Below are positions 1 through 64,000 of a DNA stretch of 64,000 bases, one piece after another. The position numbers and the translations under genes were made by a program. Position 1 is the stretch's first letter, and each line of letters begins with the position of its first letter. The notes under the pieces are model-generated. The model did no database searches, was not told where the DNA came from, and worked only from the letters and a program-made list of their open reading frames with translations. The stretch comes from Streptosporangium lutulentum (GTDB lineage Bacteria > Actinomycetota > Actinomycetes > Streptosporangiales > Streptosporangiaceae). The DNA lies in the NCBI RefSeq assembly GCF_030811455.1, contig NZ_JAUSQU010000001.1, forward strand, positions 9,610,001 to 9,674,000. Direction: 5' to 3'.

Positions 1-432
1 ACCCGCCTGCCGCTGATGCAGCTGATCAACGCCACCGGCGCGCCGTACGACTGGGCGGCGGCCGGGGACCCCCGCACCTACGACACCATGGTCACCCGCG
101 ACGGGCTGCGCGACGTGGCGAGCTACGCGTACGGCATCGGCGTCGACACCAAGCGGCTCGTGCCCGTCGGCCCCGACGGCCGCACCCTGGCGCCCACCAC
201 GCTCGTCAAGGACGCACACCGGGCCGGTCTGAAGGTCCACACCTGGACCGTCAGGAACGAGAACTCCCAGCTCCCGGTGGACTTCCGGCTCGGCAACCCG
301 GCCAATCCCGCCTTCGCCCGTGCCACGGGCAACGTGATGGGCTGGCTGGAGAAGCTCTACGGGCTCGGCCTGGACGGCGTCTTCGCCGACGACCCGGGCA
401 TGGCCAATGCGGTCAGGGAGCGGGTCTTCTAG
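1..432 (+). CDS. Glycerophosphodiester phosphodiesterase family protein, C-terminal part
   Basis: The frame is open from the first base, so the N-terminus lies outside the window. The visible 143 residues look like the end of a GDPD TIM barrel: a VHTWTVRNEN strand-loop near residue 84 and the closing GLDGVFADDPGMA motif. GDPDs hydrolyse glycerophosphodiesters to glycerol-3-phosphate and an alcohol. The actinobacterial forms with this ending are usually secreted, but the signal peptide would be upstream and cannot be seen. A strong hairpin follows 10 bases after the stop. Confidence 0.8.
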   Translation, partial: TRLPLMQLINATGAPYDWAAAGDPRTYDTMVTRDGLRDVASYAYGIGVDTKRLVPVGPDGRTLAPTTLVKDAHRAGLKVHTWTVRNENSQLPVDFRLGNPANPAFARATGNVMGWLEKLYGLGLDGVFADDPGMANAVRERVF

Positions 433-442
433 GTTTCCGCCG

Positions 443-486
443 ACGGCTCAGGACCCTGGGAGGGGCGTCCCGGGGTCCTGAGCCGT
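443..486 (+). terminator. Hairpin terminator after the GDPD gene
   Basis: A 14-bp perfect stem (443-456 with 473-486, arm ACGGCTCAGGACCC) closes a 16-base loop just after the GDPD stop. It has only a weak T tract. It lies between convergent genes and could serve both. Confidence 0.75.
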
Positions 487-515
487 TGTCCGGGCGGCGC
501 CGAGGCCGGCCGCCG

Positions 516-1139
516 CTAGGTGTAGAGCCGCTCGCCGACGGTGGCCTGTGCCAGCCGGCGCAGCGCGGCGATCAGGGTGTCGCCCACCGAGGTGCCGATG
601 ACCACGATCTCCACCGCGCGCTCGCGGTCGTTCACGTCGCCGATCAGGCCCACGTCGATCCGGGCGATCCGCTCGGCGGCCTCGGCGTAGTCGTCCAGGA
701 CGTCGAGCACGTCCTGGCGGCCGACCTCGTCCAGAGTGGCCAGCACGCCGACGGCGGTGCGGTAGGCGGGGTCGCCGGTTCTGATCCGCCAGCCCCGCTC
801 GGTGAGCAGGTCGTGCAGGCGGCGTTCGGCGCCGTCCTTGTACGGCCCCGGCCGTGGTTCCTTCACCTGGGTCACGGTCTTCTGCGCCGCGGCGAGCAGG
901 TCGAACGCCTCAAGGTCGGGATCGTCGACCTGCGCGATCAGGTCGCGGATGACCGCGATGGACAGCCCGCCGTACTCGACCAGGGCCCGCACGAGCCTGA
1001 GCCTGCGCACGTGCTCCCCGGTGTAGTCGGCCTGGTTCCGGCCGGTCGGCTGGCCGGGCGCGACGAGGCCCTCCCGTATGTAGTACTTGATCGTCGGGAC
1101 CGGGACGCCCGTCGTCTCGCTCAACTCCGCCATTCGCAC
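516..1139 (-). CDS. MerR family transcriptional regulator
   Basis: This 207-residue protein begins with a MerR winged helix: MAELSETTGVPVPTIKYYIREGL is the HTH and YTGEHVRRLRLVRAL the wing. A dimerisation coiled coil follows around residues 75-110. The C-terminal effector region carries no recognisable cysteine cluster for metals. A GTG at 1139 has GAGGGG nine bases upstream; an ATG six bases further in (1133) is the alternative start. It is divergent from the membrane protein at 1227 and shares with it an 87-bp promoter region containing a perfect inverted repeat, so it probably controls itself and that gene. Confidence 0.85.
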   Translation of the reverse strand: MRMAELSETTGVPVPTIKYYIREGLVAPGQPTGRNQADYTGEHVRRLRLVRALVEYGGLSIAVIRDLIAQVDDPDLEAFDLLAAAQKTVTQVKEPRPGPYKDGAERRLHDLLTERGWRIRTGDPAYRTAVGVLATLDEVGRQDVLDVLDDYAEAAERIARIDVGLIGDVNDRERAVEIVVIGTSVGDTLIAALRRLAQATVGERLYT

Positions 1140-1163
1140 GCTTCAGATCCCCTCTTGTCCTGT

Positions 1164-1206
1164 GCGGATAGTTTAGCTATAGATATTGGTAAGTAGCACT
1201 ATCCGC
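1164..1206. promoter_or_regulatory. Inverted repeat in the MerR/membrane-protein divergent promoter
   Basis: GCGGATAGT (1164-1172) is repeated exactly as its reverse complement ACTATCCGC (1198-1206) with a 25-bp A/T-rich spacer. A second TATCCGC overlaps the right arm. It lies midway between divergent starts at 1139 and 1227, where MerR-type operators normally lie. Binding by this MerR is an inference. Confidence 0.55.
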
Positions 1207-1226
1207 TATCCGCGCCGGAGGCCCCC

Positions 1227-2135
1227 ATGCTGCGATGGCACCGCCCCCTCCTGTTCCTCTCCGCCGTCATGGCGGCGCTCGCCCTCGTCTTCCTGATCCT
1301 CGTCTTCGTGGACGGCCGCACGCTCGACGGCCTCCCGATCTGGATCAAGCCCATGAAGTTCGCGATCTCCTTCGCCCTCTACTCGTTCACCTGGGCCTGG
1401 TTGCTCTCGCTCCGCCGCCGGGCCGGGCGGGTGAGCCGGTGGGCGGGGGCCGCCCTGGTCGTGGCCGCGTTCGTCGAGGTGGCCCTCATCACCTTCCAGG
1501 CCGCCAGGGGCCGCCACAGCCACTTCAACGAGGTGACCTCCCTCGACGGGTCGATCTGGACCGCCATGGGCGTCACGATCGGGGTGCTCATGCTCGCCAA
1601 CCTGGTCGCCGCGGTCTTCGTGATCGTCGACCGCCGGGCCGACCGCGTGAGCGCCTGGGCGGTACGGCTCGGCATCGTCATCTCCACGCTCGGCATCGCC
1701 TCCGGAGGCCTGATGGTGACCGGGGTGCCCGGGCAGACCTGGGCCGAGGACTTCGCCGGCGCCCACAGCGTGGGCGTGGCCGACGGCGGCCCGGGGCTGC
1801 CCGTGGTGGGCTGGAGCACCGTCGGCGGCGACCTGCGCGTACCGCACTTCGTGGGCATGCACGCCCTGCAGTCGCTGCCCCTGCTCGCGCTGCTGCTCGC
1901 GGCCCTGTCCGTGCGTTTCGCGGTCCTGCGCCACGAGGAGGTGCGGCTGCGCCTCATGCTGATCGCCGGCGGCGCCTACGGCTGCCTGTTCCTCCTGCTG
2001 CTGTGGCAGGCCCTGCGCGGCCAGCCGCTGGTCCGTCCCGACGTCGCGACCCTGGCCGTGCTGGGCGTCCTGGCCGTCACCGTGATCGGCGCGGCCGCCG
2101 CCGCGCTCCTGCCGAGAAGAGAGCCCGCCTCATGA
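1227..2135 (+). CDS. Multi-pass membrane protein of unknown function
   Basis: This 302-residue protein has about seven hydrophobic segments: roughly residues 7-28, 45-62, 73-92, 110-130, 145-165, 210-232 and 245-292. It belongs to a conserved actinobacterial membrane family without assigned activity. GGAGG lies five bases before the ATG. Its stop overlaps an ATG (ATGA at 2132-2135) that opens a short frame cut by the insertion sequence at 2163, so a translationally coupled second cistron may once have followed. It is divergent from, and probably regulated by, the MerR at 516-1139. Confidence 0.7.
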   Translation: MLRWHRPLLFLSAVMAALALVFLILVFVDGRTLDGLPIWIKPMKFAISFALYSFTWAWLLSLRRRAGRVSRWAGAALVVAAFVEVALITFQAARGRHSHFNEVTSLDGSIWTAMGVTIGVLMLANLVAAVFVIVDRRADRVSAWAVRLGIVISTLGIASGGLMVTGVPGQTWAEDFAGAHSVGVADGGPGLPVVGWSTVGGDLRVPHFVGMHALQSLPLLALLLAALSVRFAVLRHEEVRLRLMLIAGGAYGCLFLLLLWQALRGQPLVRPDVATLAVLGVLAVTVIGAAAAALLPRREPAS

Positions 2136-2162
2136 CCTCGTTCCCGGTCGAGCCGGGCTTTC

Positions 2163-3147
2163 CTAGACGAGTAAGTCCGATGTCTGGGGCCGGTGACCGG
2201 GCATGAAGAGAGGGCGTTCAAGATCATGTTGTGACGCAAGACCTGAACACCCTCTTGACCGCACTATATGTGAAGATCGACGACAAGATCGGAGGAAGCC
2301 GATCGATGGGCAGGCCGCCGCTGCTCAGCGACTCCGAGCTCGTCTGCCTAGCGGTGGCCCAGGCGCTGCTCGGTCACCACTCCGAGGCCCGCTGGCTGCG
2401 CTTCGCCCGCACGCACCTGTCCGGCATGTTCCCGTACCTGCCGCAGCAGTCGGGCTACAACAAACGCCTGCGCGCGGCATTGCCCCTGGTCAAGCAGATG
2501 ATCCGGGAGCTGGCCACCGACAGCGACTTTTGGTTCGACAACCACTGGATCGTTGACTCCACACCGGTGCCGTGCGGGATGTCGCGCCCAACCGTGCAGC
2601 GCTCGAACCTGGCCGGCTGGGCCGGCTATGGCTACTGCGCCTCACACTCCCGGTTCTTCTGGGGCCTGCGGCTGTATCTGGTGTGCACCCCGACCGGCAT
2701 GCCGATCTTATGGGCGCTGGCCAACCCGAAGATCGGCGAGCGGGAGGTGCTGGCCGCGATGCTCGAGGTCGATGCCGGCCTGATCGCCGAACGCGAGGGC
2801 ATTCTGCTCATCTGCGACAAGGGTTTCGCCTCCAAGCCTTTTGAGAAGGAACTCGCCGCCCACGGCATCGACCTGCTGCGTCCCTCCCGCAAGCGGGAGA
2901 AACAGCGGCACGGCGAGCCAATGCTCAAGAAGGTCCGCCAGCTCATCGAGTCGGTCAACGACACTCTCAAAGGCCAACTCGACCTGGAACAACACGGCGG
3001 ACGGACCTTCGAGGGCGTCGCCGTCCGCGTCGCCCAGCGCATCCTGGCGATGGCCGCGGCAATCTGGCACAACAACAAGACCGGAGCCCCGGTCACCCGC
3101 TCGCTGATCGCCTACGACCACTGATCACATCGGACTTACTCGTCTAG
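2163..3147 (+). mobile_element. IS982-type insertion sequence, complete
   Basis: A 985-bp element is bounded by perfect 21-bp inverted repeats: 2163-2183, starting CTAGACGAGTAAG, and 3127-3147. It carries one transposase gene filling most of its length. The outermost CTAG is itself palindromic, so it is either part of the repeats or a 4-bp target duplication; the sequence cannot decide. Intact ends and an intact transposase suggest recent arrival. Right of the element lies a headless SdpI gene. Confidence 0.9.
2231..3124 (+). CDS. IS982 family transposase
   Basis: This 297-residue DDE transposase has apparent catalytic residues Asp109 (WIVDSTPVPCG), Asp196 (LLICDKGFASK) and Glu240 (RQLIESVNDTLKGQ). 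The C-terminal region ends IWHNNKTGAPVTRSLIAYDH, the usual ending of the actinomycete IS982 group. The GTG start at 2231 lies 47 bp inside the left inverted repeat, and the stop is 2 bp before the right repeat. No frameshift or internal stop is seen, so the enzyme is probably functional. Assignment to IS982 rather than another IS5-like group is from memory of close relatives. Confidence 0.9.
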   Translation: MTQDLNTLLTALYVKIDDKIGGSRSMGRPPLLSDSELVCLAVAQALLGHHSEARWLRFARTHLSGMFPYLPQQSGYNKRLRAALPLVKQMIRELATDSDFWFDNHWIVDSTPVPCGMSRPTVQRSNLAGWAGYGYCASHSRFFWGLRLYLVCTPTGMPILWALANPKIGEREVLAAMLEVDAGLIAEREGILLICDKGFASKPFEKELAAHGIDLLRPSRKREKQRHGEPMLKKVRQLIESVNDTLKGQLDLEQHGGRTFEGVAVRVAQRILAMAAAIWHNNKTGAPVTRSLIAYDH

Positions 3148-3386
3148 TACGTACACCCTGGACGATGGGGAGCGAGCGATCCTGGCAGCGCACCAATCGG
3201 CTGGCAGGATGGCTCTTCGCCGGCCAGGGTCTGATCTTGCTCGTCATCGCGTTCGTCGTTCCGCCGCCCGCCCTGTTCCCGACCCTGATCGTCGGAACCG
3301 TCGCCGCCGGCGTCGTTCCGCCGGCCCACTCGTGGTGGAACCGGAACACCGACCCGGGCGGCTCCCCGGCGGACGCCGGGCGATAG
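3147..3386 (+). pseudogene. SdpI family membrane protein, C-terminal remnant cut by the IS
   Basis: The frame reads straight out of the IS end as VRTPWTMGSERSWQRTNRLA, the conserved segment that follows the first half of SdpI/YhfL domains, then two hydrophobic stretches. SdpI proteins are immunity or signal membrane proteins. The first half of the domain is missing. To the left of the IS there are only about ten codons after the preceding gene, and these join in a different frame. The 5' part therefore seems to have been deleted with the insertion. The ATG at 3165 could start a 73-residue product, but that would lack the family's core. Confidence 0.7.
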
Positions 3387-3470
3387 GGAAAGGCCGGGAA
3401 CCCGCGCGTCCGGGGCGCAGACCCGCCCCAGACGCCACCGGTTCGTGCGCCGCCTTTGACGAACGCGGTC

Positions 3471-3989
3471 CTAAGCGGCTCCTTCCAGCTGCTCGACCTC
3501 ATCCATGGGGCGCAGCTCGTCGGCGTAGCTGACCGAGACGCGGCGCATCACGCCGCTGTCGCTGATCGAGTACTGGCCGAGGCGCCACAGCGGCGGCGAG
3601 TAGGCGTGGATCGAGACGCTGCCGTGCACGGCGCCGGTCAGCCGGTGGATGTGGTCGGGGCCGAAGGAGAAGGACTCGCCCTCCGTGACCGTGGTCTCCA
3701 GGTGCTCGCCGCCGATCCGCGGGTTGCACTCCAGCAGGGTCCCGGCCACCACCCGGACCGCACCGGAGGAGGTGTCGTGGTCGTGCCAGCCGGTGTCGTC
3801 CTCGGGCCGCCAGCACAGGAGCCAGATGTCCACGTAGGAGTCACGGTAGAGGGAGGCGTAGTGCCTGCCCCCCTCCTCGGGGAACTTCACCTCCTCCGCC
3901 CAGCGGGACGGGTCGGCGGCCAGCTCGTTGACCAGGTCGAGCAGTTCGCGCCGGTCGAGGGCGCGGGTGGGCAGGGTCTCGTAGCTCAT
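3471..3989 (-). CDS. Cysteine dioxygenase type I-like cupin
   Basis: This 172-residue cupin has an HDH metal site (His69, His71, in GWHDHDTSSG) and a third histidine in FGPDHIHRL near residue 115. This is the mononuclear-iron arrangement of thiol dioxygenases that convert cysteine to cysteine sulfinate. Short actinobacterial members have not all been shown to use cysteine, so the substrate is inferred. It lies 118 bp downstream of the amidohydrolase on the same strand and probably shares its transcript. The pair is divergent from the LacI-type regulator at 5224. Confidence 0.75.
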   Translation of the reverse strand: MSYETLPTRALDRRELLDLVNELAADPSRWAEEVKFPEEGGRHYASLYRDSYVDIWLLCWRPEDDTGWHDHDTSSGAVRVVAGTLLECNPRIGGEHLETTVTEGESFSFGPDHIHRLTGAVHGSVSIHAYSPPLWRLGQYSISDSGVMRRVSVSYADELRPMDEVEQLEGAA

Positions 3990-4107
3990 GAGAGATCCCG
4001 GCCGGCGGATTCGGATCCCACGCTCGCTCGCGCGGTGATCGGTGTGCCTCGTTCGCCGGAAGGCCGGCCTCCGGGAGGCGCACAGCTCTCACGGCCCTTG
4101 GACTGGT

Positions 4108-5007
4108 TCACTTTCGCGACTCCTTTCGGTTCAGCAGACGGCTGGGATTGGTGACCGCGATGGCGTGCCAGGCGGCGTCGCCGAGCGCGGGGTCCGGAGC
4201 GGTGGCATAGGGCAGGTCGGAGCCGTTGATCACGACGTCGATGCCGAGTTCGCGGACGATCGCGTCGATGGCGCGCGGGCCGTAGGAGGAGGTCTCCAGG
4301 AACATGCCGGGGTCCACCGTCCCCCGGTTGTCCCCGCCCCGGTTCGCCAGGCGCTCGAAGTGGAGCGGGGCCAGCCCGGCCAGCAGGGAGAAGCAGACCC
4401 TGAGCTCGGGGTGGCGGGTGCGGCCGAACGCGGCGAAGGCGAACCAGGAGGCGTGCAACTGCTGCACGTACGGCACGACGGCGGGCCACCAGGCGGGCCC
4501 CTCCGGTTCGGAGGCCGGGCCGGGGTGCACGAAGAGCGGCAGGTCGCGTTCGGTGAGCACGTCGAGCAGCGGGGCGATCCGCGCGAGGTCTCTCGCGTTC
4601 CGCAGAGCCGTCGCGGGCAGTTGGAGCCCGGCGAACCGCGTGACCCCCCCGTCGAGGGCCCCGGCGAGCCTGTCCGGGTCGATGTCGCTGAGGCAGGTCG
4701 CCGCCCAGGCGCCGAACGACGAGGGCAGGACGAGGGCGTCCTCGTGGTAGGCGTCGATGATCGGCCAGGCGTCCTCGGGCGGCAGCGACTCGATGCCGAG
4801 CGGGCTGGACAGCGAGACCAGGGCCAGTTCGAGTTCCTCGTTCAGGGTGAGCCGCCGGGCGAGGTCGTGATCGTCGGGATTCACCTCGTAGGCGGGCTCG
4901 CCCTCCAGGTGCAGGGTCCAGCCGTCGAGGCGAGGTGAGGTCGCGCGCCGTCGCAGCGCGTCCACGAACGCCGGTGCCCACAGGTGCTGGTGTACGTCAA
5001 CGGTCAT
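4108..5007 (-). CDS. Metal-dependent amidohydrolase (amidohydrolase 2 family)
   Basis: This 299-residue TIM-barrel protein opens with the metal-binding HxH (VDVHQHLW, His6/His8). It has LFVHPGPA mid-chain and the terminal GSDLPYA aspartate motif. The family includes decarboxylases and hydrolases of ring carboxylates and lactones; the substrate is unknown here. GGGAGGG lies in front of the ATG. It is probably the first gene of an operon with the cysteine-dioxygenase-like cupin. Tandem LacI-type half-operators lie 110 bp upstream. Confidence 0.8.
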   Translation of the reverse strand: MTVDVHQHLWAPAFVDALRRRATSPRLDGWTLHLEGEPAYEVNPDDHDLARRLTLNEELELALVSLSSPLGIESLPPEDAWPIIDAYHEDALVLPSSFGAWAATCLSDIDPDRLAGALDGGVTRFAGLQLPATALRNARDLARIAPLLDVLTERDLPLFVHPGPASEPEGPAWWPAVVPYVQQLHASWFAFAAFGRTRHPELRVCFSLLAGLAPLHFERLANRGGDNRGTVDPGMFLETSSYGPRAIDAIVRELGIDVVINGSDLPYATAPDPALGDAAWHAIAVTNPSRLLNRKESRK

Positions 5008-5116
5008 CTCACTCCCTCCCTTCGAGGCTTACCTGCCCGCTACTTCTCGATGCATTTCCTACCTAGAATACATGCAATCCGTCTGACCACGTCATACTTC
5101 CGACTGACGCGTTTCA

Positions 5117-5142
5117 GTGAACCGCTTCAGTGAACCGCTTCA
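5117..5142. promoter_or_regulatory. Tandem LacI-type operator candidates
   Basis: The 13-mer GTGAACCGCTTCA occurs twice head to tail (5117-5129, 5130-5142). Each copy contains a near-palindrome TGAACCGCTTCA, and a degraded third copy precedes them. They lie between the amidohydrolase start (5007) and the lacI-type start (5224). LacI-family sites typically have this inner CG-centred symmetry, so autoregulation and control of the divergent pair are inferred. Confidence 0.55.
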
Positions 5143-5223
5143 CAAGAGGGGTGTCAATGCCCCCGATCCCGGTGATCAGGCGGTTGCCGCCCTCCCGGCG
5201 GGCCGGAGCCATAGGCTTGTCGA

Positions 5224-6213
5224 ATGCCTCAGCCCAGGAAACGAGCGACGATCCGTGAGGTGGCGAAGGCCACGGGTCTCTCTCCGGCCGCGGTCTCGTA
5301 CGCCCTGCGCGGCATGCAGGTGTCGGAGGAGACCATCGAGCGGGTGCGTCTGGCCGCCGCGGAGCTCGGCTACGAGGCCGATCCCATCGCCCGCGCGCTG
5401 GCCAGCGGCCGGACCGGCATGATCGGCCTTCTGTGCGGCTCCCTCGAAGATCTGTGGCAGCAGGCCCTGGGGGTCGGCATCGGCCGGGCACTCAAGGACA
5501 ACGACCGCTACGCGTTGATCCTCGACGCCGCCGGCGACCCGATCCGGGAGCGCACGCTGGCCCGCCAGCTCCGTGACCAGCGGGTGGACGCGCTGATCGT
5601 GCAGCCGGTGAACCCGGCGGCGCCGTTCTGGGCCGAGCTGTGCGAGAGCCTGCCGGTGGTGTCGATCGGCGACGGGCTGGCCGGGGCGCGCACGGCGGGG
5701 GAGGTCGTCTTCGACAACCGGTCCGGAGTGACCCTGGCGCTGGAACACCTACGCGACCGGGGTCACGGGCGTCTCGTCCTCCTCACGCCGACCATGGCCA
5801 GCACTCCCGACCGGCCCGCCGACGTGCACTTCCTCGCCGAGGGCGGGCGGCTGGGGCTGGACATCGAGGCGGTCACCGCGCCCCAGGCGCTGGCGGCCGC
5901 CACGGAGGTCGCCCGCCAGATGCTCGTCGACGGGCACCGGGTCTTCTTCTGCTTCGCCGACTCGATCGCCTACGGGGTCTACGCGGCGGCGAGGGAGCAG
6001 GGGCTCCGGATCCCCGCCGACGTGTCCGTGATGGGCTACGACAACCATCCCATGTCGGGCCTGCTCACCCCCGGGCTCACCACGGTCGACTGGGACATCG
6101 ACGGCATCGTCCGCGCGGCCGTCCGCATGGTCGTGGCCGCGGCCGACGGCAACACCCGCCGCCGCCGTATGGTCCAGGCTCCACAGCTCCGCGAGCGTGG
6201 TTCGGTCGGCTGA
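5224..6213 (+). CDS. LacI family transcriptional regulator
   Basis: This 329-residue protein has the LacI headpiece at residues 7-55 (TIREVAKATGLSPAAVSYAL, then the hinge-helix region GYEADPIARALASGRT). A periplasmic-binding-type effector domain follows, with the usual VSVMGYDNHPMSGLLTPGLT signature near residue 270. The length is normal for the family. It is divergent from the amidohydrolase/cupin pair. Its last 465 bp overlap, on the opposite strand, the over-long C-terminus of the lyase homologue ending at 5749. Confidence 0.9.
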   Translation: MPQPRKRATIREVAKATGLSPAAVSYALRGMQVSEETIERVRLAAAELGYEADPIARALASGRTGMIGLLCGSLEDLWQQALGVGIGRALKDNDRYALILDAAGDPIRERTLARQLRDQRVDALIVQPVNPAAPFWAELCESLPVVSIGDGLAGARTAGEVVFDNRSGVTLALEHLRDRGHGRLVLLTPTMASTPDRPADVHFLAEGGRLGLDIEAVTAPQALAAATEVARQMLVDGHRVFFCFADSIAYGVYAAAREQGLRIPADVSVMGYDNHPMSGLLTPGLTTVDWDIDGIVRAAVRMVVAAADGNTRRRRMVQAPQLRERGSVG

Positions 6214-7620
6214 TCCGGCCCCGCCGTCCGCCTGGAGTCGTGACGGGCACCGGCGCGCGAGCCCGGACAGCAGCCCGCGTGCCGCGTCGATGTCGCCGTC
6301 CAGGGGGCGGTCGGCCATGGCGGGATCGAGGGGGAGGCCGCAGGGGAGACCGCGCTGGCGCAGAGCCCGCACGGCGGCGACCAGCTCGCAGGCCAGGATG
6401 ATCTCGAACGGTTCCACCGCGGCGAGGGCGGAGCGGGCCGCCTGCGGAGTGAAACTCGCGTGGTCCTCGGTTCCGAGCGAGAGCACGCCGGTGCCGAGGG
6501 TGACGGGCGAGGCCAGCTGGCGGAGAGCGGCCAGGGCGGAATGGGCGACGTATTCGAGGATCATCACCCCGGACAGCCCCGGGCGCTCGGCCAGGAACGG
6601 GAGCAGGCCCGTGTGGGCGGGGTCGGTCAGGGTGGTCAGCCTGGTGGCGCTCAGCGTCGCGGTCTGGACGAGCGCGGCCCTGAGGGCGTCGAGGGCGAGC
6701 GCCACCTGGGCCGAGTGGAAGTTGCCGTTGTGCCAGGCCCTGCCGTCCGCGATCAACGGGTTCTCCGGGGCCGCGTTGAGCTCCTCGGTGACGGCCCGTT
6801 CCGCGTGGTCGAGGATGTCGAGGACGGCGCCGTGGACCTGCGGAAAGGCGCGGTAGCCGTAGGGGTCCTGGACGTGCCGCGGGCTGGTGGCGCCGACCAG
6901 GGCGCGCAGCCCGGCCGCGACCGCCGCCTGGTTCGGACGGCGCTGCACGGCCTGCGCCAGCGGTTCGAGCGAGGCGTCGATCGCCCGGAAGGAATGGGCC
7001 GCGACGGCGGTGGTGGCGGTCAGCAGGAGCCTCAGGCGGTGACAGGCCAGGGCCGCGTCCGCGAGGGTCGCCGCGCCCGAACTGATGAAGGGCAGCGCGT
7101 CACCGGAGGTCAGCGCGAATCCGGGCACGTCGTCCGCGTCCCGCGCGTGCCCGTCGTGGAGGGACGGAGTCCAGGGAAGCTCGCCGAGGAGGCAGAGGGC
7201 GGTGGTGGCCAGAGCGGTGAGGTCACCGGTGCCGATGGCGCCGTAGCCGCGGATCGGGGGAGTGAGGCCGTGGTTGACGGCGGACGCGAGGACGGGCAGG
7301 AGGGCGGGATCGAGTCCGGAGCCGCCGGCGAGGAGCTGGTTGAGGCGGACGACGAGGGTGGCGCGGGCGCGGGACTCCTCGATCAGGGGGCCGGCGCCGC
7401 CCGCGTGGCTGCGGAGAAGATCGAGACCGGAGGCCTCGACCGGGACGTCCTTGTTGGCGCCCACACCGGTGGTCTGGCCGTACACCGGCCCGACGAGAGA
7501 GCCCGCCGTCCGCCAGGCGGCCTCGGCGCGCTCGGTGGAGCCCATCAGGATCCCGGAGCCGTGTGCCGCCCGGTGGACCTGCTCGCAGGTCAGGTGGGCG
7601 CCGTCAAGGACAACGACCAT
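5749..7620 (-). CDS. Aromatic amino acid lyase (HAL/PAL) homologue with altered MIO triad and antisense-derived tail
   Basis: Residues 1-469 match the histidine/phenylalanine ammonia-lyase fold: YGQTTGVG near 48, QDPYGYRAFPQVHGA, the GNFHS motif and LGTEDHASF are all present. The triad that cyclises to the electrophilic MIO cofactor, normally Ala-Ser-Gly, reads Gly130-Thr131-Gly132 in YGAIGTGDLTAL. Classical MIO chemistry is therefore doubtful. Residues 470-623 have no family counterpart and are simply the reverse complement of the lacI gene's 3' part, so an ancestral stop near 6213 appears lost. The start ATG lies 4 bp after the holin-like gene, suggesting cotranscription. Confidence 0.75.
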   Translation of the reverse strand: MVVVLDGAHLTCEQVHRAAHGSGILMGSTERAEAAWRTAGSLVGPVYGQTTGVGANKDVPVEASGLDLLRSHAGGAGPLIEESRARATLVVRLNQLLAGGSGLDPALLPVLASAVNHGLTPPIRGYGAIGTGDLTALATTALCLLGELPWTPSLHDGHARDADDVPGFALTSGDALPFISSGAATLADAALACHRLRLLLTATTAVAAHSFRAIDASLEPLAQAVQRRPNQAAVAAGLRALVGATSPRHVQDPYGYRAFPQVHGAVLDILDHAERAVTEELNAAPENPLIADGRAWHNGNFHSAQVALALDALRAALVQTATLSATRLTTLTDPAHTGLLPFLAERPGLSGVMILEYVAHSALAALRQLASPVTLGTGVLSLGTEDHASFTPQAARSALAAVEPFEIILACELVAAVRALRQRGLPCGLPLDPAMADRPLDGDIDAARGLLSGLARRCPSRLQADGGAGSADRTTLAELWSLDHTAAAGVAVGRGHDHADGRADDAVDVPVDRGEPGGEQARHGMVVVAHHGHVGGDPEPLLPRRRVDPVGDRVGEAEEDPVPVDEHLAGDLRGGRQRLGRGDRLDVQPQPPALGEEVHVGGPVGSAGHGRREEDETPVTPVA

Positions 7621-7624
7621 CGGG

Positions 7625-7993
7625 TCAGTCGCCGAGCACCAGGTCGAGCAGCCAGCTGATCAGACCGACGATGATCGCGCCCCAGAACGCGGCCCAGAAG
7701 CCCTCGACGTGGAAGGACAGGTGGAGCTGGGAGGCGATCCAGCTCGTCAGAAGCAGCAGCCCGGCGTTCACGACCAGGGCGAACAGGCCGAGGGTGAGGA
7801 TGTAGAACGCGCAGCCGAGGGTTTTGATGATCGGCTTGAGGACCGCGTTCACGACGCCGAACACGAAGGCGACCGCGACGAGGGTGAGGAGCTGCTCGGT
7901 GGTGGTCGCGGCGGAGACGGTGATGCCGTCCACGAGCTGTGTCGCCGCCCACAGGGCGGCTGCCACAACCAAGATCTTGATGATGATTTTCAC
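7625..7993 (-). CDS. Phage holin family (four-TM) membrane protein
   Basis: This protein of about 122 residues has four hydrophobic segments and the NAVLKPIIKTLGCAFYILTLG signature of the actinobacterial holin-superfamily-IV-like family. These are common chromosomal genes and not evidence of a prophage. The GTG at 7993 is preferred because GAGG lies about ten bases upstream; an in-frame ATG at 8011 has no ribosome site. It is followed after 4 bp by the lyase homologue. Its function, possibly envelope related, is unknown. Confidence 0.8.
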   Translation of the reverse strand: MKIIIKILVVAAALWAATQLVDGITVSAATTTEQLLTLVAVAFVFGVVNAVLKPIIKTLGCAFYILTLGLFALVVNAGLLLLTSWIASQLHLSFHVEGFWAAFWGAIIVGLISWLLDLVLGD

Positions 7994-8293
7994 GTTTCGG
8001 CATCCTCGCATGGATGTTCTGACGAGCGATAGGCCCGCAACCTTAAAAACAGATATATGGGGACACTAGCTATTTGGTAGCCATTTTGGCGGTTCTCCGT
8101 GCGACGGGGGAGTGCGGGGACAGGGCCCGGACCGGCGGTTTCGCGGTACGGAGAGCCGGACGCGTGCGAAAAGCCCTCGGCTCGTCGTGACCGTTGGAGC
8201 GTAGGGGCGAGGTTCGCCGTCTCTCGGGGGGAGAGATTCAATCGGAGGGGAACGGTTCCCGGCAGGGGCACACACCGCGGAGAGGGTTCGATC

Positions 8294-9331
8294 ATGTCGG
8301 ACGACGCTGGATTCGCAGACGGTACGAGAACTCGGGAGATCAGGCTCGCCTCGCGGCCCGAAGGATGGCCGACGCCGGAGAACTTCGAGCCGGCGGAGGT
8401 GGAGCTGCCCGGCCCCGGAGAGGGGCGGATCCTCGTCCGGAACCTCTTCATGAGCGTCGACCCTTACATGAGGGGACGAATGAGAGACGTCAAGTCCTAC
8501 AGCCCTCCCTTCGAGGTCGGAAAACCCCTCCAGGGAGGAGCGGTCGGCAGGGTCGTCGAGTCGCGTTCCCCCGGTCTCGCCGCCGGTGACCTCGTTCAGC
8601 ATGGGTACGGCTGGCGCGAGCACGCGGTCCTCGACGCGAGCGAGGCCCGCAAGATCGAGGAGATCCCCGGCCTTCCGCTCTCTGTCTATCTCGGGGTGCT
8701 CGGCATGCCCGGTCTCACCGCCTACGCGGGCCTGCTCGACGTCGCCGCGTTCAAGGAGGGCGAGGCGGTGTTCGTGTCGGGCGCGGCCGGGGCCGTCGGC
8801 AGCCTGGTCGGGCAGATCGCCCGGTTGAGGGGTGCCTCGCGGGTCGTGGGCAGCGCCGGGTCGGACGAGAAGGTCGCCTACCTGACCGGGAAGCTCGGTT
8901 TCGACGCCGCCTTCAACTACAAGAAGGGCCCGGTCCACGAGCAGCTCGCCAAGGCGGCTCCCGACGGGATCGACGTCTACTTCGACAACGTCGGCGGCGA
9001 GCATCTGGAGGCGGCCATCGGCGCGCTCCGGAGGTACGGCCGGGTCGCGTTGTGCGGGTCGATCTCCGCGTACAACGCCACCGCCCCCGTCCCGGGGCCG
9101 CGCAACCTGGGCAGGGCCGTCGGCGAGCGTCTCACCCTGCGCGGCTTCATCGTGGGCGACCACGCCGAGCGCATGCCCGACATGATCGCCGAAGTGGGCG
9201 CCGGGCTGCGTGAGGGAAGGATCACCTTCGAGGAGACCGTCGTCGACGGCCTGGAGAACGCCCCCGCGGCCTTCATCGACATGCTCCGCGGCGCCAACGT
9301 GGGAAAGATGATCGTCCGGTTGGCTCCCTGA
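8294..9331 (+). CDS. NADP-dependent MDR oxidoreductase (prostaglandin reductase/2-alkenal reductase type)
   Basis: This 345-residue medium-chain dehydrogenase lacks structural zinc. NLFMSVDPYMRGRM near residue 50 is the hallmark of the leukotriene B4 dehydrogenase / YncB group. The nucleotide fold has GAAGAVGSLVGQIARL near 165, and FDNVGGEHLEAA follows. Members reduce alpha,beta-unsaturated aldehydes and ketones with NADPH. The ATG at 8294 has a purine-rich GGAGAGGG eight bases upstream. It is monocistronic or followed by the small gene at 9377. Confidence 0.9.
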   Translation: MSDDAGFADGTRTREIRLASRPEGWPTPENFEPAEVELPGPGEGRILVRNLFMSVDPYMRGRMRDVKSYSPPFEVGKPLQGGAVGRVVESRSPGLAAGDLVQHGYGWREHAVLDASEARKIEEIPGLPLSVYLGVLGMPGLTAYAGLLDVAAFKEGEAVFVSGAAGAVGSLVGQIARLRGASRVVGSAGSDEKVAYLTGKLGFDAAFNYKKGPVHEQLAKAAPDGIDVYFDNVGGEHLEAAIGALRRYGRVALCGSISAYNATAPVPGPRNLGRAVGERLTLRGFIVGDHAERMPDMIAEVGAGLREGRITFEETVVDGLENAPAAFIDMLRGANVGKMIVRLAP

Positions 9332-9376
9332 TCGCGCATGATCGCCGCATTCTCGGGGCAGAAGGGGCCTGAGGGG

Positions 9377-9661
9377 GTGGGTCAGTTGGAAACGGATGAT
9401 CTTGAGGCGCTGTCGGCCCAGGAACTACATGAACGCGCGGTCCACTACGCCGTGCGCCACGCGGATGTCGGCTTCCTGTGGGAACTGCTCAGCATGATCC
9501 CCCCGGCGCAGGCGTCCAGCGGGAACGAGGACGAGACGGCCAACGACCTCAGCCGGCTGTCGGCTCTGCTCAGCGACGCGATGGCGTCGGGGCAGGGCGA
9601 GCTGGGTGAGGCCCTGCGGCCGTTCTACATCCGCTACCTGTCCGAACATCCTGATGCCTGA
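9377..9661 (+). CDS. Small conserved acidic protein of unknown function
   Basis: This 94-residue, helix-rich acidic protein (ELHERAVHYAVRHADVGFLWELL, split by Pro and Asn-Glu stretches) resembles short actinobacterial proteins of unknown role. I do not recognise a domain. The GTG at 9377 fits a GAAGGGG ten bases upstream; an ATG at 9338 would add 13 residues overlapping the spacer. It lies between the MDR oxidoreductase and the OsmC gene, all on the plus strand. Confidence 0.55.
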   Translation: MGQLETDDLEALSAQELHERAVHYAVRHADVGFLWELLSMIPPAQASSGNEDETANDLSRLSALLSDAMASGQGELGEALRPFYIRYLSEHPDA

Positions 9662-9755
9662 GGTTCTCGCTCCACTCTGACCGCCGCCATGACCGGGCTC
9701 CGCTCGCGTTCCGGTCGCCTCGATAAGGTGACCGGCAACCAAAGGGAGGAATGTC

Positions 9756-10196
9756 ATGGCGTCGGTGAGAGTGGAGCGGACAGAGAGCGGCGGCTTCGTG
9801 GCCCGCAACGGCCGCGGGGCCGAGGTCGCCATGGGCGGTGGTGACGAGCAGGGGGTGTTCACCCCCGTGGAACTGCTGCTCGCGGCGCTGGGCGGTTGCA
9901 ACATCGTCACCGTGGAGCCGCTGACGGCCCAGCGCGGCCATCGGCTGGTCCGCCTGGCGATGACCGTCCAGGGGGAGAAGATCGAGGCGACGAGGCTCGG
10001 GCCGATCACCGTCACCTACGACGTGGAGTTGCCCGAGGGCGACGAGAAGGCCGCCGAGGTCTTCAGTGCGGTGGCTCGGCGGGTGGAGGAGAAGTACTGC
10101 ACGGTGAGCCGGGCGCTGCGGGACGAGACCGAGGTGCGGCTCGAACTGCCCGATTTCTCCGCGGGATCCGGGGCGGTCGATCCGGCGAGGGCGTGA
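9756..10196 (+). CDS. OsmC family peroxiredoxin-like protein
   Basis: This 146-residue OsmC domain has both redox cysteines: Cys48 in LAALGGCNIVTVEPL and Cys115 in EEKYCTVSRAL. OsmC/Ohr proteins reduce organic hydroperoxides in the cytoplasm. It lacks the Ohr-specific extension, so it is closer to the YhfA/OsmC subgroup. GGGAGG lies in front of the ATG. A long untranslated stretch with hairpins separates it from the tRNA-Lys gene. Confidence 0.88.
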   Translation: MASVRVERTESGGFVARNGRGAEVAMGGGDEQGVFTPVELLLAALGGCNIVTVEPLTAQRGHRLVRLAMTVQGEKIEATRLGPITVTYDVELPEGDEKAAEVFSAVARRVEEKYCTVSRALRDETEVRLELPDFSAGSGAVDPARA

Positions 10197-10389
10197 CGGT
10201 CTTGCCGGACTGGTTTGGCAATACCGGGCGAACCTTGGGTGTAGGCGCAAAATCAACCGTTGTATGGGCTGCTCGTTACATTTGGCTCGGTAATGTTGAG
10301 GCAGGTCAAGGGGGTCTGCGAAGCCCGGGGGAGCGTTGCAGAGACTTTTCACCGGATAAGGGCGCGAGGGGGATCGCGTCCCTGAGCGG

Positions 10390-10475
10390 CGCCGCCGGAG
10401 TCTTGGGGGAGACGACGGAGAGGCCCGTGAAGAGGCCGGGGCCGGACAGTTGGGGGACTGTCCGGCCCCGAGTCC
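10390..10475 (-). ncRNA. Possible 6C-like structured RNA (paired hairpins with identical C-rich loops) or terminator pair
   Basis: Two hairpins carry the same six-base loop. One is 10438-10450/10457-10469 (13-bp stem); the other is 10400-10403/10410-10413, extended by CCG/CGG. Read on the minus strand, both loops are CCCCCA. Two C-loop hairpins in series are the description of the actinobacterial 6C RNA, though that motif usually has at least six C residues. On the plus strand the large hairpin followed by TTTT would be a terminator. The remaining bases from 10197 to 10539 show no gene. Confidence 0.3.
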
Positions 10476-10519
10476 GTTTTCTGGGGGTTTCTGATGTGCG
10501 AGGGTGCCGACACTGCTGC

Positions 10520-10525
10520 TAGAGT
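10520..10525 (+). promoter_or_regulatory. Probable -10 box of the first tRNA-Lys gene
   Basis: TAGAGT at 10520-10525, 15 bases before the mature tRNA 5' end, fits an actinobacterial -10 hexamer. No convincing -35 box is visible. Confidence 0.35.
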
Positions 10526-10539
10526 TTCCACCGTTGCAA

Positions 10540-10616
10540 GCGCCGCTAGCTCAGTTGGTTAGAGCAGCTGACTCTTAATCAGCGGGTCCGGGGTTCGAGT
10601 CCCTGGCGGCGCACCA
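10540..10616 (+). tRNA. tRNA-Lys (CTT)
   Basis: The cloverleaf has acceptor GCGCCGC/GCGGCGC, D-loop AGCTCAGTTGGTTAGAGC, anticodon loop CTCTTAA with anticodon CTT, T-loop TTCGAGT, and an encoded CCA at 10614-10616. It reads lysine codon AAG. An identical gene lies at 28500-28576. Identity extends four bases upstream (CAAG) and stops directly after CCA. Confidence 0.97.
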
Positions 10617-10645
10617 GCTCGCAGGGCTGAGACCTGTGGTTCATC

Positions 10646-10675
10646 AAAACGGCTCGCCTTCGGGCGGGCCGTTTT
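10646..10675 (+). terminator. Terminator after tRNA-Lys copy 1
   Basis: AAAACGGC-TCGCC pairs with GGCGG-GCCGTTTT around a short TTCG loop and ends in a T run. A closely similar hairpin follows the second tRNA-Lys copy at 28607-28634, so the duplicated unit included the terminator. Confidence 0.85.
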
Positions 10676-10977
10676 GCGTTCTCCGGACTCCCGGCGGGCC
10701 CGCGCGTGCGGATCGTGTGCGCCGGTGATCGTCATGCCGCCTCGCGCGGGGTTCGACGACCGCCGTCCGCGAAATCCGGTGTGCCGCAGTTGTGGCCGGT
10801 GAGATCGCGTCGTCCGTGGTGGCGCACCTCCTGGCCGTGCAGGACGACGCGCACGTCGTCGCCGCGGGCCGCCGCCAAGCCGGCTCAGCCGTCCCCGACC
10901 CCGACCCCGACCCCAACCCCGACCCCGGCCCCGGCTCGGCGCCCCCGCCCCCGTGACCCCCGACCCCCGGCCGCCGG

Positions 10978-11646
10978 TCACGGGGGCGGGTCCGCCGAGC
11001 TCTGGAGGCCGGCCGTACGCCCTGACCCGAGCCGGCCGCTCCACCGTTCGGACAGCGTGTGCGGGACACCGATCACGTCGAGGACCTTTCCCGCCACGAA
11101 GTCGATCAGCTGCTGGACGTCGCGCGCCCCCGCGTAGAAGCCGGGCGAGGCGGGCAGGATCACCGCTCCCTCACCCGCGAGATCGGCCATCTGCTGCAGC
11201 GCGACGCGACGCAACGGCGTCTCGCGCGGTACGAGCACGAGCGGCCGGCGCTCCTTCAGCGTGACGTCCGCCGCGCGCTGGATCAGGTCCTTGCTCATGC
11301 CGGTCGCGACGCCGGCGACGACCGCCGTCGTGGCCGGCACGATGACCATCCCCCGGGCCGGGTACGTGCCGCTCGCCGGTCCCGCGGTGAAGTCGGCGGC
11401 CTTCCACACGACCATGTCACCCGGGTCGCGCCCGAGGAACGCCTTCACGTCGGTCCGCCACCGCGCCTCCCGGAACGACAGGCCGGTCTCGTCGAGCATC
11501 GTCAGGCGCGCCGCCTTGCTGACGATGAGGTCGATCGCCTCGCCCGCGTCGAGCAGCGCCCGGATGACCGCCGCCGCGTACGGGGTCCCGCTGGCTCCGG
11601 TGATTCCGACGACCCACGGCACCCGGAGTGTGGTGTGGTGATTCAT
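10978..11646 (-). CDS. ubiX: UbiX-like flavin prenyltransferase
   Basis: This protein of about 222 residues begins with the UbiX nucleotide-binding motif VVGITGASGTPYA. It has VIVPATTAVVAGVATGMSKD mid-chain and RPLVLVPRETPL near residue 145, both typical of the family. UbiX attaches a dimethylallyl group to FMN to make prenylated FMN, the cofactor that UbiD decarboxylases require. A ubiD gene lies 6.4 kb away in the same cluster. The start at 11646 is only 40 bp from the divergent GntR start. The C-terminal 20 residues are unusually Pro/Ser rich. Confidence 0.9.
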   Translation of the reverse strand: MNHHTTLRVPWVVGITGASGTPYAAAVIRALLDAGEAIDLIVSKAARLTMLDETGLSFREARWRTDVKAFLGRDPGDMVVWKAADFTAGPASGTYPARGMVIVPATTAVVAGVATGMSKDLIQRAADVTLKERRPLVLVPRETPLRRVALQQMADLAGEGAVILPASPGFYAGARDVQQLIDFVAGKVLDVIGVPHTLSERWSGRLGSGRTAGLQSSADPPP

Positions 11647-11686
11647 GGTGAGACCCTTCAGAAGAGCGACGAGGCGGTGGGTGGCG

Positions 11687-12436
11687 ATGACGACCGACGA
11701 GAGGGACCACGACCTCCGGCTGCGGGCCGGATCGTCGCCGACCGCCGGAGAGCGCGAGATCCTGAGGGTGCTCGGACGGGCCGAGGACGCCGGCGGCGTC
11801 GGCGCGCAGATCCTCGTCTCGCTCGGCACCGCGATCGTCGAGGGCCGGCTCAGGCCCGGAGACGATCTCAACTCGGTCGAACTCGCCAGGCGCTTCAACA
11901 GCAGCCGCACCCCCGTCCGCGAGGCGCTCCTGACCCTCGAACGCGAGGGCCTGGTCGAGATCGTGGCCCGCAAGCGGCCCCGGGTGCGCCGCCTGGAGAT
12001 CGCCGAGGTCCGTGAGATATACGAGCTGCGATCGGAGCTGTACGCCCTGGTGAGCCGGCGGATCGTCGCCCGGTGCGGCGCGCGGGACCTGGAGGTGTTC
12101 GGCCGGATCCAGGAACGGCTTGAGGACGCCGCGGCCGCCGAGGACCTGGACCGGTACTTCTGGCTCGTCGTCGAGTTCCGCAACACGGAGGCCCGCCTGG
12201 CCGGGAACGAGACCGTCCGCAACGTCCTCGACTCCGTCGGCATCCGAACCCTCCAGTTACGCCACTTCAGCCTGTCCCTGCCCGGACGGATCGCCACGTC
12301 GGTCGACGACCATCGCAGGCTGGTCCGGGCGTACGTCGAGGGGGAGGCCGAACTGGCGGCCGCCCTCACCCGGTCCATCGTCAGCCGCGGGCTCGCAGCG
12401 GTGGAGCGCTCGGGATGGACCGGCTCGCCCCGCTGA
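11687..12436 (+). CDS. GntR family regulator with FCD domain
   Basis: This 249-residue protein has a GntR winged helix at about residues 40-105 (LRPGDDLNSVELARRFNSSR, TPVREALLTLEREGLVE) and an all-helical FCD effector domain (EIYELRSELYALVSRRI). FCD regulators generally repress catabolic operons and respond to organic acids. The ATG at 11687 is chosen because an upstream GTG (11645) would overlap ubiX. It is divergent from ubiX and converges, with 56 bp overlap, on the amidohydrolase, so it is embedded in the catabolic cluster it probably controls. Palindromes at 19625 and 19795 are candidate targets. Confidence 0.88.
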   Translation: MTTDERDHDLRLRAGSSPTAGEREILRVLGRAEDAGGVGAQILVSLGTAIVEGRLRPGDDLNSVELARRFNSSRTPVREALLTLEREGLVEIVARKRPRVRRLEIAEVREIYELRSELYALVSRRIVARCGARDLEVFGRIQERLEDAAAAEDLDRYFWLVVEFRNTEARLAGNETVRNVLDSVGIRTLQLRHFSLSLPGRIATSVDDHRRLVRAYVEGEAELAAALTRSIVSRGLAAVERSGWTGSPR

Positions 12437-13427
12437 CCTCGCCGAGCAGGCCCGCCCCGCGAAGGACGGCCTCGCGCTCCGGCCGGTCCAGTCCCGCGGC
12501 GTCGAGCGCGCCGACCGGATGGTCGAGGCCCATCGCGAACGGGTAGTCGCTTCCCAGCACGACATGGTCCGGGCCCGCGAAGTCCAGGAGGTAGCGCAGG
12601 GCGCCGTCGTCGTGCACCACCGTGTCGAAGTAGAGCCGGTCCAGGAGCAGGCGAGGGCCGAACGCGCCGCGCGGGCGGACCGCCGGCGGGGCCGCGACGA
12701 AACCCCGGTCGAGCCTGCCGATCTGGTACGGGACGAAACCTCCCCCGTGGACCAGCATCACGCGCAGGCGCGGATGGCGTTCCAGGACCCCTCCGAGCAG
12801 GAAGGCGGCCGCCGCGAACGTCGTCTCCGACGGGTTGCCGACGAGGTTGTTGAGGAACAGCCGCCTGAGGCGCTCGGGCACGTCGGACCCGCCGGGGTGC
12901 ACGGTCACCGGGATGCCGAACTCCTCGACGGCGTCCCAGAAGACGTCGAGGCTCTCGTCGTCGAGCCCCAGGTCGTTGACGCGCGCACCGATCTGCACCG
13001 CCTCGTGGCCGAGGTCGGTGACGGCGCGGCGCAGCTCGCGTACGGCCAGGTCCGGCCGCTGCAACGGCACCGTCGCGGACGCCCGGAACCGATCGGGATG
13101 GGCCGCCGCGAGGGCGGCCACGGAGTCGTTCTGGACGCGGGCGAACCACGCCCCGTCCGGGCCGTCGAGATCGTAACCCGCGAGGTCCATCCACGACGAG
13201 ACCAGCTGGACGTCGATCCTCTCGGCGTCCATCCAGGACAGCCGGGCCTCCACGTCGCTGAGCCGGGGGAACAGCGGTTGCCCGCTCGGCCGCCCGGCCA
13301 CCTCGATCCGGGTGGCCGCCTGGTCTGTGACGAGCCGGACGCCGTGCCCGGCGCCCTCGTCGCGGATGCGTTCGACGGCGTCCACGCCTATGTGATGGGC
13401 GTGGAAGTCGATGGTCTTGGTGCTCAT
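12381..13427 (-). CDS. Amidohydrolase / ACMSD-like metal-dependent decarboxylase or hydrolase
   Basis: This 348-residue TIM barrel has the metal-binding FHAHH (His9/His11), VTVHPGG, VHGGGFVPYQIGRLDRG and the final Asp in LGSDYPFAMG. It resembles aminocarboxymuconate semialdehyde decarboxylases and related ring-carboxylate enzymes that act without redox change. It is the last gene of the minus-strand operon, and its ATG overlaps the previous stop (ATGA at 13424-13427). Whether it decarboxylates or opens a ring product cannot be read from the sequence. Confidence 0.82.
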   Translation of the reverse strand: MSTKTIDFHAHHIGVDAVERIRDEGAGHGVRLVTDQAATRIEVAGRPSGQPLFPRLSDVEARLSWMDAERIDVQLVSSWMDLAGYDLDGPDGAWFARVQNDSVAALAAAHPDRFRASATVPLQRPDLAVRELRRAVTDLGHEAVQIGARVNDLGLDDESLDVFWDAVEEFGIPVTVHPGGSDVPERLRRLFLNNLVGNPSETTFAAAAFLLGGVLERHPRLRVMLVHGGGFVPYQIGRLDRGFVAAPPAVRPRGAFGPRLLLDRLYFDTVVHDDGALRYLLDFAGPDHVVLGSDYPFAMGLDHPVGALDAAGLDRPEREAVLRGAGLLGEVSGASRSIPSAPPLRARG

Positions 13428-14257
13428 GAGTGACTCCTCTCGGCCGTTCGTTCCAGAAGATCCGTCAGCGCGCCGGCCACGGCCCCGGGGTTCTCCAGCG
13501 GGGTGAGGTGCCTGGTCCGGGGCACGACGACGGCGGCGCCGTCCCCGATGCGGTTCGCGAGGTCCCGCGCCATCGCCGGGGGCGTCGCCTGATCGTCCTC
13601 TCCCACCAGGACGGTCGCGGGATGAGCGATCATGGACGCGGACCGTCGCAGGTCCGCGGCGCCGAGCATCTCGCACGCCGCGTCGTAGCAGGCGAGGTCG
13701 TTGGCGGTGAAGACGCCGGCCAACCGGTTCATCAGCTCCGGCTCGGCCTCGCGGAACGCGTCTCCGAACCAGCGGGCCAGCTGGAGCGGGACCAGCGCCC
13801 CCAGGCCCTTCTCCCGTGCCGTCGCGGCGCGGCCGGCCCAGTCTCGCGGCGCGTCGGGTCCGTACCACGCCGTTGTGTCCACGAACAGCGCGGCCCGCGT
13901 GCGATGACGGTACCGGGAGGCGAACGCCTGCGCGGCGCAGCCGCCCATCGAGCACCCGGCGACGACGGCGTCCGTCCAGCCGTGGTGGTCGAGCAGGTCG
14001 GCGAGGTCGTCGGCGAACTGCCCGGTCGTGTACGGCCCGCCGGGACGGCCCGATCGTCCGTGTCCCCGGCAGTCATAGGTGATCATGTCGGCACGCCCGC
14101 CGAGGGCCTCGGTCACACCGGACCACAGCGACCGGTCCAGGGCCAGGCTGTGCGCGAAGACGATCCGTGGGGCCCCCTCGGCCGCCGGATGCCTGGTGAA
14201 GGACAGTGCGACGCCGTCCCGCGTGCGGGCCTCCCCGTGAACGGCCGGCATGGTCAT
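13424..14257 (-). CDS. Alpha/beta hydrolase, enol-lactonase-like
   Basis: This 277-residue alpha/beta hydrolase has its nucleophile Ser in AGCSMGGCAAQAF near residue 100, the oxyanion region VFAHSLALDRSLW near 35, an acid Asp in VGEDDQATPP and the catalytic His in VVPRTRHLTPLENP. The overall pattern is close to 3-oxoadipate enol-lactonases, so a lactone or lactam ring-opening role is likely. It overlaps both neighbours by ATGA, which implies tight translational coupling within the UbiD/molybdenum-hydroxylase operon. Confidence 0.85.
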   Translation of the reverse strand: MTMPAVHGEARTRDGVALSFTRHPAAEGAPRIVFAHSLALDRSLWSGVTEALGGRADMITYDCRGHGRSGRPGGPYTTGQFADDLADLLDHHGWTDAVVAGCSMGGCAAQAFASRYRHRTRAALFVDTTAWYGPDAPRDWAGRAATAREKGLGALVPLQLARWFGDAFREAEPELMNRLAGVFTANDLACYDAACEMLGAADLRRSASMIAHPATVLVGEDDQATPPAMARDLANRIGDGAAVVVPRTRHLTPLENPGAVAGALTDLLERTAERSHS

Positions 14258-15162
14258 GGGTCTGCTCCTTCCCCGCATGGCGGCTCCTCGGCGCGGCGGG
14301 CCGCCCTGGTCATGGCGCGGCGCGAGAACTCGGCGATCATGCGGGACTTGTACTCCGCGGAGCCCTTGACGTCGTTGTACGGGCGGGTGGCGGCCGCCGC
14401 GCGCCGGGCCACCTCGTCGATGAGCGCGCTGTCCACCACGTCGCCCCGCAGCTCGGTCAGGTCGACGGTGACCGGCCCGCCCTTCACCGACCCGACGGCG
14501 AGCGAGAGCCGCCGCGCCGCTCCGGCGTCGTCGAGCCGGACGACCGCGCCCACGTTCACGCAGGCGTACTCCCACACGCCGCGGACCAGGAACTTCTCGT
14601 ACGCCGAGCCGGTGCGATCCGGGGGCGTCAGGAGCCGGACGTCCTGGATGAGCTCGTCCTCGCCCAGCTCGTTCGCCTCCCCGACGCGGAGGATCCTCAG
14701 CGAGGAGGCGCTGCGCACCGTCAGGGTGGCGCCGGCGGCGGCGAGCGCCACGGGAGGGTCGTGGCCGTCGTCGCCCGCGGCGATGTTCCCGCCGAGCGTG
14801 ACCAGCCTTCGGACCCGGTCCGTCGCCACCGACCCGACCGCCTCCGTCACGATCGGCCACACCCGGGCGAGCCGCTCGTCGGCCTCGATCGTGCCGAGCC
14901 GGACGCCGGCGCCGATCGCGACGTGCTGGCCGGACCACGAGATCGCGCGGAGCTCGGGAAGGGAGCCGACCGAGACCAGCGCGGCCGGGCCGGGGCGGCG
15001 CCTGTCGTGGCGGCGCAGCGTGTGGCCCACGCCTCCGCCGAGCACGGCCGCGCCCTCGGCGGCGAGCAGGCGAAGCGCCTCGTCGAGGGAACGCGGTGTC
15101 AGCAGGACCGTCGGATCACGGGAGGTCCCGGGGAACGGGGGGCCGGGGTCGAGGGCCGTCAT
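14254..15162 (-). CDS. Molybdenum hydroxylase FAD-binding (medium) subunit
   Basis: This subunit of about 302 residues belongs to the CoxM/xanthine dehydrogenase family. VLGGGVGHTL near residue 42 and TLGGNIAAGDDGHDP near 122 contact FAD, and a CoxM C-terminal domain follows (YNDVKGSAEYKSRM). It passes electrons between the 2Fe-2S subunit and an external acceptor. It starts at ATG 15162 or GTG 15165, overlapping the large-subunit stop. The gene order small-large-medium with overlaps indicates one heterotrimer. Confidence 0.9.
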   Translation of the reverse strand: MTALDPGPPFPGTSRDPTVLLTPRSLDEALRLLAAEGAAVLGGGVGHTLRRHDRRRPGPAALVSVGSLPELRAISWSGQHVAIGAGVRLGTIEADERLARVWPIVTEAVGSVATDRVRRLVTLGGNIAAGDDGHDPPVALAAAGATLTVRSASSLRILRVGEANELGEDELIQDVRLLTPPDRTGSAYEKFLVRGVWEYACVNVGAVVRLDDAGAARRLSLAVGSVKGGPVTVDLTELRGDVVDSALIDEVARRAAAATRPYNDVKGSAEYKSRMIAEFSRRAMTRAARRAEEPPCGEGADP

Positions 15163-17534
15163 CACCGATCACCCTCCCGCCGGTCGGCGCGGGCCGCACA
15201 CCCCGGAAGAGCTTCTCCGCGGGGATCGGACCGGATGCCCCAGAAGATCTTCTCGGCCGTGATCGGCAGTTCGTGGACGCGCACGCCCACGGCGTCGGCC
15301 ACGGCGCTCGCCACGATCGACGGGACCGGGTCCAGGGCGATCTCGCCGACGCCCTTCGCGCCGAACGGTCCCGTCGGCTCGTAGGAGCCGGCGAACTCGA
15401 CGTGGAGCCTCGGCATGATCTGTGAGGTCGGCAGCTTGTAGTCGGCGAAGTTCGGACGCGCCGGCGCGCCGTCGGCCCAGTCGAGGCGTTCGGTGACGGC
15501 CATCCCGAGCCCCTGGGCGATCGCGCCCTCCACCTGGCCCTCGGCGAGGGGCGGGTTGAGGACGGTCCCGCAGTCGACCACCGCGGCCAGCTCCAGCACG
15601 GTCACGGCGCCGGTGGCGGGATCGACCTCGACCTCGGCGGCCTCGGCGGCGAAGGTGTAGGCGCCGGACTCGTTGCCGTACCTGACCTCGTCGGGAAACT
15701 CCGAGGGGTTGTCGAACGAGCCGAGGCCGACGATCGGTTCGCCGCCCGGCCGGTAGAGCTCGGCGCGGACGACCACCCCGACCGGCAGCCGGACCGGTTC
15801 GTCCCCGCCCGGCGCGGTCGGGGCGCACACGAGGCCGTTCTCGACCCAGAGCTCCGGCTTCGACCGCCCGAGCTGCCGTGCCGCGGCGGCCAGCAGCCGC
15901 TCGCACGCCTGCTCGGCGGCGCGCTTCACGGCGTTGCCGGCGACGTAGGTCACGCGGCTCGCCAGCGCGCCCAGCGCGTGGGTCGTCAGATCGGTGTCGG
16001 GGCGCGAGACCGTGACGTCCGTGACCGCGAGGCCGAGTTCGGCGGCCGCGATCTGCGCGAGGGTGGTGCGCGCTCCCGTGCCGATCTCGCCCTCGCCGGT
16101 GATGACGACGGCGCGTCCGTCCTCGGTCAGCCGGACGATCGCCGAGCTTCCGTCGTAGTCGCCGAAGCTGCGCCGGCCGGAGACGTGGACGCTGACCCCC
16201 ATCGCGAGGCCGTGGTGGGGCGTGGGAGCGGCCCGCTTCTCGTACCAGCCGATCGCGTCGGCCGCCTTGCGGATGCACTGCTTGAGCTCGCAGCTGCCGA
16301 TCCTGTGGTTGTGGAGGGAGACGTCGCCCTCCTCGACGGCGTTGAGCAGGAGCAGATCGGGCATCTCGATGCCGAGCCTGGCCGCCGCGAGGTCCCACGC
16401 CTGGCCGACGGCCCAGTCCGCGGAGGGGTTGCCGAACCCCCGGAACGCGCCGGTGGGAACGAGGTTGGTGTAGACGAGCCGCGAGCGCGCCCGCACCGCG
16501 CGGTAGGCGAAGAGCGCGTCGTGCCGTACGGTCGCCGCGCCGAGGACGGCCAGTGACTTGCCGGTGTAGGCGCCGTTGTCGGCGATGAGGTCGAGGTCCT
16601 TCGCGGTCACCAGGCCGTCCGAGGTGAACCCGAGCCGGACCCGGCAGCGCATCGGGGTGCGGGGACGGCCGGCGAGGAACTCCTCCTCGCGGGTGTTGAG
16701 GAGCTGCACCGGGCGGCCCGTCCTCCTCGCCAGGATCGCGCAGATCACCGAGGTGTTGTCGTCGCCCGACTTGCCCCCGAAGCCTCCGCCGACCTCGGTC
16801 TGGACGACGCGCACGCTGCGCAACGGCAGACCGAGCGCGGTCGCGTAGCGCTGGCGGGCGAGGAACGGCGTCTGGGTGTTCACCCACAACGTGACCCGGT
16901 CCTGTGACCATTCGGCGGTGCAGCCGATCGTCTCGATCGAGCCGTGCCACTGCCGCGCGCTCTGCCAGACGCCCTCGACGATCACGTCGCTGCGCGCGAA
17001 CCACTCGTCGGCCCCGCCCCGGTCGAAGGAGAACTCGTGCGCGACGTTGCCCGGCGCGTCGTCGTGGACGAGCGGCGCGCCCTCGGCGAGCGCCTCGTCC
17101 AGGCCGAGTACGGCGGGCAGCACCTCGTACTCCACCGAGACGAGCTCGGCCGCGCGCCGCGCGGTCTCGGCGTCGGCCGCCGCGACGGCCGCGACCTCGT
17201 CACCGACGTAGCGGACCCGTCCGACCGCCAGCGGGTAGAGATCGGGGCGGAAGGCCCCCCATCGGATCCGCGCGGTGTCGGCGCCCGTGACGACGGCGTG
17301 AACGCCGGGCATGCGCTCGGCCCGCGAGGTGTCGATTCTCACGACGCGGGCACTCGCGTGCGGCGAGCGGACCACGGCCCCGTGAAGCATCCGGGGCAGC
17401 CGCACGTCGCCGGCGTAGACGGCCCGACCGGTGACCTTCTCCGCCGCGTCGACGCGTTCGACCGCGCTTCCGATCAGCGGAGGCGTGGCGTGTTCGGACA
17501 GCAGGTCGACGACGGGATGTTCCGTGATCGGCAT
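15162..17534 (-). CDS. Molybdenum hydroxylase large (molybdopterin-binding) subunit
   Basis: This 790-residue CoxL/XdhB-type subunit carries the TEVGGGFGGKSGDDNT molybdopterin motif near residue 265, GAFRGFGNPSADWAV near 370, GEGEIGTGARTTLAQ and the C-terminal GAKGVGEIALDP. The last contains the base glutamate of hydroxylases. It lacks the AYRCSFR loop that marks CO dehydrogenase, so it is a ring or aldehyde hydroxylase. It overlaps the 2Fe-2S gene upstream and the FAD subunit gene downstream. The neighbouring UbiD and hydrolases point to an aromatic or heteroaromatic substrate. Confidence 0.92.
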   Translation of the reverse strand: MPITEHPVVDLLSEHATPPLIGSAVERVDAAEKVTGRAVYAGDVRLPRMLHGAVVRSPHASARVVRIDTSRAERMPGVHAVVTGADTARIRWGAFRPDLYPLAVGRVRYVGDEVAAVAAADAETARRAAELVSVEYEVLPAVLGLDEALAEGAPLVHDDAPGNVAHEFSFDRGGADEWFARSDVIVEGVWQSARQWHGSIETIGCTAEWSQDRVTLWVNTQTPFLARQRYATALGLPLRSVRVVQTEVGGGFGGKSGDDNTSVICAILARRTGRPVQLLNTREEEFLAGRPRTPMRCRVRLGFTSDGLVTAKDLDLIADNGAYTGKSLAVLGAATVRHDALFAYRAVRARSRLVYTNLVPTGAFRGFGNPSADWAVGQAWDLAAARLGIEMPDLLLLNAVEEGDVSLHNHRIGSCELKQCIRKAADAIGWYEKRAAPTPHHGLAMGVSVHVSGRRSFGDYDGSSAIVRLTEDGRAVVITGEGEIGTGARTTLAQIAAAELGLAVTDVTVSRPDTDLTTHALGALASRVTYVAGNAVKRAAEQACERLLAAAARQLGRSKPELWVENGLVCAPTAPGGDEPVRLPVGVVVRAELYRPGGEPIVGLGSFDNPSEFPDEVRYGNESGAYTFAAEAAEVEVDPATGAVTVLELAAVVDCGTVLNPPLAEGQVEGAIAQGLGMAVTERLDWADGAPARPNFADYKLPTSQIMPRLHVEFAGSYEPTGPFGAKGVGEIALDPVPSIVASAVADAVGVRVHELPITAEKIFWGIRSDPRGEALPGCAARADRREGDR

Positions 17535-18040
17535 CAGCGCCTCCTCTCGGCAGGCGTCGTCGCTCCGGCGCGCTTCCCCTGGGTGGCCACGGCCTCCCGC
17601 GCCGAGTCGAGGATCTTCACATATCCGGTGCAACGGCAGTAGTTGCCGTCGACGGTCCGCCGGATCCGTTCGTCGTCCGGTTCCGGGTCCTCGTCGAGCA
17701 GCGCCCGGAGCGCCATCACATGGCCCGGCGTGCAGAAGCCGCACTGCAGGCCCGCGCGTCTCACGAACGCGGCCTGGACCGGGTCGAGGCCCTCCGGGCC
17801 GTTCAGGTCCTCGATGGTTCGCACCTCACGGCCTTCGAGCAGGCCGATCATCAGCAGGCAGGCGGGGACGGCCTCACCGTCGACGATGACCGTGCACGCT
17901 CCGCAGTAGCCGATGGCGCAGCCCGACTTCGTGCCCGTGAGACCGAGGTCGTCACGCAGGACGTCGAGCAGCGTCGCGGCCGGATCCCGGACCTGGATCT
18001 CCACGTCCTCGTGATTGAGCCTGAGGCGCAGGCCGTTCAT
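17534..18040 (-). CDS. Molybdenum hydroxylase 2Fe-2S (small) subunit
   Basis: This 168-residue protein has two 2Fe-2S clusters. The plant-ferredoxin type is at Cys41, Cys46, Cys49 and Cys61 (SGCAIGYCGACT...PAC); the helical cluster is at Cys100, Cys103, Cys135 and Cys137 (LQCGFCTPGH, YCRCTGY). All eight ligands are present. The start overlaps the ubiD stop (ATGA at 18037-18040). It belongs to the small-large-medium hydroxylase complex encoded immediately downstream. Confidence 0.93.
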   Translation of the reverse strand: MNGLRLRLNHEDVEIQVRDPAATLLDVLRDDLGLTGTKSGCAIGYCGACTVIVDGEAVPACLLMIGLLEGREVRTIEDLNGPEGLDPVQAAFVRRAGLQCGFCTPGHVMALRALLDEDPEPDDERIRRTVDGNYCRCTGYVKILDSAREAVATQGKRAGATTPAERRR

Positions 18041-19494
18041 CGGGAGCCTCCCAGTATGTCGGGCCAGCGTCGTACGACGTGGTCGATCAGGTCCCTGCCG
18101 GACTCGGCCACGCGGGGGAAGTCCGGCAGCCGGTTCCAGGGACGGCACGCGTCGATCACGGCGCGGGTGTTGAACGGGGGGAGACCGGGCGCGCGGAGCG
18201 GATCGACCCGGCTGCCCCACGTCTGGCGCATGATCTCGATGTCCTCGGCCGGGTCGGTGCGGGTGCAGACGGCCCACATCACGTCGTCGAGGCTGCGGAA
18301 GTCGACGTCGGCGTCCACGACGACCACGAACTTGTTCATGTAGGCGGCGGAGGGAAGCTGCGAGGCGAGGTAGGCGGCCTGGCGCGCGTGGCCCGCGTAC
18401 CGCTGGTGGAGGGCCACCGCGAGCAACTGGCGGCCGCCGCCGGCCTCGTGCGCCCACACCCCTTCCACACCCGGAAGGCCCGCCCTGACGAGCGCGTCCT
18501 GGATCATCGCCGACTTCATCACGCTGCGCATGTAGGAGTAGTCGTGCGGTGGTTTGCCGGGAGGGGCGCCGAGCTGGATCGGGTCGTCGCGGTGGTAGAC
18601 CCGCTCGACGTCCATGGTGAGCACCGGCTCGATCCCGCCGCTGTAGTAGCCGGTCCATTCGCCGAACGGCCCCTCCTGCTCCCGCCGGTCCGGATACAGC
18701 CAGCCCTCGACCGCGAGCTCGCCGCGCGCGGGAATCGGCAGACCGGTCACCTCGCCGCGGATCACGTCGACCGGCCGCCCCATCACCGCACCGGCGTATT
18801 CGAGCTCCGACAGTCCCGCCGGCACCTCGGTGCCGGCGACGACGAGCAGCAGCGGATCGTGCCCGAGCGACGCGGTGACGGGAGCGCGTCCTTCCTTGTC
18901 GAACCACTCCCGGACGTGCGCGGCCCCGTGCTTGCCCGCCTCGATGTTGACGCTCACGGCCCGTCCGTCGTTCTGCACCTGCATCCGGTAGGCCCCCGCG
19001 TTGAGCGTGCCGGTGGCCGGGTCGGTCGTGAACACGGCGCACCCGGTGCCGATGTATCGGCCGCCGTCCGCCTCATGCCATCTCGGCACGGGGAAGTCGA
19101 GCAGGTTCACGTCGCCCGACGTGATGACGTTCTCGCAGACCGGCCCGGAGCCGACCTCCCGGACGGGGTATCTCGCCGCGTCGGCGATCCACTCGTTCGG
19201 GCGGTTGCGCAGCGCCTCGACCAGCCCGCGGTCGTCGAGCGAGGTGCCCAGCCGGAGGGTCATGCCCAGCCTGCGGGCGTTCGCCATGCTGGCCGTGAGG
19301 ACCCGCGGGCCCCTGCCGTAGCCCACGATGTCGTCGAACAGCAGCGCCGGGGGCGACGGGCGTCTGTAGTTCACCTCCGAAGCGGCGCCGATCTCCTTGT
19401 CCCAGTGGGCGCCGGTGATGGTCCGGACCTCTCCGAGTTCGCCGGCGAGTTCGAGCCAGCTACGAAGGTCGTCCACCTCCTCAAGGGATCCCAT
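18037..19494 (-). CDS. ubiD: UbiD family (de)carboxylase
   Basis: This 485-residue UbiD homologue has an N-terminal DLRSWLELAGELGEV and the central YRMQVQNDGRAVSVNI. The prenylated-FMN/active-site segment is QEGPFGEWTGYYSGG, followed by the conserved C-terminal oligomerisation region. These enzymes use prFMN and Mn/K to decarboxylate aromatic, heteroaromatic or unsaturated acids reversibly. It is the first gene of a six-gene overlapping operon, and the dedicated ubiX is at 10978. Substrate specificity cannot be inferred. Confidence 0.92.
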   Translation of the reverse strand: MGSLEEVDDLRSWLELAGELGEVRTITGAHWDKEIGAASEVNYRRPSPPALLFDDIVGYGRGPRVLTASMANARRLGMTLRLGTSLDDRGLVEALRNRPNEWIADAARYPVREVGSGPVCENVITSGDVNLLDFPVPRWHEADGGRYIGTGCAVFTTDPATGTLNAGAYRMQVQNDGRAVSVNIEAGKHGAAHVREWFDKEGRAPVTASLGHDPLLLVVAGTEVPAGLSELEYAGAVMGRPVDVIRGEVTGLPIPARGELAVEGWLYPDRREQEGPFGEWTGYYSGGIEPVLTMDVERVYHRDDPIQLGAPPGKPPHDYSYMRSVMKSAMIQDALVRAGLPGVEGVWAHEAGGGRQLLAVALHQRYAGHARQAAYLASQLPSAAYMNKFVVVVDADVDFRSLDDVMWAVCTRTDPAEDIEIMRQTWGSRVDPLRAPGLPPFNTRAVIDACRPWNRLPDFPRVAESGRDLIDHVVRRWPDILGGSR

Positions 19495-19624
19495 CTTTCT
19501 TGCCTCCCCCCTGCCTCCTCATCGTTCGGGACCGCTCCGGCCGGTCTGGAGCCGGGCCGGTCTCGCGTGGGGGAACGGCCCGCGGACACCTTCCGCGGGG
19601 AGGGCGGTCATGGCGGTCCACGGT

Positions 19625-19640
19625 GAAGTGTCGACACTTC
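19625..19640. promoter_or_regulatory. 16-bp perfect palindrome upstream of ubiD
   Basis: GAAGTGTCGACACTTC is a perfect palindrome 131 bp upstream of the ubiD start. Its core TGTCGACA recurs in the second palindrome at 19795. Symmetric sites of this size are typical of GntR/FCD regulators, and the cluster encodes one. The link is inferred. Confidence 0.6.
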
Positions 19641-19794
19641 GATTTAAACACGCCGAATCCTGATCTCTGTCGGCCACCCCCCCGGACAGGTCGCCGGAGG
19701 CCGTCTCCCGGGAGATCACCGGTCCGCGTTCTCCTCGGAGGGAATGACGACGGGCACCGGGCCGAAGATCTCTTCCTGGGGTGATGCGCATGCT

Positions 19795-19806
19795 GTTGTC
19801 GACAAC
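19795..19806. promoter_or_regulatory. 12-bp palindrome sharing the TGTCGACA core
   Basis: GTTGTCGACAAC is perfect and shares the eight-base core with the palindrome 170 bp away. Two sites around the same promoter region could allow looping by one dimeric regulator. Confidence 0.5.
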
Positions 19807-19883
19807 CGCGAACAGCGTGGGCCGCACGTGGAACCCCTCTCCGGGGCGTCGGAGCCGCCCGGTGGCGAGGCGGGCGTCTTTTG

Positions 19884-19899
19884 CCAACTGACTGGTTGG
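19884..19899. promoter_or_regulatory. Inverted repeat and possible leaderless promoter of tetR
   Basis: CCAAC-6-GTTGG (19884-19899) overlaps a TTGCCA/TAGGAT promoter pair (19882-19887 and 19907-19912). The -10 box ends seven bases before the tetR ATG, and GGGGAG abuts the ATG with no spacing, so the transcript may be leaderless and autorepressed. Confidence 0.4.
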
Positions 19900-19918
19900 T
19901 TGTGCGTAGGATGGGGAG

Positions 19919-20497
19919 ATGGCGCGGGACGCGGATCGAACCAGGAGGAGACTGCTGGAGGCCGCGACCGTGGAATTCGCCGCGCTCGGCATCGCGGGAG
20001 CCCGGGTGGATCGCATCGCCGAGGCCGCCGGATGCAACAAGGCGATGATCTACGCCTACTTCGGCAACAAGGATCGGCTCTTCGACGCGGTCTTCACCGC
20101 GCAGGTCGCCGACTTCCTCGATCAGGTGCACCTCGACGCGTCCGACCTGCCCGGTTACGCCGGACGGCTGTTCGATCGCTACGAGGACCACCCCGAGACC
20201 CTGCGACTGGCCACCTGGTACCGGCTGGAGCGACCTCGGGGAGCCCCCCTGCAGGCCGTCGTCTCGTCCAACCGGGGGAAACTCGAGGGGCTGGAGCAGG
20301 CCCAGCGGGAGGGCGTCCTGCCCGGTCACTACACCCCGGTCGAGCTCCTGACGCTGGTCCTGTCGATATCCACGGCATGGGCGTCGATGCCCCCTGAGCT
20401 GGGGGCGAGCGCCGCAGGTGATCGCGACCGCCGCAGGCACACCGTCGTGGACGCCGTACGGCGGCTGCTGGTGGAGAACCGCCCGGTGCGGTCGTAG
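19919..20497 (+). CDS. TetR family transcriptional regulator
   Basis: This 192-residue protein has the TetR HTH at residues 8-53 (RRRLLEAATVEFAALGIAG, IAEAAGCNKAMIYAYFGNKD). The C-terminal ligand domain resembles TetR_C_33-type regulators (LPGYAGRLFDRYEDHPETLR). It is divergent from ubiD and upstream of the LPMO gene on the same strand. An inverted repeat lies 20 bp before the start. The target gene is not clear; autoregulation is likely. Confidence 0.9.
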   Translation: MARDADRTRRRLLEAATVEFAALGIAGARVDRIAEAAGCNKAMIYAYFGNKDRLFDAVFTAQVADFLDQVHLDASDLPGYAGRLFDRYEDHPETLRLATWYRLERPRGAPLQAVVSSNRGKLEGLEQAQREGVLPGHYTPVELLTLVLSISTAWASMPPELGASAAGDRDRRRHTVVDAVRRLLVENRPVRS

Positions 20498-20750
20498 GCG
20501 GCACGCACAGGTGACGTCCGGCCTCGCTCGCGGAGGGCGGTCCCGCCGGCGGGCCGGTGCTCGTGGTCCGACCGCGCCCGGCCCTCGCGAGGGGGACGAT
20601 CCCGCGTTCTTCGCGGCCCGAATCCGAATATGTCGCGGTATGTATGGCCTGAACGAGTAAATCCTTAGTAAGGTTTCCTATCAATAACGCGCTATCCGTC
20701 GGCCGTTGGACAGCACCACCTCCCTTTTCCCCCCATCAGGAGGAGTCCAC

Positions 20751-21617
20751 GTGCACCTGCGACACAAGGTGGCCGCCACGGCCGCCACGCTCATGGTCGG
20801 GTCCCTGCTGGCCCTGCTGCCGTCCACTCCGGCGGTCTCTCACGGAACGATGTCCAATCCCCCCAGCCGCGTCTACGTCTGCAAGAACGAGAATCCGGAA
20901 AACCCCACGTCGGCGGCTTGCAAGGCCGCTGTGGCGGCAGGCGGCACCCAGGCGTTCTACGACTGGAACGAGGTGTCCCGGCTCGACGCGGGCGGGCAGC
21001 ACCGTCAGATCATCCCGGACGGCAAGCTGTGCAGCGGCGCGCGTGACAAGTATCGGGGGCTCGACCTCGCCAGGGCCGACTGGCCCGCCACGCGGGTCTC
21101 CCCGGGGCCGCTGACGATCACCTATCACGCGACCGCGCCCCACGCGAACAGCAACTTCGAGTTCTACATCACCAAGCAGGGCTGGAACCCGACCCAGCCG
21201 CTCCGCTGGTCGGACCTGGAACTCCTCAGGACGTTCAACAACCAGAACCCCACCACATTCACCAACTGGACGATCAACCTCCCGCAGCGCAGCGGACGCC
21301 AGATCATCTACTCGATCTGGCAGCGCGTGGTGGGCAGCGCGGAGGCCTTCTACACCTGTTCCGACGTGGACTTCGGCGGCGGCACCAACCCGAACCCGAA
21401 CCCGACGCCCACCCCGACCCCCACGGTGACCCCGACCCCGACCCCGACGCCCACCCCGACGACGCCGCAGCCGGGCGGAACCTGGAGGGCGGGCGCCGCC
21501 TACACGGCCGGCACGCAGGTGACCTACGGCGGCCTGACCTACCGGTGTCTGCAGCCGCACACCGCGATAGCGGGCTGGGAGCCGCCGAACGTCCCCGCGC
21601 TGTGGCAGCGCGTCTGA
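20751..21617 (+). CDS. Secreted AA10 lytic polysaccharide monooxygenase with C-terminal carbohydrate-binding module
   Basis: A Sec signal peptide of 30 residues ends ...STPAVS, leaving His31 as the mature N-terminus. With His131 (APHANSNFEFYIT) it forms the copper histidine brace of AA10 enzymes. The catalytic domain runs to about residue 195. A Pro-Thr linker of about 35 residues and a CBM5/12-like module (WRAGAAYTAGTQVTYGGLTY, WEPPNVPALWQRV) follow, so chitin is the likely substrate. The GTG at 20751 has AGGAGG seven to eight bases upstream. An A/T-rich CCTTAGTAAGG leader lies near 20660. Its last codons and stop are tandemly repeated downstream. Confidence 0.92.
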   Translation: MHLRHKVAATAATLMVGSLLALLPSTPAVSHGTMSNPPSRVYVCKNENPENPTSAACKAAVAAGGTQAFYDWNEVSRLDAGGQHRQIIPDGKLCSGARDKYRGLDLARADWPATRVSPGPLTITYHATAPHANSNFEFYITKQGWNPTQPLRWSDLELLRTFNNQNPTTFTNWTINLPQRSGRQIIYSIWQRVVGSAEAFYTCSDVDFGGGTNPNPNPTPTPTPTVTPTPTPTPTPTTPQPGGTWRAGAAYTAGTQVTYGGLTYRCLQPHTAIAGWEPPNVPALWQRV

Positions 21618-21740
21618 CCCGGCGGGAACAAGCGCGTCTGACCTGAGAACAAGCGTGTCTGATCCGACAGGAGCGGCGCGTCTGATCCGGCGGGAACGAA
21701 CGCGTCTGATCTGACATGGAACAGCGCGCCTGATCCGGCA
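21606..21740 (+). repeat. Degenerate tandem repeat of the LPMO 3' end including its stop codon
   Basis: The motif CGCGTCTGA and its variants CGTGTCTGA and CGCGCCTGA occur six times, with TGA at 21615, 21639, 21660, 21683, 21707 and 21731. The units are 21-24 bp, of the form CGCGTCTGATCCGGCGGGAA. The first copy is the end of the LPMO coding sequence. The first three TGA share its reading frame and the last three share another. Confidence 0.8.
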
Positions 21741-21835
21741 GGACCGGGGCGGCCACCGCCGCCCCGGTCCGAGCACGGCGGCCCGCCGCGCTCGCCCATG
21801 GCCGAAGCCCGAGATCTCCAGGCGGAAGGATGAAG

Positions 21836-22447
21836 ATGAAGCGCGTGATCCCGGTCCTCCTGAGCGTCCTCCTTCTCACCGGTTGCGGCGCCGACAGCAT
21901 CCAAGAGCTCAACGGCGGTCCCGGGGGACACGGGGGACACGCGGGACACGGCGCCGCCGCGTCCGCGTCCGCACCCGCGATCGGCGCGGATTTCAACCCC
22001 GCCGACGTGATGTTCCTGCAGATGATGACGATCCACAGCGGCCAGGGCGCGGAACTGGGACGGCTGGCGCAGGATCGGGCCACCCGCGAGGAGGTCAGGA
22101 CGCTGGCCGCGGCGATCGCCGCGACCCAGGAGACGGAGGCGGCGTCGATGTCCGCCTGGCTGAGCGGGTGGAAGCAGCCCGCGACCGCCGAGCCCGACGA
22201 GCACGCCGCCCACGGCGGGATGCCGGGGGCGAGCAAGGAGCAGATCGCCGCCCTCGCCGGCGCGGCACCGGCCGACTTCGAGGAGAAGTTCCTCAACCTG
22301 ATGATCGCCGAGCAGGACGACGCCATCCAGATGGCCAGGGTGGAGACGGCCACCGGCCTGAACCCAGAGGTCAAGAAACTGGCCGGCCGGATCGACACCT
22401 CGCGCACGGCGCAGATCAAGCAGATGCTGGCGCTGCTCGGCCAGTGA
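21836..22447 (+). CDS. DUF305 lipoprotein
   Basis: This secreted lipoprotein of about 203 residues has a lipobox LLLTGC ending near residue 16, a His/Gly-rich stretch (GGHGGHAGHG) and a DUF305 four-helix domain (FNPADVMFLQMMTIHSGQ; FLNLMIAEQDDAIQMAR). DUF305 proteins resemble ferritin-like bundles and often sit near copper proteins; the upstream LPMO is a copper enzyme. GGAAGG fits the ATG at 21836 better than the one at 21830. A metal role is inferred from the histidines only. Confidence 0.85.
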   Translation: MKRVIPVLLSVLLLTGCGADSIQELNGGPGGHGGHAGHGAAASASAPAIGADFNPADVMFLQMMTIHSGQGAELGRLAQDRATREEVRTLAAAIAATQETEAASMSAWLSGWKQPATAEPDEHAAHGGMPGASKEQIAALAGAAPADFEEKFLNLMIAEQDDAIQMARVETATGLNPEVKKLAGRIDTSRTAQIKQMLALLGQ

Positions 22448-22503
22448 CAAACCCGCTCCGGGACCTGCGCCGGACTCACCGCCGACGCCGTCCCGAGCCG
22501 GTC

Positions 22504-22561
22504 GATCCGAACATCCGATACACCCGAGGACCGATCCGAACATCCGATACACCCGAGGACC
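22504..22561. repeat. Exact 29-bp tandem duplication
   Basis: A 29-bp unit beginning GATCCGAACATCCGATACAC is present twice without mismatch (22504-22532, 22533-22561), followed by the first seven bases of a third copy. It lies between the DUF305 gene and the DUF6458 gene and does not code for anything recognisable. Confidence 0.85.
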
Positions 22562-22743
22562 GATCCGGGCCTTCCGGTACGCCTCGAAGATCGAGGTGGG
22601 TGAAGGGGCTTTTCCCGATGGGATCGCTGTGAACTGCGTTTTTTCCGGTGAGGCGAATGCGCTCCACGATGACTTCGAGGGACGACGTTTGAGATCCGTG
22701 TGGGGGATAGGTGATGAAACGTTGGCTCGAAGGAGGGAATCCC

Positions 22744-23007
22744 ATGACCATTGCAGGCGGAATCATTCTCATCATGCTCGGGGCAATTCTTACCTGGGCG
22801 GTCGAGTTCGACATCGCGGGCCTCGACATCAACGTCGTCGGCGTCATCCTGATGCTCGGTGGTCTCGCGGGGTTGCTGTTCGGCATCTACCGGATCAGCG
22901 TCGCCCGCCGTCCCACGGCGTCCACCACGACCGTCGTCGAGGACCCGGTGACCCACCAGCGTCGTGTTTACGAGGAGCGTCACCACACCGATCCCCCGGT
23001 CGTGTGA
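22744..23007 (+). CDS. DUF6458 family two-TM membrane protein
   Basis: This 87-residue protein has two hydrophobic helices (TIAGGIILIMLGAILTWAV and INVVGVILMLGGLAGLLFGI) and a polar C-terminal tail with VVEDPVTHQRRVYEE. This is the actinobacterial DUF6458 pattern. AGGAGGG lies seven bases before the ATG at 22744, which decides the start over an ATG 33 bases upstream. The function is unknown. It forms a run of small envelope-type genes with its neighbour. Confidence 0.85.
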   Translation: MTIAGGIILIMLGAILTWAVEFDIAGLDINVVGVILMLGGLAGLLFGIYRISVARRPTASTTTVVEDPVTHQRRVYEERHHTDPPVV

Positions 23008-23146
23008 TCGGTCGTTCCCCGGCGGGAAGCCCTTCGGGCGTCTTGCTGCAGGCATCGCCTGATGGCTTTGTCCCAGATAGGTCCGTTAAGGTCCGGCCGC
23101 GGGGGGTAGGCGGGCCAGCAGGCGGACGCGAATGGAGGAGGGGACG

Positions 23147-23398
23147 TTGAGCAGGGTCGTATCCCGAGGGGCGAGCGCCGTGAGCGGAATGCTCGGTGGC
23201 GCCATCGCCGGAGCCATCTTCAAGCAGGTCTGGAAGTTCGCATCGGGCAAGGACGACGCGCCCCAGGCGACATCCGATGAGTACGGCTGGCGCGAGATCC
23301 TGATCGCCTCGGCCATCCAAGGCGCGATCTTCGGTGTGGTCAAGGCCGCGATCGACCGGTCCGCGGCTCGGAGCATCCATCGAGCCACCGGTAAGTGA
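23147..23398 (+). CDS. DUF4235 family protein
   Basis: This 83-residue DUF4235 protein has two amphipathic or hydrophobic segments: SGMLGGAIAGAIFKQVWKF, and EILIASAIQGAIFGVVKAAI preceded by WR. It is probably membrane associated. A TTG at 23147 is the best start because GGAGGAGG lies within the preceding 15 bases. The ATG at 23132 sits on top of that ribosome site and lacks its own. A strong terminator follows the stop by 12 bases. Confidence 0.8.
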   Translation: MSRVVSRGASAVSGMLGGAIAGAIFKQVWKFASGKDDAPQATSDEYGWREILIASAIQGAIFGVVKAAIDRSAARSIHRATGK

Positions 23399-23410
23399 TC
23401 TCACCTGACA

Positions 23411-23447
23411 GGACTCCGGCCCCGCGAACGGGGCCGGAGTCCTTTTT
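23411..23447. terminator. Bidirectional Rho-independent terminator
   Basis: A perfect 13-bp stem (GGACTCCGGCCCC at 23411-23423 with 23430-23442) is followed by TTTTT. It lies between the convergent DUF4235 and glycosyltransferase genes. Confidence 0.92.
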
Positions 23448-23453
23448 CGGGTT

Positions 23454-24674
23454 TCAGGCGGCGCCCGTCTCCATCCGGGCACAGACTCCTTCCCGTCCGT
23501 CGCGACAGGAGGCGATCACGTCCGCGTACACGGTGGCGGTCTGCGCGGCCACCCTGTTCCAGTCGTAGCGGGATCTCGCCCGGTCGGCGGCGGCGATGCC
23601 GTACGCGGAGAGCAGGAAGGGGTCGGCCAGCAGCCGCCGTAGGGCACGGCCGAGGAGGGACGCCTGGCGCGGCGGGACGAGCAGGCCGGTGACACCGGGG
23701 ACGACCGTGTCCAGATGCCCGCCCACGGCCGAGGCGACCACCGGAACGCCGCAGGCCATGGCCTCCAGCGGCACGATGCCGAACGGTTCGTACCAGGGCA
23801 CGCTCACCACGACGTCCGCCGAACGCATCAGTGAGGGGACGGCCTTCCGGCCCACCTTGCCGAGGAACCGGAGGCGGTCGGCCACGCCGTACCGGTCGGC
23901 GACCCGTGCGAGCCGGGTCACCTCCGGGTCGGCCGGGTCGCCGCCGGCGATGACGAGGGTGGCGCCGGGGACCTGGCCCAGGGCCCGGATCGTGGTCTCC
24001 ACGCCCTTGCGCGGCACCGGCCGGCCGATGGCGAGCAGGATCGGACCGGGGCCGAGGTCCATCCGCGGACCCGAGGGGGCGAAGGCGCTCAGGTCGACGC
24101 CGCAGGGGACGACCCTCACGCGATGCCGGGGCATCCGCATCCGGCCCAGCTCCGTCACCTCGTCGGCGCAGGTCGCGATCACCGCGTCCACCCGGTGGGC
24201 GACGACCGTCTCGGCCTTGATGCGCCCGCTCGGGCTGGTGTCGGCCTTGCCCTGGTGGCGGCGCTTGACGGTGCCGAGGGCGTGGAAGGTGTGCACGACG
24301 GGCACCGAGGTGTCCCGGGCGGCGGACAGGGTCGCCAGGCCGCTCATCCAGAAGTGGCTGTGCGCGATGTCGGGAGGATCGGCCTTCCAGCGTCTGGCCA
24401 GCCATCTGCTGAAGTCGGGCATCCAGGGAAGCAGGTCGTCCTTGGAGATGACCGTGGCGGGTCCGGCCGGGACGTGGACCACGGTGACTCCGGGGGCGAA
24501 GGCGGTCTCCTCCGGCTGGAAGGGGCATTCCCGGCGGGTGTAGACGGTCACCTCGTGTCCTCGCGCGGCGAGCGCGAGGGAGAGGGCGGCGACATGGACG
24601 TTCTGGCCACCCGCGTCGGCACCGCCAACGGTGGCGAGGGGGCTTGCGTGCTCTGACACCATCGCGATTTTCAT
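23454..24674 (-). CDS. Glycosyltransferase family 4 protein (sucrose-phosphate-synthase/MshA-like)
   Basis: This 406-residue GT-B enzyme has the N-terminal VSEHASPLATVGGADAGGQN, the usual start of GT4 retaining transferases. ILLAIGRPVPRKGVETTIRA lies near residue 225, and PWYEPFGIVPLEAMACGVPV near 300 contains the EX7E donor-binding motif. It transfers a sugar from an NDP donor in the cytoplasm; the acceptor is unknown. It is transcribed alone, with its own terminator downstream. Confidence 0.88.
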   Translation of the reverse strand: MKIAMVSEHASPLATVGGADAGGQNVHVAALSLALAARGHEVTVYTRRECPFQPEETAFAPGVTVVHVPAGPATVISKDDLLPWMPDFSRWLARRWKADPPDIAHSHFWMSGLATLSAARDTSVPVVHTFHALGTVKRRHQGKADTSPSGRIKAETVVAHRVDAVIATCADEVTELGRMRMPRHRVRVVPCGVDLSAFAPSGPRMDLGPGPILLAIGRPVPRKGVETTIRALGQVPGATLVIAGGDPADPEVTRLARVADRYGVADRLRFLGKVGRKAVPSLMRSADVVVSVPWYEPFGIVPLEAMACGVPVVASAVGGHLDTVVPGVTGLLVPPRQASLLGRALRRLLADPFLLSAYGIAAADRARSRYDWNRVAAQTATVYADVIASCRDGREGVCARMETGAA

Positions 24675-24849
24675 GGGCACGGCTCCGCTGACATGCGAAA
24701 CAGACGTGCCTGCGTCCTAGGCATCCAGATGCTTTTTACCCCCTGCTGACGGGGTTTCAAACGAGTTTGACCTTGGTCTTCCCGGGAAGGCGAGCTGTTT
24801 TGGGGACGGAAGTCGAGGAACAGCAGTCGAGGGATGGAAGGAGTCGGAC

Positions 24850-25095
24850 ATGGAAGCTCCGCAGTATGTGGCCGCGCGCGTGCAACGCGCGCTGGCGGAG
24901 GACGAGAGGACCAACGAGCTCGGCATCCTCGTGGACATTCGGGGCGGGCAGCTCTTCCTGCGCGGCCGGGTGGCCGGCGCCGAACACCGCGCGCTGATCG
25001 CCAACGTGGCGGGGGAGGCGGCTCCCGGCCTGACCGTGCGCAACGAGATCACCGTTCTGGATGTCCGGGACCCGTGTGAGGAGGAGAAGCTGTGA
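24850..25095 (+). CDS. BON domain protein
   Basis: This 81-residue protein is essentially a single BON domain (VAARVQRALAEDERTNELGI; ILVDIRGGQLFLRGRVAG; GLTVRNEITVLDV). BON domains bind lipid or membrane surfaces and are often stress associated. There is no signal peptide. AAGGAG precedes the ATG. Its stop overlaps the GTG of the metallophosphoesterase (GTGA), so the two are translationally coupled. Confidence 0.85.
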   Translation: MEAPQYVAARVQRALAEDERTNELGILVDIRGGQLFLRGRVAGAEHRALIANVAGEAAPGLTVRNEITVLDVRDPCEEEKL

Positions 25096-25805
25096 GAGAG
25101 CTGCGGATCGCGGCGGTCGGAGACGTGCACCTGGACGAGAGTCTCAGGGGGTCCTATCGCAAACGACTCCACGACATCGAGGAGCGAGCCGACGTGCTGC
25201 TGCTCGCCGGTGATCTGACCCGGCACGGCACGCTGGAGGAGGGGCAGGTGGTGGCGGACGAGTTCCACGACCTGCCGATCCCGGTCGTCGCCGTTCTCGG
25301 TAACCACGACCACCATTCCGACCACCCCGCGGAGATCGCGGCCATGCTGCGCGACGCCGGGATCGCGGTCCTGCACGACGACGCGATCGTGCTCGACATC
25401 CACGGAGTACGGCTCGGCGTGGTCGGCGGCAAGGGCTTCGGCGGGGGATACGCCGGCAAGTGCGCCAGCGATTTCGGTGAGCCGGAGATCAAGGCGTTCG
25501 TCGGGCACACCAAGCGGATCGCGGACCGGTGGCGGGTCGCGCTGAAGGAGCTCGACGCCGACCGGAGGATCGTGCTGTCGCACTACTCACCGGTCAAGGA
25601 CACCCTCGCGGGGGAGCCTCTGGAGATCTATCCCTTCCTCGGCAGCTATCTCCTGGCCGAGGCGGTGGACGCGGAGGGCGCCGATCTGATCGTCCACGGG
25701 CACGCGCACGCCGGGACGGAGAAGGGGGTGACCCCCGGAGGCATCCGGGTCCGCAATGTGGCGCTGCCCGTCCTGGGGCACGCGTACGGGATCTACTGCC
25801 TCTGA
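25092..25805 (+). CDS. Calcineurin-like metallophosphoesterase
   Basis: This 237-residue enzyme has the motif set of the superfamily: GDVHLDE near residue 10, GDLTRHG near 40, GNHDHHSDH near 69, SHYSP near 163 and GHAHAGTE near 202. These supply the ligands of a dinuclear metal site. The substrate is not indicated. It is coupled to the upstream BON protein, suggesting a membrane-proximal role. Confidence 0.88.
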   Translation: MRELRIAAVGDVHLDESLRGSYRKRLHDIEERADVLLLAGDLTRHGTLEEGQVVADEFHDLPIPVVAVLGNHDHHSDHPAEIAAMLRDAGIAVLHDDAIVLDIHGVRLGVVGGKGFGGGYAGKCASDFGEPEIKAFVGHTKRIADRWRVALKELDADRRIVLSHYSPVKDTLAGEPLEIYPFLGSYLLAEAVDAEGADLIVHGHAHAGTEKGVTPGGIRVRNVALPVLGHAYGIYCL

Positions 25806-25810
25806 CAAGG

Positions 25811-25856
25811 GCGAACCGAGTGTGTTCCGCCCGTCCGGCCGGGCGGGCAGGTTCGC
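25811..25856 (+). terminator. Terminator after the metallophosphoesterase gene
   Basis: Nested stems (GCGAACC 25811-25817 with GGTTCGC 25850-25856, and an inner CCGCCCG/CGGGCGG) begin 5 bp after the stop and are followed by TTTG. Confidence 0.65.
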
Positions 25857-26141
25857 TTTGTTCGGTTCGGTTTGGTAAGACCCCACCGGATGAGCGCCCG
25901 ACCGTCCGGCCTTCGAGCGCGCGCCTTTCCCGGCTTTTCCGGGATCCGACGCCGGCCCCAAGGGTGTGCGACCGTCTTTCGACGGTCAAATTTGTGGTAA
26001 AGGAATGGCATCGGCCGGGGCCGGGCGCGTTCGCGCGGTTCAAAGCCGGTCCCGTGACCCGGCGGCGTTCATTCGTCCGGCGATTTCCGGCCGGTCGGAG
26101 ATCGATGATTTTCCGCCCGGCGACGATCGTGACATGAAGAA

Positions 26142-26165
26142 GCGGGCCGGGTGGACCCGGCCCGC
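26142..26165 (-). terminator. GC-rich hairpin downstream of the small membrane protein gene
   Basis: GCGGGCCGGGT (26142-26152) pairs perfectly with ACCCGGCCCGC (26155-26165) around two bases. It lies 60 bp after the stop of the minus-strand gene at 26226 and has no long T tract. Confidence 0.5.
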
Positions 26166-26225
26166 GAGTCTTCGGTGAGAATTCGGGGCGACTTGAGATT
26201 TCCGGAGCGGGCCTGAGAACCCGCG

Positions 26226-26375
26226 TCAGACATTAAAAATGCTCACACCTCCGGGACCGACAAGGAAGCCGAGGACGATAAGGACGATCCCCCAGAGGAG
26301 GTCGCGACGGGCCAGGATCACATAGATCCCGGAGATGACGAGAATGACTGCGATGATCCAGAGCAAGGTAACCAT
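26226..26375 (-). CDS. GPGG-motif small membrane protein (49 residues)
   Basis: The reading frame starts MVTLLWIIAVILVISG and ends LGFLVGPGGVSIFNV. It gives two hydrophobic helices separated by ARRDLLWG and the GPGG motif that names this small actinobacterial family. AGGG lies upstream of the ATG. It is short enough to be missed by length-filtered gene callers. It lies downstream of the DUF6328 gene on the same strand after 22 bp, so cotranscription is likely. The function is unknown. Confidence 0.8.
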   Translation of the reverse strand: MVTLLWIIAVILVISGIYVILARRDLLWGIVLIVLGFLVGPGGVSIFNV

Positions 26376-26397
26376 GAGAATTCCCTGCCCTCACAAT

Positions 26398-26901
26398 TCA
26401 CGACTTAACATCCTTGCTTCGATACAGATCGGCAATCGGCTGGAGGAACCAGAGCCAGGCGCTGGTCAGCGCGACCACACCGCCGAACAACGCGGCCGGC
26501 CAGGCGTTGATGACCGTCTCCGCCACCAGCGCCACCGAGCTGGTCATCGCGACCGCCAGCCCTATGGCTCCGGCGACGCCGAGTCCGTTGGCGCGGTGCA
26601 CCATCTTCTCCTTCAGGCTCGTCCGGAACAGCAGACGGTGCTGGGCGGCAGGGGTGATGAAGCAGACGGAGGCCAGGGCCGCGCTCAGCAGGGCGATGAA
26701 GAACAGCCAGTAGCCGAGGGTGTCGACCTTGTTGAAGCCTGCCGCGAAGGGGAGCGTCAGAAGGAAGGCGAACAGGACCTGCACACCGGTGACCGCGACT
26801 CGAAGGCCCTGAAGGAGTTCGCCGAGCTCGCGGTCCACGCGTTCCTTGGGGGTCTCACCCGGCTCGGGCTCGTCATTTTGCGTGTGTTCGGGCTCAATCA
26901 T
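26398..26901 (-). CDS. DUF6328 family membrane protein
   Basis: This 167-residue protein has a hydrophilic acidic N-terminus, the motif ELGELLQGLRVAVTGVQVLF and four hydrophobic segments (about residues 38-58, 66-86, 108-130, 133-155). This is the DUF6328 arrangement. The role is unknown. The GPGG small membrane protein follows on the same strand. The start region has no strong ribosome site. Confidence 0.82.
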   Translation of the reverse strand: MIEPEHTQNDEPEPGETPKERVDRELGELLQGLRVAVTGVQVLFAFLLTLPFAAGFNKVDTLGYWLFFIALLSAALASVCFITPAAQHRLLFRTSLKEKMVHRANGLGVAGAIGLAVAMTSSVALVAETVINAWPAALFGGVVALTSAWLWFLQPIADLYRSKDVKS

Positions 26902-27001
26902 GGAGATCGGTTACCCTATTTGCAGTTTGTCATGCCTAACCGCTGTGCTCTGCCCACCTGTTGTTATGCCTATCCATGAATCTTCGGGGTACTCGTGGGC
27001 T

Positions 27002-27598
27002 ATGGGAAGCCACAGTCATGAGGTAACCGACGCGATCCTGGAAACGCTCAAACGCGCGAGCAGCGGGCTGAAGGACGCCGAGGTCAGGTTCGCACTCGCC
27101 GGAGGCTGTGCCGCATACGCGCGGGGAGCCGCCCCTTCACTCCACGACGTGGACTTCGTTCTGCCCGAGGAGGATGTTCCAGCCGCTCTGGAAGCACTGC
27201 GCGCGCTGGGGTTCGAGACGGTCAAGCCACCGGAGGACTGGCTGGTCAAGGCCTACGACGAGGGCAGGCTGGTGGATCTGATCTTCTCGATCTGCGACCA
27301 CCCCGTCACCCCGGAACTTCTGGCGCGAGCCGAGCCGATGAAGGCGTCCGCGGTGATCGTGCCGGTCCTGGAGGCCACCGATCTGGTCATCTCGTGGCTG
27401 CTGCCGCTCTCGGAGCACAGTTGCGACTACGGCTCGCTGCTGCCGCAGGTGAGGGCACTGCGTGAGCAGGTCGACTGGAACCGGGTCGCGGCGGTCGCGG
27501 AGGACTCGCCGTACGCGTTCACCTTTCTGACCCTGCTCGAACGGCTCGACGTCATCCCCGACCCCGTCGACCCGAAGGGCGATTCGTCCTGGCCCTGA
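27002..27598 (+). CDS. Nucleotidyltransferase-fold protein
   Basis: This 198-residue protein has the beta-polymerase/MNT-type core FALAGGCAAYARGAAPSLHDVDFVLP (split here by function: the GG...S..DVDF metal motif near residue 46). DLIFSICDHPVTPE follows near residue 95. It resembles the AbiEii/LinB-like family that includes antibiotic nucleotidyltransferases and toxins. No antitoxin gene is adjacent, so a toxin role is not supported. A terminator follows 18 bp after the stop. Confidence 0.75.
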   Translation: MGSHSHEVTDAILETLKRASSGLKDAEVRFALAGGCAAYARGAAPSLHDVDFVLPEEDVPAALEALRALGFETVKPPEDWLVKAYDEGRLVDLIFSICDHPVTPELLARAEPMKASAVIVPVLEATDLVISWLLPLSEHSCDYGSLLPQVRALREQVDWNRVAAVAEDSPYAFTFLTLLERLDVIPDPVDPKGDSSWP

Positions 27599-27616
27599 GC
27601 CGATCGGCGTACACGT

Positions 27617-27643
27617 GGGCACCCGGCTGTCAGCCGGGTGCCC
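27617..27643 (+). terminator. Terminator after the nucleotidyltransferase gene
   Basis: A 12-bp perfect stem (GGGCACCCGGCT with AGCCGGGTGCCC) has a three-base loop. It has no clear T run. Confidence 0.7.
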
Positions 27644-27846
27644 GCCTGCGTGTTCGTCCGGCCGCCGGACGGGGCGCGCCCGTGTGTTTCGCCGGACCGG
27701 GTGACCGTCTATAGGTTCATTCTTTTTTCATGTGAATTATCGGCATTTAAGGTATTTATCTTTTTCTGTATTGGCAATGGGGACCGTGTGTCTGCCGTTG
27801 TCGCCGGGAAGCCGGAAGCGAGTCGAGACGAGCCGGAAAAGGTGAA

Positions 27847-27872
27847 GGGGCCCCGCCGTAAGGCGGGGCCCC
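27847..27872 (-). terminator. Terminator after the PRC-barrel gene
   Basis: An 11-bp perfect stem (GGGGCCCCGCC with GGCGGGGCCCC) has a GTAA loop. On the minus strand it is followed by TTCACCTTTT. It starts 20 bp beyond the PRC-barrel stop. Confidence 0.85.
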
Positions 27873-27892
27873 TCCGTGTTCACCGTGCCGGG

Positions 27893-28261
27893 TCAGAAAG
27901 TGCCCGTGCCCCCATAGGGGAAGCGGCCGTAGTACTCGCCGACGCGGTCGCGATAAGCGGACTCCTTGAAGTTCGACTCGTCGAACTCCGGGGCGTCCTT
28001 GATTTCCTGCTTGGTGCGTGCGACGTAGACCTTGCGCTCCTGCGGGTCGATCTGGGTCACCGTGCTGGCGGGAAGCATGACCTTCTTACCGAAGATCCAA
28101 GGCCCGGTGTCGACGACGATGTAGCTCTCGCCGACCTCGTAGGTAGCCTCGTCGACGGAACCGATCTTTCCGTCGGTGGCTTCCACGTGATAGCCGGCGA
28201 TGTCGAGACTCTTATTGACGTCGTAGACATCAGCGCGATAATTCCACAGCTCGGGCTGCAT
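27893..28261 (-). CDS. PRC-barrel domain protein
   Basis: This 122-residue protein has a PRC-barrel at about residues 15-80 (DIAGYHVEATDGKIGSVDEA; YIVVDTGPWIFGKKVMLPAS) and a Tyr/Gly-rich tail (YYGRFPYGG). PRC-barrels occur in stress and RNA-metabolism proteins; the partner is unknown. The ATG at 28261 lies nine bases from AGGGAG. ATG codons further upstream overlap or precede that site. Confidence 0.82.
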   Translation of the reverse strand: MQPELWNYRADVYDVNKSLDIAGYHVEATDGKIGSVDEATYEVGESYIVVDTGPWIFGKKVMLPASTVTQIDPQERKVYVARTKQEIKDAPEFDESNFKESAYRDRVGEYYGRFPYGGTGTF

Positions 28262-28499
28262 GGTGTACATCTCCCTTTGGTTTGATTCTCCGGGCTCCAG
28301 TTCCGTACCCGAGAGGAGAGGGCTAAACGGAATCAACCTGAAGTCATCTGGAATCGGCTCGTGACCTCCGGTCCTGTCTCGCGCCGCAAGGAGAACATTG
28401 CGACTCGATCAAGTAAAGGCGTCCGAAGCGGGGGTGTCCGGCATGCGTCGGTTCATGTACCGACCACGGCTGAACATCCGGTAGTCTTGTCGAGGTCAA

Positions 28500-28576
28500 G
28501 CGCCGCTAGCTCAGTTGGTTAGAGCAGCTGACTCTTAATCAGCGGGTCCGGGGTTCGAGTCCCTGGCGGCGCACCA
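28500..28576 (+). tRNA. tRNA-Lys (CTT), second identical copy
   Basis: It is base-for-base identical to the tRNA at 10540-10616, including the encoded CCA and the preceding CAAG (28497-28576 matches 10537-10616). The anticodon CTT lies in loop CTCTTAA. A TAGTCT at 28482-28487 could be its -10 box. A hairpin CAGGC-TTTTG-GCCTG and then a terminator follow. Confidence 0.97.
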
Positions 28577-28606
28577 CGACCACAGGCTTTTGGCCTGCGG
28601 TTTTCG

Positions 28607-28634
28607 AAAACGGCTCGCCTTCGGCGGGCCGTTT
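28607..28634 (+). terminator. Terminator after tRNA-Lys copy 2
   Basis: AAACGGC-TCGCC pairs with GGCGG-GCCGTTT around TTC, nearly identical to the hairpin after the first copy. Confidence 0.82.
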
Positions 28635-28874
28635 CGTGCTTTACGGGCCTCCTCGTGTTCGCGTGGACGGATCGGGCCTCGATCGTCGCCGCGTCGCCGC
28701 GACCTCCTGGCCCGTCGTCGCGGCCACCGCCCGTCCGACGGCTCCGAGGAGCTGCGGGCAATCCGGCCAAGGAGCGTACGGCCGACATGCCCAGGTCACC
28801 GGCCCCGGCGGCGGTAATGGGCGTCCGAACGACGGGGCCGGTGGCGCGAACCGCTCACAACGGGCTGCCACATT

Positions 28875-28917
28875 CCAAGAGGTGCCGGACACTTACCAAG
28901 TGTCCGGCACCTCTTGG
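28875..28917. promoter_or_regulatory. Perfect 20-bp hairpin immediately before the ECF sigma ribosome site
   Basis: The 20-base arm at 28875-28894 (CCAAGAGGTGCCGGACACTT) is matched exactly by 28898-28917 around a three-base loop. The right arm ends one base before AAGGAG, and the GTG start is at 28930. A transcript reading through would fold an exceptionally stable stem directly abutting the ribosome site. As DNA it is also a 43-bp operator-like dyad. No T tract follows, so it is not a standard terminator. Confidence 0.8.
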
Positions 28918-28929
28918 CAAGGAGACTCT

Positions 28930-29442
28930 GTGACATACCGAGATCGCTTCGAAGCGATCTATGACGCGTACTACCCGGCGATACACCAGTACGCCGCCCG
29001 CCGTACCGGCTCCCCCGACGACACGGCCGACGTCATCTCCGAGACGTTCCTCACCGCCTGGCGGCGCATCGACGATGTGCCCAAGGGTGAGGAGGCGCTG
29101 CTGTGGCTGTACGGGGTGGCCCGCCGGGTCCTGGCCAACCAGCAGCGCGGCGCTTCCCGCAGGGCCGTGCTCGCCGAGCGGCTGCGTGCGGAACTCGCCG
29201 CCGACCGGCCGGTCAGACCGGTCGAGCTGAACCATGTTCGCGCTGCCTTCGACGAGTTGCCCGAACGTGACCGAGAGGTCTTGGCGCTGGCCTGCTGGGA
29301 GGGCCTGACCAGCGAGCGGATCGCCCAAGTCGTGGGATGTACGGCCATCGCCGCCCGGACCCGGCTGCATCGGGCGCGCAAGCGGCTGGCGGCGGAGCTG
29401 GAGCGGCAGGCGTCCTTGACGATCGCGATGGGAGAAGCATGA
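28930..29442 (+). CDS. ECF RNA polymerase sigma factor
   Basis: This 170-residue protein has sigma-70 region 2 (FEAIYDAYYPAIHQYAARRT; DVISETFLTAWRRIDDVP) and region 4 (LPERDREVLALACWEGLTSE; IAQVVGCTAIAARTRLHRAR). The GTG at 28930 has AAGGAG five bases upstream. The stop overlaps the ATG of the next gene (ATGA at 29439-29442). The downstream membrane protein of the CU044_5270 family is the usual partner of this ECF group and may act as its anti-sigma factor. Confidence 0.92.
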   Translation: MTYRDRFEAIYDAYYPAIHQYAARRTGSPDDTADVISETFLTAWRRIDDVPKGEEALLWLYGVARRVLANQQRGASRRAVLAERLRAELAADRPVRPVELNHVRAAFDELPERDREVLALACWEGLTSERIAQVVGCTAIAARTRLHRARKRLAAELERQASLTIAMGEA

Positions 29443-30515
29443 GTGACATCGACAACCTGGTAAGGGCCATCGACCTCGCACCACACGCGCCGGAGCAGGG
29501 GCCCGGCGCGCGTGAACTGCGTGAGGCGATCATGGCGACCGAGACCCAGACCCAGGCACATCGGCACCGGACGCTCTGGCGGCGCCTGCCATGGCGGGCC
29601 GGTGCTCTCGGGCTCGCCGCGGCAGCGGCCGCGACGGCGGTCTTCCTCGGCCAGGTCGCCCCCACCCCGTCGCCCTCTCCCACGGCCGCACCCGGCGTCG
29701 CCTCCCTGTCGGGCGCCTCGATCCTGCTGGCCGCCGCCGCCAAGGCCGAAGCCGCCCCCGAAGGGGCCTACTGGCGCATCAAGGAGCTGTACACGCAACA
29801 GTTGCTCTGGCCGTACAGCGAGAACGGCGTCACCTACCGTCTGGAAACCTCCAGCCTCTCGGAGAGGTGGGTGGCCAAGGACGGTCGAACCTGGATCGGC
29901 CACAGGGAGCTGGCCGCACGCCCCCTGGACCTGGAGGCATGGCGCCGGGACGGCTCGCCGACCGAATGGGCAAAGGGCAAGGACCCCGCCCCCCCTTACT
30001 CCACGTCGCCCGGCCAGGGCACGTTCTTCCAGAACAAGGGAGAGCAGAAACTCTATTGGAGTGCCATGCCCATGACCCTGAAGGAGATCGAGGCGCTGCC
30101 CGCCGACCCCGAAGCGCTGAAGAAGCGGGCACTTGAGGCGATCCGCAGAGACAAGGACGCCGTCGGTCCGGCGGAGGAGTCCCTGTCGCGCACCCTGGCC
30201 TCGCTCCTGTACGAACTGCCCGCCTCCCCACAGGTGCGCGGCGCCGCCTATCGGGCGCTGGCGACGCTGCCCGCGGTGCGGGTCGAAGGCCCGGCCACCG
30301 ACCCGCGGGGGCGCTCGGGTGTCGCGGTGTCCTTCCTGATCCAGGGAGACCGAACCCCCCGGGTCAGGTTGATCATCGACCCCGACACCTCCAAGGTGCT
30401 GACCTCCGAGGTCGCGGGCGTGCCGGAGAAGGCGGACGTGCCGGAGAAGAGGGTCACCGTGGTGATGGAGTCCGGCTGGACCGACACCAAGCCGTCCCCG
30501 CCCTCGACCGAGTGA
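29439..30515 (+). CDS. CU044_5270 family protein, probable sigma-factor partner
   Basis: This 358-residue protein has a cytoplasmic N-terminus of about 50 residues beginning MSDIDNLVRAIDLAPHAP. It has one transmembrane helix (WRAGALGLAAAAAATAVFLG) and an extracytoplasmic domain rich in Trp/Tyr (YWRIKELYTQQLLWPYS) ending DPDTSKVLTSEVAG. It starts inside the sigma gene stop. The topology fits a membrane-anchored regulator that holds the ECF factor, but no zinc-binding anti-sigma motif is present, so the mechanism is unproven. Confidence 0.82.
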   Translation: MSDIDNLVRAIDLAPHAPEQGPGARELREAIMATETQTQAHRHRTLWRRLPWRAGALGLAAAAAATAVFLGQVAPTPSPSPTAAPGVASLSGASILLAAAAKAEAAPEGAYWRIKELYTQQLLWPYSENGVTYRLETSSLSERWVAKDGRTWIGHRELAARPLDLEAWRRDGSPTEWAKGKDPAPPYSTSPGQGTFFQNKGEQKLYWSAMPMTLKEIEALPADPEALKKRALEAIRRDKDAVGPAEESLSRTLASLLYELPASPQVRGAAYRALATLPAVRVEGPATDPRGRSGVAVSFLIQGDRTPRVRLIIDPDTSKVLTSEVAGVPEKADVPEKRVTVVMESGWTDTKPSPPSTE

Positions 30516-30521
30516 CGGCCA

Positions 30522-30560
30522 CCGGGCCGGCCGGCGCGCACGATCGCCCGGCCGGCCCGG
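30522..30560 (+). terminator. Terminator after the sigma factor operon
   Basis: A 13-bp perfect stem (CCGGGCCGGCCGG, 30522-30534 with 30548-30560) begins 6 bp after the stop. It has no T run. Confidence 0.7.
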
Positions 30561-30763
30561 ACGCGTCCACCTTCGGTGAGGGGGCGTAGGCGGGGGAGCG
30601 GCGGCGAGGTCGAGCCGGGCGTCCACGTCGGCGAAACTCCGGCGGACGGTCGTCCGGCACGGTGAACTCCTGCTTCCGGGAACCGGGGTCCCTCAGAGAT
30701 CAGGTGTCCACCGAACCGGGGCAGCCCCAGCCGGGGGAAGGCCGACAGGGTGGCGGGACGCCA

Positions 30764-31651
30764 CTACGAGTCGGCCAGGATGACCGAGCGAGTGAGGTTG
30801 CGAGGTTCGTCAGGGTTGAGGCCCTTGTTCTCGGCGATCGCCACCGCCAGCCGCTGCACCCGGATCAGGTCCGCGACGGGGTCGAGAGCCGAGACGGAGA
30901 CGACCGCGCCCGCCCGTTCGACCTCGGCGGCCAGCCCGTCCGGCGGAGTCCCGAAGAACCAGACGACGCTGTTCTCGTCCGTCACGCTGATCGGCCCGTG
31001 CCGGTACTCCATCGCCGGATACGACTCGGTCCACGACCCGGACGCCTCGCGCACCTTCAGCGCCGCCTCGTGCGCGATCCCGTTGGTCCACCCCGCGCCG
31101 AGGAACGTGAACTGCGTACGGCCGGCGGCACCGGGCGGCAACGGCGCGTTCACCGCCTCCGCGGCCTGAGCGACCAGATCGGCGGGCAGCAGCGAGGGCT
31201 CGGTGCGCGCCAGATGGGCTCGCAGCAGGGTCAGCGCGGTGGTCGCGAACCGCGTCTGGACGACGGACGTCTCGTCGGCGAAGTCCAGGACGACCAGCGA
31301 GCCCGCGGAGTCCGCGATCGGCGTGGACGGGTCCCCGGTCACCGCGACCGTCGGCAGCGAGGTCGTCCGCAACAGGTTCAGCACCTCGGTCGTGGTTCCG
31401 GAACGGCAGATCGCCACCACGCGGTCGTACTCGCGCCGGTACGGGAACTCCGAGGCCGCGAACGCGTCCGTCTCGCCCAGCCCCGCGGACTCGCGCAGCG
31501 CCGCGTAGGCCTGGGCGATGTACAGGGACGTCCCGCAGCCGACGACGGCGATCCGCTCACCCGGCGAAGGGAGCTCCGGGGCGGCCCCCGACAGCTCGAT
31601 CGCCCGTTCCCAGCAGGACGGCTGGCTGGCGATCTCGTTCGCGACGAACAT
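30764..31651 (-). CDS. SIS domain sugar isomerase/deaminase-like protein
   Basis: This 295-residue protein has two SIS domains. The first carries AVVGCGTSLYIAQAYAALRE and ICRSGTTTEVLNLL, a phosphosugar Ser/Thr pocket. The second carries FLGAGWTNGIAHEAALKVRE and the MEYRHGPIS motif typical of GlmS/AgaS-type proteins. It lacks the glutaminase domain, so it is a ketose/aldose isomerase or deaminase type. It is transcribed after a DeoR repressor, with candidate direct-repeat operators between them, which supports amino-sugar use. Confidence 0.88.
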   Translation of the reverse strand: MFVANEIASQPSCWERAIELSGAAPELPSPGERIAVVGCGTSLYIAQAYAALRESAGLGETDAFAASEFPYRREYDRVVAICRSGTTTEVLNLLRTTSLPTVAVTGDPSTPIADSAGSLVVLDFADETSVVQTRFATTALTLLRAHLARTEPSLLPADLVAQAAEAVNAPLPPGAAGRTQFTFLGAGWTNGIAHEAALKVREASGSWTESYPAMEYRHGPISVTDENSVVWFFGTPPDGLAAEVERAGAVVSVSALDPVADLIRVQRLAVAIAENKGLNPDEPRNLTRSVILADS

Positions 31652-31667
31652 GATCTCTCATTTCAGT

Positions 31668-31730
31668 GCGCATATTTGATTGATTTGCGCCTTAAACGTA
31701 CAAGTATGAGCATGGGCGTGCAAGGGTGAG
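31668..31730. promoter_or_regulatory. Operator candidates upstream of the SIS gene
   Basis: Two 14-bp direct repeats (CGTACAAGTATGAG at 31697-31710 and CGTGCAAGGGTGAG at 31717-31730) are offset by exactly 20 bp, two helical turns. A GCGCA-13-TGCGC inverted repeat lies at 31668-31690. DeoR-type regulators often bind direct repeats, and the upstream gene encodes one. Confidence 0.5.
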
Positions 31731-31881
31731 CGTCGGAGGCGCCGTCGCGTCTTCCGTGGCGGTCTCTTCTCCACGGGAGGTGTGGAGCGTTCCATACGCC
31801 TCCCCGCCCCGGCGGTCGGAGGGCGCGGGAGTCGGTCGAACCCCTGAACGGCGTGAATGCCGGGGGGTGGGTCGAGTCCGG

Positions 31882-32640
31882 TCACACGGTGGTGACGGTG
31901 ACTCCGGCGTCCGCGATGCCCGCGAGGTGGTGATCGGGAGCGCCCGCGTCGGTGATGAGGTTGTGGATCTCTCCCAGACCGCAGATCTTGGCGAAGGTGA
32001 CCTTCCCGATCTTGGAGTGGTCCGCCACGACGACGACCCGGCCGCTGCTCCTGACGAACGCGCTGTCGGTCGCGGCCTCCAGCTGGTCGTGGGTCGTGCA
32101 CCCCTGCGCGGAGCTGATCCCGTCCACGCCCAGGAAGGTCACGTCGATGTGGTGGTCGGCCAGCGTCTTCTCCGCGATCGGGCCGATGAGCTCGTAGCTC
32201 TCGCTGCGCGCGTTGCCGCCGCTGACGACGAGCGTGATCCCCCTGTGCAGGACGAGCTCGGCGGCGATGTTGACGGCGTTGGTGACGACGGTCAGGGGAC
32301 CGCGCTCGACGAGGAGCCGGGCGACTTCGGTGGTGGTGGTTCCGCCGGTCAGCCCCACCACCGCGCCGGCGGGCACCAGTTCGGCGGCGGCCCTGGCGAT
32401 GGCTCGCTTCTCCGGCCGGCGGCTCTCCATCCGGCGGTGAAGCGGCACCTCGATGCCGATGCCGCCGGTGACCGCGCCGCCGTGCGTGCGGCGCAGCAGG
32501 TTCATCTCGCTCAGATACTGCAGGTCGCGCCGGACGGTGGCGCCTGAGACGGCCAGCAGCCGGGACAGCTCGCCGACGTCGACGCTTCCCCTCGCCGAGA
32601 CATGCTCAAGGAGTCGCGCATGCCGCTCAGTTCTTAGCAC
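31882..32640 (-). CDS. DeoR family transcriptional regulator
   Basis: This 252-residue protein has a DeoR HTH at residues 6-55 (RHARLLEHVSARGSVDVGEL; VSGATVRRDLQYLSE). The DeoRC sugar-phosphate sensor domain contains GLTGGTTTTEVARLL and FLGVDGISSAQGCTTHD. The GTG at 32640 is the first usable start; a TATGCT lies seven bases upstream, so the message may be leaderless. It probably represses the SIS gene 230 bp downstream in response to a phosphosugar. Confidence 0.88.
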   Translation of the reverse strand: MLRTERHARLLEHVSARGSVDVGELSRLLAVSGATVRRDLQYLSEMNLLRRTHGGAVTGGIGIEVPLHRRMESRRPEKRAIARAAAELVPAGAVVGLTGGTTTTEVARLLVERGPLTVVTNAVNIAAELVLHRGITLVVSGGNARSESYELIGPIAEKTLADHHIDVTFLGVDGISSAQGCTTHDQLEAATDSAFVRSSGRVVVVADHSKIGKVTFAKICGLGEIHNLITDAGAPDHHLAGIADAGVTVTTV

Positions 32641-32702
32641 TTCATGAGCATATCGACCCGTAGGTCGAGGACGATCTGTCCGTCCGCGCCGGTCCGGGAC
32701 CG

Positions 32703-33230
32703 TCAGCGGCGGGTGTCCGGCCGGCCTGGATGAGCAGAGGTGCCCGGGTCGGCTCCAGGCTCGCCGAGGCTCATGATTCTGCGTGTGTTGGCCACCAGCG
32801 CGTCGGTGGTTCTGCGTATCCAGTCCGTGATCGCGTAGAGCTCGGCCTCGCTGTACCTGGTCGTTATCTCCGTCATGTCCTCGACGAATTCCCCGAACGC
32901 GGAGGCCATCAGCGCGTCCATCCGCTCGTTCGGCAGTAGCCGCACGACGACCTTGCGACGGTCGTGCGGGTCGCGTGCGCGTTGAACGTAGCCGGCGGTT
33001 TCGAGCCGGTCCACCAAGCCGGTTACGGCGCCGGTGGTCAGGCCGGTGTGTTCCGCGATCGCTCCGGCCGTCACCGGTCCCAGCCGTTGGAGCACGTCGA
33101 TGCACTTTCGCTCGACCGAGCTGAGCCCCACGAGTTTGCCGACCGCCTCGTGGAACACCACGATCGCCGTCGCGAACTCGCGGCCGAGCAGCGCGGCCGC
33201 CTGAGCTTCGGGGAGTGCGTCTTGCGTCAC
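32703..33230 (-). CDS. MarR family transcriptional regulator
   Basis: This 175-residue protein has a MarR winged helix (VERKCIDVLQRLGPVTAGAI; LTTGAVTGLVDRLETAGYVQ; DPHDRRKVVVRLLP wing) and C-terminal dimer helices. The GTG at 33230 follows GGGAAG directly, and a TATATT element lies nine bases upstream. It is divergent from the membrane protein at 33351 with a 120-bp A/T-rich gap, and likely controls that gene. Confidence 0.88.
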   Translation of the reverse strand: MTQDALPEAQAAALLGREFATAIVVFHEAVGKLVGLSSVERKCIDVLQRLGPVTAGAIAEHTGLTTGAVTGLVDRLETAGYVQRARDPHDRRKVVVRLLPNERMDALMASAFGEFVEDMTEITTRYSEAELYAITDWIRRTTDALVANTRRIMSLGEPGADPGTSAHPGRPDTRR

Positions 33231-33350
33231 CTTCCCAATATAGCTTAGCCTCTGGTTATCTTTGTTGCTAAGAGATTTACTGTCAAAGGCTTTAGACGAT
33301 CGAACCGGGAGGCCAGGTGCGAGTAGTGGTAGTAGGGGCGGGACCGGGTC

Positions 33351-34196
33351 ATGCCTGAGATCGGCGCCCGGCGCAAAGCCATGTACTTCATCGTGATGAT
33401 CGCGAATCTGGCCGCCGATCTGCTCCTTCCGACGCTGGTCCTGGCCGCCCTCGCGCCGACCGGCATGCCCGCCGCGGTACGGCTGGCCATCGGCGGGACC
33501 CTTCTGACCGGGAAGGCGATCGGCGGTCGAGTCGAATCCGGGGAGTTCCGTTGGAGGCCGGCCGTGGTCGTGGCACTCGTGCCCACCATGGCCATCGCCG
33601 GCTGCTATCTCGCGGGCCTCGGCAGCACCGCGAGCATGGTGGCGGGCGCGGTCGCCTCCGGCGCGGTCGTCGTCGCCGATCTGCTGCGGACTCGAACGCG
33701 CGGCAAGGCCGGACATCCGATCGACGGCTTCGCCGTACTGGTGCTGGTAGAGGTCGCGGCCGGCGTCGTGCTGACCGCGATCAGCGGTGACGCGCGTTTC
33801 GCGCTCGCCCGGGGCTCGTTCTACGTCGCCATCGCGGGAGTCGTCGTCCTGGCGACCACGTGGTCGGATCGGCCGTTGATGCGCGTCGCCCTCAAACCCG
33901 TGGCCTCGAAAGGCGACCCGGCGCGCGCCGAGGCGTTCGAGCGGGCATGGCGGAACTCACGGCGGTTCCGGATGCTCTACCGGGCGATGACCGCCGGCCT
34001 CGGAGCGGTGCTGCTCGCCGACGCGGCGCTGCGCGTCGTGATCATCTACAGCAGCCCGGCGGAGGATGTGCTCCAGTCGTCCCTCACCTCCCAGCTTCCC
34101 CTGTTCGTGCTGATCGGGCTGTGGTTCGCCGTCGGCCGCGGCCTCGCGGTACCCCGAGCCGAGCGTTTGCTCGACGCCGAACTGTCGAACGCCTGA
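33351..34196 (+). CDS. VC0807-like multi-pass membrane protein
   Basis: This 281-residue protein has about six hydrophobic segments. IANLAADLLLPTLVLAAL and the short polar turn before IGGTLLTGKA are reminiscent of the VC0807/intracellular-septation-like family. A MarR regulator is divergent. The transport substrate or enzymatic role is unknown. It converges with the ROK gene, 106 bp away. Confidence 0.65.
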   Translation: MPEIGARRKAMYFIVMIANLAADLLLPTLVLAALAPTGMPAAVRLAIGGTLLTGKAIGGRVESGEFRWRPAVVVALVPTMAIAGCYLAGLGSTASMVAGAVASGAVVVADLLRTRTRGKAGHPIDGFAVLVLVEVAAGVVLTAISGDARFALARGSFYVAIAGVVVLATTWSDRPLMRVALKPVASKGDPARAEAFERAWRNSRRFRMLYRAMTAGLGAVLLADAALRVVIIYSSPAEDVLQSSLTSQLPLFVLIGLWFAVGRGLAVPRAERLLDAELSNA

Positions 34197-34302
34197 GCGC
34201 CGTGTCCCTACCGGGGCACAGGTCCCCGCCGGCACGAGGTGCGAGGGCGGGGGAGGGCGTCCGGCAACCTCGGGTTCACTCCCTCTGCCGGGGAACGCGG
34301 GA

Positions 34303-35496
34303 CTAGATGACGGCCGGTTGCCGGGTGGGGGAGAAGATCTCTCCCAGGAGGAACTCCTCCACCACGAGGGTGGCGGCGCCGAGCGCGACCGCGTCCGGTC
34401 CGAGCCTGCCGAGCGTGATGGAGACGGACGTGTACGGCTGGGACAGGGAGTTCTCGGCGACGGCCTTCTTGATCTTGACCAACTCGTGCTGGCCCAGGAG
34501 CAGCCCGGCCCAGCCGCCGATGACGATCCGCTCGGGGTTGAACAGGTTGATCAGGTTCGCCAGGCCCGCGCCGAGATAGTCGATCGTCTCGTTGATGACG
34601 GGGCCGCCGGATCTCACCAGTTCGGCGAGCGCGGCCTGCTCGCCGGCCATCTCGGCCGTCAGTCCGGCACGTTCCAGAATGCCCTCGGCTCCGATGTAGG
34701 CCTCAAGGCAGCCGCGGGCGCCGCAGCGACAGGGGCGGCCCCCTACCGCGATCTTCGTGTGCCCCCACTCGCCGGCGCTGCTGTTGACCCCGCGGTAGGT
34801 GCGCCCGTCGGTGATGACGCTGGCCCCGACCCCTGAGCCGATCAGCACGACGATGACGTGCCGCGATCCGCGGCCGGAACCGAACCACAGCTCGGCCTGG
34901 GCCAGGGTCTTGGCGCCGTTGTCGATGTAGAGCGGCAGCGAGGTGCCCGCGCGCAGCAGGGCGCTCAGGGGAACCGCGTCCCAGCCGAAGGTCTGGGCGT
35001 GGATGAGCGCCTCCGGGCCGCTTTCGACGATGCCGGGGACGCCGATGCCGACCCCCATCACCTGGGCGGGGTCGACGCCGCCGGAGGCCATCACGGCGTC
35101 GATGCCGGTCAGGATGTGGCGCACGACCAGGTCGACGTCGTGCTCGCTGGGGCGCAGCGCGAACTCGGACTTGGCCTGCTCGTTCATGTCCAGGTCGAAC
35201 AGCGCGACCTGCACGTGGGTCTCGCCGACGTCCACTCCGATCACGTGCCCGAACGTCGGGTTGACGCGGAGCAGCACCCGGGGACGTCCGCCGTCGGACT
35301 CCACCAGTCCGGCCTCGACGATGATGTTCTCGGCGATGAGATCGCTGGTCACGTTGCTGATGGAGGCGGCGCTCAGGCCGGTCAGGCCGCTCAGTTCGTG
35401 GCGGGTGGTCAGACCCGCGAAGTAGAGGGTGCGCAGCAACACCGCGCGGTTTCCGCGGCGGAGATCGCGCACCGTTCTGCGTTCGGGCGTCGCCAT
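34303..35496 (-). CDS. ROK family transcriptional regulator
   Basis: This 397-residue protein combines an N-terminal winged helix (TTRHELSGLTGLSAASISNV) with a sugar-kinase-like ROK domain. The latter contains VGVDVGETHVQVALFDLD, GIGVPGIVESG, IGSGVGASVITDG and the zinc motif CRCGARGCLEAY. NagC/XylR-type members sense sugars. The ATG at 35496 follows GGGGAAGGG. A 50-bp A/T-rich stretch at about 35590-35640 upstream probably holds its promoter and operator. Confidence 0.9.
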   Translation of the reverse strand: MATPERRTVRDLRRGNRAVLLRTLYFAGLTTRHELSGLTGLSAASISNVTSDLIAENIIVEAGLVESDGGRPRVLLRVNPTFGHVIGVDVGETHVQVALFDLDMNEQAKSEFALRPSEHDVDLVVRHILTGIDAVMASGGVDPAQVMGVGIGVPGIVESGPEALIHAQTFGWDAVPLSALLRAGTSLPLYIDNGAKTLAQAELWFGSGRGSRHVIVVLIGSGVGASVITDGRTYRGVNSSAGEWGHTKIAVGGRPCRCGARGCLEAYIGAEGILERAGLTAEMAGEQAALAELVRSGGPVINETIDYLGAGLANLINLFNPERIVIGGWAGLLLGQHELVKIKKAVAENSLSQPYTSVSITLGRLGPDAVALGAATLVVEEFLLGEIFSPTRQPAVI

Positions 35497-36007
35497 GTTT
35501 TCCCTTCCCCCGTCACACGCAACCCCCCGGTTACCTGCGACCATGTTAGATCGAGCCGTGAACTAAGTCATCCCGCCCCTTGTCACAAGTTGATTTCCTA
35601 TTTTCACTATTAAATTAAGTTTAGAATTAAAAAATGTCATTTTCGGCTGATGTCGAGCCCGTCCGACCGGTGGGGCGTGCCGGTCGGCGTGCTCCCGAAA
35701 CCGGCGCACGCGTCTCGGGCGATCTTCTCCGCGCTCCGGGTCCCGGCCGCCGTACGGCTCCGGCCGGTCTGGACGGCCGGCGGCGGATCCTTCGCGTGTC
35801 CGCACGGAGGAGACCCCTCCTGGCCTGGTATGTAGCGTGGAAGGAGCGGTGACGCGACGACCGGCCGTGTTCACCGCGGCGACGCCATGTGTTCTGCAAG
35901 GTGGGATAGGGTTCTGCAATGGTAGACTCGGGACATACAAAACCGACTCTCCCGCACCTTGGAGACGCCGGTGTGCGGTGACAACTACAGAACGGGCTGG
36001 TGACGCG
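35497..36007. other. Divergent region between ROK and IclR genes
   Basis: No gene is supported in these 511 bp. An A/T-rich patch near 35590-35640 probably serves the ROK gene. Two GTTCTGCA direct repeats at 35891-35923 serve the IclR gene and are listed separately. Confidence 0.65.
35885..35923. promoter_or_regulatory. GTTCTGCA direct repeats upstream of iclR-type gene
   Basis: GTTCTGCAAGGT (35891-35902) and GTTCTGCAATGGT (35911-35923) are spaced by 20 bp. The first is preceded by CCATGT. The same CCATG(G)TGTTCTGCA string recurs at 39030-39043 upstream of the ALDH gene, suggesting a common regulator, most simply this IclR. Confidence 0.55.
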
Positions 36008-36787
36008 ATGGAGCATTCCGGATCCGAGGACGCACCGAATTACCCCATCGGATCGGTGGACAACGCGCTGCGGCTGCTCCGGCTCTTCGGCAGGCAGAAA
36101 TCCGTCCGTGTGGCCGAGGCCGGCAGGGACATCGGGGTCGCCCGATCGACGGCGCACCGATTGATGCAGATGCTGCAGTACCACGGCTTCGTGAGTCAAG
36201 ATCCGGAGTCGAAGGCCTATACGGCCGGGCCCGAGCTGATCGGCATGGCCGTGTCCCTCGTGGGGGGGCTGGACCTCCGGGTGGTCGCTCGTCCGATCAT
36301 GGAGGACCTGGTCCGGGAACTCGGGGAGACGGTGCACATCAGCGTTCTGCGCGGCTCTGACATCTTCTTCGTCGAGTCGATCGAGACGACGAAGTCGCTG
36401 CGCGTCGGCTCACGGACGGGGATGATCCTGCCGGCGCACGCCACGGCGTCGGGCAAGGTGCTTCTCGCCGGGCTGGACTCGGGTGAGGTCCGGCGACTGC
36501 TGCCCAACGCCAAGCTCGCCCCCATGACGGAGGTGACCCTGACGAGCCGCCGCGACCTGGAGGCGCATCTGGCGCGAATCCGCGAGGTGGGATACGCCTC
36601 CAACTTCGGCGAGAGCGAGGACGAGGTGTGGTCGGTCGCGGTGCCCGTACGGGACGCGGGCGGCAACGTCCGTGCCGCCCTGGCCATCTCGGCGCCACCG
36701 TCCCGGCTGAGCGAGGACGCGGTGGCGGGCATCGCCGCGGTGCTGAGGGAAGGCGCGAACAGGATCAGCGCCGTGCTGCCCACCTGA
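36008..36787 (+). CDS. IclR family transcriptional regulator (37-46 kb cluster)
   Basis: This 259-residue protein has an IclR winged helix (SVDNALRLLRLFGRQKSVRV; IGVARSTAHRLMQMLQYHGF) and a GAF-like effector domain (TVHISVLRGSDIFFVESIET; LPAHATASGKVLLAGL; GYASNFGESEDEVWSVAVPV). It starts at ATG 36008; an upstream GTG (35978) is possible. Two GTTCTGCA repeats precede it and one occurs at the ALDH promoter, so it is the likely regulator of that cluster. Its last six codons are tandemly repeated downstream, stop included. Confidence 0.88.
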   Translation: MEHSGSEDAPNYPIGSVDNALRLLRLFGRQKSVRVAEAGRDIGVARSTAHRLMQMLQYHGFVSQDPESKAYTAGPELIGMAVSLVGGLDLRVVARPIMEDLVRELGETVHISVLRGSDIFFVESIETTKSLRVGSRTGMILPAHATASGKVLLAGLDSGEVRRLLPNAKLAPMTEVTLTSRRDLEAHLARIREVGYASNFGESEDEVWSVAVPVRDAGGNVRAALAISAPPSRLSEDAVAGIAAVLREGANRISAVLPT

Positions 36788-36877
36788 GTCGTGCCGCTTA
36801 CCTGAGGTGTGCCGTCCACCTGAGTCGTGCTGCTTACCTGAGTCGCGCCGCCCACCTGAGGTGTGCAGCTTACCTGA
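36770..36877 (+). repeat. Six in-frame 18-bp repeats, each ending in TGA
   Basis: The final six codons of the IclR gene (GCCGTGCTGCCCACCTGA, 36770-36787) are followed by five diverged copies. TGA falls at 36785, 36803, 36821, 36839, 36857 and 36875, exactly 18 bp apart and all in the gene's reading frame. ACCTGA is invariant; units alternate CCACC and TTACC, giving a 36-bp super-repeat. The units have no spacers and are not a CRISPR. Confidence 0.92.
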
Positions 36878-37118
36878 GTCGCGCTCCGCTCGGGTGACGG
36901 CCGTCGCCGCCTCGTGACGTCGGCCACGGCGACCTCCGGCTCCCCGGCCGGTCGCCCGCTTCCACCGTCATCGGTCGTGGAACGTCATCCTCCGATGACA
37001 CGATTTCGCAGGTCAACGGGCCGGGGAGTTTCCTCTCAGGGTCTCGCCGCCATCGTCCGAAGGCGCCGTGCCTCAGCGGTCCGCACCGCCCGATCACACG
37101 GGCGGGGGAGGACCGAGC
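36878..37118. other. Non-coding gap between IclR and the Pht5-like gene
   Basis: These convergent 3' ends are separated by sequence in which I see no gene. The last unit of the 18-bp repeat decays into it at about 36880-36897. Confidence 0.5.
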
Positions 37119-38120
37119 TCAGATCACGTAGGACTCGTCGATCGACGCGGGGAAGAGGTCGTCGGGGGTGAGCAGGCGCTCGCACACCCGCTGCTCGTGG
37201 GCGTAACGGAGGAACGCCTCCAGGGTGGTGCGGTTCGGTGCCGTTCCGTACGGCCACAGATCGCGCCCGAAGACCCGCTCCGCCAGGCGGGCGCGGTCCG
37301 GCCCCCACGGCAGGGGGAAGTGCGGGGCGGTCGGGTCGAGCAACCTGGCCAGACTCCGGTCCTTGGCGGCGGTGAACGCCGTGACGAGGTTCTGAGCCAC
37401 CCACGGATGCCGCTCGTACACCTCGCGACGCAGCACCACCAGGTGCATGATCGGGAAGATGCCGGTCCTTCGGTAGTACTCCTCCTCGACGGCGGGGGAG
37501 TCGTCGAAGAGCTGGACGATGCGCCCCGAGCGATCCTCGAACCCGGCGGGCGGATGAGGCACCATGATCGCGTCCAGCTCGCCGTCGAGCAGCAGCCGGT
37601 TCAGCGACCGTTGCCGTTCGGGGGTGACCTTGACGCCGTCGGGCAGGCCGGCGGGCAGCGTCTCGATGCGGCCGGGCTCGTTGATCCCGCCCTGTACCCA
37701 TTCGACACCGGTCAGATCGACGCCGAATTCGTGCTGCAGGAGCGCTCGCTGGTAGACGGTCGCGGTCACCGTCCATTCCGGGATGCCGATCCGCGCCCCG
37801 GCGAGCTCCGCCGGATCGTTCACGGGGCCGTCGGCGCGAACGAAGATGCCGGAGTGCCGGAAGGACCGGGAGGGGAACACGGGCAGCCCGACGAGGGAGT
37901 CGTCGCCCCGGGCGCGCAGCGAGGAGTACTTGCCCAGCGACATCTCCGAGATGTCCCACTCCCGGAACTTGGTGAACCTGAAGAAGATCTCCTCGACCTC
38001 GAGAAGGAGGCAGGTCAGGTCGACGCCGTTCACCGGCACGCGCCCTGACACCAGATCGCGAACCTGGTCGGAATCATTGATCGCGAGGGTGAGGTGGACG
38101 TTCGATCGAGACGAACTCAC
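37119..38120 (-). CDS. 4,5-dihydroxyphthalate decarboxylase-like protein (periplasmic-binding fold)
   Basis: This 333-residue protein has no signal peptide and shows the Pht5 pattern: LAINDSDQVRDLVSGRVPVN at the start, FFRFTKFREWDISEMSLGKY, IGIPEWTVTATVYQRALLQH and GELDAIMVPHPP. Relatives decarboxylate 4,5-dihydroxyphthalate, or are unassigned. The GTG at 38120 overlaps the SDR stop (GTGA), so the two are coupled. Placement beside an SDR and oxidoreductases suggests a step on a cyclic acid, but the substrate is not known. Confidence 0.8.
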   Translation of the reverse strand: MSSSRSNVHLTLAINDSDQVRDLVSGRVPVNGVDLTCLLLEVEEIFFRFTKFREWDISEMSLGKYSSLRARGDDSLVGLPVFPSRSFRHSGIFVRADGPVNDPAELAGARIGIPEWTVTATVYQRALLQHEFGVDLTGVEWVQGGINEPGRIETLPAGLPDGVKVTPERQRSLNRLLLDGELDAIMVPHPPAGFEDRSGRIVQLFDDSPAVEEEYYRRTGIFPIMHLVVLRREVYERHPWVAQNLVTAFTAAKDRSLARLLDPTAPHFPLPWGPDRARLAERVFGRDLWPYGTAPNRTTLEAFLRYAHEQRVCERLLTPDDLFPASIDESYVI

Positions 38121-38911
38121 AGGAAATTCATCCCCCCGTCGATGACGATGCTCTGTCCCGTGATCGTGCGCGCGGCGTCGGACGCGAGGAAGACCGCCGT
38201 ACCGGCGATGTCGGCCGATTGCAGGCGCCGGTGCAGAGCCTGGCCGGCGATGATCTGCTCGGCCTGGCCGGGTTTGACGGAGTCGCGGGGGATGCCGGTG
38301 TCCACCGAACCCGGCATCAGGGCGTTGACGGTGACATCGGCGGCGCCCAGCTCTCGCGCCAGCGATCGCGTCAGGCCCACCACCCCGGCCTTGGACGCCA
38401 CATAGTGCATGTAGTTCGGCCGTCCCTGGAGCACCGCCGCCGAGGAGACGTTGATGATGCTGCCACCGCGCCGGGCCCGCATGTGCCCGCCGACCGCACG
38501 GCAGCAGAGGAACACGCCGGTCAGGTTGACGTCGATGACCTGCCGCCACTCGGCCGCGCTGATCTCGTCGAACGGCTTCATCACGATGGTCGAGAAGATC
38601 GCGGCGTTGTTCACAAGCGTGTCGACCCGCCCGTAGGTCTCAAGCGTCAGGCGGAGCAACGCCTCGACGCTCTGTTCGTCGGCGACGTCGACGGTCACCG
38701 CTGTGGCGTCGTGACCCTCTTTGCGCAGCTCGGCCGCGGTGGATTCGGCGCCGTCGGTGTCGCGGTCGGCGACGACGACGCGGGATCCGGATTCGGCGAA
38801 GGCGCGTGCGAAGGTGCGGCCGATGCCCTGGGCCGCGCCGGTGATGACGCAGACCTTGCCTGCCGGGTCGGGCCCGGATGTCGTCCGGGGAGGGAGAGCA
38901 GAGTGCTCCAT
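38117..38911 (-). CDS. Short-chain dehydrogenase/reductase
   Basis: This 264-residue classical SDR has the cofactor motif VITGAAQGIGRTFA near residue 23 and NNAAIFS near 100. Its catalytic Ser is in INVSSAAVLQG, followed by YMHYVASKAG with the YxxxK pair. Asp in VVVADRDTDG after the second strand favours NAD. It is first in a two-gene minus-strand operon with the Pht5-like decarboxylase and divergent from the ALDH operon. Confidence 0.9.
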   Translation of the reverse strand: MEHSALPPRTTSGPDPAGKVCVITGAAQGIGRTFARAFAESGSRVVVADRDTDGAESTAAELRKEGHDATAVTVDVADEQSVEALLRLTLETYGRVDTLVNNAAIFSTIVMKPFDEISAAEWRQVIDVNLTGVFLCCRAVGGHMRARRGGSIINVSSAAVLQGRPNYMHYVASKAGVVGLTRSLARELGAADVTVNALMPGSVDTGIPRDSVKPGQAEQIIAGQALHRRLQSADIAGTAVFLASDAARTITGQSIVIDGGMNFL

Positions 38912-39029
38912 GGAGTCCACCGGGTGTCTCCTATCTCTTCGTGACTCGCCGCCGCGCAAAGGGTCGATTTGACCCCAAATGGTCAAGAAAGGGATGTCTT
39001 GACGGTGGGCGACGTGCGTGCCTAACATC

Positions 39030-39073
39030 CATGGTGTTCTGCATGACGGTCTACCGTTCTCCACCGTAGAACG
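39030..39073. promoter_or_regulatory. Operator-like elements in the SDR/ALDH divergent promoter
   Basis: CCATGGTGTTCTGCA (39029-39043) matches the sequence upstream of the IclR gene. Directly after it CGTTCT-7-AGAACG (39055-39073) forms an inverted repeat nested with TCTAC/GTAGA. These lie 130-170 bp before the ALDH start. Confidence 0.5.
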
Positions 39074-39203
39074 CAAGACTTCAGGCGAAAACACGTCGCC
39101 AGACCACTGGCCGGACGGGCCGGCGACGGCCCGGCTCTCTCGCCGGTGCGACGCGGCACCCAGGACATCTCAGCTGATCGTGAGTGGGAGGAGTGACACG
39201 CGG

Positions 39204-40697
39204 ATGATGAGGCCACCCGACGCCCCGGCGGTCGTCGACCGGGAATGGCGCATGATCATCGGCAATCGGCCGGTCGGCGCCGTCGACGGAGGCAGACTGG
39301 ACGTCGTCGACCCGGCCACCGGCCAGGTCGTCACGACGATCCCGGCGGCCACGGAGGCGGACGTCGACGCGGCCGTCGCGGCGGCGAAGGACGCGTTCGG
39401 CGGATGGAGGCGCACTCCGGCCGTCGTGCGTGCCCGCCTGCTCAACGAGATAGCCGACGCGGTCGAGACGCACGGCGAGGAACTCGCCCGGATCGACGCG
39501 ATCGACAACGGCACGCCGGTCAGCATGCTGCGCAACGACATCCGCCTCGCGACCACCCAGCTGCGCTACTTCGCAGGACTGGCGCTTGAGCTGCGCGGAC
39601 AGTCGATTCCCCCGCCCGCGGGCGGGCTGAACTACACCGTGCACGAACCCTTCGGCGTCGTCGGGCGGATCGTGCCCTTCAACCATCCGATGATGTTCGC
39701 CGCGACGAAGATCGCCGCACCGCTCGTCGCCGGCAACACGGTGGTCCTCAAGCCCTCCGAGCACACGTCGCTGTCGGCGCTGCGCATCGGCGAGCTGTGC
39801 GCCGAGATCCTGCCGCCCGGTGTGGTGAACGTGGTCACCGGGCTCGGCGCCACCGTCGGCGCGCGCCTGACGACGCATCCCGACGTCACCAGGATCGCCT
39901 TCACGGGCAGCGTCCAAACCGGACTGGGCATTCAGCGGCAGGCCGCCGCGGACCGCGTGAAGACGGTGACGCTGGAGTTGGGCGGCAAGAACCCGCTGCT
40001 GGTCTTCCCCGACGCGGACCTCGACGCGGCCGTCGCCGGGGCGATTCGCGGGATGAACTTCACCTGGCAGGGGCAGAGCTGCGGGTCGACCTCACGGGTG
40101 TACGTGCATCGAAGCCTGTGGGACGAGTTCCTCGGCCGGTTGAAGGTGGGGGTCGAGAAACTCCGGATCGGCGATCCCCAGCGCGACGACACCGAGGTGG
40201 GCGCCATCGTCTGCCGGTCGCAGTACGACCGGGTCGTCCGTTTCATCGAGGCGGGGAGCGCCGACCCGCGGGCGCGCCTGATCGCGGGCGGAGACGTCGA
40301 AGGCCCCGATGCCGGCCTTTTCGTACGCCCGACCGTCTTCGCCTTCGACGAGGGCGACTGCGACTCGCCGCTGCTGAACGAGGAGATCTTCGGCCCGGTG
40401 CTGTCGGTCCTGCCGTTCGACGAGTACGACGAGGTGATCGCCCGCGCGAATCGGCTCCCGCTGGGATTGACGGCCAGCGTCTGGACCACGGAGCTGAGCA
40501 CGGCCATGCGGGCGACCCGGGACCTGGAAGCGGGCTACGTCTGGGTCAACGCGAGTTCGATCCACATTCCCGGCGCGCCGTTCGGCGGATTCAAGAACAG
40601 CGGCGTGGGTCGTGAGGAAGGGATCGAGGAGCTCTATTCCTACACCCAGCAGAAGAACGTCTACATCCAGTTCGAGCGAGGGGGCGATTCCCATTAA
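39204..40697 (+). CDS. Aldehyde dehydrogenase
   Basis: This 497-residue ALDH has the conserved GRIVPFNHPMMFAATKIAAP and VVLKPSEHTSLSA, FTGSVQTGLGI, the catalytic Glu in LELGGKNPLLVF and the nucleophile Cys in QGQSCGSTSRV. The C-terminal region reads NEEIFGPVLSVLPF and PFGGFKNSGVGREEG. It oxidises an aldehyde to an acid with NAD(P). GGAGGAG precedes the ATG at 39204. It leads an operon of at least five genes, and its TAA overlaps the next gene's apparent ATT start. Confidence 0.92.
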   Translation: MMRPPDAPAVVDREWRMIIGNRPVGAVDGGRLDVVDPATGQVVTTIPAATEADVDAAVAAAKDAFGGWRRTPAVVRARLLNEIADAVETHGEELARIDAIDNGTPVSMLRNDIRLATTQLRYFAGLALELRGQSIPPPAGGLNYTVHEPFGVVGRIVPFNHPMMFAATKIAAPLVAGNTVVLKPSEHTSLSALRIGELCAEILPPGVVNVVTGLGATVGARLTTHPDVTRIAFTGSVQTGLGIQRQAAADRVKTVTLELGGKNPLLVFPDADLDAAVAGAIRGMNFTWQGQSCGSTSRVYVHRSLWDEFLGRLKVGVEKLRIGDPQRDDTEVGAIVCRSQYDRVVRFIEAGSADPRARLIAGGDVEGPDAGLFVRPTVFAFDEGDCDSPLLNEEIFGPVLSVLPFDEYDEVIARANRLPLGLTASVWTTELSTAMRATRDLEAGYVWVNASSIHIPGAPFGGFKNSGVGREEGIEELYSYTQQKNVYIQFERGGDSH

Positions 40698-42300
40698 CGC
40701 TGAATATGACGGAATCATCATTGGCTCCGGCCAGCACGGCCTGGTCCTTGGCAGCTACCTGTCGAAGCTTGGGCTCAAGATCGCGATTTTGGAACGGCGC
40801 ATGATGTTCGGCGGCGGCTTGAGCACCGTTGAGCCGGGACCGCCGGGGTTCTACCAGAATCCGCACTCCATCAATCATTTCAACATCACCGAGACGCCGT
40901 GGTACCGCGACCTCGGTCTGGCGGCGACCGTACGGTATGAGACGCCGCGGTTCGACTTCGCCCAGCCGCACGCCGACGGCACATCGCTGGTCTTCTCCCG
41001 CGACGTCGACGAGACCTGCGCGTCGATCGGCCGGTTCTCGCAGCGCGACGCCAAGACCTTCCGCGAGTGGAACCGCCGCGCCGACGCCATCAGCGATTCG
41101 ATCTTCCTCGCCGAGCGCTACTCCGAGCCCCTCGACGAGGACGAGCGCAACGAGCTGCTCTCGGGCAGTGCCGTCGGGCGCGACTTCCTCGACATCATCG
41201 AACGGCAGCCGCTGGACCTGATGAACGAGCTGTTCGAGAACGAGCGCGTCAAGCTGCTGATGCTCTTCAAGCTCTCGATTTTCGGCACCGTCCTCTACGA
41301 CGCGGTGAGCCAGCGCAGCCCGATGGGAGCGGCGATCCGCGGCTTCGACCTCGCCGCCGGCTACCAGGTGTGCGTCGGCGGGAGCTGGAACCTGGCACGA
41401 GGGCTGATGGAGAGCTTCATCCGGGCCGGTGGGACCTTCATCAACCACGCCGAGGTGGAGCGCATCGTCGTCGACAACAACAAGGCGACCGGTGTCGAAC
41501 TGGCCGACGGGCGCAGCCTCACCGCACGGCGGTTCGTGGCGAGCACCCTCGACGTCCCGCAGACGTTCACCAGGCTCGTCGGCCCGGACCAGTTGCCCGC
41601 CGCGTACCGGGAGAAGGTCGAGAAGTTCAAACAGACGGCCTGGACGCTGTTCGGCGTGCACCTCGCCCTGCGTGAGGCGCCCGACTACCTCGGCTCGGAC
41701 TTCGACCCGAACGTGAACAAGGCGCTCAAGTACAACGTCGGGTGCGAGAGCATCGAGGAACTGTTCGCCCTGCACGACGAGGTGGCGGCGGGCAAGGTCC
41801 CCGAGCACATCTCCTTCGGCACCGGGCACATCACGCAGTTCGACCCGTCGCAGGCCCCGCCCGGGCACCACACCGCGTACGCCTGGCACGTGATGCCGTT
41901 CGCCCCCGGCGGCAGCCCGGAGAACATCGAGCCGGTCAAGGCGGAGTTCACCGAGCGCGTTCTCGACAAGTGGCGGGAGTACGCGCCGAACATGACCCGC
42001 GACAACATCCTGCACACCTGGACCCACACGGCGAACGACTACAGCCGTCAGTTGATCAACATGGTGCGGGGCGACATCTTCATGGGGTCCTTCGCGGGCG
42101 AGCAGAGCATGTGGAACCACTTCGGCTACCGGACCCCCGTCGAGGGCCTGTACATGGCCGGGTCGGCCACGCACCCGGGCGGCGCGATCTCGGGAGGCGC
42201 CGGCTACATCGTCTCGCGGATCATCGCGGAGGACCTGGGGCTCGCCCCGTGGTGGGAACCGGTCGACGTCCGGGCCGCGCTGAAGAACGCGGCGAGCTGA
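40693..42300 (+). CDS. Phytoene-dehydrogenase-like FAD oxidoreductase
   Basis: This protein of about 535 residues starts INAEYDGIIIGSGQHGLVLG, a dinucleotide-binding motif, and ends with the flavin motif VEGLYMAGSATHPGGAISGG. It is the COG1233/amine-oxidase-like pattern that includes carotenoid desaturases, isomerases and alicyclic dehydrogenases. The start is unusual: ATT at 40693 lies eight bases after GAGGGGG and overlaps the ALDH TAA. The only other in-frame start is a GTG at 40612, which would add a 27-residue out-of-frame translation of the ALDH end. Substrate unknown. Confidence 0.8.
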   Translation: MNAEYDGIIIGSGQHGLVLGSYLSKLGLKIAILERRMMFGGGLSTVEPGPPGFYQNPHSINHFNITETPWYRDLGLAATVRYETPRFDFAQPHADGTSLVFSRDVDETCASIGRFSQRDAKTFREWNRRADAISDSIFLAERYSEPLDEDERNELLSGSAVGRDFLDIIERQPLDLMNELFENERVKLLMLFKLSIFGTVLYDAVSQRSPMGAAIRGFDLAAGYQVCVGGSWNLARGLMESFIRAGGTFINHAEVERIVVDNNKATGVELADGRSLTARRFVASTLDVPQTFTRLVGPDQLPAAYREKVEKFKQTAWTLFGVHLALREAPDYLGSDFDPNVNKALKYNVGCESIEELFALHDEVAAGKVPEHISFGTGHITQFDPSQAPPGHHTAYAWHVMPFAPGGSPENIEPVKAEFTERVLDKWREYAPNMTRDNILHTWTHTANDYSRQLINMVRGDIFMGSFAGEQSMWNHFGYRTPVEGLYMAGSATHPGGAISGGAGYIVSRIIAEDLGLAPWWEPVDVRAALKNAAS

Positions 42301-42379
42301 CCCCGAGGCAGTTGAGGTAACCGGCCGCGGTCACGGCCGGGCAGGTGCTCGAACCGGTGGGAACTAAGGAAGGCTGTAC

Positions 42380-43657
42380 ATGACGGACCAATCAATCAAT
42401 CCAGCGGCTGCGGTCGGATACCCCGGCAACCAGTCCGGCGAGTTCAAGGGCTGGGTGCGCTACCAGGACTGGTTCGAGATCCGGGACCTCCGGCTGCGGC
42501 CCAGGCGGCCGACCGACGTGGTGATCCGCAATCTCGCGGCGCAGGCCTGTTACACGCTCGTGCCGAACGTCGCGGATCTGTCCACCACCCACCACGACAA
42601 GGCCAGGAGCCCGGGCCACGGCGCCATGGGGGTCGTCGTCGAGGTCGGTTCCCAGGTCCGGCGGGTCAAGGTCGGCGACCGGGTCGTGACGCCGGTCCTG
42701 CCGAGCTGTGGCACGTGCTACAGCTGCGTGCGCGGCGAGTGGCACGCCTGCGGCCACAAGAACGACCTGGACTTCGCCACGCAGGAGGCCCCGCCGTTCG
42801 CGGAGCTGGAGGACGGCACGCCGGTGTGGCAGGACCACACGGGTGGCTTCGCGGAGCTGGCGGTCTGCGACGAGTCCTGGGTCGTGCCGGTGTTCGACTC
42901 CCCGCTGTCCGACGTCGAGCTCGCGTCGCTCGCCTGCGTTCCCGGGCCGGGCTGGAGCTTCGCGCTCTTCGGCATGCCGGTGGAGATCGCCTCGAAGGTC
43001 GCCGTCCTCGGTGCCGGCGCGCTCGGCCTCTCGATCATCCAGGCCGCCAAGATGATGGGCGCCCAGCTGATCATCGCGGTCGAGCGCATCCCGCACCGGA
43101 TGGAGGCGGCCAAGCGCGCGGGGGCGCACATCGTCCTCGACGCCGACGAGTACGGCGCCGGCATCGTCAAGAAGATCCAGGAGCTGTGCGGCCCGGACAC
43201 GCCGAACATGGCGGCCGGCGGGAAGCCGTCCGAGGGTTTCTACCACGGGCGTGGCGCCGACCACATCTACGAGGCCGCGGGCAAGACGATCGGCGATCCC
43301 ACGACGGGCAAGCCGGCCGACGTCAGCGGGTCGGCGGCCCTGGGCTACGGCTACCAGGCCACCCGGCGAGGCGGGACCTTCGTGCACACCGGATGGATCG
43401 AGCGGACCAACGACCCGCAGTGGTGGCCGGCTTCGCCGGGTCCCTTCGACTACGAGGGCAAGAAGTACCTCTCCGCGTCCTACGGCGGCGCCAACGTCCT
43501 CCGGGACATCCCGCGCCTGGCCAAGCTCATCGAGATGGGATACCTGGACGCGAAATCGCTGTGCGATCCCGTCATGCCCTTCGAGAAGGGAGACCAGGCG
43601 CTGTGGCACTCACTGAACCGGGACAGCCTGCTTCCGATCATCACCTACGACGAGTGA
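42380..43657 (+). CDS. Zinc-dependent alcohol dehydrogenase (MDR)
   Basis: This 425-residue protein has GHGAMGVVVEVGSQVRRVKVGD, the structural zinc lobe SCGTCYSCVRGEWHACGHK (four Cys) and the NAD fold VAVLGAGALGLSIIQAAKMM. It is longer than typical class members because of insertions near residues 145 and 275. It is third in the operon, 80 bp after the flavoprotein, and presumably oxidises an alcohol intermediate to the ALDH substrate. Confidence 0.88.
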   Translation: MTDQSINPAAAVGYPGNQSGEFKGWVRYQDWFEIRDLRLRPRRPTDVVIRNLAAQACYTLVPNVADLSTTHHDKARSPGHGAMGVVVEVGSQVRRVKVGDRVVTPVLPSCGTCYSCVRGEWHACGHKNDLDFATQEAPPFAELEDGTPVWQDHTGGFAELAVCDESWVVPVFDSPLSDVELASLACVPGPGWSFALFGMPVEIASKVAVLGAGALGLSIIQAAKMMGAQLIIAVERIPHRMEAAKRAGAHIVLDADEYGAGIVKKIQELCGPDTPNMAAGGKPSEGFYHGRGADHIYEAAGKTIGDPTTGKPADVSGSAALGYGYQATRRGGTFVHTGWIERTNDPQWWPASPGPFDYEGKKYLSASYGGANVLRDIPRLAKLIEMGYLDAKSLCDPVMPFEKGDQALWHSLNRDSLLPIITYDE

Positions 43658-43708
43658 ACGCGATGACGCGCGTACGGCGGGTCCCCGGTACGAGCACGGA
43701 CGCCACCG

Positions 43709-44380
43709 ATGATTGAGATCGATTACACGGTCGAGATCGCCGCCCCGATCGACGAGGTGTGGGCCTACCTGTGGACCATTCCGAACTGGGCTCACCTGAT
43801 GATCGGATTCCAGACCGTCAAGGTGGTCGACGAGCAGCACTCCGTCTGGACGCTCAAGGGCGACGTCGGCATGCTCAGCCGCGAGGTCGACCTCGAAGTG
43901 ATCATCGATGAGTGGGAGCCCAGGAGTTTCCTGAACTTCACGGTCAACGGTCTGACCGAGCAGATCGCGGGCGGGGGCACGTTCAGGATCGGTGAGGTGC
44001 CGGACGACTCCGCGCCCGCTTCCGCCGGGCCGGTCGCGTCCCCGGCCAGAGAGCCGTGGAGCCGGCGACTCCGCCGGCGCTGGGCGGAGTTCCTGTTCGG
44101 AATGATCGCCAAGTCGGCGAGGAAGAAGGCCGGCCGGCGTACTCGGGACGAGTCGACCGGCACCCCCACCACTACCCCCACCACTACCCTCACCGCCACC
44201 ACCGCTCCCGCGAACGCGTCAGGGAGCGGCCCGAGGTCCAGGCTCAACTTCCACCTCGAAGTGAGCCCGGGCGGACCGATGGCACCCATGATCGAGCTGC
44301 TGATGTCACCTCTCCTCGAACCGGCGGCGAAGGACCTGGCGATCGGAATTCGTACGGAACTGGAAGGACGGGAACAATAA
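43709..44380 (+). CDS. SRPBCC (CoxG/START-like) protein with a long internal linker
   Basis: Residues 1-95 (IEIDYTVEIAAPIDEVWAYL; LSREVDLEVIIDEWEPRSFL) and 182-223 (FHLEVSPGGPMAPMIELLMS) together form one SRPBCC fold. Between them is an 85-residue basic then Thr/Pro-rich insertion (TGTPTTTPTTTLTATT) encoded by short CCACTACCC repeats. SRPBCC proteins bind hydrophobic ligands or help cofactor insertion. It lies within the oxidoreductase operon, one base before the next ATG. Confidence 0.78.
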   Translation: MIEIDYTVEIAAPIDEVWAYLWTIPNWAHLMIGFQTVKVVDEQHSVWTLKGDVGMLSREVDLEVIIDEWEPRSFLNFTVNGLTEQIAGGGTFRIGEVPDDSAPASAGPVASPAREPWSRRLRRRWAEFLFGMIAKSARKKAGRRTRDESTGTPTTTPTTTLTATTAPANASGSGPRSRLNFHLEVSPGGPMAPMIELLMSPLLEPAAKDLAIGIRTELEGREQ

Positions 44381-44381
44381 A

Positions 44382-45995
44382 ATGACCGAAGAGAACGACG
44401 CGGTCATCATCGGTTCAGGAGCCGCCGGCTTGACGGCGGCCCTGTCGGCGGCCTCCCGGGGGCTGCGTGTCACGCTGCTGGAGAAGGCCCCGGTGTTCGG
44501 CGGGACGAGTGCCGTCTCCGGCGGCTCCGTGTGGGCGCCGAACAGCAAATACCTGGAGGAGGGCAGCCCGCCCGACAGCCGGGAGGACGCGCTGACGTAC
44601 GTGAGAGCGCTGGCTCTGGGCCGGGTGGACGACCGCCTCATCGAGACGTTCGTCGACACCGTCAACCCGACGCTGGACTTCCTCGAGAAGGAAACGGCGA
44701 TCGAGTTCTCCTCGAACCCCCACCACCCCGACTACCAGCCACACCTTCCCGGGGCCCGGGCGGGCGGGCGCACGCTGCAGGTCGGCATCTACGACACCAA
44801 CCTCCTCGGCGAGCGCGCCGCCGAGCTGCGCAAGGGGCACAGCTCGGTCCCGATCACCCGGCTGGAGGGCGACGCCTGGGGGATGGAGCGGCCGGAGCGC
44901 TGGGACTGGAAACTGCTCGCGGAGCGTGTCGCGAGCGGCATGGTGGGCATGGGCGCCTCCCTGATCGGCACGCTGCTCGACGCCTGCCTGAAGAAGGGCG
45001 TGCGGGCGGTGGTCAACGCGCGCGCCGTCGAACTCGAACGCGACCCGCAGGGCCGGGTGGTCGGCGTGTACGCGGAGGTGGACGGCGAGCGGCGGTTGTT
45101 CCAGGCGAAGAAGGGCGTCGTCCTGGCCTCCGGCGGGTTCGAGTGGAACAAGGAGCTGGTCGACACCTTCCTCGGGGTGCCGTGCGACGCGCCGGCGAGC
45201 CCCCCGGCGAACGAGGGCGACGGCCTGACCATGGCGATGGCCGTCGGCGCCTCGCTCGGGAACATGAGCGAGGCCTGGTGGGGGCCCATGATCGCCGCGT
45301 CGGGAGACAGCTACGACGACGCGCCGCTGTACCGCCCGACGAGCGGTCTGCGCACGCTTCCCGGCGGCATCATCGTCAACCGCAAGGGCCGCCGGTTCCT
45401 CGACGAGGCCATGAACTACAACGACTTCGGCAAGATGCTCGCGTCGTTCGACTCGCATGACTACGAGTACGCCAACCTCCCGTGCTGGCTGGTCTTCGAC
45501 GAGCGTTTCCGCCAGTCGTACCCGATCGCGACGGTCACCCCGGGAACCCCGACCCCGCGCTGGATGCTCACCGCGCCCACCCTCGCCGAGCTCGCCGAGG
45601 CGGCGGGAATCGATCCTGCCGGTCTCGAAGCGCAGGTCGAGGAGTTCAACGGGCACGCGGCGAACGGCGTGGACCCGGTCTTCCACCGCGGCGAATCGGT
45701 CTACGACCTCTACCGCGGCGATCCGGAGGTGACGCCGAACCGCAACCTGCGGCCGCTCGAATCGGGTCCGTACTACGCGGTCCGGCTCCACCTGGGCGCC
45801 CTGGGCACGAAGGGCGGCCCGCAGACCGACACGGAAGGCGCCGTCCTCGACACCCGTGGAGCCCGGATCCCCGGACTCTACGCGTGCGGAAACGTCGCAT
45901 CCAGCCCGTTCGGCCCCGGATACCCCGGGGCGGGGGCGACGCTCGCCGCGGGGATGGTCTTCGGTTACCTGAGCGGTCAGGCCCTGGCCGGCTGA
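44382..45995 (+). CDS. FAD-dependent oxidoreductase, 3-ketosteroid-dehydrogenase-like
   Basis: This 537-residue flavoprotein has AVIIGSGAAGLTAALSAASR, EKAPVFGGTSAVSGGSVWAP, VVLASGGFEWNKELV and the C-terminal ASSPFGPGYPGAGATLAAGM. This is the fumarate-reductase/KstD family pattern. Such enzymes introduce or remove a C=C bond next to a ketone in rings or dicarboxylates. It is the last gene of the overlapping operon. The substrate may be an alicyclic ketone rather than a steroid; no other steroid genes are nearby. Confidence 0.88.
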   Translation: MTEENDAVIIGSGAAGLTAALSAASRGLRVTLLEKAPVFGGTSAVSGGSVWAPNSKYLEEGSPPDSREDALTYVRALALGRVDDRLIETFVDTVNPTLDFLEKETAIEFSSNPHHPDYQPHLPGARAGGRTLQVGIYDTNLLGERAAELRKGHSSVPITRLEGDAWGMERPERWDWKLLAERVASGMVGMGASLIGTLLDACLKKGVRAVVNARAVELERDPQGRVVGVYAEVDGERRLFQAKKGVVLASGGFEWNKELVDTFLGVPCDAPASPPANEGDGLTMAMAVGASLGNMSEAWWGPMIAASGDSYDDAPLYRPTSGLRTLPGGIIVNRKGRRFLDEAMNYNDFGKMLASFDSHDYEYANLPCWLVFDERFRQSYPIATVTPGTPTPRWMLTAPTLAELAEAAGIDPAGLEAQVEEFNGHAANGVDPVFHRGESVYDLYRGDPEVTPNRNLRPLESGPYYAVRLHLGALGTKGGPQTDTEGAVLDTRGARIPGLYACGNVASSPFGPGYPGAGATLAAGMVFGYLSGQALAG

Positions 45996-46392
45996 TCCGC
46001 CGGCCGTCACCCGAACCGCGAGATCCCGCGGGTTCCCGAGCGCGGGCGGATCATCGGATCCGCCAGGCCATCGCGTTCCGGAACCCGCGCGCCCGCCTGA
46101 GAACCAACCGGCGAGGCCCGGTTTCCCGCGGCCGTTCCACACGAATCCTCTCCAGCCCGGTTCGCGAACCCATCGGGGGATCGGCACGCGGTCCGACCTG
46201 CCGGTGTTTCGCATCGGAGACCGCTGGGCCAGCGATTCGCGACATTTCCTGACCCTGGCGGCAGGAGTCCGGGGAAAAGGTCCAGCAGAAAGACAAGGTT
46301 CGCCATTAAAAGCACGCGTTCAGTGAACGCACCTGCATAACGCGGTTTCGGGGGACTATCTCTGCCACGTCTGGATGACCAGGAGAACCGGC
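45996..46392. other. Intergenic region upstream of the transporter
   Basis: No gene or convincing operator is visible in these 397 bp. A GC-rich inverted repeat just after the flavoprotein stop (about 46010-46040) may terminate that operon. Confidence 0.5.
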
Positions 46393-47754
46393 ATGCCAAA
46401 TCCAACCGACGACCACGTTATCGAAACGACAAAACCGCGTCCCAGAGCGGTCGCGGCACTGGTGCTCGGTCATTTCATCGAAGTATACGACACGGCCCTT
46501 TACGGGCTCTTCGTGGCGCCCATCGCCACGGCTTTCTTTCCCGCCGGAAACGCGGACGCGGCGCTCATCGCCACGCTCGCCGTCTTCGGTGTCTCCTTTC
46601 TCTCCAAGTCGGCCGGAGGCCTGTTCTTCGGGGTCCTGGCCGATCGGGTCGGCCGGCGTAACTCGCTGATGGTCTCGATCCTGCTCGTCGGAGGGTCGAC
46701 GGCCGCCATCGGTCTCATTCCCACCTACGAGACGGCGGCGCTGCTCTCACCGATCCTGCTCGTCGTCTGCCGGCTTCTGCAGGGCTTCGCCTCGGGCGGC
46801 GAGGCGACGGTGGCCCCGGTGTTCCTGGGTGAGTACGCCTCCCGGAAGCGCCGAGGGTTCATCACCTCGTTCGTCGCCGCCGCGGGCAACCTGGGCACCC
46901 TGGTGGCCGCCGCCACCGGTGTGATCGTCGGCCTGAGCGTGAACGAGAGCACGTTCAACGACTACGGGTGGCGGTTCGCGTTCCTGATCGCCGCGCCGTT
47001 GGCTCTCTTCGCCCTCTACCTCCGCTACGGCCTCGAAGAGCCGGTGACGTACCAGAAGGCGCGATCACGGGTGAAGTCCGCGCCGATCAGGACGGCCCTG
47101 CGGCACTGGCGAATGATCCTGCGGGTGAGCTGCCTCGGCGCCCTGGGGACCACGTTCTACATCATGTTCGTGTACTACCCGACCTATCTCGTCAAGGAGA
47201 CCGGGCTTTCCGCGAGCGACTCCCGGATCGTGCCGCTGATCCTGATCTCGATGCTCGTGGTGTTCAATCCGCTGGTCGGGATGCTCGGTGACCGCTACGG
47301 CCGGAAGCTTCCGCTCCTGCTGGGCGGGCTCGCGTCGGTGCTTTTTGTCCTGCCGGGCTTTCTCGTCGCGCAGAGCGGCGGTTTTCTCGCGGCCGTGCTC
47401 GGCGGCGTGCTCATCCTGATCAGCGTCCCCCTGTGCCTCGGGTCGATCCATGCCATCTCGATGGAGTTCTATCCCACCGAGGTGCGGGCGACGGCGGCCG
47501 GAATCGCGGGGACCCTCGGCACATTCATCTTCGCCGGCCTGCCACCGGTCATCGTCGACGTGCTGACCACGAGGTACGACATGCCGCTGGCCCCGGCATT
47601 CGTGATCGTCGGAACGGCCGTGATCGGCCTGCTCGCGGCCTGGGGCCTGCCCGACACCCGCAAGATCGACCTGGAGACCGTGGGGACCTCGTCAGAGGGG
47701 GTCGCGACGGTCGAGAGCCCACGGCACGGAGTACCCGGCCGGGTCGCACCGTGA
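46393..47754 (+). CDS. MFS transporter, metabolite:H+ symporter (MHS) type
   Basis: This 453-residue protein has about twelve transmembrane helices. FIEVYDTALYGLFVAPIATA in helix 1, GVLADRVGRRNSLMVSILLV in loop 2-3 and LLQGFASGGEATVAPVFLGE are the MHS-family signatures seen in shikimate, proline and aromatic-acid carriers. The ATG at 46393 has AGGAG nine bases upstream. Location after the oxidoreductase operon and before an aromatic-hydroxylase-like flavoprotein suggests uptake of the cluster's acid substrate. Confidence 0.88.
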   Translation: MPNPTDDHVIETTKPRPRAVAALVLGHFIEVYDTALYGLFVAPIATAFFPAGNADAALIATLAVFGVSFLSKSAGGLFFGVLADRVGRRNSLMVSILLVGGSTAAIGLIPTYETAALLSPILLVVCRLLQGFASGGEATVAPVFLGEYASRKRRGFITSFVAAAGNLGTLVAAATGVIVGLSVNESTFNDYGWRFAFLIAAPLALFALYLRYGLEEPVTYQKARSRVKSAPIRTALRHWRMILRVSCLGALGTTFYIMFVYYPTYLVKETGLSASDSRIVPLILISMLVVFNPLVGMLGDRYGRKLPLLLGGLASVLFVLPGFLVAQSGGFLAAVLGGVLILISVPLCLGSIHAISMEFYPTEVRATAAGIAGTLGTFIFAGLPPVIVDVLTTRYDMPLAPAFVIVGTAVIGLLAAWGLPDTRKIDLETVGTSSEGVATVESPRHGVPGRVAP

Positions 47755-47797
47755 CGGCCGCGAAGGACATCAGGACAGACAACAAAGGAGGAATTCC

Positions 47798-48976
47798 GTG
47801 AGCGACGGAGAGATCCTGGTCATCGGCGGCGGTATCGGAGGGCTCACCGCCGCCCTGGCCATCGCCCGGTCGGGACGCGCGGTGCGCGTGCTGGAGCGCG
47901 CGCCCGAGTTCGCCGAGATCGGCGCGGGCCTGCAACTGGCGCCGAACGCCACCCGGCTGCTGGACCGGCTGGGCGTGCTCGACGCGTGCGTCGAGGTCGG
48001 CGTCCTGCCCGAGCGCCTGGTCTTCAACGACGCGCTCACCGGGGAGCGGCTCACCCACCTTGACCTTGGAGAGGGGTTCCGCCGCCGTTACGGGGGCCCC
48101 TACGTGGTCATGCACCGTAGTGACCTGCTCAGGATCCTCGTCGAGGCCTGCCGTGCCCAGGGCGTCGCCCTGGAGAACGGTAAGCAGGTCGACACGGTCA
48201 CCACGGAGCCCGGCGGGGTGACCGTCACCTGCGCGGACGGATCGCACCACACCGGTGTGCTGGCCGTGGCGGCCGACGGCCTGCGGTCGGGCTCGCGTGG
48301 GCGGCTGTCGGACGACGAACCGATCGACTCGGGCTACGTGGCCTACCGTGGCGCGGTCCCGCTGGACGAGGTCACCGGCCCGGTCTCGCTCTCCGAGGTC
48401 GTCGTCTGGTTCGGCCCCGGACTGCACCTGGTGCAGTACCCGCTGCGTTCCGGGCGGCTGTTCAACCAGGTCGCGGTGTTTCGCAGCCCGGGGTTCGCCG
48501 CCGGTGACCCCGACTGGGGCAACCCGGACGAACTCGACGCGGCGTTCTCGGTCACGTGCGAGTCCGTCCGCATGGCGATCCCGTCCCTGTGGCGCACCAA
48601 TCGCTGGCCGATGTACGACCGTGAACCGCTGGACAACTGGCTGACCGGCCGTACGGTCCTGCTCGGCGACGCCGCCCATCCGATGCTGCAGTATCTCGCC
48701 CAGGGCGCCTGCCAGGCGATCGAGGACGGAGTGTCGCTCGCCGGCTCGCTGGACCGGCACCTGACGGACGCCGTCCCTGACGCCGTCTCCGTGGACAAGG
48801 CGCTGCACGCCTACCAGGACGAGCGAATCCCGCGCACCGCCCACATCCAGCGGACCGCCCGGATATGGGGCGACATGTGGCACATCGACGGCGTGGGAGC
48901 GCTGTTGCGCAACGAGGTGTTCACCCAGCGGGCCGTGGACGACTACCGGCATGTCGACCCGATCTATGGCGCGTGA
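47798..48976 (+). CDS. FAD-dependent monooxygenase, 3-hydroxybenzoate 6-hydroxylase/salicylate hydroxylase-like
   Basis: This 392-residue class A flavin monooxygenase has ILVIGGGIGGLTAALAIARS, the DG motif in VAADGLRSGSRGRL and the second FAD motif LLGDAAHPMLQYLAQGACQA. EIGAGLQLAPNATRLLDRLG is characteristic of the 3-hydroxybenzoate/salicylate hydroxylase group. It uses NAD(P)H and O2 to hydroxylate a phenolic ring. The GTG start has AAGGAGG. It lies 44 bp behind the MHS transporter, so the pair is likely cotranscribed. Confidence 0.88.
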   Translation: MSDGEILVIGGGIGGLTAALAIARSGRAVRVLERAPEFAEIGAGLQLAPNATRLLDRLGVLDACVEVGVLPERLVFNDALTGERLTHLDLGEGFRRRYGGPYVVMHRSDLLRILVEACRAQGVALENGKQVDTVTTEPGGVTVTCADGSHHTGVLAVAADGLRSGSRGRLSDDEPIDSGYVAYRGAVPLDEVTGPVSLSEVVVWFGPGLHLVQYPLRSGRLFNQVAVFRSPGFAAGDPDWGNPDELDAAFSVTCESVRMAIPSLWRTNRWPMYDREPLDNWLTGRTVLLGDAAHPMLQYLAQGACQAIEDGVSLAGSLDRHLTDAVPDAVSVDKALHAYQDERIPRTAHIQRTARIWGDMWHIDGVGALLRNEVFTQRAVDDYRHVDPIYGA

Positions 48977-49115
48977 TCTCAGGCGAACGGGTCAGGGCAG
49001 GCGTACCGGCGTCGTGCCCGTCAAACGAGCCGGACGTGGGGGGACGAGGTAAGCCGGAAGAACCATGGATGACCACATGATCATGTGGGGGTCTCGGTGG
49101 CAACGGCGGAGAAAA

Positions 49116-49246
49116 CAACGGATATACAGGTCAGCGGCCCGTCTTGCGGTCTGCGCTCGAAGGCCCTCACAAAGGGCTTGGGCCTGTATATCCGTTGGAG
49201 TTGGCCCGGTTTGATGGATACCTGATGTCTTAGGACAGACATCAGG
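49116..49246. repeat. Inverted repeats in a degraded region
   Basis: CAACGGATATACAGG (49116-49130) is repeated inverted at 49183-49197 with a 52-bp spacer. A second hairpin, CCTGATGTCT/AGACATCAGG, lies at 49221-49246. Such pairs can be remnants of a mobile element end or a terminator cluster. No transposase is between them. A fragmented gene follows at 49255. Confidence 0.6.
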
Positions 49247-49254
49247 AGACTCCG

Positions 49255-49530
49255 CTATCCCGCAGTTTGCGTGAGCCACTCGCCCTTTTGGTCGGCGAAT
49301 CCGCTGTTCAGCGCGAACTGAAACTTGCTGATCTTCGCAGCCTGGGGCACCTCGAAGACGATGATGCCTTTACGGCTGTCACCGGCCCCCATGGTGACTG
49401 ACCCGCCGAACGACACGCCTTCCTGCACGTCCCCGTACGCTTGGCAGGTTTTGTCGATGAGTATCGTCCGAAGAGGTATCTGGGAGCGATAAACCTCGCC
49501 TCGTAGGTGGTGTGGCGTTTTCCTGTGTGA
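49255..49530 (-). pseudogene. C-terminal fragment of a DUF4352-like secreted protein
   Basis: The minus-strand frame reads SVTMGAGDSRKGIIVFEVPQ and then KFQFALNSGFADQKGEW before a TAG. This is the conserved end of DUF4352 immunoglobulin-like extracellular proteins. There is no start codon in frame. An upstream TGA at 49531-49533 closes it, and no signal peptide or first half of the domain is present, so the gene is broken. Confidence 0.55.
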
Positions 49531-49710
49531 TCAGCCATTCACGGTTACCGATCCGGGACGCGAGCCGCAATCAGGCACGCGGCGCCCCTCCTGGAGGTTG
49601 ACGCCGATGACGGCACATGTCAGATCAACACCTTCGTGACAGTAGGGAGATCTTCCTTCTATCGTGGCTATCCGGTTTCAGCCCGATATCGCCTCTCAGT
49701 GAAGGCACCC

Positions 49711-50595
49711 ATGGCCCTCCGCTACAACCCCCCGCCTACCTGGCCGACCCCACCGCCCGGTTGGACCCCACCGCCCGGTTGGCAGCCGGACCCCTCTTGG
49801 CCGCCTCCGCCGGTCGGCTGGCAGCTGTGGGTTGTGGAAAGAGATCCTGCTTGGCTCCGGGTGATCAAGCGGATTTACCTCGGCCCGGCGCACACGCAAC
49901 TGGGACGCAAGGTGATTCGGGTCGGACTGCTGGGGCTACTGACGGTCGCGGTGCTGATCGCCCCGTTCCAGCGCATTGATCCTGCCCCGGTGGCGAGCGA
50001 CCGCGTCGCTTTGCAGCGCTCTTCGGCACCCGGCATCGTCACCCCCACGGGGGTCGGGCTTCCGAGTGTGCAGCCGATGACGGCCCCGCCCCCTGCCCCG
50101 GAGATCACGGTCACGACCACGACCACGAGCACAGGGACGAGGATGCCCCACCTGAGTGGCCTTGACGGTGCAAGCGCCCGAAAGCAGCTGCAGGAGCTGG
50201 GCGTGCGCGGCATCACCATGAAGGCGGTGAACGGCGGAGCGGTGATTGACGAATCGAAGTTGATCGTGGTCGGTGTGTCCCATCTGCCCGGGGAGAAGAT
50301 CACTGCTGATACCGCGATCACGCTGATGCTGGGCCGATCCCTGGTGCCTCGACCGACCCGGAGCGCAGCGGTGCAACCACCGCCGCCGGTCGGGGAAACC
50401 AAGCGGCCGGAGCCGTCGGCTTCATCACCGGTACCCGAGCAGGCGACATCATCACCAAAGCCCGCGCCCGACCCTCGCTTCGGCACCTGCCGGGAGGCGA
50501 ACGCGCACGGTTATGAGGGCTATCGACAAGGCATAGACATCGAATACGACTGGTACGAGGACCGCGACAGCGATGGCGTAGCCTGCGAACGCTGA
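49711..50595 (+). CDS. Membrane-anchored PASTA plus excalibur domain protein
   Basis: This 294-residue protein has a Pro/Trp-rich N-terminus (WPTPPPGWTPPPGWQPD) and one transmembrane helix near residue 75 (VIRVGLLGLLTVAVLIA). A PASTA-like repeat follows (MPHLSGLDGASARKQLQELG), then a Pro/Ser linker and a C-terminal excalibur calcium-binding motif (DWYEDRDSDGVACE). PASTA domains bind peptidoglycan or beta-lactams. The protein is probably a cell-surface factor. GAAGG precedes the ATG. It is isolated among gene remnants. Confidence 0.8.
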   Translation: MALRYNPPPTWPTPPPGWTPPPGWQPDPSWPPPPVGWQLWVVERDPAWLRVIKRIYLGPAHTQLGRKVIRVGLLGLLTVAVLIAPFQRIDPAPVASDRVALQRSSAPGIVTPTGVGLPSVQPMTAPPPAPEITVTTTTTSTGTRMPHLSGLDGASARKQLQELGVRGITMKAVNGGAVIDESKLIVVGVSHLPGEKITADTAITLMLGRSLVPRPTRSAAVQPPPPVGETKRPEPSASSPVPEQATSSPKPAPDPRFGTCREANAHGYEGYRQGIDIEYDWYEDRDSDGVACER

Positions 50596-50954
50596 CAACT
50601 CCACCACCATTGCGCCGGCGGAACCAGGGCTTCACCGTCGAGGTCAGCCACCTCTGCAAGAGGATGCAGGCGTTGCATGACAGGCTCGGCCACGACGTGG
50701 CCCGATGCCGGCGTCGTGCACGTAGGAGTCCGAGATGTTCGCGCGGTGAACAGGCTGTGTAGCCGATGTAGCAGGTCGTCAGAACTGCCGGTTTTCAAAG
50801 CTCGTGGCGCCAGGTTCGGACGCGTCTGGTCTCGAAAATGGGACTGGGCGCGTTTTTGTATTTTTCGGACCCACCTACTTCAGGCTTCCTTTTTTGCTTC
50901 TGAACCAGATCGTCGAGAACTCTGGGCTGTCACTAATACCTACGTACAAACCGC
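50596..50954. other. No gene seen
   Basis: These 359 bp have lower GC than the surroundings toward 50850-50950 (CGTTTTTGTATTTTTCGG). No conserved reading frame is supported. Confidence 0.5.
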
Positions 50955-51242
50955 CTAGCGAGTTGGAGGGCCCACCTTCTCGGCCGAGGTGATGATCCCG
51001 TCTTGGACCCTCAGCGTGATGAGATCGCCTGGCTTGATCGCGCTGAGGTTTGCCAAGAGGTTTCCGCGCATGGGGTAGCACTGCCTTGCGCTATCGTCGC
51101 TGGGGTTGGGGGATCGGATGCAGAGCTCACGTAGATCAACTGACTCGAGCGGGCCTGTGACATGAACCGTTACCGTGACGGAGCAAGAAGTCATAGTCGT
51201 GCAGAAAATCAAAGCGGATAAAACCGTCACGGATTTGCGCAT
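50955..51242 (-). CDS. Small putative lipoprotein
   Basis: This 95-residue protein has a basic-hydrophobic signal (MRKSVTVLSALIFCTTMTSC) ending in a lipobox-like MTSC. A short beta-rich domain follows (VTVHVTGPLESVDLRELCIR; GDLITLRVQDGIITSAEKVG). I do not recognise a family. It is monocistronic, in the remnant-rich accessory patch. Confidence 0.6.
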   Translation of the reverse strand: MRKSVTVLSALIFCTTMTSCSVTVTVHVTGPLESVDLRELCIRSPNPSDDSARQCYPMRGNLLANLSAIKPGDLITLRVQDGIITSAEKVGPPTR

Positions 51243-51379
51243 GGGTGCCCCCTGGACGGCTTGGCCTATGCCTGGATTTTAACGCTCCAGTGGCACTTTT
51301 TGATCTATTTATAGAGATGATATGAAAACGGCCAATGTGTGATCATCAGGTGTTTTTGAGGGCAACCAAAGATCGTGCA

Positions 51380-51508
51380 GTGGCGGCAGGTGACAGCGTA
51401 GACATTGTCAGGTGGAAGATCGCCTTCGACGAGCTGATGGGGCGGATCGCGGGCCGGTTCGGCTGGACAGACATCGTCGCATCGCCCAGCGGCGAACTTC
51501 CGCGCTGA
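51380..51508 (+). pseudogene. N-terminal remnant of an IS701-like transposase
   Basis: A 42-residue frame from GTG 51380 contains IAFDELMGRIAGRFG, the usual opening of actinomycete IS701-type transposases, and then stops. The normal continuation (RVEPRRRA...) is replaced by unrelated sequence, and no catalytic part exists nearby. It marks a past insertion followed by deletion. Confidence 0.5.
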
Positions 51509-51595
51509 CTGCAAATCGCTCAACTCCAGGCGTCTCCCCGACTTGTTGGCGATGGCTGACGCCTTCGCTGACGTACTCCTGGAAAGGTGATAGCC

Positions 51596-52729
51596 ATGAG
51601 CGACAGCGATACGGCCGCGCAACTCCGCCTTGCTCTGGCGGAGAAGATCAGCTCTCCTGGCTGGCGGCACGCGTTGGAAGCGGTGCCCCGCGAGCTGTTT
51701 CTGGGTGACGCCGTCTACCGGCAGGAACCCGGCCGCGGCTGGGTTCCCATACGCCGGCCCGAGCTGAGCGCCGAAGACTGGTTGGCACTCGCCTACACCG
51801 ACGAGACGTGGGTGACCCAGATCGACGGGGTCATGGCCGAAGACGCGACCGGGCCGGTGACGATCTTGCGGCCCACATCGTCGTCGACCTTCCCCGGCCT
51901 GGTCGTGCGGATGCTCGAAACGGCCGGGATCGGTGAAGGCGACACGGTGCTGGAGATCGGCACCGGCACCGGTTACTCCACCTCGTTGATGTGTCACCGG
52001 CTCGGCGACAAGGCCGTGACGTCCATCGAATACGACCCGGTGGTCGCGGCTCGGGCGAAGGCCGCCATCGCCCAGGCCGGATACGCGCCCATCCTCGTCC
52101 ACGGTGACGGGCTCCTCGGGTACGACGACGCGGCCCCATACGATCGCCTCATCGCCACCTGCGCGGTACGCACGATCCCGCTCGCGTGGCTGTGGCAGGT
52201 CCGCGCAGGGGGAACGATCACTGCCCCCACGCGGGGGTGGTTGGACGGCGTCGCGTTCGCGCATCTCCAGGTCGCTGAGGACGGCTCCGCGAGCGGACGC
52301 TTCGTCAACGACGACGTGTATTTCATGACCGCCCGGCCGCACCTTCCGCCGCCGCGGCCACCCCTGGTGATGGGCCGTGGGGCGATGAGTGAGAGCAGGA
52401 TTGACCCGGCGATCCTGCAGGACGACACGGCGCTTTTCGTCGCCCAGCTCGCCGCCCCCCAGGCGCAGCACAGTTGGGCGGAGGAAACCCGCATGCTGTC
52501 CGACACGGGGACCGGATCGCAAGCCGACGTCAGGCCGAACCCCGTCGGCGGATGGACGGTTCACCAGCACGGCCCCCTACGTCTGTGGGACGCGGTCGAG
52601 GACGCCCTCCTGACCTGGCGGGGCGCCGGGTCGCCGCACCAGTCGGCGTTCGGGCTCACGGTCACCCAGAAAAGCCAATACGTCTGGCTGGGTGAACCAG
52701 GCGGACCGTCCTGGGACCTGCCCGCCTGA
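51596..52729 (+). CDS. Protein-aspartate O-methyltransferase-like enzyme (ATP-grasp peptide maturase system type)
   Basis: This 377-residue PIMT-like methyltransferase has the SAM motif VLEIGTGTGYSTSLMCHRLG near residue 122. RPTSSSTFPGLVVRMLETAG precedes it and APYDRLIATCAVRTIPLAWL follows. The long C-terminal extension and TQIDGVMAEDA are the pattern of methyltransferases that accompany ATP-grasp graspetide maturation. No ATP-grasp ligase or precursor gene is visible, so it appears orphaned. GGAAAGG lies eight bases before ATG 51596. A short open frame ending DLLAMADAFADVLLER stops 5 bp upstream of this gene's ATG. Confidence 0.75.
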   Translation: MSDSDTAAQLRLALAEKISSPGWRHALEAVPRELFLGDAVYRQEPGRGWVPIRRPELSAEDWLALAYTDETWVTQIDGVMAEDATGPVTILRPTSSSTFPGLVVRMLETAGIGEGDTVLEIGTGTGYSTSLMCHRLGDKAVTSIEYDPVVAARAKAAIAQAGYAPILVHGDGLLGYDDAAPYDRLIATCAVRTIPLAWLWQVRAGGTITAPTRGWLDGVAFAHLQVAEDGSASGRFVNDDVYFMTARPHLPPPRPPLVMGRGAMSESRIDPAILQDDTALFVAQLAAPQAQHSWAEETRMLSDTGTGSQADVRPNPVGGWTVHQHGPLRLWDAVEDALLTWRGAGSPHQSAFGLTVTQKSQYVWLGEPGGPSWDLPA

Positions 52730-52751
52730 GGAAACCCGCCGCGGAGACGTC

Positions 52752-52892
52752 ATGCACACGCACTGGACTACCGCTCCTCTGGTGGCCTTCGACCTGGAGG
52801 GCACCGGCGGGCAGGACCACGGACACGAAGCGATCCTGGAAGTCGGGGTTGTGCCGGCCGTCTTGGAAGCACTGTTCGCGGCGAGGCGATGA
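52752..52892 (+). pseudogene. N-terminal remnant of a DnaQ-like 3'-5' exonuclease gene
   Basis: A 46-residue frame starts MHTHWTTAPLVAFDLEGTGG and continues to EAILEVGVVP, the Exo I motif (DxE) of DEDD exonucleases. After VVP the family sequence is lost and the frame stops at 52892. It starts 22 bp behind the methyltransferase. In intact loci the exonuclease continues for 150 or more residues, so this is truncated. Confidence 0.6.
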
Positions 52893-52901
52893 GAAAGCTC
52901 C

Positions 52902-52922
52902 GGAGGCGGCGGACCCGCCTCC
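52902..52922 (-). terminator. Hairpin after the GH87 gene
   Basis: GGAGGCGG (52902-52909) pairs with CCGCCTCC (52915-52922), 17 bp beyond the GH87 stop. CTTTCTC follows on the minus strand. Confidence 0.5.
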
Positions 52923-52938
52923 TCCGGGGCTCGGGAGG

Positions 52939-55863
52939 TCACGAGGAGTAGACCTCGAACTCGGAGAGCTGGCCGGCGGGCCAGCCGCTGTTGGCGGTGA
53001 AGGTCAGGCGCAGGTGACGCCTGCTGGTGGCCGGGAAGGTGATGGTGGCCGTGTTGCCGGTGGCGGGGTTGAAGGTGTAGGTCGCCGAGCCGACGACGTT
53101 GGTGAAGGTGTTCCCGTCGGTGCTGCCCAGGACGGTGAGCGTCTGGGTGCGGGTGGCCCAGGCGGCGGCCGGGGGCAGCTTGAGGACGATCCGGCCGACG
53201 CTCGCGGACGAGCCGAGGTCGACCGTGACCGACTGCGGGAAGGCGTTGTTGGCCGACTCCCAGTAGGTGCTCGCGTTGCCGTCCACGACGTTGCCCGAGC
53301 CGTACGTCTGGGAGTGGCCGGTCTCCGTGGTCGGCCTGCCCTGCGCCAGGTTGGTGACGGGCGCCGAGCCGCCGGTGCCGGTGAGGGCCACGGTCAGGGG
53401 CCCGTTCGGGTCGTTGCTCGCGACGCTCAGGGTGCCTGTGCGGGTGCCCGTCGCGGTGGGGGTGAAGGTGACGTTGACGGTGCAGGAGGCTCCGGCGGCG
53501 AGGGTGGTGCCGCAGGTCCTGGTCTGCGCGTAGTCGCCGGTGGTGGCGACCGTGCCGAGCGTCGCGGACCCGGTGCCGTTGTTGGTGACCGTCACGGCCT
53601 GCGCCGGGCTGGTCGTGCCGCTCTGGCGTGCCCCGAAGGACAGGCTGCCGGGAGAGGCGGTGAGGGCGACGCCGTTGGTGCCGCTGCCGGTGAGGCCGAC
53701 GGTCACCGGGCCGCCGGGGGCGCTGCTGGCGAGGGTGAGCGTGCCGGTACGGGTGCCCGTCGCGGTCGGCCTGAAGGTGACGTTGACCGTACAGGTCGCG
53801 CCCGCGGCGAGGGAACTGCCGCAGTTGTTGGTCTGGGTGTAGTCGCCGGTGGCGGTCACCGAGCTGATCGGGGCCGCCGTGGTGGCTCCGTTCGTGATGG
53901 TGACGGACTGCGCCTGGCTGGTCCCGCCGACCTGGAGCGCGGGGAAGGACAGGCTGCCGGGGGAGCCGGACAGGCCGCCCGTGCTGCCACCGCCGCCGGG
54001 GTAGATGTAGTTCGGCGCCGGCCAGGTGCCGGTGCAGGTCGTGGAGGTGGGGCTCCAGCCGGTGTTGCCGGTGCCGACGACGGGCGTGAAGCTCGCGCCG
54101 ACGCAGTTGTGGATGGCGACGCCCGCGCCCAGGTGGGCGGCCTTGACGTTGTTGAACGTCATGTTCGCGCCCGACTGCGCCTGGATCATGTAGGTGCCGG
54201 TGCCGTCGATGTTGACGTTGTTGAAGTTGACCGTGCTCGTGCTGCCCTCGATGACGTGGATGGCGGCGTAGGAGCTGTCCAGGATGTCGGTGTCGGTGAC
54301 GTTGATGGTGGCGTTGACCGGCTCGTTGAGCCCGCTGAACCAGATGGCGCCGACGCCGAAGTGCCAGTTGAAGTCGTTGTTGCCGGCCCGGAGCAGGGTG
54401 TTGCGGGCGACGGTGTGGGTGCCGGCGACCGCGGTGCCCTGGCCGGAGTTGACGCCGGGGTAGCGGTTGGCGATGTGGATGCCGCCGCCGTTGCTGACGG
54501 TGTCGGCCACCACGTTGTCGGTGATCTGGATGTTCCTGCCGCCGTACGTGACGATGTTGTTGGCCAGCAGCGTGACGCCGACGGTGTTGAAGGTGAACTT
54601 GTTGTTCACGTTCGGCACCCGTTCGGGCCACATGGCCAGGCCGTCGTCACCGGTGTTGCGGACGAAGGTGTTCGCCACGGTCGAGTTGGTGACGCCCGTG
54701 TGGAAGTTCACGCCGTCGGCGGTCTGGTCGAGGATGCGGCTGTTCTTGATGGTGAAGTTGTCCATCGGGCCGTCCATCCAGGCCCCGACCTTGGTGTGCT
54801 GCAGCCACAGGTTGTCCACGACCGAGTCGGTCATCGCGCCGCCCAGAGCGTTGACCTGGTCGTTGTCCTCACGCTCCATGACCTCGCCGATGATGGCGAA
54901 GTCCTTGAGCGTGACGTTGCGGCTCGGGCCGCCCGCCTCGTGGGAACGGATCTCACCGCCGTAGCCGCCGCCCTGGACGTACTTGCCGTAGACGCCGACG
55001 GCCCTGTTGCGCTGGGTGGGGTGGCGTCCGCCGAGCACGCTGTACCAGGGGCCTGCTCCGCGCAGGGTCACCCCGTCGACGACCACGTGGTCGTAGAGGT
55101 TGTAGGTGCCCTCGGGGATCCAGACCTCCTTGGCCTGGGCCTTGCCGGCGTTGACCGCGGCCTGGAAGGCGGCGGTGTTGTCGACGCCGGTGCTGTTCTT
55201 GACGGCGCCGAAGTCGTCGACCGACAGCGAGCCCGCGGGCCGGGTGATCGGGCCGGGGACGACCTCGAAGTCGGCCAGGTCGACGGTGATCGGGATGCCG
55301 CCGGTGGACTGGACGCGGACCTTGGCGCCCGCGGCGAGCGTGGACCCGAACAGGGTCCGCGTCTCGTCGTAGAAGTGGTGGGGGTTGGTGTCGCCGGGGT
55401 TGTTGTTGAACGGGTAGCCGCCGTAGTACCAGCCGTACTTCGAGGTGAGGGACAGGTCCTTCAGGTGTGCCCCGTTGACCCGCAGGTCGGCGGTGGTGGT
55501 CTGGCCGGTTCCCGAGGCGTTGTCCGGCACGCTGTAGCGCAGGGACATCCCGTTGGCCGGCCTGGTGAGCGTGAACTCCACGTACTCGCCCGAGGAGTCG
55601 AGCGTCACCGCCCGGCGGCCCGAGGCCTCGGAGGGGAGGCGGCCGTAGATCCTGTCGGGGCCGATCACCTGGCCTGAGGTGACGGCGTCCTCGGCTTCGA
55701 TCTCGACGAAGGGCACGGTGGCACCGCGCCCTGCGAAGTCGAACGGGGAGTCGGCTCGCGCGGCGGCTGAGGCGGAGGTGGCCGGCGACCCGGCGAGCCC
55801 TCCCGCTGTCAGCACCACGACCGTGGCGATCGTCCAGGCCTTGAGCCTGCCGGACTTCTTCAT
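52939..55863 (-). CDS. Secreted GH87 alpha-1,3-glucanase (mycodextranase type) with HYDIN-like and discoidin modules
   Basis: This 974-residue secreted enzyme has a signal peptide of about 35 residues (ATVVVLTAGGLAGSPATSASA). A CBM35-like/beta-sandwich region spans residues 38-205 and a right-handed beta-helix 205-610. In the helix Asp383 (TADGVNFH) and the Asp406-Asp407 pair (NTGDDGLAMW) have the 23/24-residue spacing of the catalytic aspartates of characterised GH87 enzymes. Two choice-of-anchor-D/HYDIN-type repeats (about 630-735 and 745-850) and an F5/8 type C module follow. It hydrolyses alpha-1,3-glucan of fungal walls. AAGGG precedes ATG 55863. Confidence 0.9.
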   Translation of the reverse strand: MKKSGRLKAWTIATVVVLTAGGLAGSPATSASAAARADSPFDFAGRGATVPFVEIEAEDAVTSGQVIGPDRIYGRLPSEASGRRAVTLDSSGEYVEFTLTRPANGMSLRYSVPDNASGTGQTTTADLRVNGAHLKDLSLTSKYGWYYGGYPFNNNPGDTNPHHFYDETRTLFGSTLAAGAKVRVQSTGGIPITVDLADFEVVPGPITRPAGSLSVDDFGAVKNSTGVDNTAAFQAAVNAGKAQAKEVWIPEGTYNLYDHVVVDGVTLRGAGPWYSVLGGRHPTQRNRAVGVYGKYVQGGGYGGEIRSHEAGGPSRNVTLKDFAIIGEVMEREDNDQVNALGGAMTDSVVDNLWLQHTKVGAWMDGPMDNFTIKNSRILDQTADGVNFHTGVTNSTVANTFVRNTGDDGLAMWPERVPNVNNKFTFNTVGVTLLANNIVTYGGRNIQITDNVVADTVSNGGGIHIANRYPGVNSGQGTAVAGTHTVARNTLLRAGNNDFNWHFGVGAIWFSGLNEPVNATINVTDTDILDSSYAAIHVIEGSTSTVNFNNVNIDGTGTYMIQAQSGANMTFNNVKAAHLGAGVAIHNCVGASFTPVVGTGNTGWSPTSTTCTGTWPAPNYIYPGGGGSTGGLSGSPGSLSFPALQVGGTSQAQSVTITNGATTAAPISSVTATGDYTQTNNCGSSLAAGATCTVNVTFRPTATGTRTGTLTLASSAPGGPVTVGLTGSGTNGVALTASPGSLSFGARQSGTTSPAQAVTVTNNGTGSATLGTVATTGDYAQTRTCGTTLAAGASCTVNVTFTPTATGTRTGTLSVASNDPNGPLTVALTGTGGSAPVTNLAQGRPTTETGHSQTYGSGNVVDGNASTYWESANNAFPQSVTVDLGSSASVGRIVLKLPPAAAWATRTQTLTVLGSTDGNTFTNVVGSATYTFNPATGNTATITFPATSRRHLRLTFTANSGWPAGQLSEFEVYSS

Positions 55864-56248
55864 CGACTGACCCTTCATTTTACGAAGAGCCGGACGCTTC
55901 GCGGTCAGAGACGCACAGACCGGTGGTGCCCGGGGGGGTATCCACACCTTAAAATGACGCACAGATGTCTGCAAGGTTTCGTCTGTTCCATGAAATGTAT
56001 CGACTATGTTGCGTTGTTTCTTTTACTGCAATTTCTGCGCAAGTGCTTGCTTGGCTCTGGAAGCCGCTTGCGCCGAGGTGGAAGTGGCAGCCCGGAAGAA
56101 GCGCTCGGCGGGTTCGCCGCCACGGCGCCTTGACGGCGAACCCGCCGTGGCGGCGATCGCGGCGTGGTTCGGGCGCACTCCCGGTAGGCGACCCTCGGCT
56201 TTCGTGGGAGGCGTTCAGCGAGCTCCGCGGGAATCACCTCCAGGTTGG
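55864..56248. other. Region upstream of the GH87 gene
   Basis: No gene is supported in these 385 bp. An A/T-rich segment at about 55945-56045 probably holds the GH87 promoter. Confidence 0.5.
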
Positions 56249-57403
56249 TCACCGACGACTGCGGCGGACCTGGGCGCGATAGTGATCAAGGACGTCTTGG
56301 CGAAGGAGGTGGCCGAAGCCCGCGGCGTCGATGCGCAGGCCGAGTTCATGCTCGGTCACGCTGAGCGTGGCGGCGGTGTAGGTGAGGTTCCAACCGTTGG
56401 CGGCGAGCTGGGTCAACAGATGACCGCGTCGAATTTGGTTCTCCGACAGACGGAACGTTTTGAGGTACGCGAGCCGGCCGGCGCTGTCGGTGATGAGCTC
56501 GCCGATGTGGTTCTCACGCTGCCGTTCGAAGGGTGGCAGGAAGCGGGACAGGCAATAGTCGCCCATCTCGTAGACGCGCTGATATGTGTAGCCGGTGCCC
56601 AGCAGCCCGCCCGCCATGACCTGGTCGTGGAAGGCCGCCCACTCCTCTTGCTGCCGACGGGCCTGCGCGCGCAGATCGGCGAGCGACCGCACCGTCGCGT
56701 CCACGATGCGGGCGCGGAAATCGGACACCGGCATGCTGAGCATCGCGTAGTGGTAGATCAACTCGCCGTACAGGTCGTGGATGAGGGTGGAGTGCAGGGC
56801 ACGGTAGTCATCAGGGTGCGGCACCACGAACGCGGCGGCGAGCGTGTCCGCGGCGTAAACCAGGACGCCGCACTGGCCGGGGTGAATCTCGAAGACGCGA
56901 AGGGCGTCCTGCAGGCCTCTGACCGTGGCGCCGGCGTACGCCTCCTCGACGCGGGGGGAAAGCCCGCGGTCGATCGCGCGGCGTGACCATTCCTCCCACG
57001 CGATCTCCGGCCCGCCGAAGTGCAGCGCCAGGTACCCCTCAAGAGCCAGGTGCAAGGGCAGGAACCGCAGCCGATTCTTGTCGGCGCGGCGAGCCATACG
57101 GCGGTGGAACCGCAGCGGCATCCGGCTGGGCGTGCGGTCACGCTCCGCCGGCCCCCGCAGCTGGGTTCCGTACGCCGCGGCGGGAGTGGCGTCGCGCGTC
57201 CAGCTCGCCACGAACCCGTGAGGGATGTAGGAGGAGTACACGGTCCGCGAGTCCACCTCTACAACGCCGAACTCCGCGTCGTAGAGCCGGGCGTCCAGTC
57301 GCAGGTCCTCGATCGGCTTCTCGCGGATCAGCGGGACGAGCCGTACGCCGCCCCATGCCTGCGCAGGGCGAGTGCTCAGCCCGGTGAGAGCGAGGTCCGT
57401 CAT
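56249..57403 (-). CDS. ARPP-2-like domain protein
   Basis: This 384-residue cytoplasmic protein begins LALTGLSTRPAQAWGGVRLV, followed by LRLDARLYDAEFGVVEVDSR and YIPHGFVASWTRDATPAAAYGTQL (split here). These recall the ARPP-2 domain (ADP-ribosylglycohydrolase- and phosphatase-associated). The C-terminal half is helical, with a predicted HTH-like LLTQLAANGWNLTYTAATLS. It is coupled by ATGA to the upstream vWA gene, so the two act together. The biochemical role is unknown; the domain name is from memory. Confidence 0.6.
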   Translation of the reverse strand: MTDLALTGLSTRPAQAWGGVRLVPLIREKPIEDLRLDARLYDAEFGVVEVDSRTVYSSYIPHGFVASWTRDATPAAAYGTQLRGPAERDRTPSRMPLRFHRRMARRADKNRLRFLPLHLALEGYLALHFGGPEIAWEEWSRRAIDRGLSPRVEEAYAGATVRGLQDALRVFEIHPGQCGVLVYAADTLAAAFVVPHPDDYRALHSTLIHDLYGELIYHYAMLSMPVSDFRARIVDATVRSLADLRAQARRQQEEWAAFHDQVMAGGLLGTGYTYQRVYEMGDYCLSRFLPPFERQRENHIGELITDSAGRLAYLKTFRLSENQIRRGHLLTQLAANGWNLTYTAATLSVTEHELGLRIDAAGFGHLLRQDVLDHYRAQVRRSRR

Positions 57404-58773
57404 GCGTCCTCCCGTAGGAACTCCTCGATGCGGCGTGCCAGGTGGGCACGCAGCTCGAAGAGCCCGGTGCGCCCCTCTGCGAACTGAGCCAGCTCCACCA
57501 AGGCGACCAGGTTTTCGGCGTCGCGGATCCCGGCGGTCGGGACGGTGGGCGCCAGCCGCCGTACATCGAAGTCGGCGGCGTCATACACCGGGTTGAGGTG
57601 CACGATGCCGCAGGTGTGGTGGGGGTCGAGCCGGGTGCGCCAGATCCGCAGCACCTCTCCCGCGAGCCCCGGCGGTGAGTTGTCCCATCCGTCGGAGACG
57701 ATGAGAAGGCGCTCGGGTCGGAGGTCGAGGCCGTCGAGGATGCGTTCGCCGAGCGGCGTCGCCCCGTACGGCCGGGCGAGCAGTGCGTCCGATCGGCCCG
57801 AAAGCCACAGCGGCGTGTACTCGGAGGCCAGCGCCTCCAGAAGGAAATGGCAGGCGAGCGCGACGGCGAGCGGACGGCGGCGCTTGTGCCCCGAGCCGTA
57901 CGCGGAGAAGCTGTCGTCGAGGACGGCGACCACCGCGCCCCAGCGCCCGGCCTGATCGCCCGCGCTGCGGCGAGCGGCCGTGCGCAGCGCCGCCGTCAGT
58001 TCGGCGCGGCGGTGCACGCGATCGTCCGGTGAGAGAGCGAGTACGTATGACGCCAACCGGGTCAGCGGCATCGTGGCCAGGTCTGCCCGCACCGCATCGG
58101 CCCCCAGACCGCGCGCCGACTCCTGCAGGCGCAGGCGCTCCAGCCGGGTGAGCCGGGGCGCGATGCGCTCCAGGAAGGCAGCGCGTGCGATGCGGTGCTT
58201 CGCCGCGAACCCCTCCGCCACCGTGTAGGGCAACTTGTACAGCGCGGCCTGCTCGTAGTGGGCCCGCCGCCAGGTCTCCAGGATCGGTGTGGTGTAGGCG
58301 GCCGGTCGGTGCGGGGTGAACAGGAACGGCCCCAGCTCTCCACCCGGCCTCAGGTGGGCATGGCGGACGGCGTCCTTGACGGCGCCGCGGTACTTCACCG
58401 CGTCGAACGCGAGGTCGGGACGCGCGGCCAGCCAGTCACGCATAATCGCTCTGGTGCGCCGGTTGTTGACCTTGGCGCGGCGCAGTTCGCGAAACAGGCC
58501 GTACACCCGAGGCGGTGGCAGCAGGGCCAGCCGCCGGGCGATCAGGCGCCCCTCGGCGTGACGCTGGTCCGGGTCCGCCTCCGCGGTCGTGGCCAGCAGG
58601 TTCCGGGCGATCAGTACGGCGTTGTGGTCGTTGACGTCCAGGGCGAGGGTGGCCGCGTACAGGTCGCGGTAGTTGCCCAGCAGGTAGCGATGCAGGAAGT
58701 CCAGCGAGAGGCTCTGCTCGCCCGCGCCGGAGTGGAACTCACGCTGGCCGGTGGAGGTGATCGCCGCGTTCAC
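57400..58773 (-). CDS. TROVE/Ro60-like helical repeat protein with von Willebrand A domain
   Basis: From GTG 58773 the protein has 457 residues. Residues 1-250 are helical repeats (LHRYLLGNYRDLYAATLALD; YGLFRELRRAKVNNRRTRAI). A vWA domain follows, with MIDAS residues Asp286-x-Ser288-x-Ser290 in VAVLDDSFSAYGSG and a distal LLIVSDGWDN. This architecture is that of Ro60/TROVE-like RNA-associated proteins. Coding-like sequence (INTHIETSADLIAADDVLLF) continues upstream of the GTG to about 58850 without a start codon, so the N-terminus may be frameshifted. The gene is coupled to the ARPP-2-like gene. Confidence 0.65.
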   Translation of the reverse strand: MNAAITSTGQREFHSGAGEQSLSLDFLHRYLLGNYRDLYAATLALDVNDHNAVLIARNLLATTAEADPDQRHAEGRLIARRLALLPPPRVYGLFRELRRAKVNNRRTRAIMRDWLAARPDLAFDAVKYRGAVKDAVRHAHLRPGGELGPFLFTPHRPAAYTTPILETWRRAHYEQAALYKLPYTVAEGFAAKHRIARAAFLERIAPRLTRLERLRLQESARGLGADAVRADLATMPLTRLASYVLALSPDDRVHRRAELTAALRTAARRSAGDQAGRWGAVVAVLDDSFSAYGSGHKRRRPLAVALACHFLLEALASEYTPLWLSGRSDALLARPYGATPLGERILDGLDLRPERLLIVSDGWDNSPPGLAGEVLRIWRTRLDPHHTCGIVHLNPVYDAADFDVRRLAPTVPTAGIRDAENLVALVELAQFAEGRTGLFELRAHLARRIEEFLREDA

Positions 58774-59476
58774 GAACAGCAGGACGTCGTCGGCGGCTAT
58801 CAGATCCGCGCTGGTCTCGATGTGAGTATTGATCGCCGTCTCCGGGTTGACATAGGAGGCCGACCGGGGAATGGGGGCACGAACTGCGAATCATCGCTTC
58901 AAAGGCGGGTCCCGGAAGTCGCACCGGAGTCCCGCGGTCGGCCCCGGAAGAATAGCACCGGCATATCATCTTCTTCTGCCCTATTTTCCGCCGCCTGCAA
59001 CGGTCGGCGGCCGGGATCACCCGTCGGCCGAACCGCTCACGGATCTTTAGTCAGCCCGGTGCTCCCGAAGCTACGACGGGGCTGTCTGGTAAACGGCTCC
59101 GGCACGAATCCGATGGTGACCGTCGGTGTTCTGTGCGAACAGGATCCTCTGCCGTTTTCCTGCCCGGCTCGTCCGGGAACCCGTTCATGTGGGCACGCGC
59201 CCAGGTGAGTTTCTGCCCGGTCGCGGCACGCACCGGTGGCTACGGGCCAGAGAAACGGATGGGCGGCCATGGGCGCTTTTGCGCCTGTCTGCGGACTCTT
59301 GACATCGGAGTTCTCCAGGTTCACGCTGTTGCGTATAGCGCTTATCGTTCCGTCTTCCGAAACTTGGGGTTAGTGACGATGATCCCGGTGTGCCCGCCGG
59401 CAGCCCTTCCACGAGGTGAGGCCCACCGGCTCGACACCGTCCCGAATCGTACGGACTCCACCGTGAGGAGCGAACT
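58774..59476. other. Region between the vWA gene and the Rieske gene
   Basis: 58774-58890 is an open extension of the vWA frame lacking a start codon. The rest shows no gene. A GTTGCGTATAGCGC element at 59328-59341 matches one at the IclR/GMC promoter. Confidence 0.55.
59328..59341. promoter_or_regulatory. IclR-type operator candidate before the Rieske gene
   Basis: GTTGCGTATAGCGC here and GTTGCGAATAGCAC at 61451-61464 agree at 12 of 14 positions. Both are in promoters flanking the IclR regulator, supporting common control. Confidence 0.5.
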
Positions 59477-60601
59477 GTGAGCACGCGAACCCTGCCTCCC
59501 AGCGTGATCTCCACCCTTCCCGGCAGCCACTACACCGACGAGAGCGTCTTCGCCTCGGAGCAGGCGCGGATCTTCGAGTCAATGTGGTTCTGCGTCGCCC
59601 GCGCCTCCGACCTGGGGAAACCCGGCGCCTTCAGGACGGTCCAGGTGGGACGGGAGAGCGTCCTCGTCACCCGGGCCGGGGACGGTTCGATCCGCGCCTT
59701 CCTCAACGTGTGCCGCCACCGGGGGGCCCGGATCTGCACCGAGGAGTCCGGCGAGGTGAAGCGGGCGTTCCGGTGCCCCTATCACGCCTGGGCCTACGAC
59801 CTCGAAGGCAGGCTGATCGCCGCTCCGAACCTCACCAAGATGCCCGACCTCGACCGGGTCGAGTTCGGGCTGGTGAACGTCCACGTGCGGGAGTGGCTGG
59901 GCTACGTGTGGGTGTGCCTGGCCGACGAGCCGCCGTCGTTCGAGGCGGACGTGGCCGGCGAGGTGGTGACCCGGCTGGGCGACGGAGAACTGATCAAGAA
60001 CTACGACATCGACAACCTCGGAGTGGGACGCAGGATCGTCTACGACGTGAAGGCGAACTGGAAGCTCATCGTCGAGAACTTCATGGAGTGCTACCACTGC
60101 GCGACCATCCACCCCGAGCTCACCGAGGTGCTCCCCGAGTTCGCCGACGGCTACGCGGCGCAGTCCTTCGTGGGGCACGGCGCGGAGTTCGGCGAGGACA
60201 TCCGGGGGTTCACGGTCGACGGGTCCGAGGGCGTGGACCGCATCCAGGGGGTCAGCGAGGACCAGGACCGTCGCTACTACGCGATCACCATCAAGCCGCA
60301 GGTGTTCATCAACCTGGTGCCCGACCATGTGATCATCCACCGGATGTTCCCCCTGGCCGTCGACCGGACGATCGTCGAGTGCGACTGGCTGTTCCGCAAG
60401 GACGTCGTGGAGGGCGGCAAGGATCTGGGCCCGTCCGTCGAGCTCTTCCACCGGGTCAACGTGCAGGACTTCGACGCGTGCGAGAGATGCCAGCCGGCGA
60501 TGAACTCCCGGGCCTACGCCGGGGGCGGGGTCCTGGTGCCGAGCGAGCATCACATCGGGGCGTTCCACGACTGGGTGCTGGAGAAGCTGGGGACGACGTA
60601 A
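59477..60601 (+). CDS. Rieske non-haem iron oxygenase, alpha subunit (choline/betaine-type)
   Basis: This 374-residue oxygenase has the Rieske cluster ligands Cys79-x-His81 (NVCRHRG) and Cys100-x2-His103 (RCPYHAWAYDLEG). The iron-binding facial triad region is ENFMECYHCATIHPEL (His207, His212). The single-subunit form resembles choline monooxygenase and glycine betaine or stachydrine demethylases. The GTG start is preceded by GTGAGGAG. A reductase is not encoded nearby. It converges on the IclR gene with 3 bp between stops and lies opposite a choline-dehydrogenase-like GMC gene. Confidence 0.9.
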   Translation: MSTRTLPPSVISTLPGSHYTDESVFASEQARIFESMWFCVARASDLGKPGAFRTVQVGRESVLVTRAGDGSIRAFLNVCRHRGARICTEESGEVKRAFRCPYHAWAYDLEGRLIAAPNLTKMPDLDRVEFGLVNVHVREWLGYVWVCLADEPPSFEADVAGEVVTRLGDGELIKNYDIDNLGVGRRIVYDVKANWKLIVENFMECYHCATIHPELTEVLPEFADGYAAQSFVGHGAEFGEDIRGFTVDGSEGVDRIQGVSEDQDRRYYAITIKPQVFINLVPDHVIIHRMFPLAVDRTIVECDWLFRKDVVEGGKDLGPSVELFHRVNVQDFDACERCQPAMNSRAYAGGGVLVPSEHHIGAFHDWVLEKLGTT

Positions 60602-60604
60602 GAC

Positions 60605-61396
60605 TCAGCCGGTGTGTCCCAGGCGGTGGCTGATGTCCTCGGCCCCCGCGATCAGCACCGGGGCGAGCTCGTGCAGCCGCTCCTCGCTGAAGCGGTAGGC
60701 GGGGCCGGAGGCGCTGACCGCGGCGACGACCTCGCCCTCGTAGGAGCGGACGGGCGCGGCGACGGCGTTCAGCCCGATCTCGAACTCCTCGACGGTGACC
60801 GCGTAGCCCTTGCGGCGGGCCTCCTTGAGCTGCTCCTCCAGAACGGGGAGGGAGGTGATCGTGTTCGGGGTGTACGTCTCGAAGCCCGCGGCGTCGAGAA
60901 GCCGCGTCCGGTGCCGGTCGTCGAGGTGGGCCAGCAGGATCTTCCCGCTCGACGTGGCGTGCAGCGGGGTGAGCTGCCCGACCCAGTTCTGCGTGGTGAC
61001 CGCCGCCGGTCCGCGCACCTGGTCGAGATTCACCGCGTAGTGGGATCGGAGGACGGCGAGGTTCACCGTCTCGCCGATCTCCTCGGCGAGACGCCGGAAG
61101 ACGGGACGGCCCTGCTGGGTGAGGTCCATCCGGGCGGCCACGCCGCCCGCCAGGCGGACGATCCCGAAGCCGAGCCGGTACTTCCCGCGGTCCTCGGCCT
61201 GCTCGACCAGGCCCCGCGACTCCAGGGCGCCGAGGAGCCGGAAGGCGGTCGACTTGTGGACCGCGATCTCCAGGGCGATCTCGCTCACCCCCGCCTCGCG
61301 GCGCTGGGAAAGGATTTCCAGAATGCTGATGGCCCGGTCGACGGACTGGACCCCGCCGCTGCTGTCGGTGCGACCACCGGGGGAATCGTTGCCCAT
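60605..61396 (-). CDS. IclR family transcriptional regulator (Rieske/GMC locus)
   Basis: This 263-residue protein has a winged helix (SVDRAISILEILSQRREAGV; IALEIAVHKSTAFRLLGALE) and an IclR effector domain (LTPLHATSSGKILLAHLDDR; GYAVTVEEFEIGLNAVAAPV). It is divergent from the GMC oxidoreductase gene. The 130-bp gap contains TTGCGAATAGCACAA and TTGCGTAATTCGC elements, and a related site lies before the Rieske gene. It probably controls both catabolic genes and itself. Confidence 0.9.
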   Translation of the reverse strand: MGNDSPGGRTDSSGGVQSVDRAISILEILSQRREAGVSEIALEIAVHKSTAFRLLGALESRGLVEQAEDRGKYRLGFGIVRLAGGVAARMDLTQQGRPVFRRLAEEIGETVNLAVLRSHYAVNLDQVRGPAAVTTQNWVGQLTPLHATSSGKILLAHLDDRHRTRLLDAAGFETYTPNTITSLPVLEEQLKEARRKGYAVTVEEFEIGLNAVAAPVRSYEGEVVAAVSASGPAYRFSEERLHELAPVLIAGAEDISHRLGHTG

Positions 61397-61450
61397 AGCG
61401 GGACTGTAAGCGTTATGAGGAACGAGCGTCCATCGTATACAACAATCTTA

Positions 61451-61483
61451 GTTGCGAATAGCACAACACATTGCGTAATTCGC
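61451..61483. promoter_or_regulatory. Paired TTGCG operator elements between iclR and GMC genes
   Basis: GTTGCGAATAGCAC (61451-61464) and ATTGCGTAATTCGC (61470-61483) are imperfect palindromes about two turns apart. The first matches the Rieske promoter element. IclR regulators bind such TTGCG-containing palindromes. Confidence 0.5.
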
Positions 61484-61527
61484 TACGATGACGCCACGTG
61501 ATCCTGCTTGAGCGAGACGAGGCAGAT

Positions 61528-63168
61528 ATGTACGACTTCGTCGTCGTCGGGGGTGGATCGGCCGGAAGCGCTCTCGCGAACCGGCTGTCCGCCGATCCCT
61601 CCAACCGGGTGCTGGTGTTGGAGGCCGGTCGCCCGGATTACCCGTGGGACGTCTTCATTCACATGCCGGCCGCGCTGCCCTTCCCCATCGGCAGCCGCTT
61701 CTACGACTGGAAGTACGAGTCCGAGCCCGAGCCGCACATGAACGGCCGCCGGATCTACCACGCCCGGGGAAAGGTGCTGGGCGGCTCCAGCAGCATCAAT
61801 GGGATGATCTTCCAGCGGGGCAACCCCCTGGACTACGAGCGCTGGGGCGCCGACCCCGGCATGGAGACCTGGGACTTCGCCCACTGCCTGCCGTACTTCA
61901 AGCGGATGGAGAACTGTCTCGCCGCGGATCGGGACGACCCCATGCGAGGGCACGACGGACCCCTCGTGCTCGAACGCGGGCCCGTGCGCAATCCGCTGTT
62001 CGCGGCCTTCTTCGAGGCGGTGCAGGAGGCCGGATATCCGCTGACCGACGACGTCAACGGATATCGCCAGGAGGGATTCGCTCGTTTCGACCGCAATATT
62101 CGCCGGGGGCGCCGATGGTCCGCCGCCCGGGCCTACCTGCACCCGGTGAAAAGGCGTCCCAATCTCGACATCAAGACGAGGGCGTTCGTCACGAAAATCC
62201 TCTTCGAAGGAAAACGCGCCGTCGGTGTGGAGTACAACGGCCGGACGGTCCGCGCGGGCGAGGTCATCCTCTGCGGCGGTTCGATCAATTCGCCGCAGCT
62301 GCTCCAGCTCTCCGGGGTGGGCAACGCCGCGGAGCTGGGCGCCCTCGGCGTCGACGTCGTGTACGACCTGCCGGGGGTCGGGGAGAACCTGCAGGACCAC
62401 CTTGAGGTCTACATCCAGTACGGCTGTAAGCAGCCGGTGTCGGTGCAGCCCGCGATGAAGTGGCGCAACCGGCCGTGGGTCGGCGCGCGGTGGCTGTTCC
62501 TGCGCTCCGGGCCCGGAGCGACCAACCATTTCGAGGCCGGCGGCTTCACCCGCGGCAACGACGACGTCGACTATCCGAACCTGATGTTCCACTTCCTGCC
62601 CATCGCCGTGCGCTACGACGGCTCCGCGCCCGCGGGCGGGCACGGCTACCAGGTGCACATCGGGCCGATGTACTCCGACGCGCGCGGTTCGGTGAAGATC
62701 AAGAGTACGGATCCCTGGGTCCATCCGGCGCTGCGGTTCAACTACCTGTCCACCGCCCAGGACCGCAGGGAGTGGGTGGAGGCCGTCCGGGTGGCTCGCG
62801 ACATCCTGACCCAGAAGGCCATGGACGAGTTCAACGACGGGGAGCTGTCGCCCGGCCCGGAGGTCCAGACGGATGAGGAGATCCTGGACTGGGTCGCCAA
62901 GGACGGCGAGACCGCGCTGCATCCCTCGTGCACGGCCAGGATGGGTGTCGACGACCTGGCCGTCGTCGATCCGCTGTCCATGAGGATCCACGGTCTCGAA
63001 GGAATCCGCGTCGTGGACGCCTCGGTCATGCCCTACGTGACGAACGGCAACATCTACGCGCCGGTCATGATGGTGGCGGAGAAGTCCGCCGACCTGATCC
63101 TGGGCAACACCCCGCTCGCGGCCGAGCCCGCCGACTTCTACCGGCATCGCGAGAGCCCGAGCCGGTGA
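61528..63168 (+). CDS. GMC family oxidoreductase, choline dehydrogenase-like
   Basis: This 546-residue flavoenzyme has [18 protein letters not shown] at the N-terminus and [20 protein letters not shown] (GMC signature 1). [20 protein letters not shown] is signature 2, and the active-site region is [10 protein letters not shown] with His-Asn catalytic partners downstream ([10 protein letters not shown]). It oxidises a primary alcohol, choline being the prototype. The ATG at 61528 has GACGAGG; a GTG at 61498 is possible. It is divergent from the IclR gene and functionally paired with the Rieske oxygenase. Confidence 0.9.
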
Positions 63169-63359
63169 CCGTACGGGTGCGCTGAAACCACGCCGAGCCG
63201 GGCCCGGGGCGACCCGGGTCCGGAGTGGGACCGTCGTTCGGGGGACGGACCGTGTTCGAGGGCGGGTCGCGCCGGGAGTGAGTCGCGAGCGCCCGGACGG
63301 GCACGACGAGGGGACACCCCTTCTGGCCGGCTACTACGCTCACCGCGACGTTAGCCGAC

Positions 63360-63389
63360 ATAATAATTTGTCTTGACGGATATTATTAT
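63360..63389. promoter_or_regulatory. A/T-rich inverted repeat upstream of the ArsR-like gene
   Basis: ATAATAAT (63360-63367) and ATTATTAT (63382-63389) form an inverted repeat over a possible TTGACG/TATTAT promoter, 10 bp before the gene. This is the usual shape and place of an ArsR autoregulatory operator. Confidence 0.6.
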
Positions 63390-63399
63390 CGGTGTGAGG

Positions 63400-64000
63400 A
63401 TGGTCGACATGTTGGACGTGGCGGTAATCGAGGATGCGACGGCGGCTGCGGCCACGCTGGATCCCTTGCGGGCGCGACTGCTGGCCGAGCTGGCCGAGCC
63501 GGGGTCTGCCAGCAGCCTGGCGGTCCGGGTCCACCAGCCTCGGCAGAAGGTGAACTACCACCTGCGCGAGCTGGAGCGGCACGGCCTGATCGAACTGGTC
63601 GAGGAACGCCGCAAGGGCAACATGACCGAACGGGTGCTGCAGGCGACCGCGTCGTCGTACGTGATCTCACCCGCCGCGCTGGCCACGGTCGCGCCCGATC
63701 CGCGGCGCTCGCCCGACCGGCTCTCCGCGCGCTGGCTGCTGGCCGTCGCGGCACGGCTGGTCAGCGACGTGGGGGCCCTGATCACCGGGGCCACCCGGGC
63801 CGGGAAGCGGGTGTCCACGTTCGCCCTCGACGGTGAGGTGAGGTTCGCCTCCGCCGCTGACCGGGCCGCCTTCGCCGAGGAACTCACCAATGCGGTGATC
63901 GGCCTTGTCGGCAAGTACCACGACGACACAAGCCAGAGCGGGCGGAAGTTCCGTGTCGTCGTCGCCGTTCATCCGGCGCTCGACAGCCTGCTGGCAAAGG
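63400..64000 (+). CDS. ArsR-like winged-helix regulator, 3' end outside the window
   Basis: The frame from ATG 63400 runs to the window end without a stop (200 residues visible). Residues 15-80 form a winged helix (LDPLRARLLAELAEPGSASS; QKVNYHLRELERHGLIELVE; RRKGNMTERVLQ). The following helical part (ARWLLAVAARLVSDVGALIT) resembles the HTH_20/ArsR group that has a C-terminal ligand domain. A second ATG at 63409 has better spacing to GTGAGG. The A/T-rich inverted repeat just upstream suggests autoregulation. Confidence 0.82.
   Translation, partial: MVDMLDVAVIEDATAAAATLDPLRARLLAELAEPGSASSLAVRVHQPRQKVNYHLRELERHGLIELVEERRKGNMTERVLQATASSYVISPAALATVAPDPRRSPDRLSARWLLAVAARLVSDVGALITGATRAGKRVSTFALDGEVRFASAADRAAFAEELTNAVIGLVGKYHDDTSQSGRKFRVVVAVHPALDSLLAK

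Follow-up and report, generated by a model that had tools for sequence, protein, structure and literature searches.

UbiD enzymes and molybdenum hydroxylases are each known from heteroaromatic catabolism, and the hmf clusters pair the two via CoA esters. A UbiD, a molybdopterin hydroxylase, a maturation factor and a putative ring hydrolase occur together in these clusters according to the available excerpt of PMC12064950. The phd operon is given as three genes, phdA, phdB and phdC, in the excerpt of PMC13040415. The window analysed here, a stretch of 64,000 nucleotides from Streptosporangium lutulentum, contains a UbiD gene next to the genes of a three-subunit molybdenum hydroxylase and two putative hydrolases. 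No paper describing this gene set was found in the open-access literature, which does not prove that there is none, and the literature listed for Ancylobacter polymorphus ZM13 gave no lead on it.

Organization of the locus

Table 1. Genes in and around the UbiD locus, with positions in the window
Gene or product	Position	Strand	Properties
ubiD	18037-19494	-	prFMN-dependent (de)carboxylase, 485 aa
2Fe-2S small subunit, Mo hydroxylase	17534-18040	-	168 aa; Fer2 and Fer2_2 (Pfam)
Mo-pterin large subunit	15162-17534	-	790 aa; MoCoBD_1/2 and Ald_Xan_dh_C
FAD subunit	14254-15165	-	about 303 aa; FAD_binding_5 and CO_deh_flav_C
alpha/beta hydrolase, PcaD-related	13424-14257	-	277 aa; Abhydrolase_1 (Pfam)
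ACMSD-like amidohydrolase	12381-13427	-	348 aa; Amidohydro_2 (PF04909); no NCBIfam match
GntR/FCD regulator	11687-12436	+	GntR and FCD domains (Pfam)
ubiX flavin prenyltransferase	10978-11646	-	222 aa; Flavoprotein 2.3e-38 (Pfam)
TetR-family regulator	19919-20497	+	divergent from ubiD

Gene products were assigned to families by Pfam and NCBIfam profile searches, the NCBIfam scores being compared with the curated cut-offs. The six genes from ubiD to the amidohydrolase gene form one run on the minus strand, and the gene models confirm the statement of the first-pass annotation that each junction overlaps by 1-4 bases (4, 1, 4, 4 and 4 for the five junctions). The FAD subunit gene is modelled with a GTG start; with the alternative ATG start at 15162 the third overlap, at the Mo/FAD junction, shrinks from 4 bases to 1. 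The ubiX and GntR/FCD genes had been described as attached to the run. Both adjoin it, but the GntR/FCD gene is convergent with the amidohydrolase gene, with tails overlapping by 56 bases, and divergent from ubiX, and ubiX is therefore placed beside the run and not in it. The TetR gene probably lies outside the conserved unit, S. subroseum L002 being the one related locus in which an ortholog was seen. The reported absence of a CoA ligase and an oxygenase holds for all eight gene products (Pfam).

Conservation of the gene set

The gene order is kept in 13 of the 15 other loci with a UbiD 81-91% identical to that of the window, all six genes being present in 12 and the Mo genes missing from one, and the arrangement is therefore not due to chance. 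The proposed unit of UbiD (de)carboxylation, molybdenum hydroxylation and hydrolysis is supported, since the genes are conserved as a unit among relatives. The GntR/FCD gene is kept in all 13 related clusters, while ubiX is present in six and missing from seven within the fetched stretches. An NMT1-type binding protein, a permease and an ATPase are encoded directly upstream of ubiD in 10/13 clusters and XdhC downstream in 6/13; the window genome has an XdhC homolog (61%) elsewhere. Streptomyces sp. 8L (L005) has kept ubiD, the hydrolase and the amidohydrolase and lacks all three Mo genes, and two close UbiDs stand alone (L008, L009). The Mo gene of L011 reads in two frames, and the S. subroseum hydrolase has 251 instead of 277 amino acids, an internal segment being missing. 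The dN/dS values for the eight genes in the six relatives listed were 0.09-0.69. A close UbiD was found in two of 16 Streptosporangium genomes, and in the tree the window UbiD is nested among Streptomycetaceae; this sporadic occurrence and the nested position suggest that the gene set was probably acquired.

The clade of the window UbiD spans Actinomycetota, Chloroflexota and Acidobacteriota (100/99). Among the best 80 matches to six peptides of the window UbiD, a Mo hydroxylase lies at most 6 kb away in 20 of 23 loci of this clade versus 2 of 56 other UbiD loci, counts that treat the loci as independent of shared ancestry. A PcaD-like hydrolase is found nearby in 19/23 clade loci versus 0/56 others, the hydrolase queries having been drawn from this clade, its sister and Paraburkholderia; L020 and L022 had none at the cut-off used. 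The hydroxylases are of three types that are only 26-35% alike. The ACMSD-like gene was found beside ubiD in the close group only and is therefore outside the wider core. For many of the neighbourhood genes the name was assigned by eye on the basis of the first residues.

In Paraburkholderia, the sister locus (L081) includes a gene on the opposite strand that resembles a CoA ligase (270.7 bits, cut-off 476). Together with a gene named by eye as thioesterase-like, it separates the Mo genes from ubiD. CoA-transferase-like genes, also named by eye, are found farther away in L017 and L019. Neither the window nor L002-L024 yielded a homolog in a tblastn search with the Paraburkholderia CoA-ligase-like protein. 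Because of the genes in L081, L017 and L019, the description CoA-free applies to the group of the window and is not demonstrated for the wider core.

Catalytic residues and the proposed pathway

The window UbiD matches PF01977 at 1e-59 (Pfam) and reaches 244.7 bits with TIGR00148, marginally below the cut-off of 244.85, whereas UbiX passes that of TIGR00421 (161 versus 108.9 bits). They are the only UbiD and the only UbiX of the genome. A role in menaquinone or ubiquinone biosynthesis is unlikely, the UbiD being far under the cut-offs of the pathway models (191.6 versus 495.9 and 146.7 versus 788 bits), and is further disfavoured by the restriction of close UbiDs to two genomes of the genus. 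The catalytic triad R170, E274 and E279 has the Arg-Glu-Glu/Asp form of the family; R170 and E279 are invariant in 52 UbiD sequences and E274 is kept in at least 90%. The substrate site carries the motif DYSY (D318-Y319-S320-Y321), which is present in 19/19 UbiDs of the window clade and Paraburkholderia and in 0/33 other UbiDs. Y319 occupies the position of HudA N318 and HmfF H297, both of which have been tied to the choice of substrate. A phthalate route was rejected: the UbiD of the EbN1 plasmid (43% identity), which is situated near a UbiX-UbiD-CoA-transferase set, carries EMAR and not DYSY, and the part of that locus viewed has no gene annotated as a Mo hydroxylase.

The nearest solved UbiD is PhdA, the phenazine-1-carboxylate decarboxylase, with 35% identity and 291 bits, versus 135 bits to HmfF. 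PhdA has Ala at the position of Y319 in the alignment, which suggests that the substrate is smaller than phenazine; with this difference and 35% identity, phenazine-1-carboxylate itself is an unlikely substrate. Of the heteroaromatic or phenolic acid first proposed, the heteroaromatic half is favoured by the kinship with PhdA and the phenolic half gained no support, hydroxylases of this family classically acting beside a ring heteroatom.

The 2Fe-2S subunit of the hydroxylase has eight cysteines (41, 46, 49, 61, 100, 103, 135 and 137), and the large subunit has the motifs KGVGE at 727 (Glu731) and AFRGFG at 363. The score of the large subunit stays below the curated cut-offs of the models of CoxL, XDH and 4-hydroxybenzoyl-CoA reductase (4-HBCR). 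The active-site motif of CoxL in aerobic form I CO dehydrogenase is AYxCSFR; here GAFRGFG is read, with 278 versus 991 bits for TIGR02416, and this enzyme was rejected. Xanthine dehydrogenase was rejected on the XdhA and PucD models (505.2 versus 780 and 413.4 versus 783.7 bits).

The PcaD-like hydrolase has the nucleophile elbow GCSMGG (Ser103) and His250 within RHLTP. Its best NCBIfam matches are the PcaDC and PcaD models, both below cut-off (195.7 versus 255.9 bits for PcaD TIGR02427). A pyrimidine route of the Rut type was rejected, as the hydrolase reaches 49 bits with RutD (cut-off 238.5); RutA was not one of the four families listed for a rhizobial LLM protein (limit 1e-12). In the amidohydrolase, the ACMSD residues His9, His11, His177, Asp294, His228 and Arg239 correspond to H9, H11, H177, D294, H227 and R238. 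Arg51 and Trp194, which bind the substrate carboxylates in ACMSD, are aligned with Q50 and N194, and the substrate is therefore probably another than that of ACMSD. The roles of the zinc ligands, His228 and Arg239 are as given in the excerpt of PMC11650718. Opening of the ring by two hydrolases, as first suggested, is thus revised in part: the ACMSD-like protein, in which the zinc ligands of the family are retained, may act as a decarboxylase and not as a ring-opening hydrolase. The only element that a Burkholderia pyrrocinia locus, presumably picolinate-like, has in common with the window is a 37% identical amidohydrolase, and it was rejected as a counterpart.

The genes, their order and conservation, the catalytic residues and the clade-wide association of UbiD and hydroxylase are the observed basis for a pathway type that is supported. 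The reading towards which we lean, by a little, is an operon for the catabolism of a small heteroaromatic acid with one carboxyl group or possibly two, in which decarboxylation, hydroxylation and hydrolysis follow each other as in the hmf route but without its CoA enzymes. The substrate, the order of the steps and all of the chemistry we infer as follows. UbiD, using prFMN from UbiX, would take off a ring carboxylate. The classic target of molybdenum hydroxylases of the xanthine-oxidase family is the carbon adjoining a ring heteroatom, and the three-subunit enzyme would add a water-derived oxygen there. The hydroxylated ring would tautomerise to a lactone or lactam, to be opened by the PcaD-like hydrolase, and the ACMSD-like metal enzyme would strip the remaining beta-carboxylate, or hydrolyse an amide, so that the chain could pass into central metabolism. 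Local regulation is likely to be by GntR/FCD, and relatives have in addition an ABC importer and an XdhC-type maturation factor for the Mo enzyme. The description of the pathway as O2-independent holds for the chemistry only; Streptomyces and Streptosporangium, both aerobic, are among the named hosts.

The pair of UbiD and Mo hydroxylase, which has a UbiD clade and a signature motif of its own, recurs across three phyla and in Paraburkholderia. If the proposed pathway is correct, it would be a general oxygen-independent replacement of a ring carboxylate by a hydroxyl group followed by ring opening, in the group of the window without CoA activation. The small defined gene set and the pocket motif can guide a search for the substrate; for biocatalytic carboxylation, UbiDs with new specificities are in demand.

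The heteroaromatic-acid operon includes two sub-cases. The first, a possible but tentative one, is a route for a pyrrole, imidazole or pyridine acid, in which a lactam or imide would be opened to an enamine or amide that is then deaminated. The substrates of PhdA and HudA are N-heteroaromatics, and sister clusters contain amidase-like isochorismatase-fold proteins. The nearest PDB entries of the one in L017 are N-carbamoylsarcosine amidase and maleamate-type amidases (3uao/3ot4 and 4l07, which we take to be maleamate amidase); rhizobial proteins (L104, L105, L108) are 47-49% identical to it and a cut-off piece in L016 is 49% identical. Rid-family proteins are found in L106, where the cut-off is passed, and in L081, where it is not, and in R. 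leguminosarum a 52% identical hydrolase adjoins a homolog of 6-hydroxynicotinate 3-monooxygenase. However, the cluster of the window has neither amidase nor Rid, L018, L021 and L023 have no such amidase within the stretch fetched, the two rhizobial UbiDs viewed (L103, L105) belong to another subfamily, and some of the neighbours may serve other pathways.

A specific and rather improbable version starts from a pyrrole dicarboxylate, such as the 2,4- or the 2,3-isomer, and leads all the way to succinate semialdehyde with neither CoA nor an oxygenase. UbiD would remove the alpha-carboxylate, the Mo hydroxylase would yield a hydroxypyrrole lactam, and the PcaD-like enzyme would open it to aminomethylene-succinate, from which the ACMSD-like enzyme would remove the carboxylate beta to the enamine, in a geometry as in the substrate of ACMSD. 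Pyrrole dicarboxylates are released on oxidation of melanin. If this version were true, UbiD and Mo hydroxylase together would do with water what a flavin decarboxylative hydroxylase does, and this principle would also apply to those sister clusters that carry amidase or Rid genes.

The second sub-case, a CoA-free furan route, is unlikely. UbiD would convert furan-2,5-dicarboxylate to 2-furoate, and the Mo hydroxylase would form 5-hydroxy-2-furoate. In its keto form the latter is 2-oxoglutarate enol-lactone, from which the PcaD-like enzyme would release 2-oxoglutarate. Among named and solved proteins PcaD is the closest to the hydrolase, and its substrate, 3-oxoadipate enol-lactone, is one CH2 longer. 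The hmf gene combination, as the excerpt of PMC12064950 describes it, also fits this route. Against it are the UbiD scores for PhdA and HmfF, the Tyr in place of His at HmfF H297, the ACMSD-like enzyme, which is left without a function, and the amidase and Rid genes of sister clusters, which point to nitrogen.

A non-catabolic function, in tailoring or detoxification of a secondary metabolite or in protection against an aromatic-acid antibiotic, has a low probability: the sporadic and probably acquired gene set would agree with it, but there is no biosynthetic core gene among the eight, an importer and XdhC are attached in relatives, and MFS proteins similar to those of the aromatic-acid/H+ symport family, though under the cut-off, are encoded in sister clusters. 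A reductive system like 4-HBCR, feeding benzoyl-CoA metabolism, is disfavoured and very improbable, for although the large subunit matches 4-HBCR alpha best in both NCBIfam and the PDB, all three subunits are far under the curated cut-offs (alpha 571.7 versus 994.6 bits), the cluster has no CoA ligase, and the FAD subunit, having two cysteines only, lacks the 4Fe-4S insert that defines this enzyme.

Comparison with known UbiD systems

The hmf system (HmfABCDEF, Psf), acting on furandicarboxylate and 2-furoate, likewise has a UbiD with a prFMN helper, a Mo hydroxylase, a maturation factor and a putative ring hydrolase. It differs in its CoA ligase HmfD and CoA-ester hydrolase HmfE, of which no counterpart is found among the eight products of the window, a comparison that covers the cluster and leaves a ligase elsewhere in the genome possible. 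HmfF carries His297, whereas the window UbiD is of a different subfamily with Tyr319, and the window cluster has the ACMSD-like enzyme and the GntR regulator in addition. With PhdA as the closest solved UbiD and HmfF farther away, the unit does not replicate the hmf route, and the distinction originally drawn from the furoate pathway stands, also with regard to the missing CoA enzymes.

PhdA of the PhdA/PhdB/PhdC system of Mycolicibacterium fortuitum is nearest in sequence and fold, with a UbiX and a heteroaromatic acid as substrate, but the phd operon is without a Mo hydroxylase. Both Y319 and R323 align with Ala in PhdA, and the pocket therefore probably differs. HudA, the pyrrole-2-carboxylate decarboxylase, is of the UbiD family, acts on a heteroaromatic acid and has the same Arg-Glu-Glu residues in the alignment, but shares 27% identity and has N318 where Tyr is found here. 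PcaD, the 3-oxoadipate enol-lactonase, differs in context, there being no ortho-cleavage genes among the eight of the window. In the routes with 6-hydroxynicotinate 3-monooxygenase, COOH is exchanged for OH in one O2-dependent step; by analogy, UbiD and Mo hydroxylase would together give an equal net change, in place of the single flavin/O2 step.

The gene set and its close relatives

The unit is real, conserved and functionally coherent. The six genes of the run overlap at all five junctions, by 4, 1, 4, 4 and 4 bases (1 base at the third junction with the FAD gene's ATG start instead), in agreement with the 1-4 bases read in the first-pass annotation, and Pfam and NCBIfam searches concur with its family names for the products. 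The UbiD is the sole match to PF01977 and the UbiX the sole match to TIGR00421 in the 10.64 Mb host genome, so this pair seems to be the host's only prFMN system.

Gene models of the unit in the window
Gene	Position	Strand
ubiD	18037-19494	-
2Fe-2S subunit gene	17534-18040	-
Mo subunit gene	15162-17534	-
FAD subunit gene	14254-15165	-
alpha/beta hydrolase gene	13424-14257	-
amidohydrolase gene	12381-13427	-
GntR/FCD gene	11687-12436	+
ubiX	10978-11646	-

The window also encodes an aromatic amino acid lyase family protein (5749-7620, minus strand, 623 aa, PF00221, 303 bits) and a lytic polysaccharide monooxygenase (LPMO_10) with CBM5/12 (20751-21617). A second catabolic-looking run (37119-48976) contains zinc alcohol dehydrogenase, FAD_binding_2 and FAD_binding_3 enzymes and, named by eye, SDR-like, aldehyde-dehydrogenase-like and MFS-like genes. 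At 59477-63168 an IclR-like gene (by eye) lies between genes for the alpha subunit of a Rieske ring-hydroxylating oxygenase and for a GMC oxidoreductase.

Six peptides of the window UbiD, scanned against 84,980 genomes (one per species), gave 84 relatives, and the analysis covered the best 80, from 79 loci; the UbiD of Streptosporangium subroseum is 91% identical to the window's. The six-gene order, which was to be sought in other genomes, recurs: 13 of 15 loci with 81-91% UbiD identity have ubiD, Fe-S, Mo, FAD, hydrolase and amidohydrolase in this order with GntR reversed behind. All six genes are present in 12, one of which (L011) has the Mo gene in two frames, and the 13th, from Streptomyces sp. 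8L, is without all three Mo genes. L008 and L009 have ubiD alone. In the fetched stretches of the 13 clusters an ABC importer (ATPase, permease and NMT1-type binding protein; Pfam) lies directly upstream in 10, a second GntR follows ubiD in 11, and ubiX and XdhC are each found in 6. Importer and XdhC are both absent beside the window cluster; an XdhC homolog (61%) is found elsewhere in the genome. The dN/dS values of the window genes against six of the close loci (L002, L003, L006, L010, L013 and L024; L013 without UbiX) are 0.09-0.69. UbiX and UbiD have the lowest values, and the comparison with S. subroseum gives the highest, for the amidohydrolase and FAD genes.

The S. subroseum cluster may be decaying: its hydrolase (L002:15569-16324) is without an internal segment, with 251 aa against 277 aa in the window, and dN/dS is raised (0.46-0.69) in its genes for the hydrolase, the FAD subunit and the amidohydrolase. 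It also has an aldehyde dehydrogenase gene between TetR and ubiD. In Streptomyces sp. 8L (L005:10001-14977) importer, ubiD, second GntR, hydrolase, amidohydrolase and GntR follow in order with none of the three Mo-hydroxylase genes, either by natural deletion or through an assembly gap, and this locus could show what the remaining enzymes do without the Mo hydroxylase. Rid-family homologs, each 33% identical to the Rid of the Paraburkholderia locus L081 and adjoining an enolase-superfamily-like gene (by eye), occur near the cluster end in L010 (20643-21023) and close to the solitary UbiD of L009 (16705-17094).

The unit is sporadic. A close UbiD is found in 2 of 16 genomes of the genus and a match at E <= 1e-100 in 2 of 394 of the class, the window's own counted in both; the other class-level match has only 44% identity. 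The window and S. subroseum UbiDs are nested among Streptomycetaceae in the tree, which suggests that the Streptosporangium copies were acquired.

The wider UbiD clade and its substrate site

The UbiD tree (53 rows, midpoint root, one very long outgroup, 6 of 24 clade members, window counted, left out) places 18 rows of the clade in one group (100/99), with the UbiD of a Paraburkholderia caribensis MBA4 plasmid as sister (98/97). Around UbiDs 57-61% identical to the window's the gene orders differ. Micromonospora, Streptomyces and Amycolatopsis loci (L016-L019, L021, L023) have CoxG - FAD - Mo - Fe-S - hydrolase - ubiD, a Chloroflexota MAG (L020, FAD by eye) has Fe-S - Mo - FAD - ubiD, and an Acidobacteriota MAG (L022, TctA by eye) has ubiD - TctA-like - Fe-S - Mo. 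Between the three types the Mo subunits share only 26-35% identity. A Mo hydroxylase lies within 6 kb in 20 of 23 clade loci (window not counted) against 2 of 56 others; for loci with at least 3 kb on both sides the counts are 20/23 and 1/29 (Fisher p = 2.7e-10, shared ancestry ignored). A PcaD-like hydrolase (at least 33%, within 6.5 kb; queries from the window, L017 and L081) is found in 19 of 23 clade loci and 0 of 56 others.

Three further loci were observed. In Streptomyces sp. SBT349 (L016:12917-16673) a second UbiD lies beside the group-2 cluster, accompanied by a carbon-nitrogen hydrolase and by a DUF2848 protein. An Ancylobacter polymorphus ZM13 plasmid (L106:12473-20300) carries RidA, LysR, hydrolase, SRPBCC (CoxG-like), FAD, Mo, Fe-S and MFS genes, the Mo subunit being 69% identical to that of L081, with no annotated UbiD within the 27 kb shown. 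The Pseudomonas phage record PV425003.1 includes, at 57201-58433, a UbiD gene resembling hudA, which may be host DNA within the record.

The AlphaFold model of the window UbiD (mean pLDDT 91.5) has as top structure match 7pda, which is PhdA, the M. fortuitum enzyme that decarboxylates phenazine-1-carboxylate (35% identity); identity is 27% to HudA and 26% to HmfF. According to PMC7976604, N318 of HudA is a contact residue for the ring ligand and is equivalent to HmfF H297, named by its authors as key for furan specificity. In the HMMER alignment this position is Y319 in the window UbiD and Ala in PhdA. In alignment A1, DYSY at residues 318-321 is found in 19 of 19 Mo-linked clade sequences (Paraburkholderia counted, as are L008 and L009, both with no Mo gene at up to 6 kb), whereas none of the 33 others has it. 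Judged by alignment, the clade thus probably has a common class of substrate, one that differs from the substrates of HudA and HmfF and is of smaller size than phenazine.

Hydrolase-family enzymes and the proposed ring heteroatom

The alpha/beta hydrolase resembles PcaD (195.7 bits against a cut-off of 255.9). It groups with hydrolases from Rhizobium, Neorhizobium and Paraburkholderia, to which it is 52%, 49% and 42% identical, respectively. Its neighbour in R. leguminosarum is close to 6-hydroxynicotinate 3-monooxygenase (1.6e-103), a decarboxylative hydroxylase. In Neorhizobium petrolearium a stretch of about 26 kb combines the hydrolase with UbiX, with a UbiD from a different subfamily and with two Mo subunits, CoxG, Fe-S, FAD and modABC. 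The UbiD and Mo hydroxylase pair may therefore be a water-using equivalent of the O2-using flavin enzyme. The amidohydrolase keeps the zinc ligands and the His228 and Arg239 positions of ACMSD but has Gln at Arg51 and Asn at Trp194 (residue roles from PMC11650718). It is predicted to be an ACMSD-type metal enzyme with another substrate, either decarboxylase or hydrolase.

A nitrogen ring would agree with genes of sister clusters. Amidase-type isochorismatase folds are found in L017 and L019, that of L017 being nearest N-carbamoylsarcosine amidase; those of the rhizobial L104, L105 and L108 are 47-49% identical to it and a cut piece in L016 49%, and Rid proteins occur in L081 and L106. The window cluster, however, is without these amidase or Rid genes. 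An oxygen (furan-type) ring would agree with the lactone chemistry of PcaD and the parallel with the hmf cluster. The succinate-semialdehyde-dehydrogenase-like gene near ubiD in L020 (opposite strand, 594.6 vs 730 bits) fits either.

CoA enzymes and relation to the hmf cluster

The order in L081 is hydrolase - FAD - Mo - Fe-S - MFS - Rid - XdhC ... ubiD - CoxG, and between XdhC and ubiD lie CoA-ligase-like and LysR-like genes on the other strand, followed by a gene resembling a thioesterase (several of these names are by eye). A search at E <= 1e-8 gave no homolog of the CoA-ligase-like protein in the window or L002-L024; among all loci searched it occurs in four, itself counted. A CoA-free character is thus supported for the window's group but may not extend to the Paraburkholderia sister. 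Confidence in the overall reading, a catabolic operon for a small heteroaromatic acid, is therefore set slightly lower, at barely better than even.

The mechanism class of the unit is likely, and its logic is similar to that of the hmf cluster. Two defining features of the latter, CoA enzymes in the cluster and an HmfF-type UbiD, are missed, and the unit is for this reason kept apart from the hmf members and seen as a variant.
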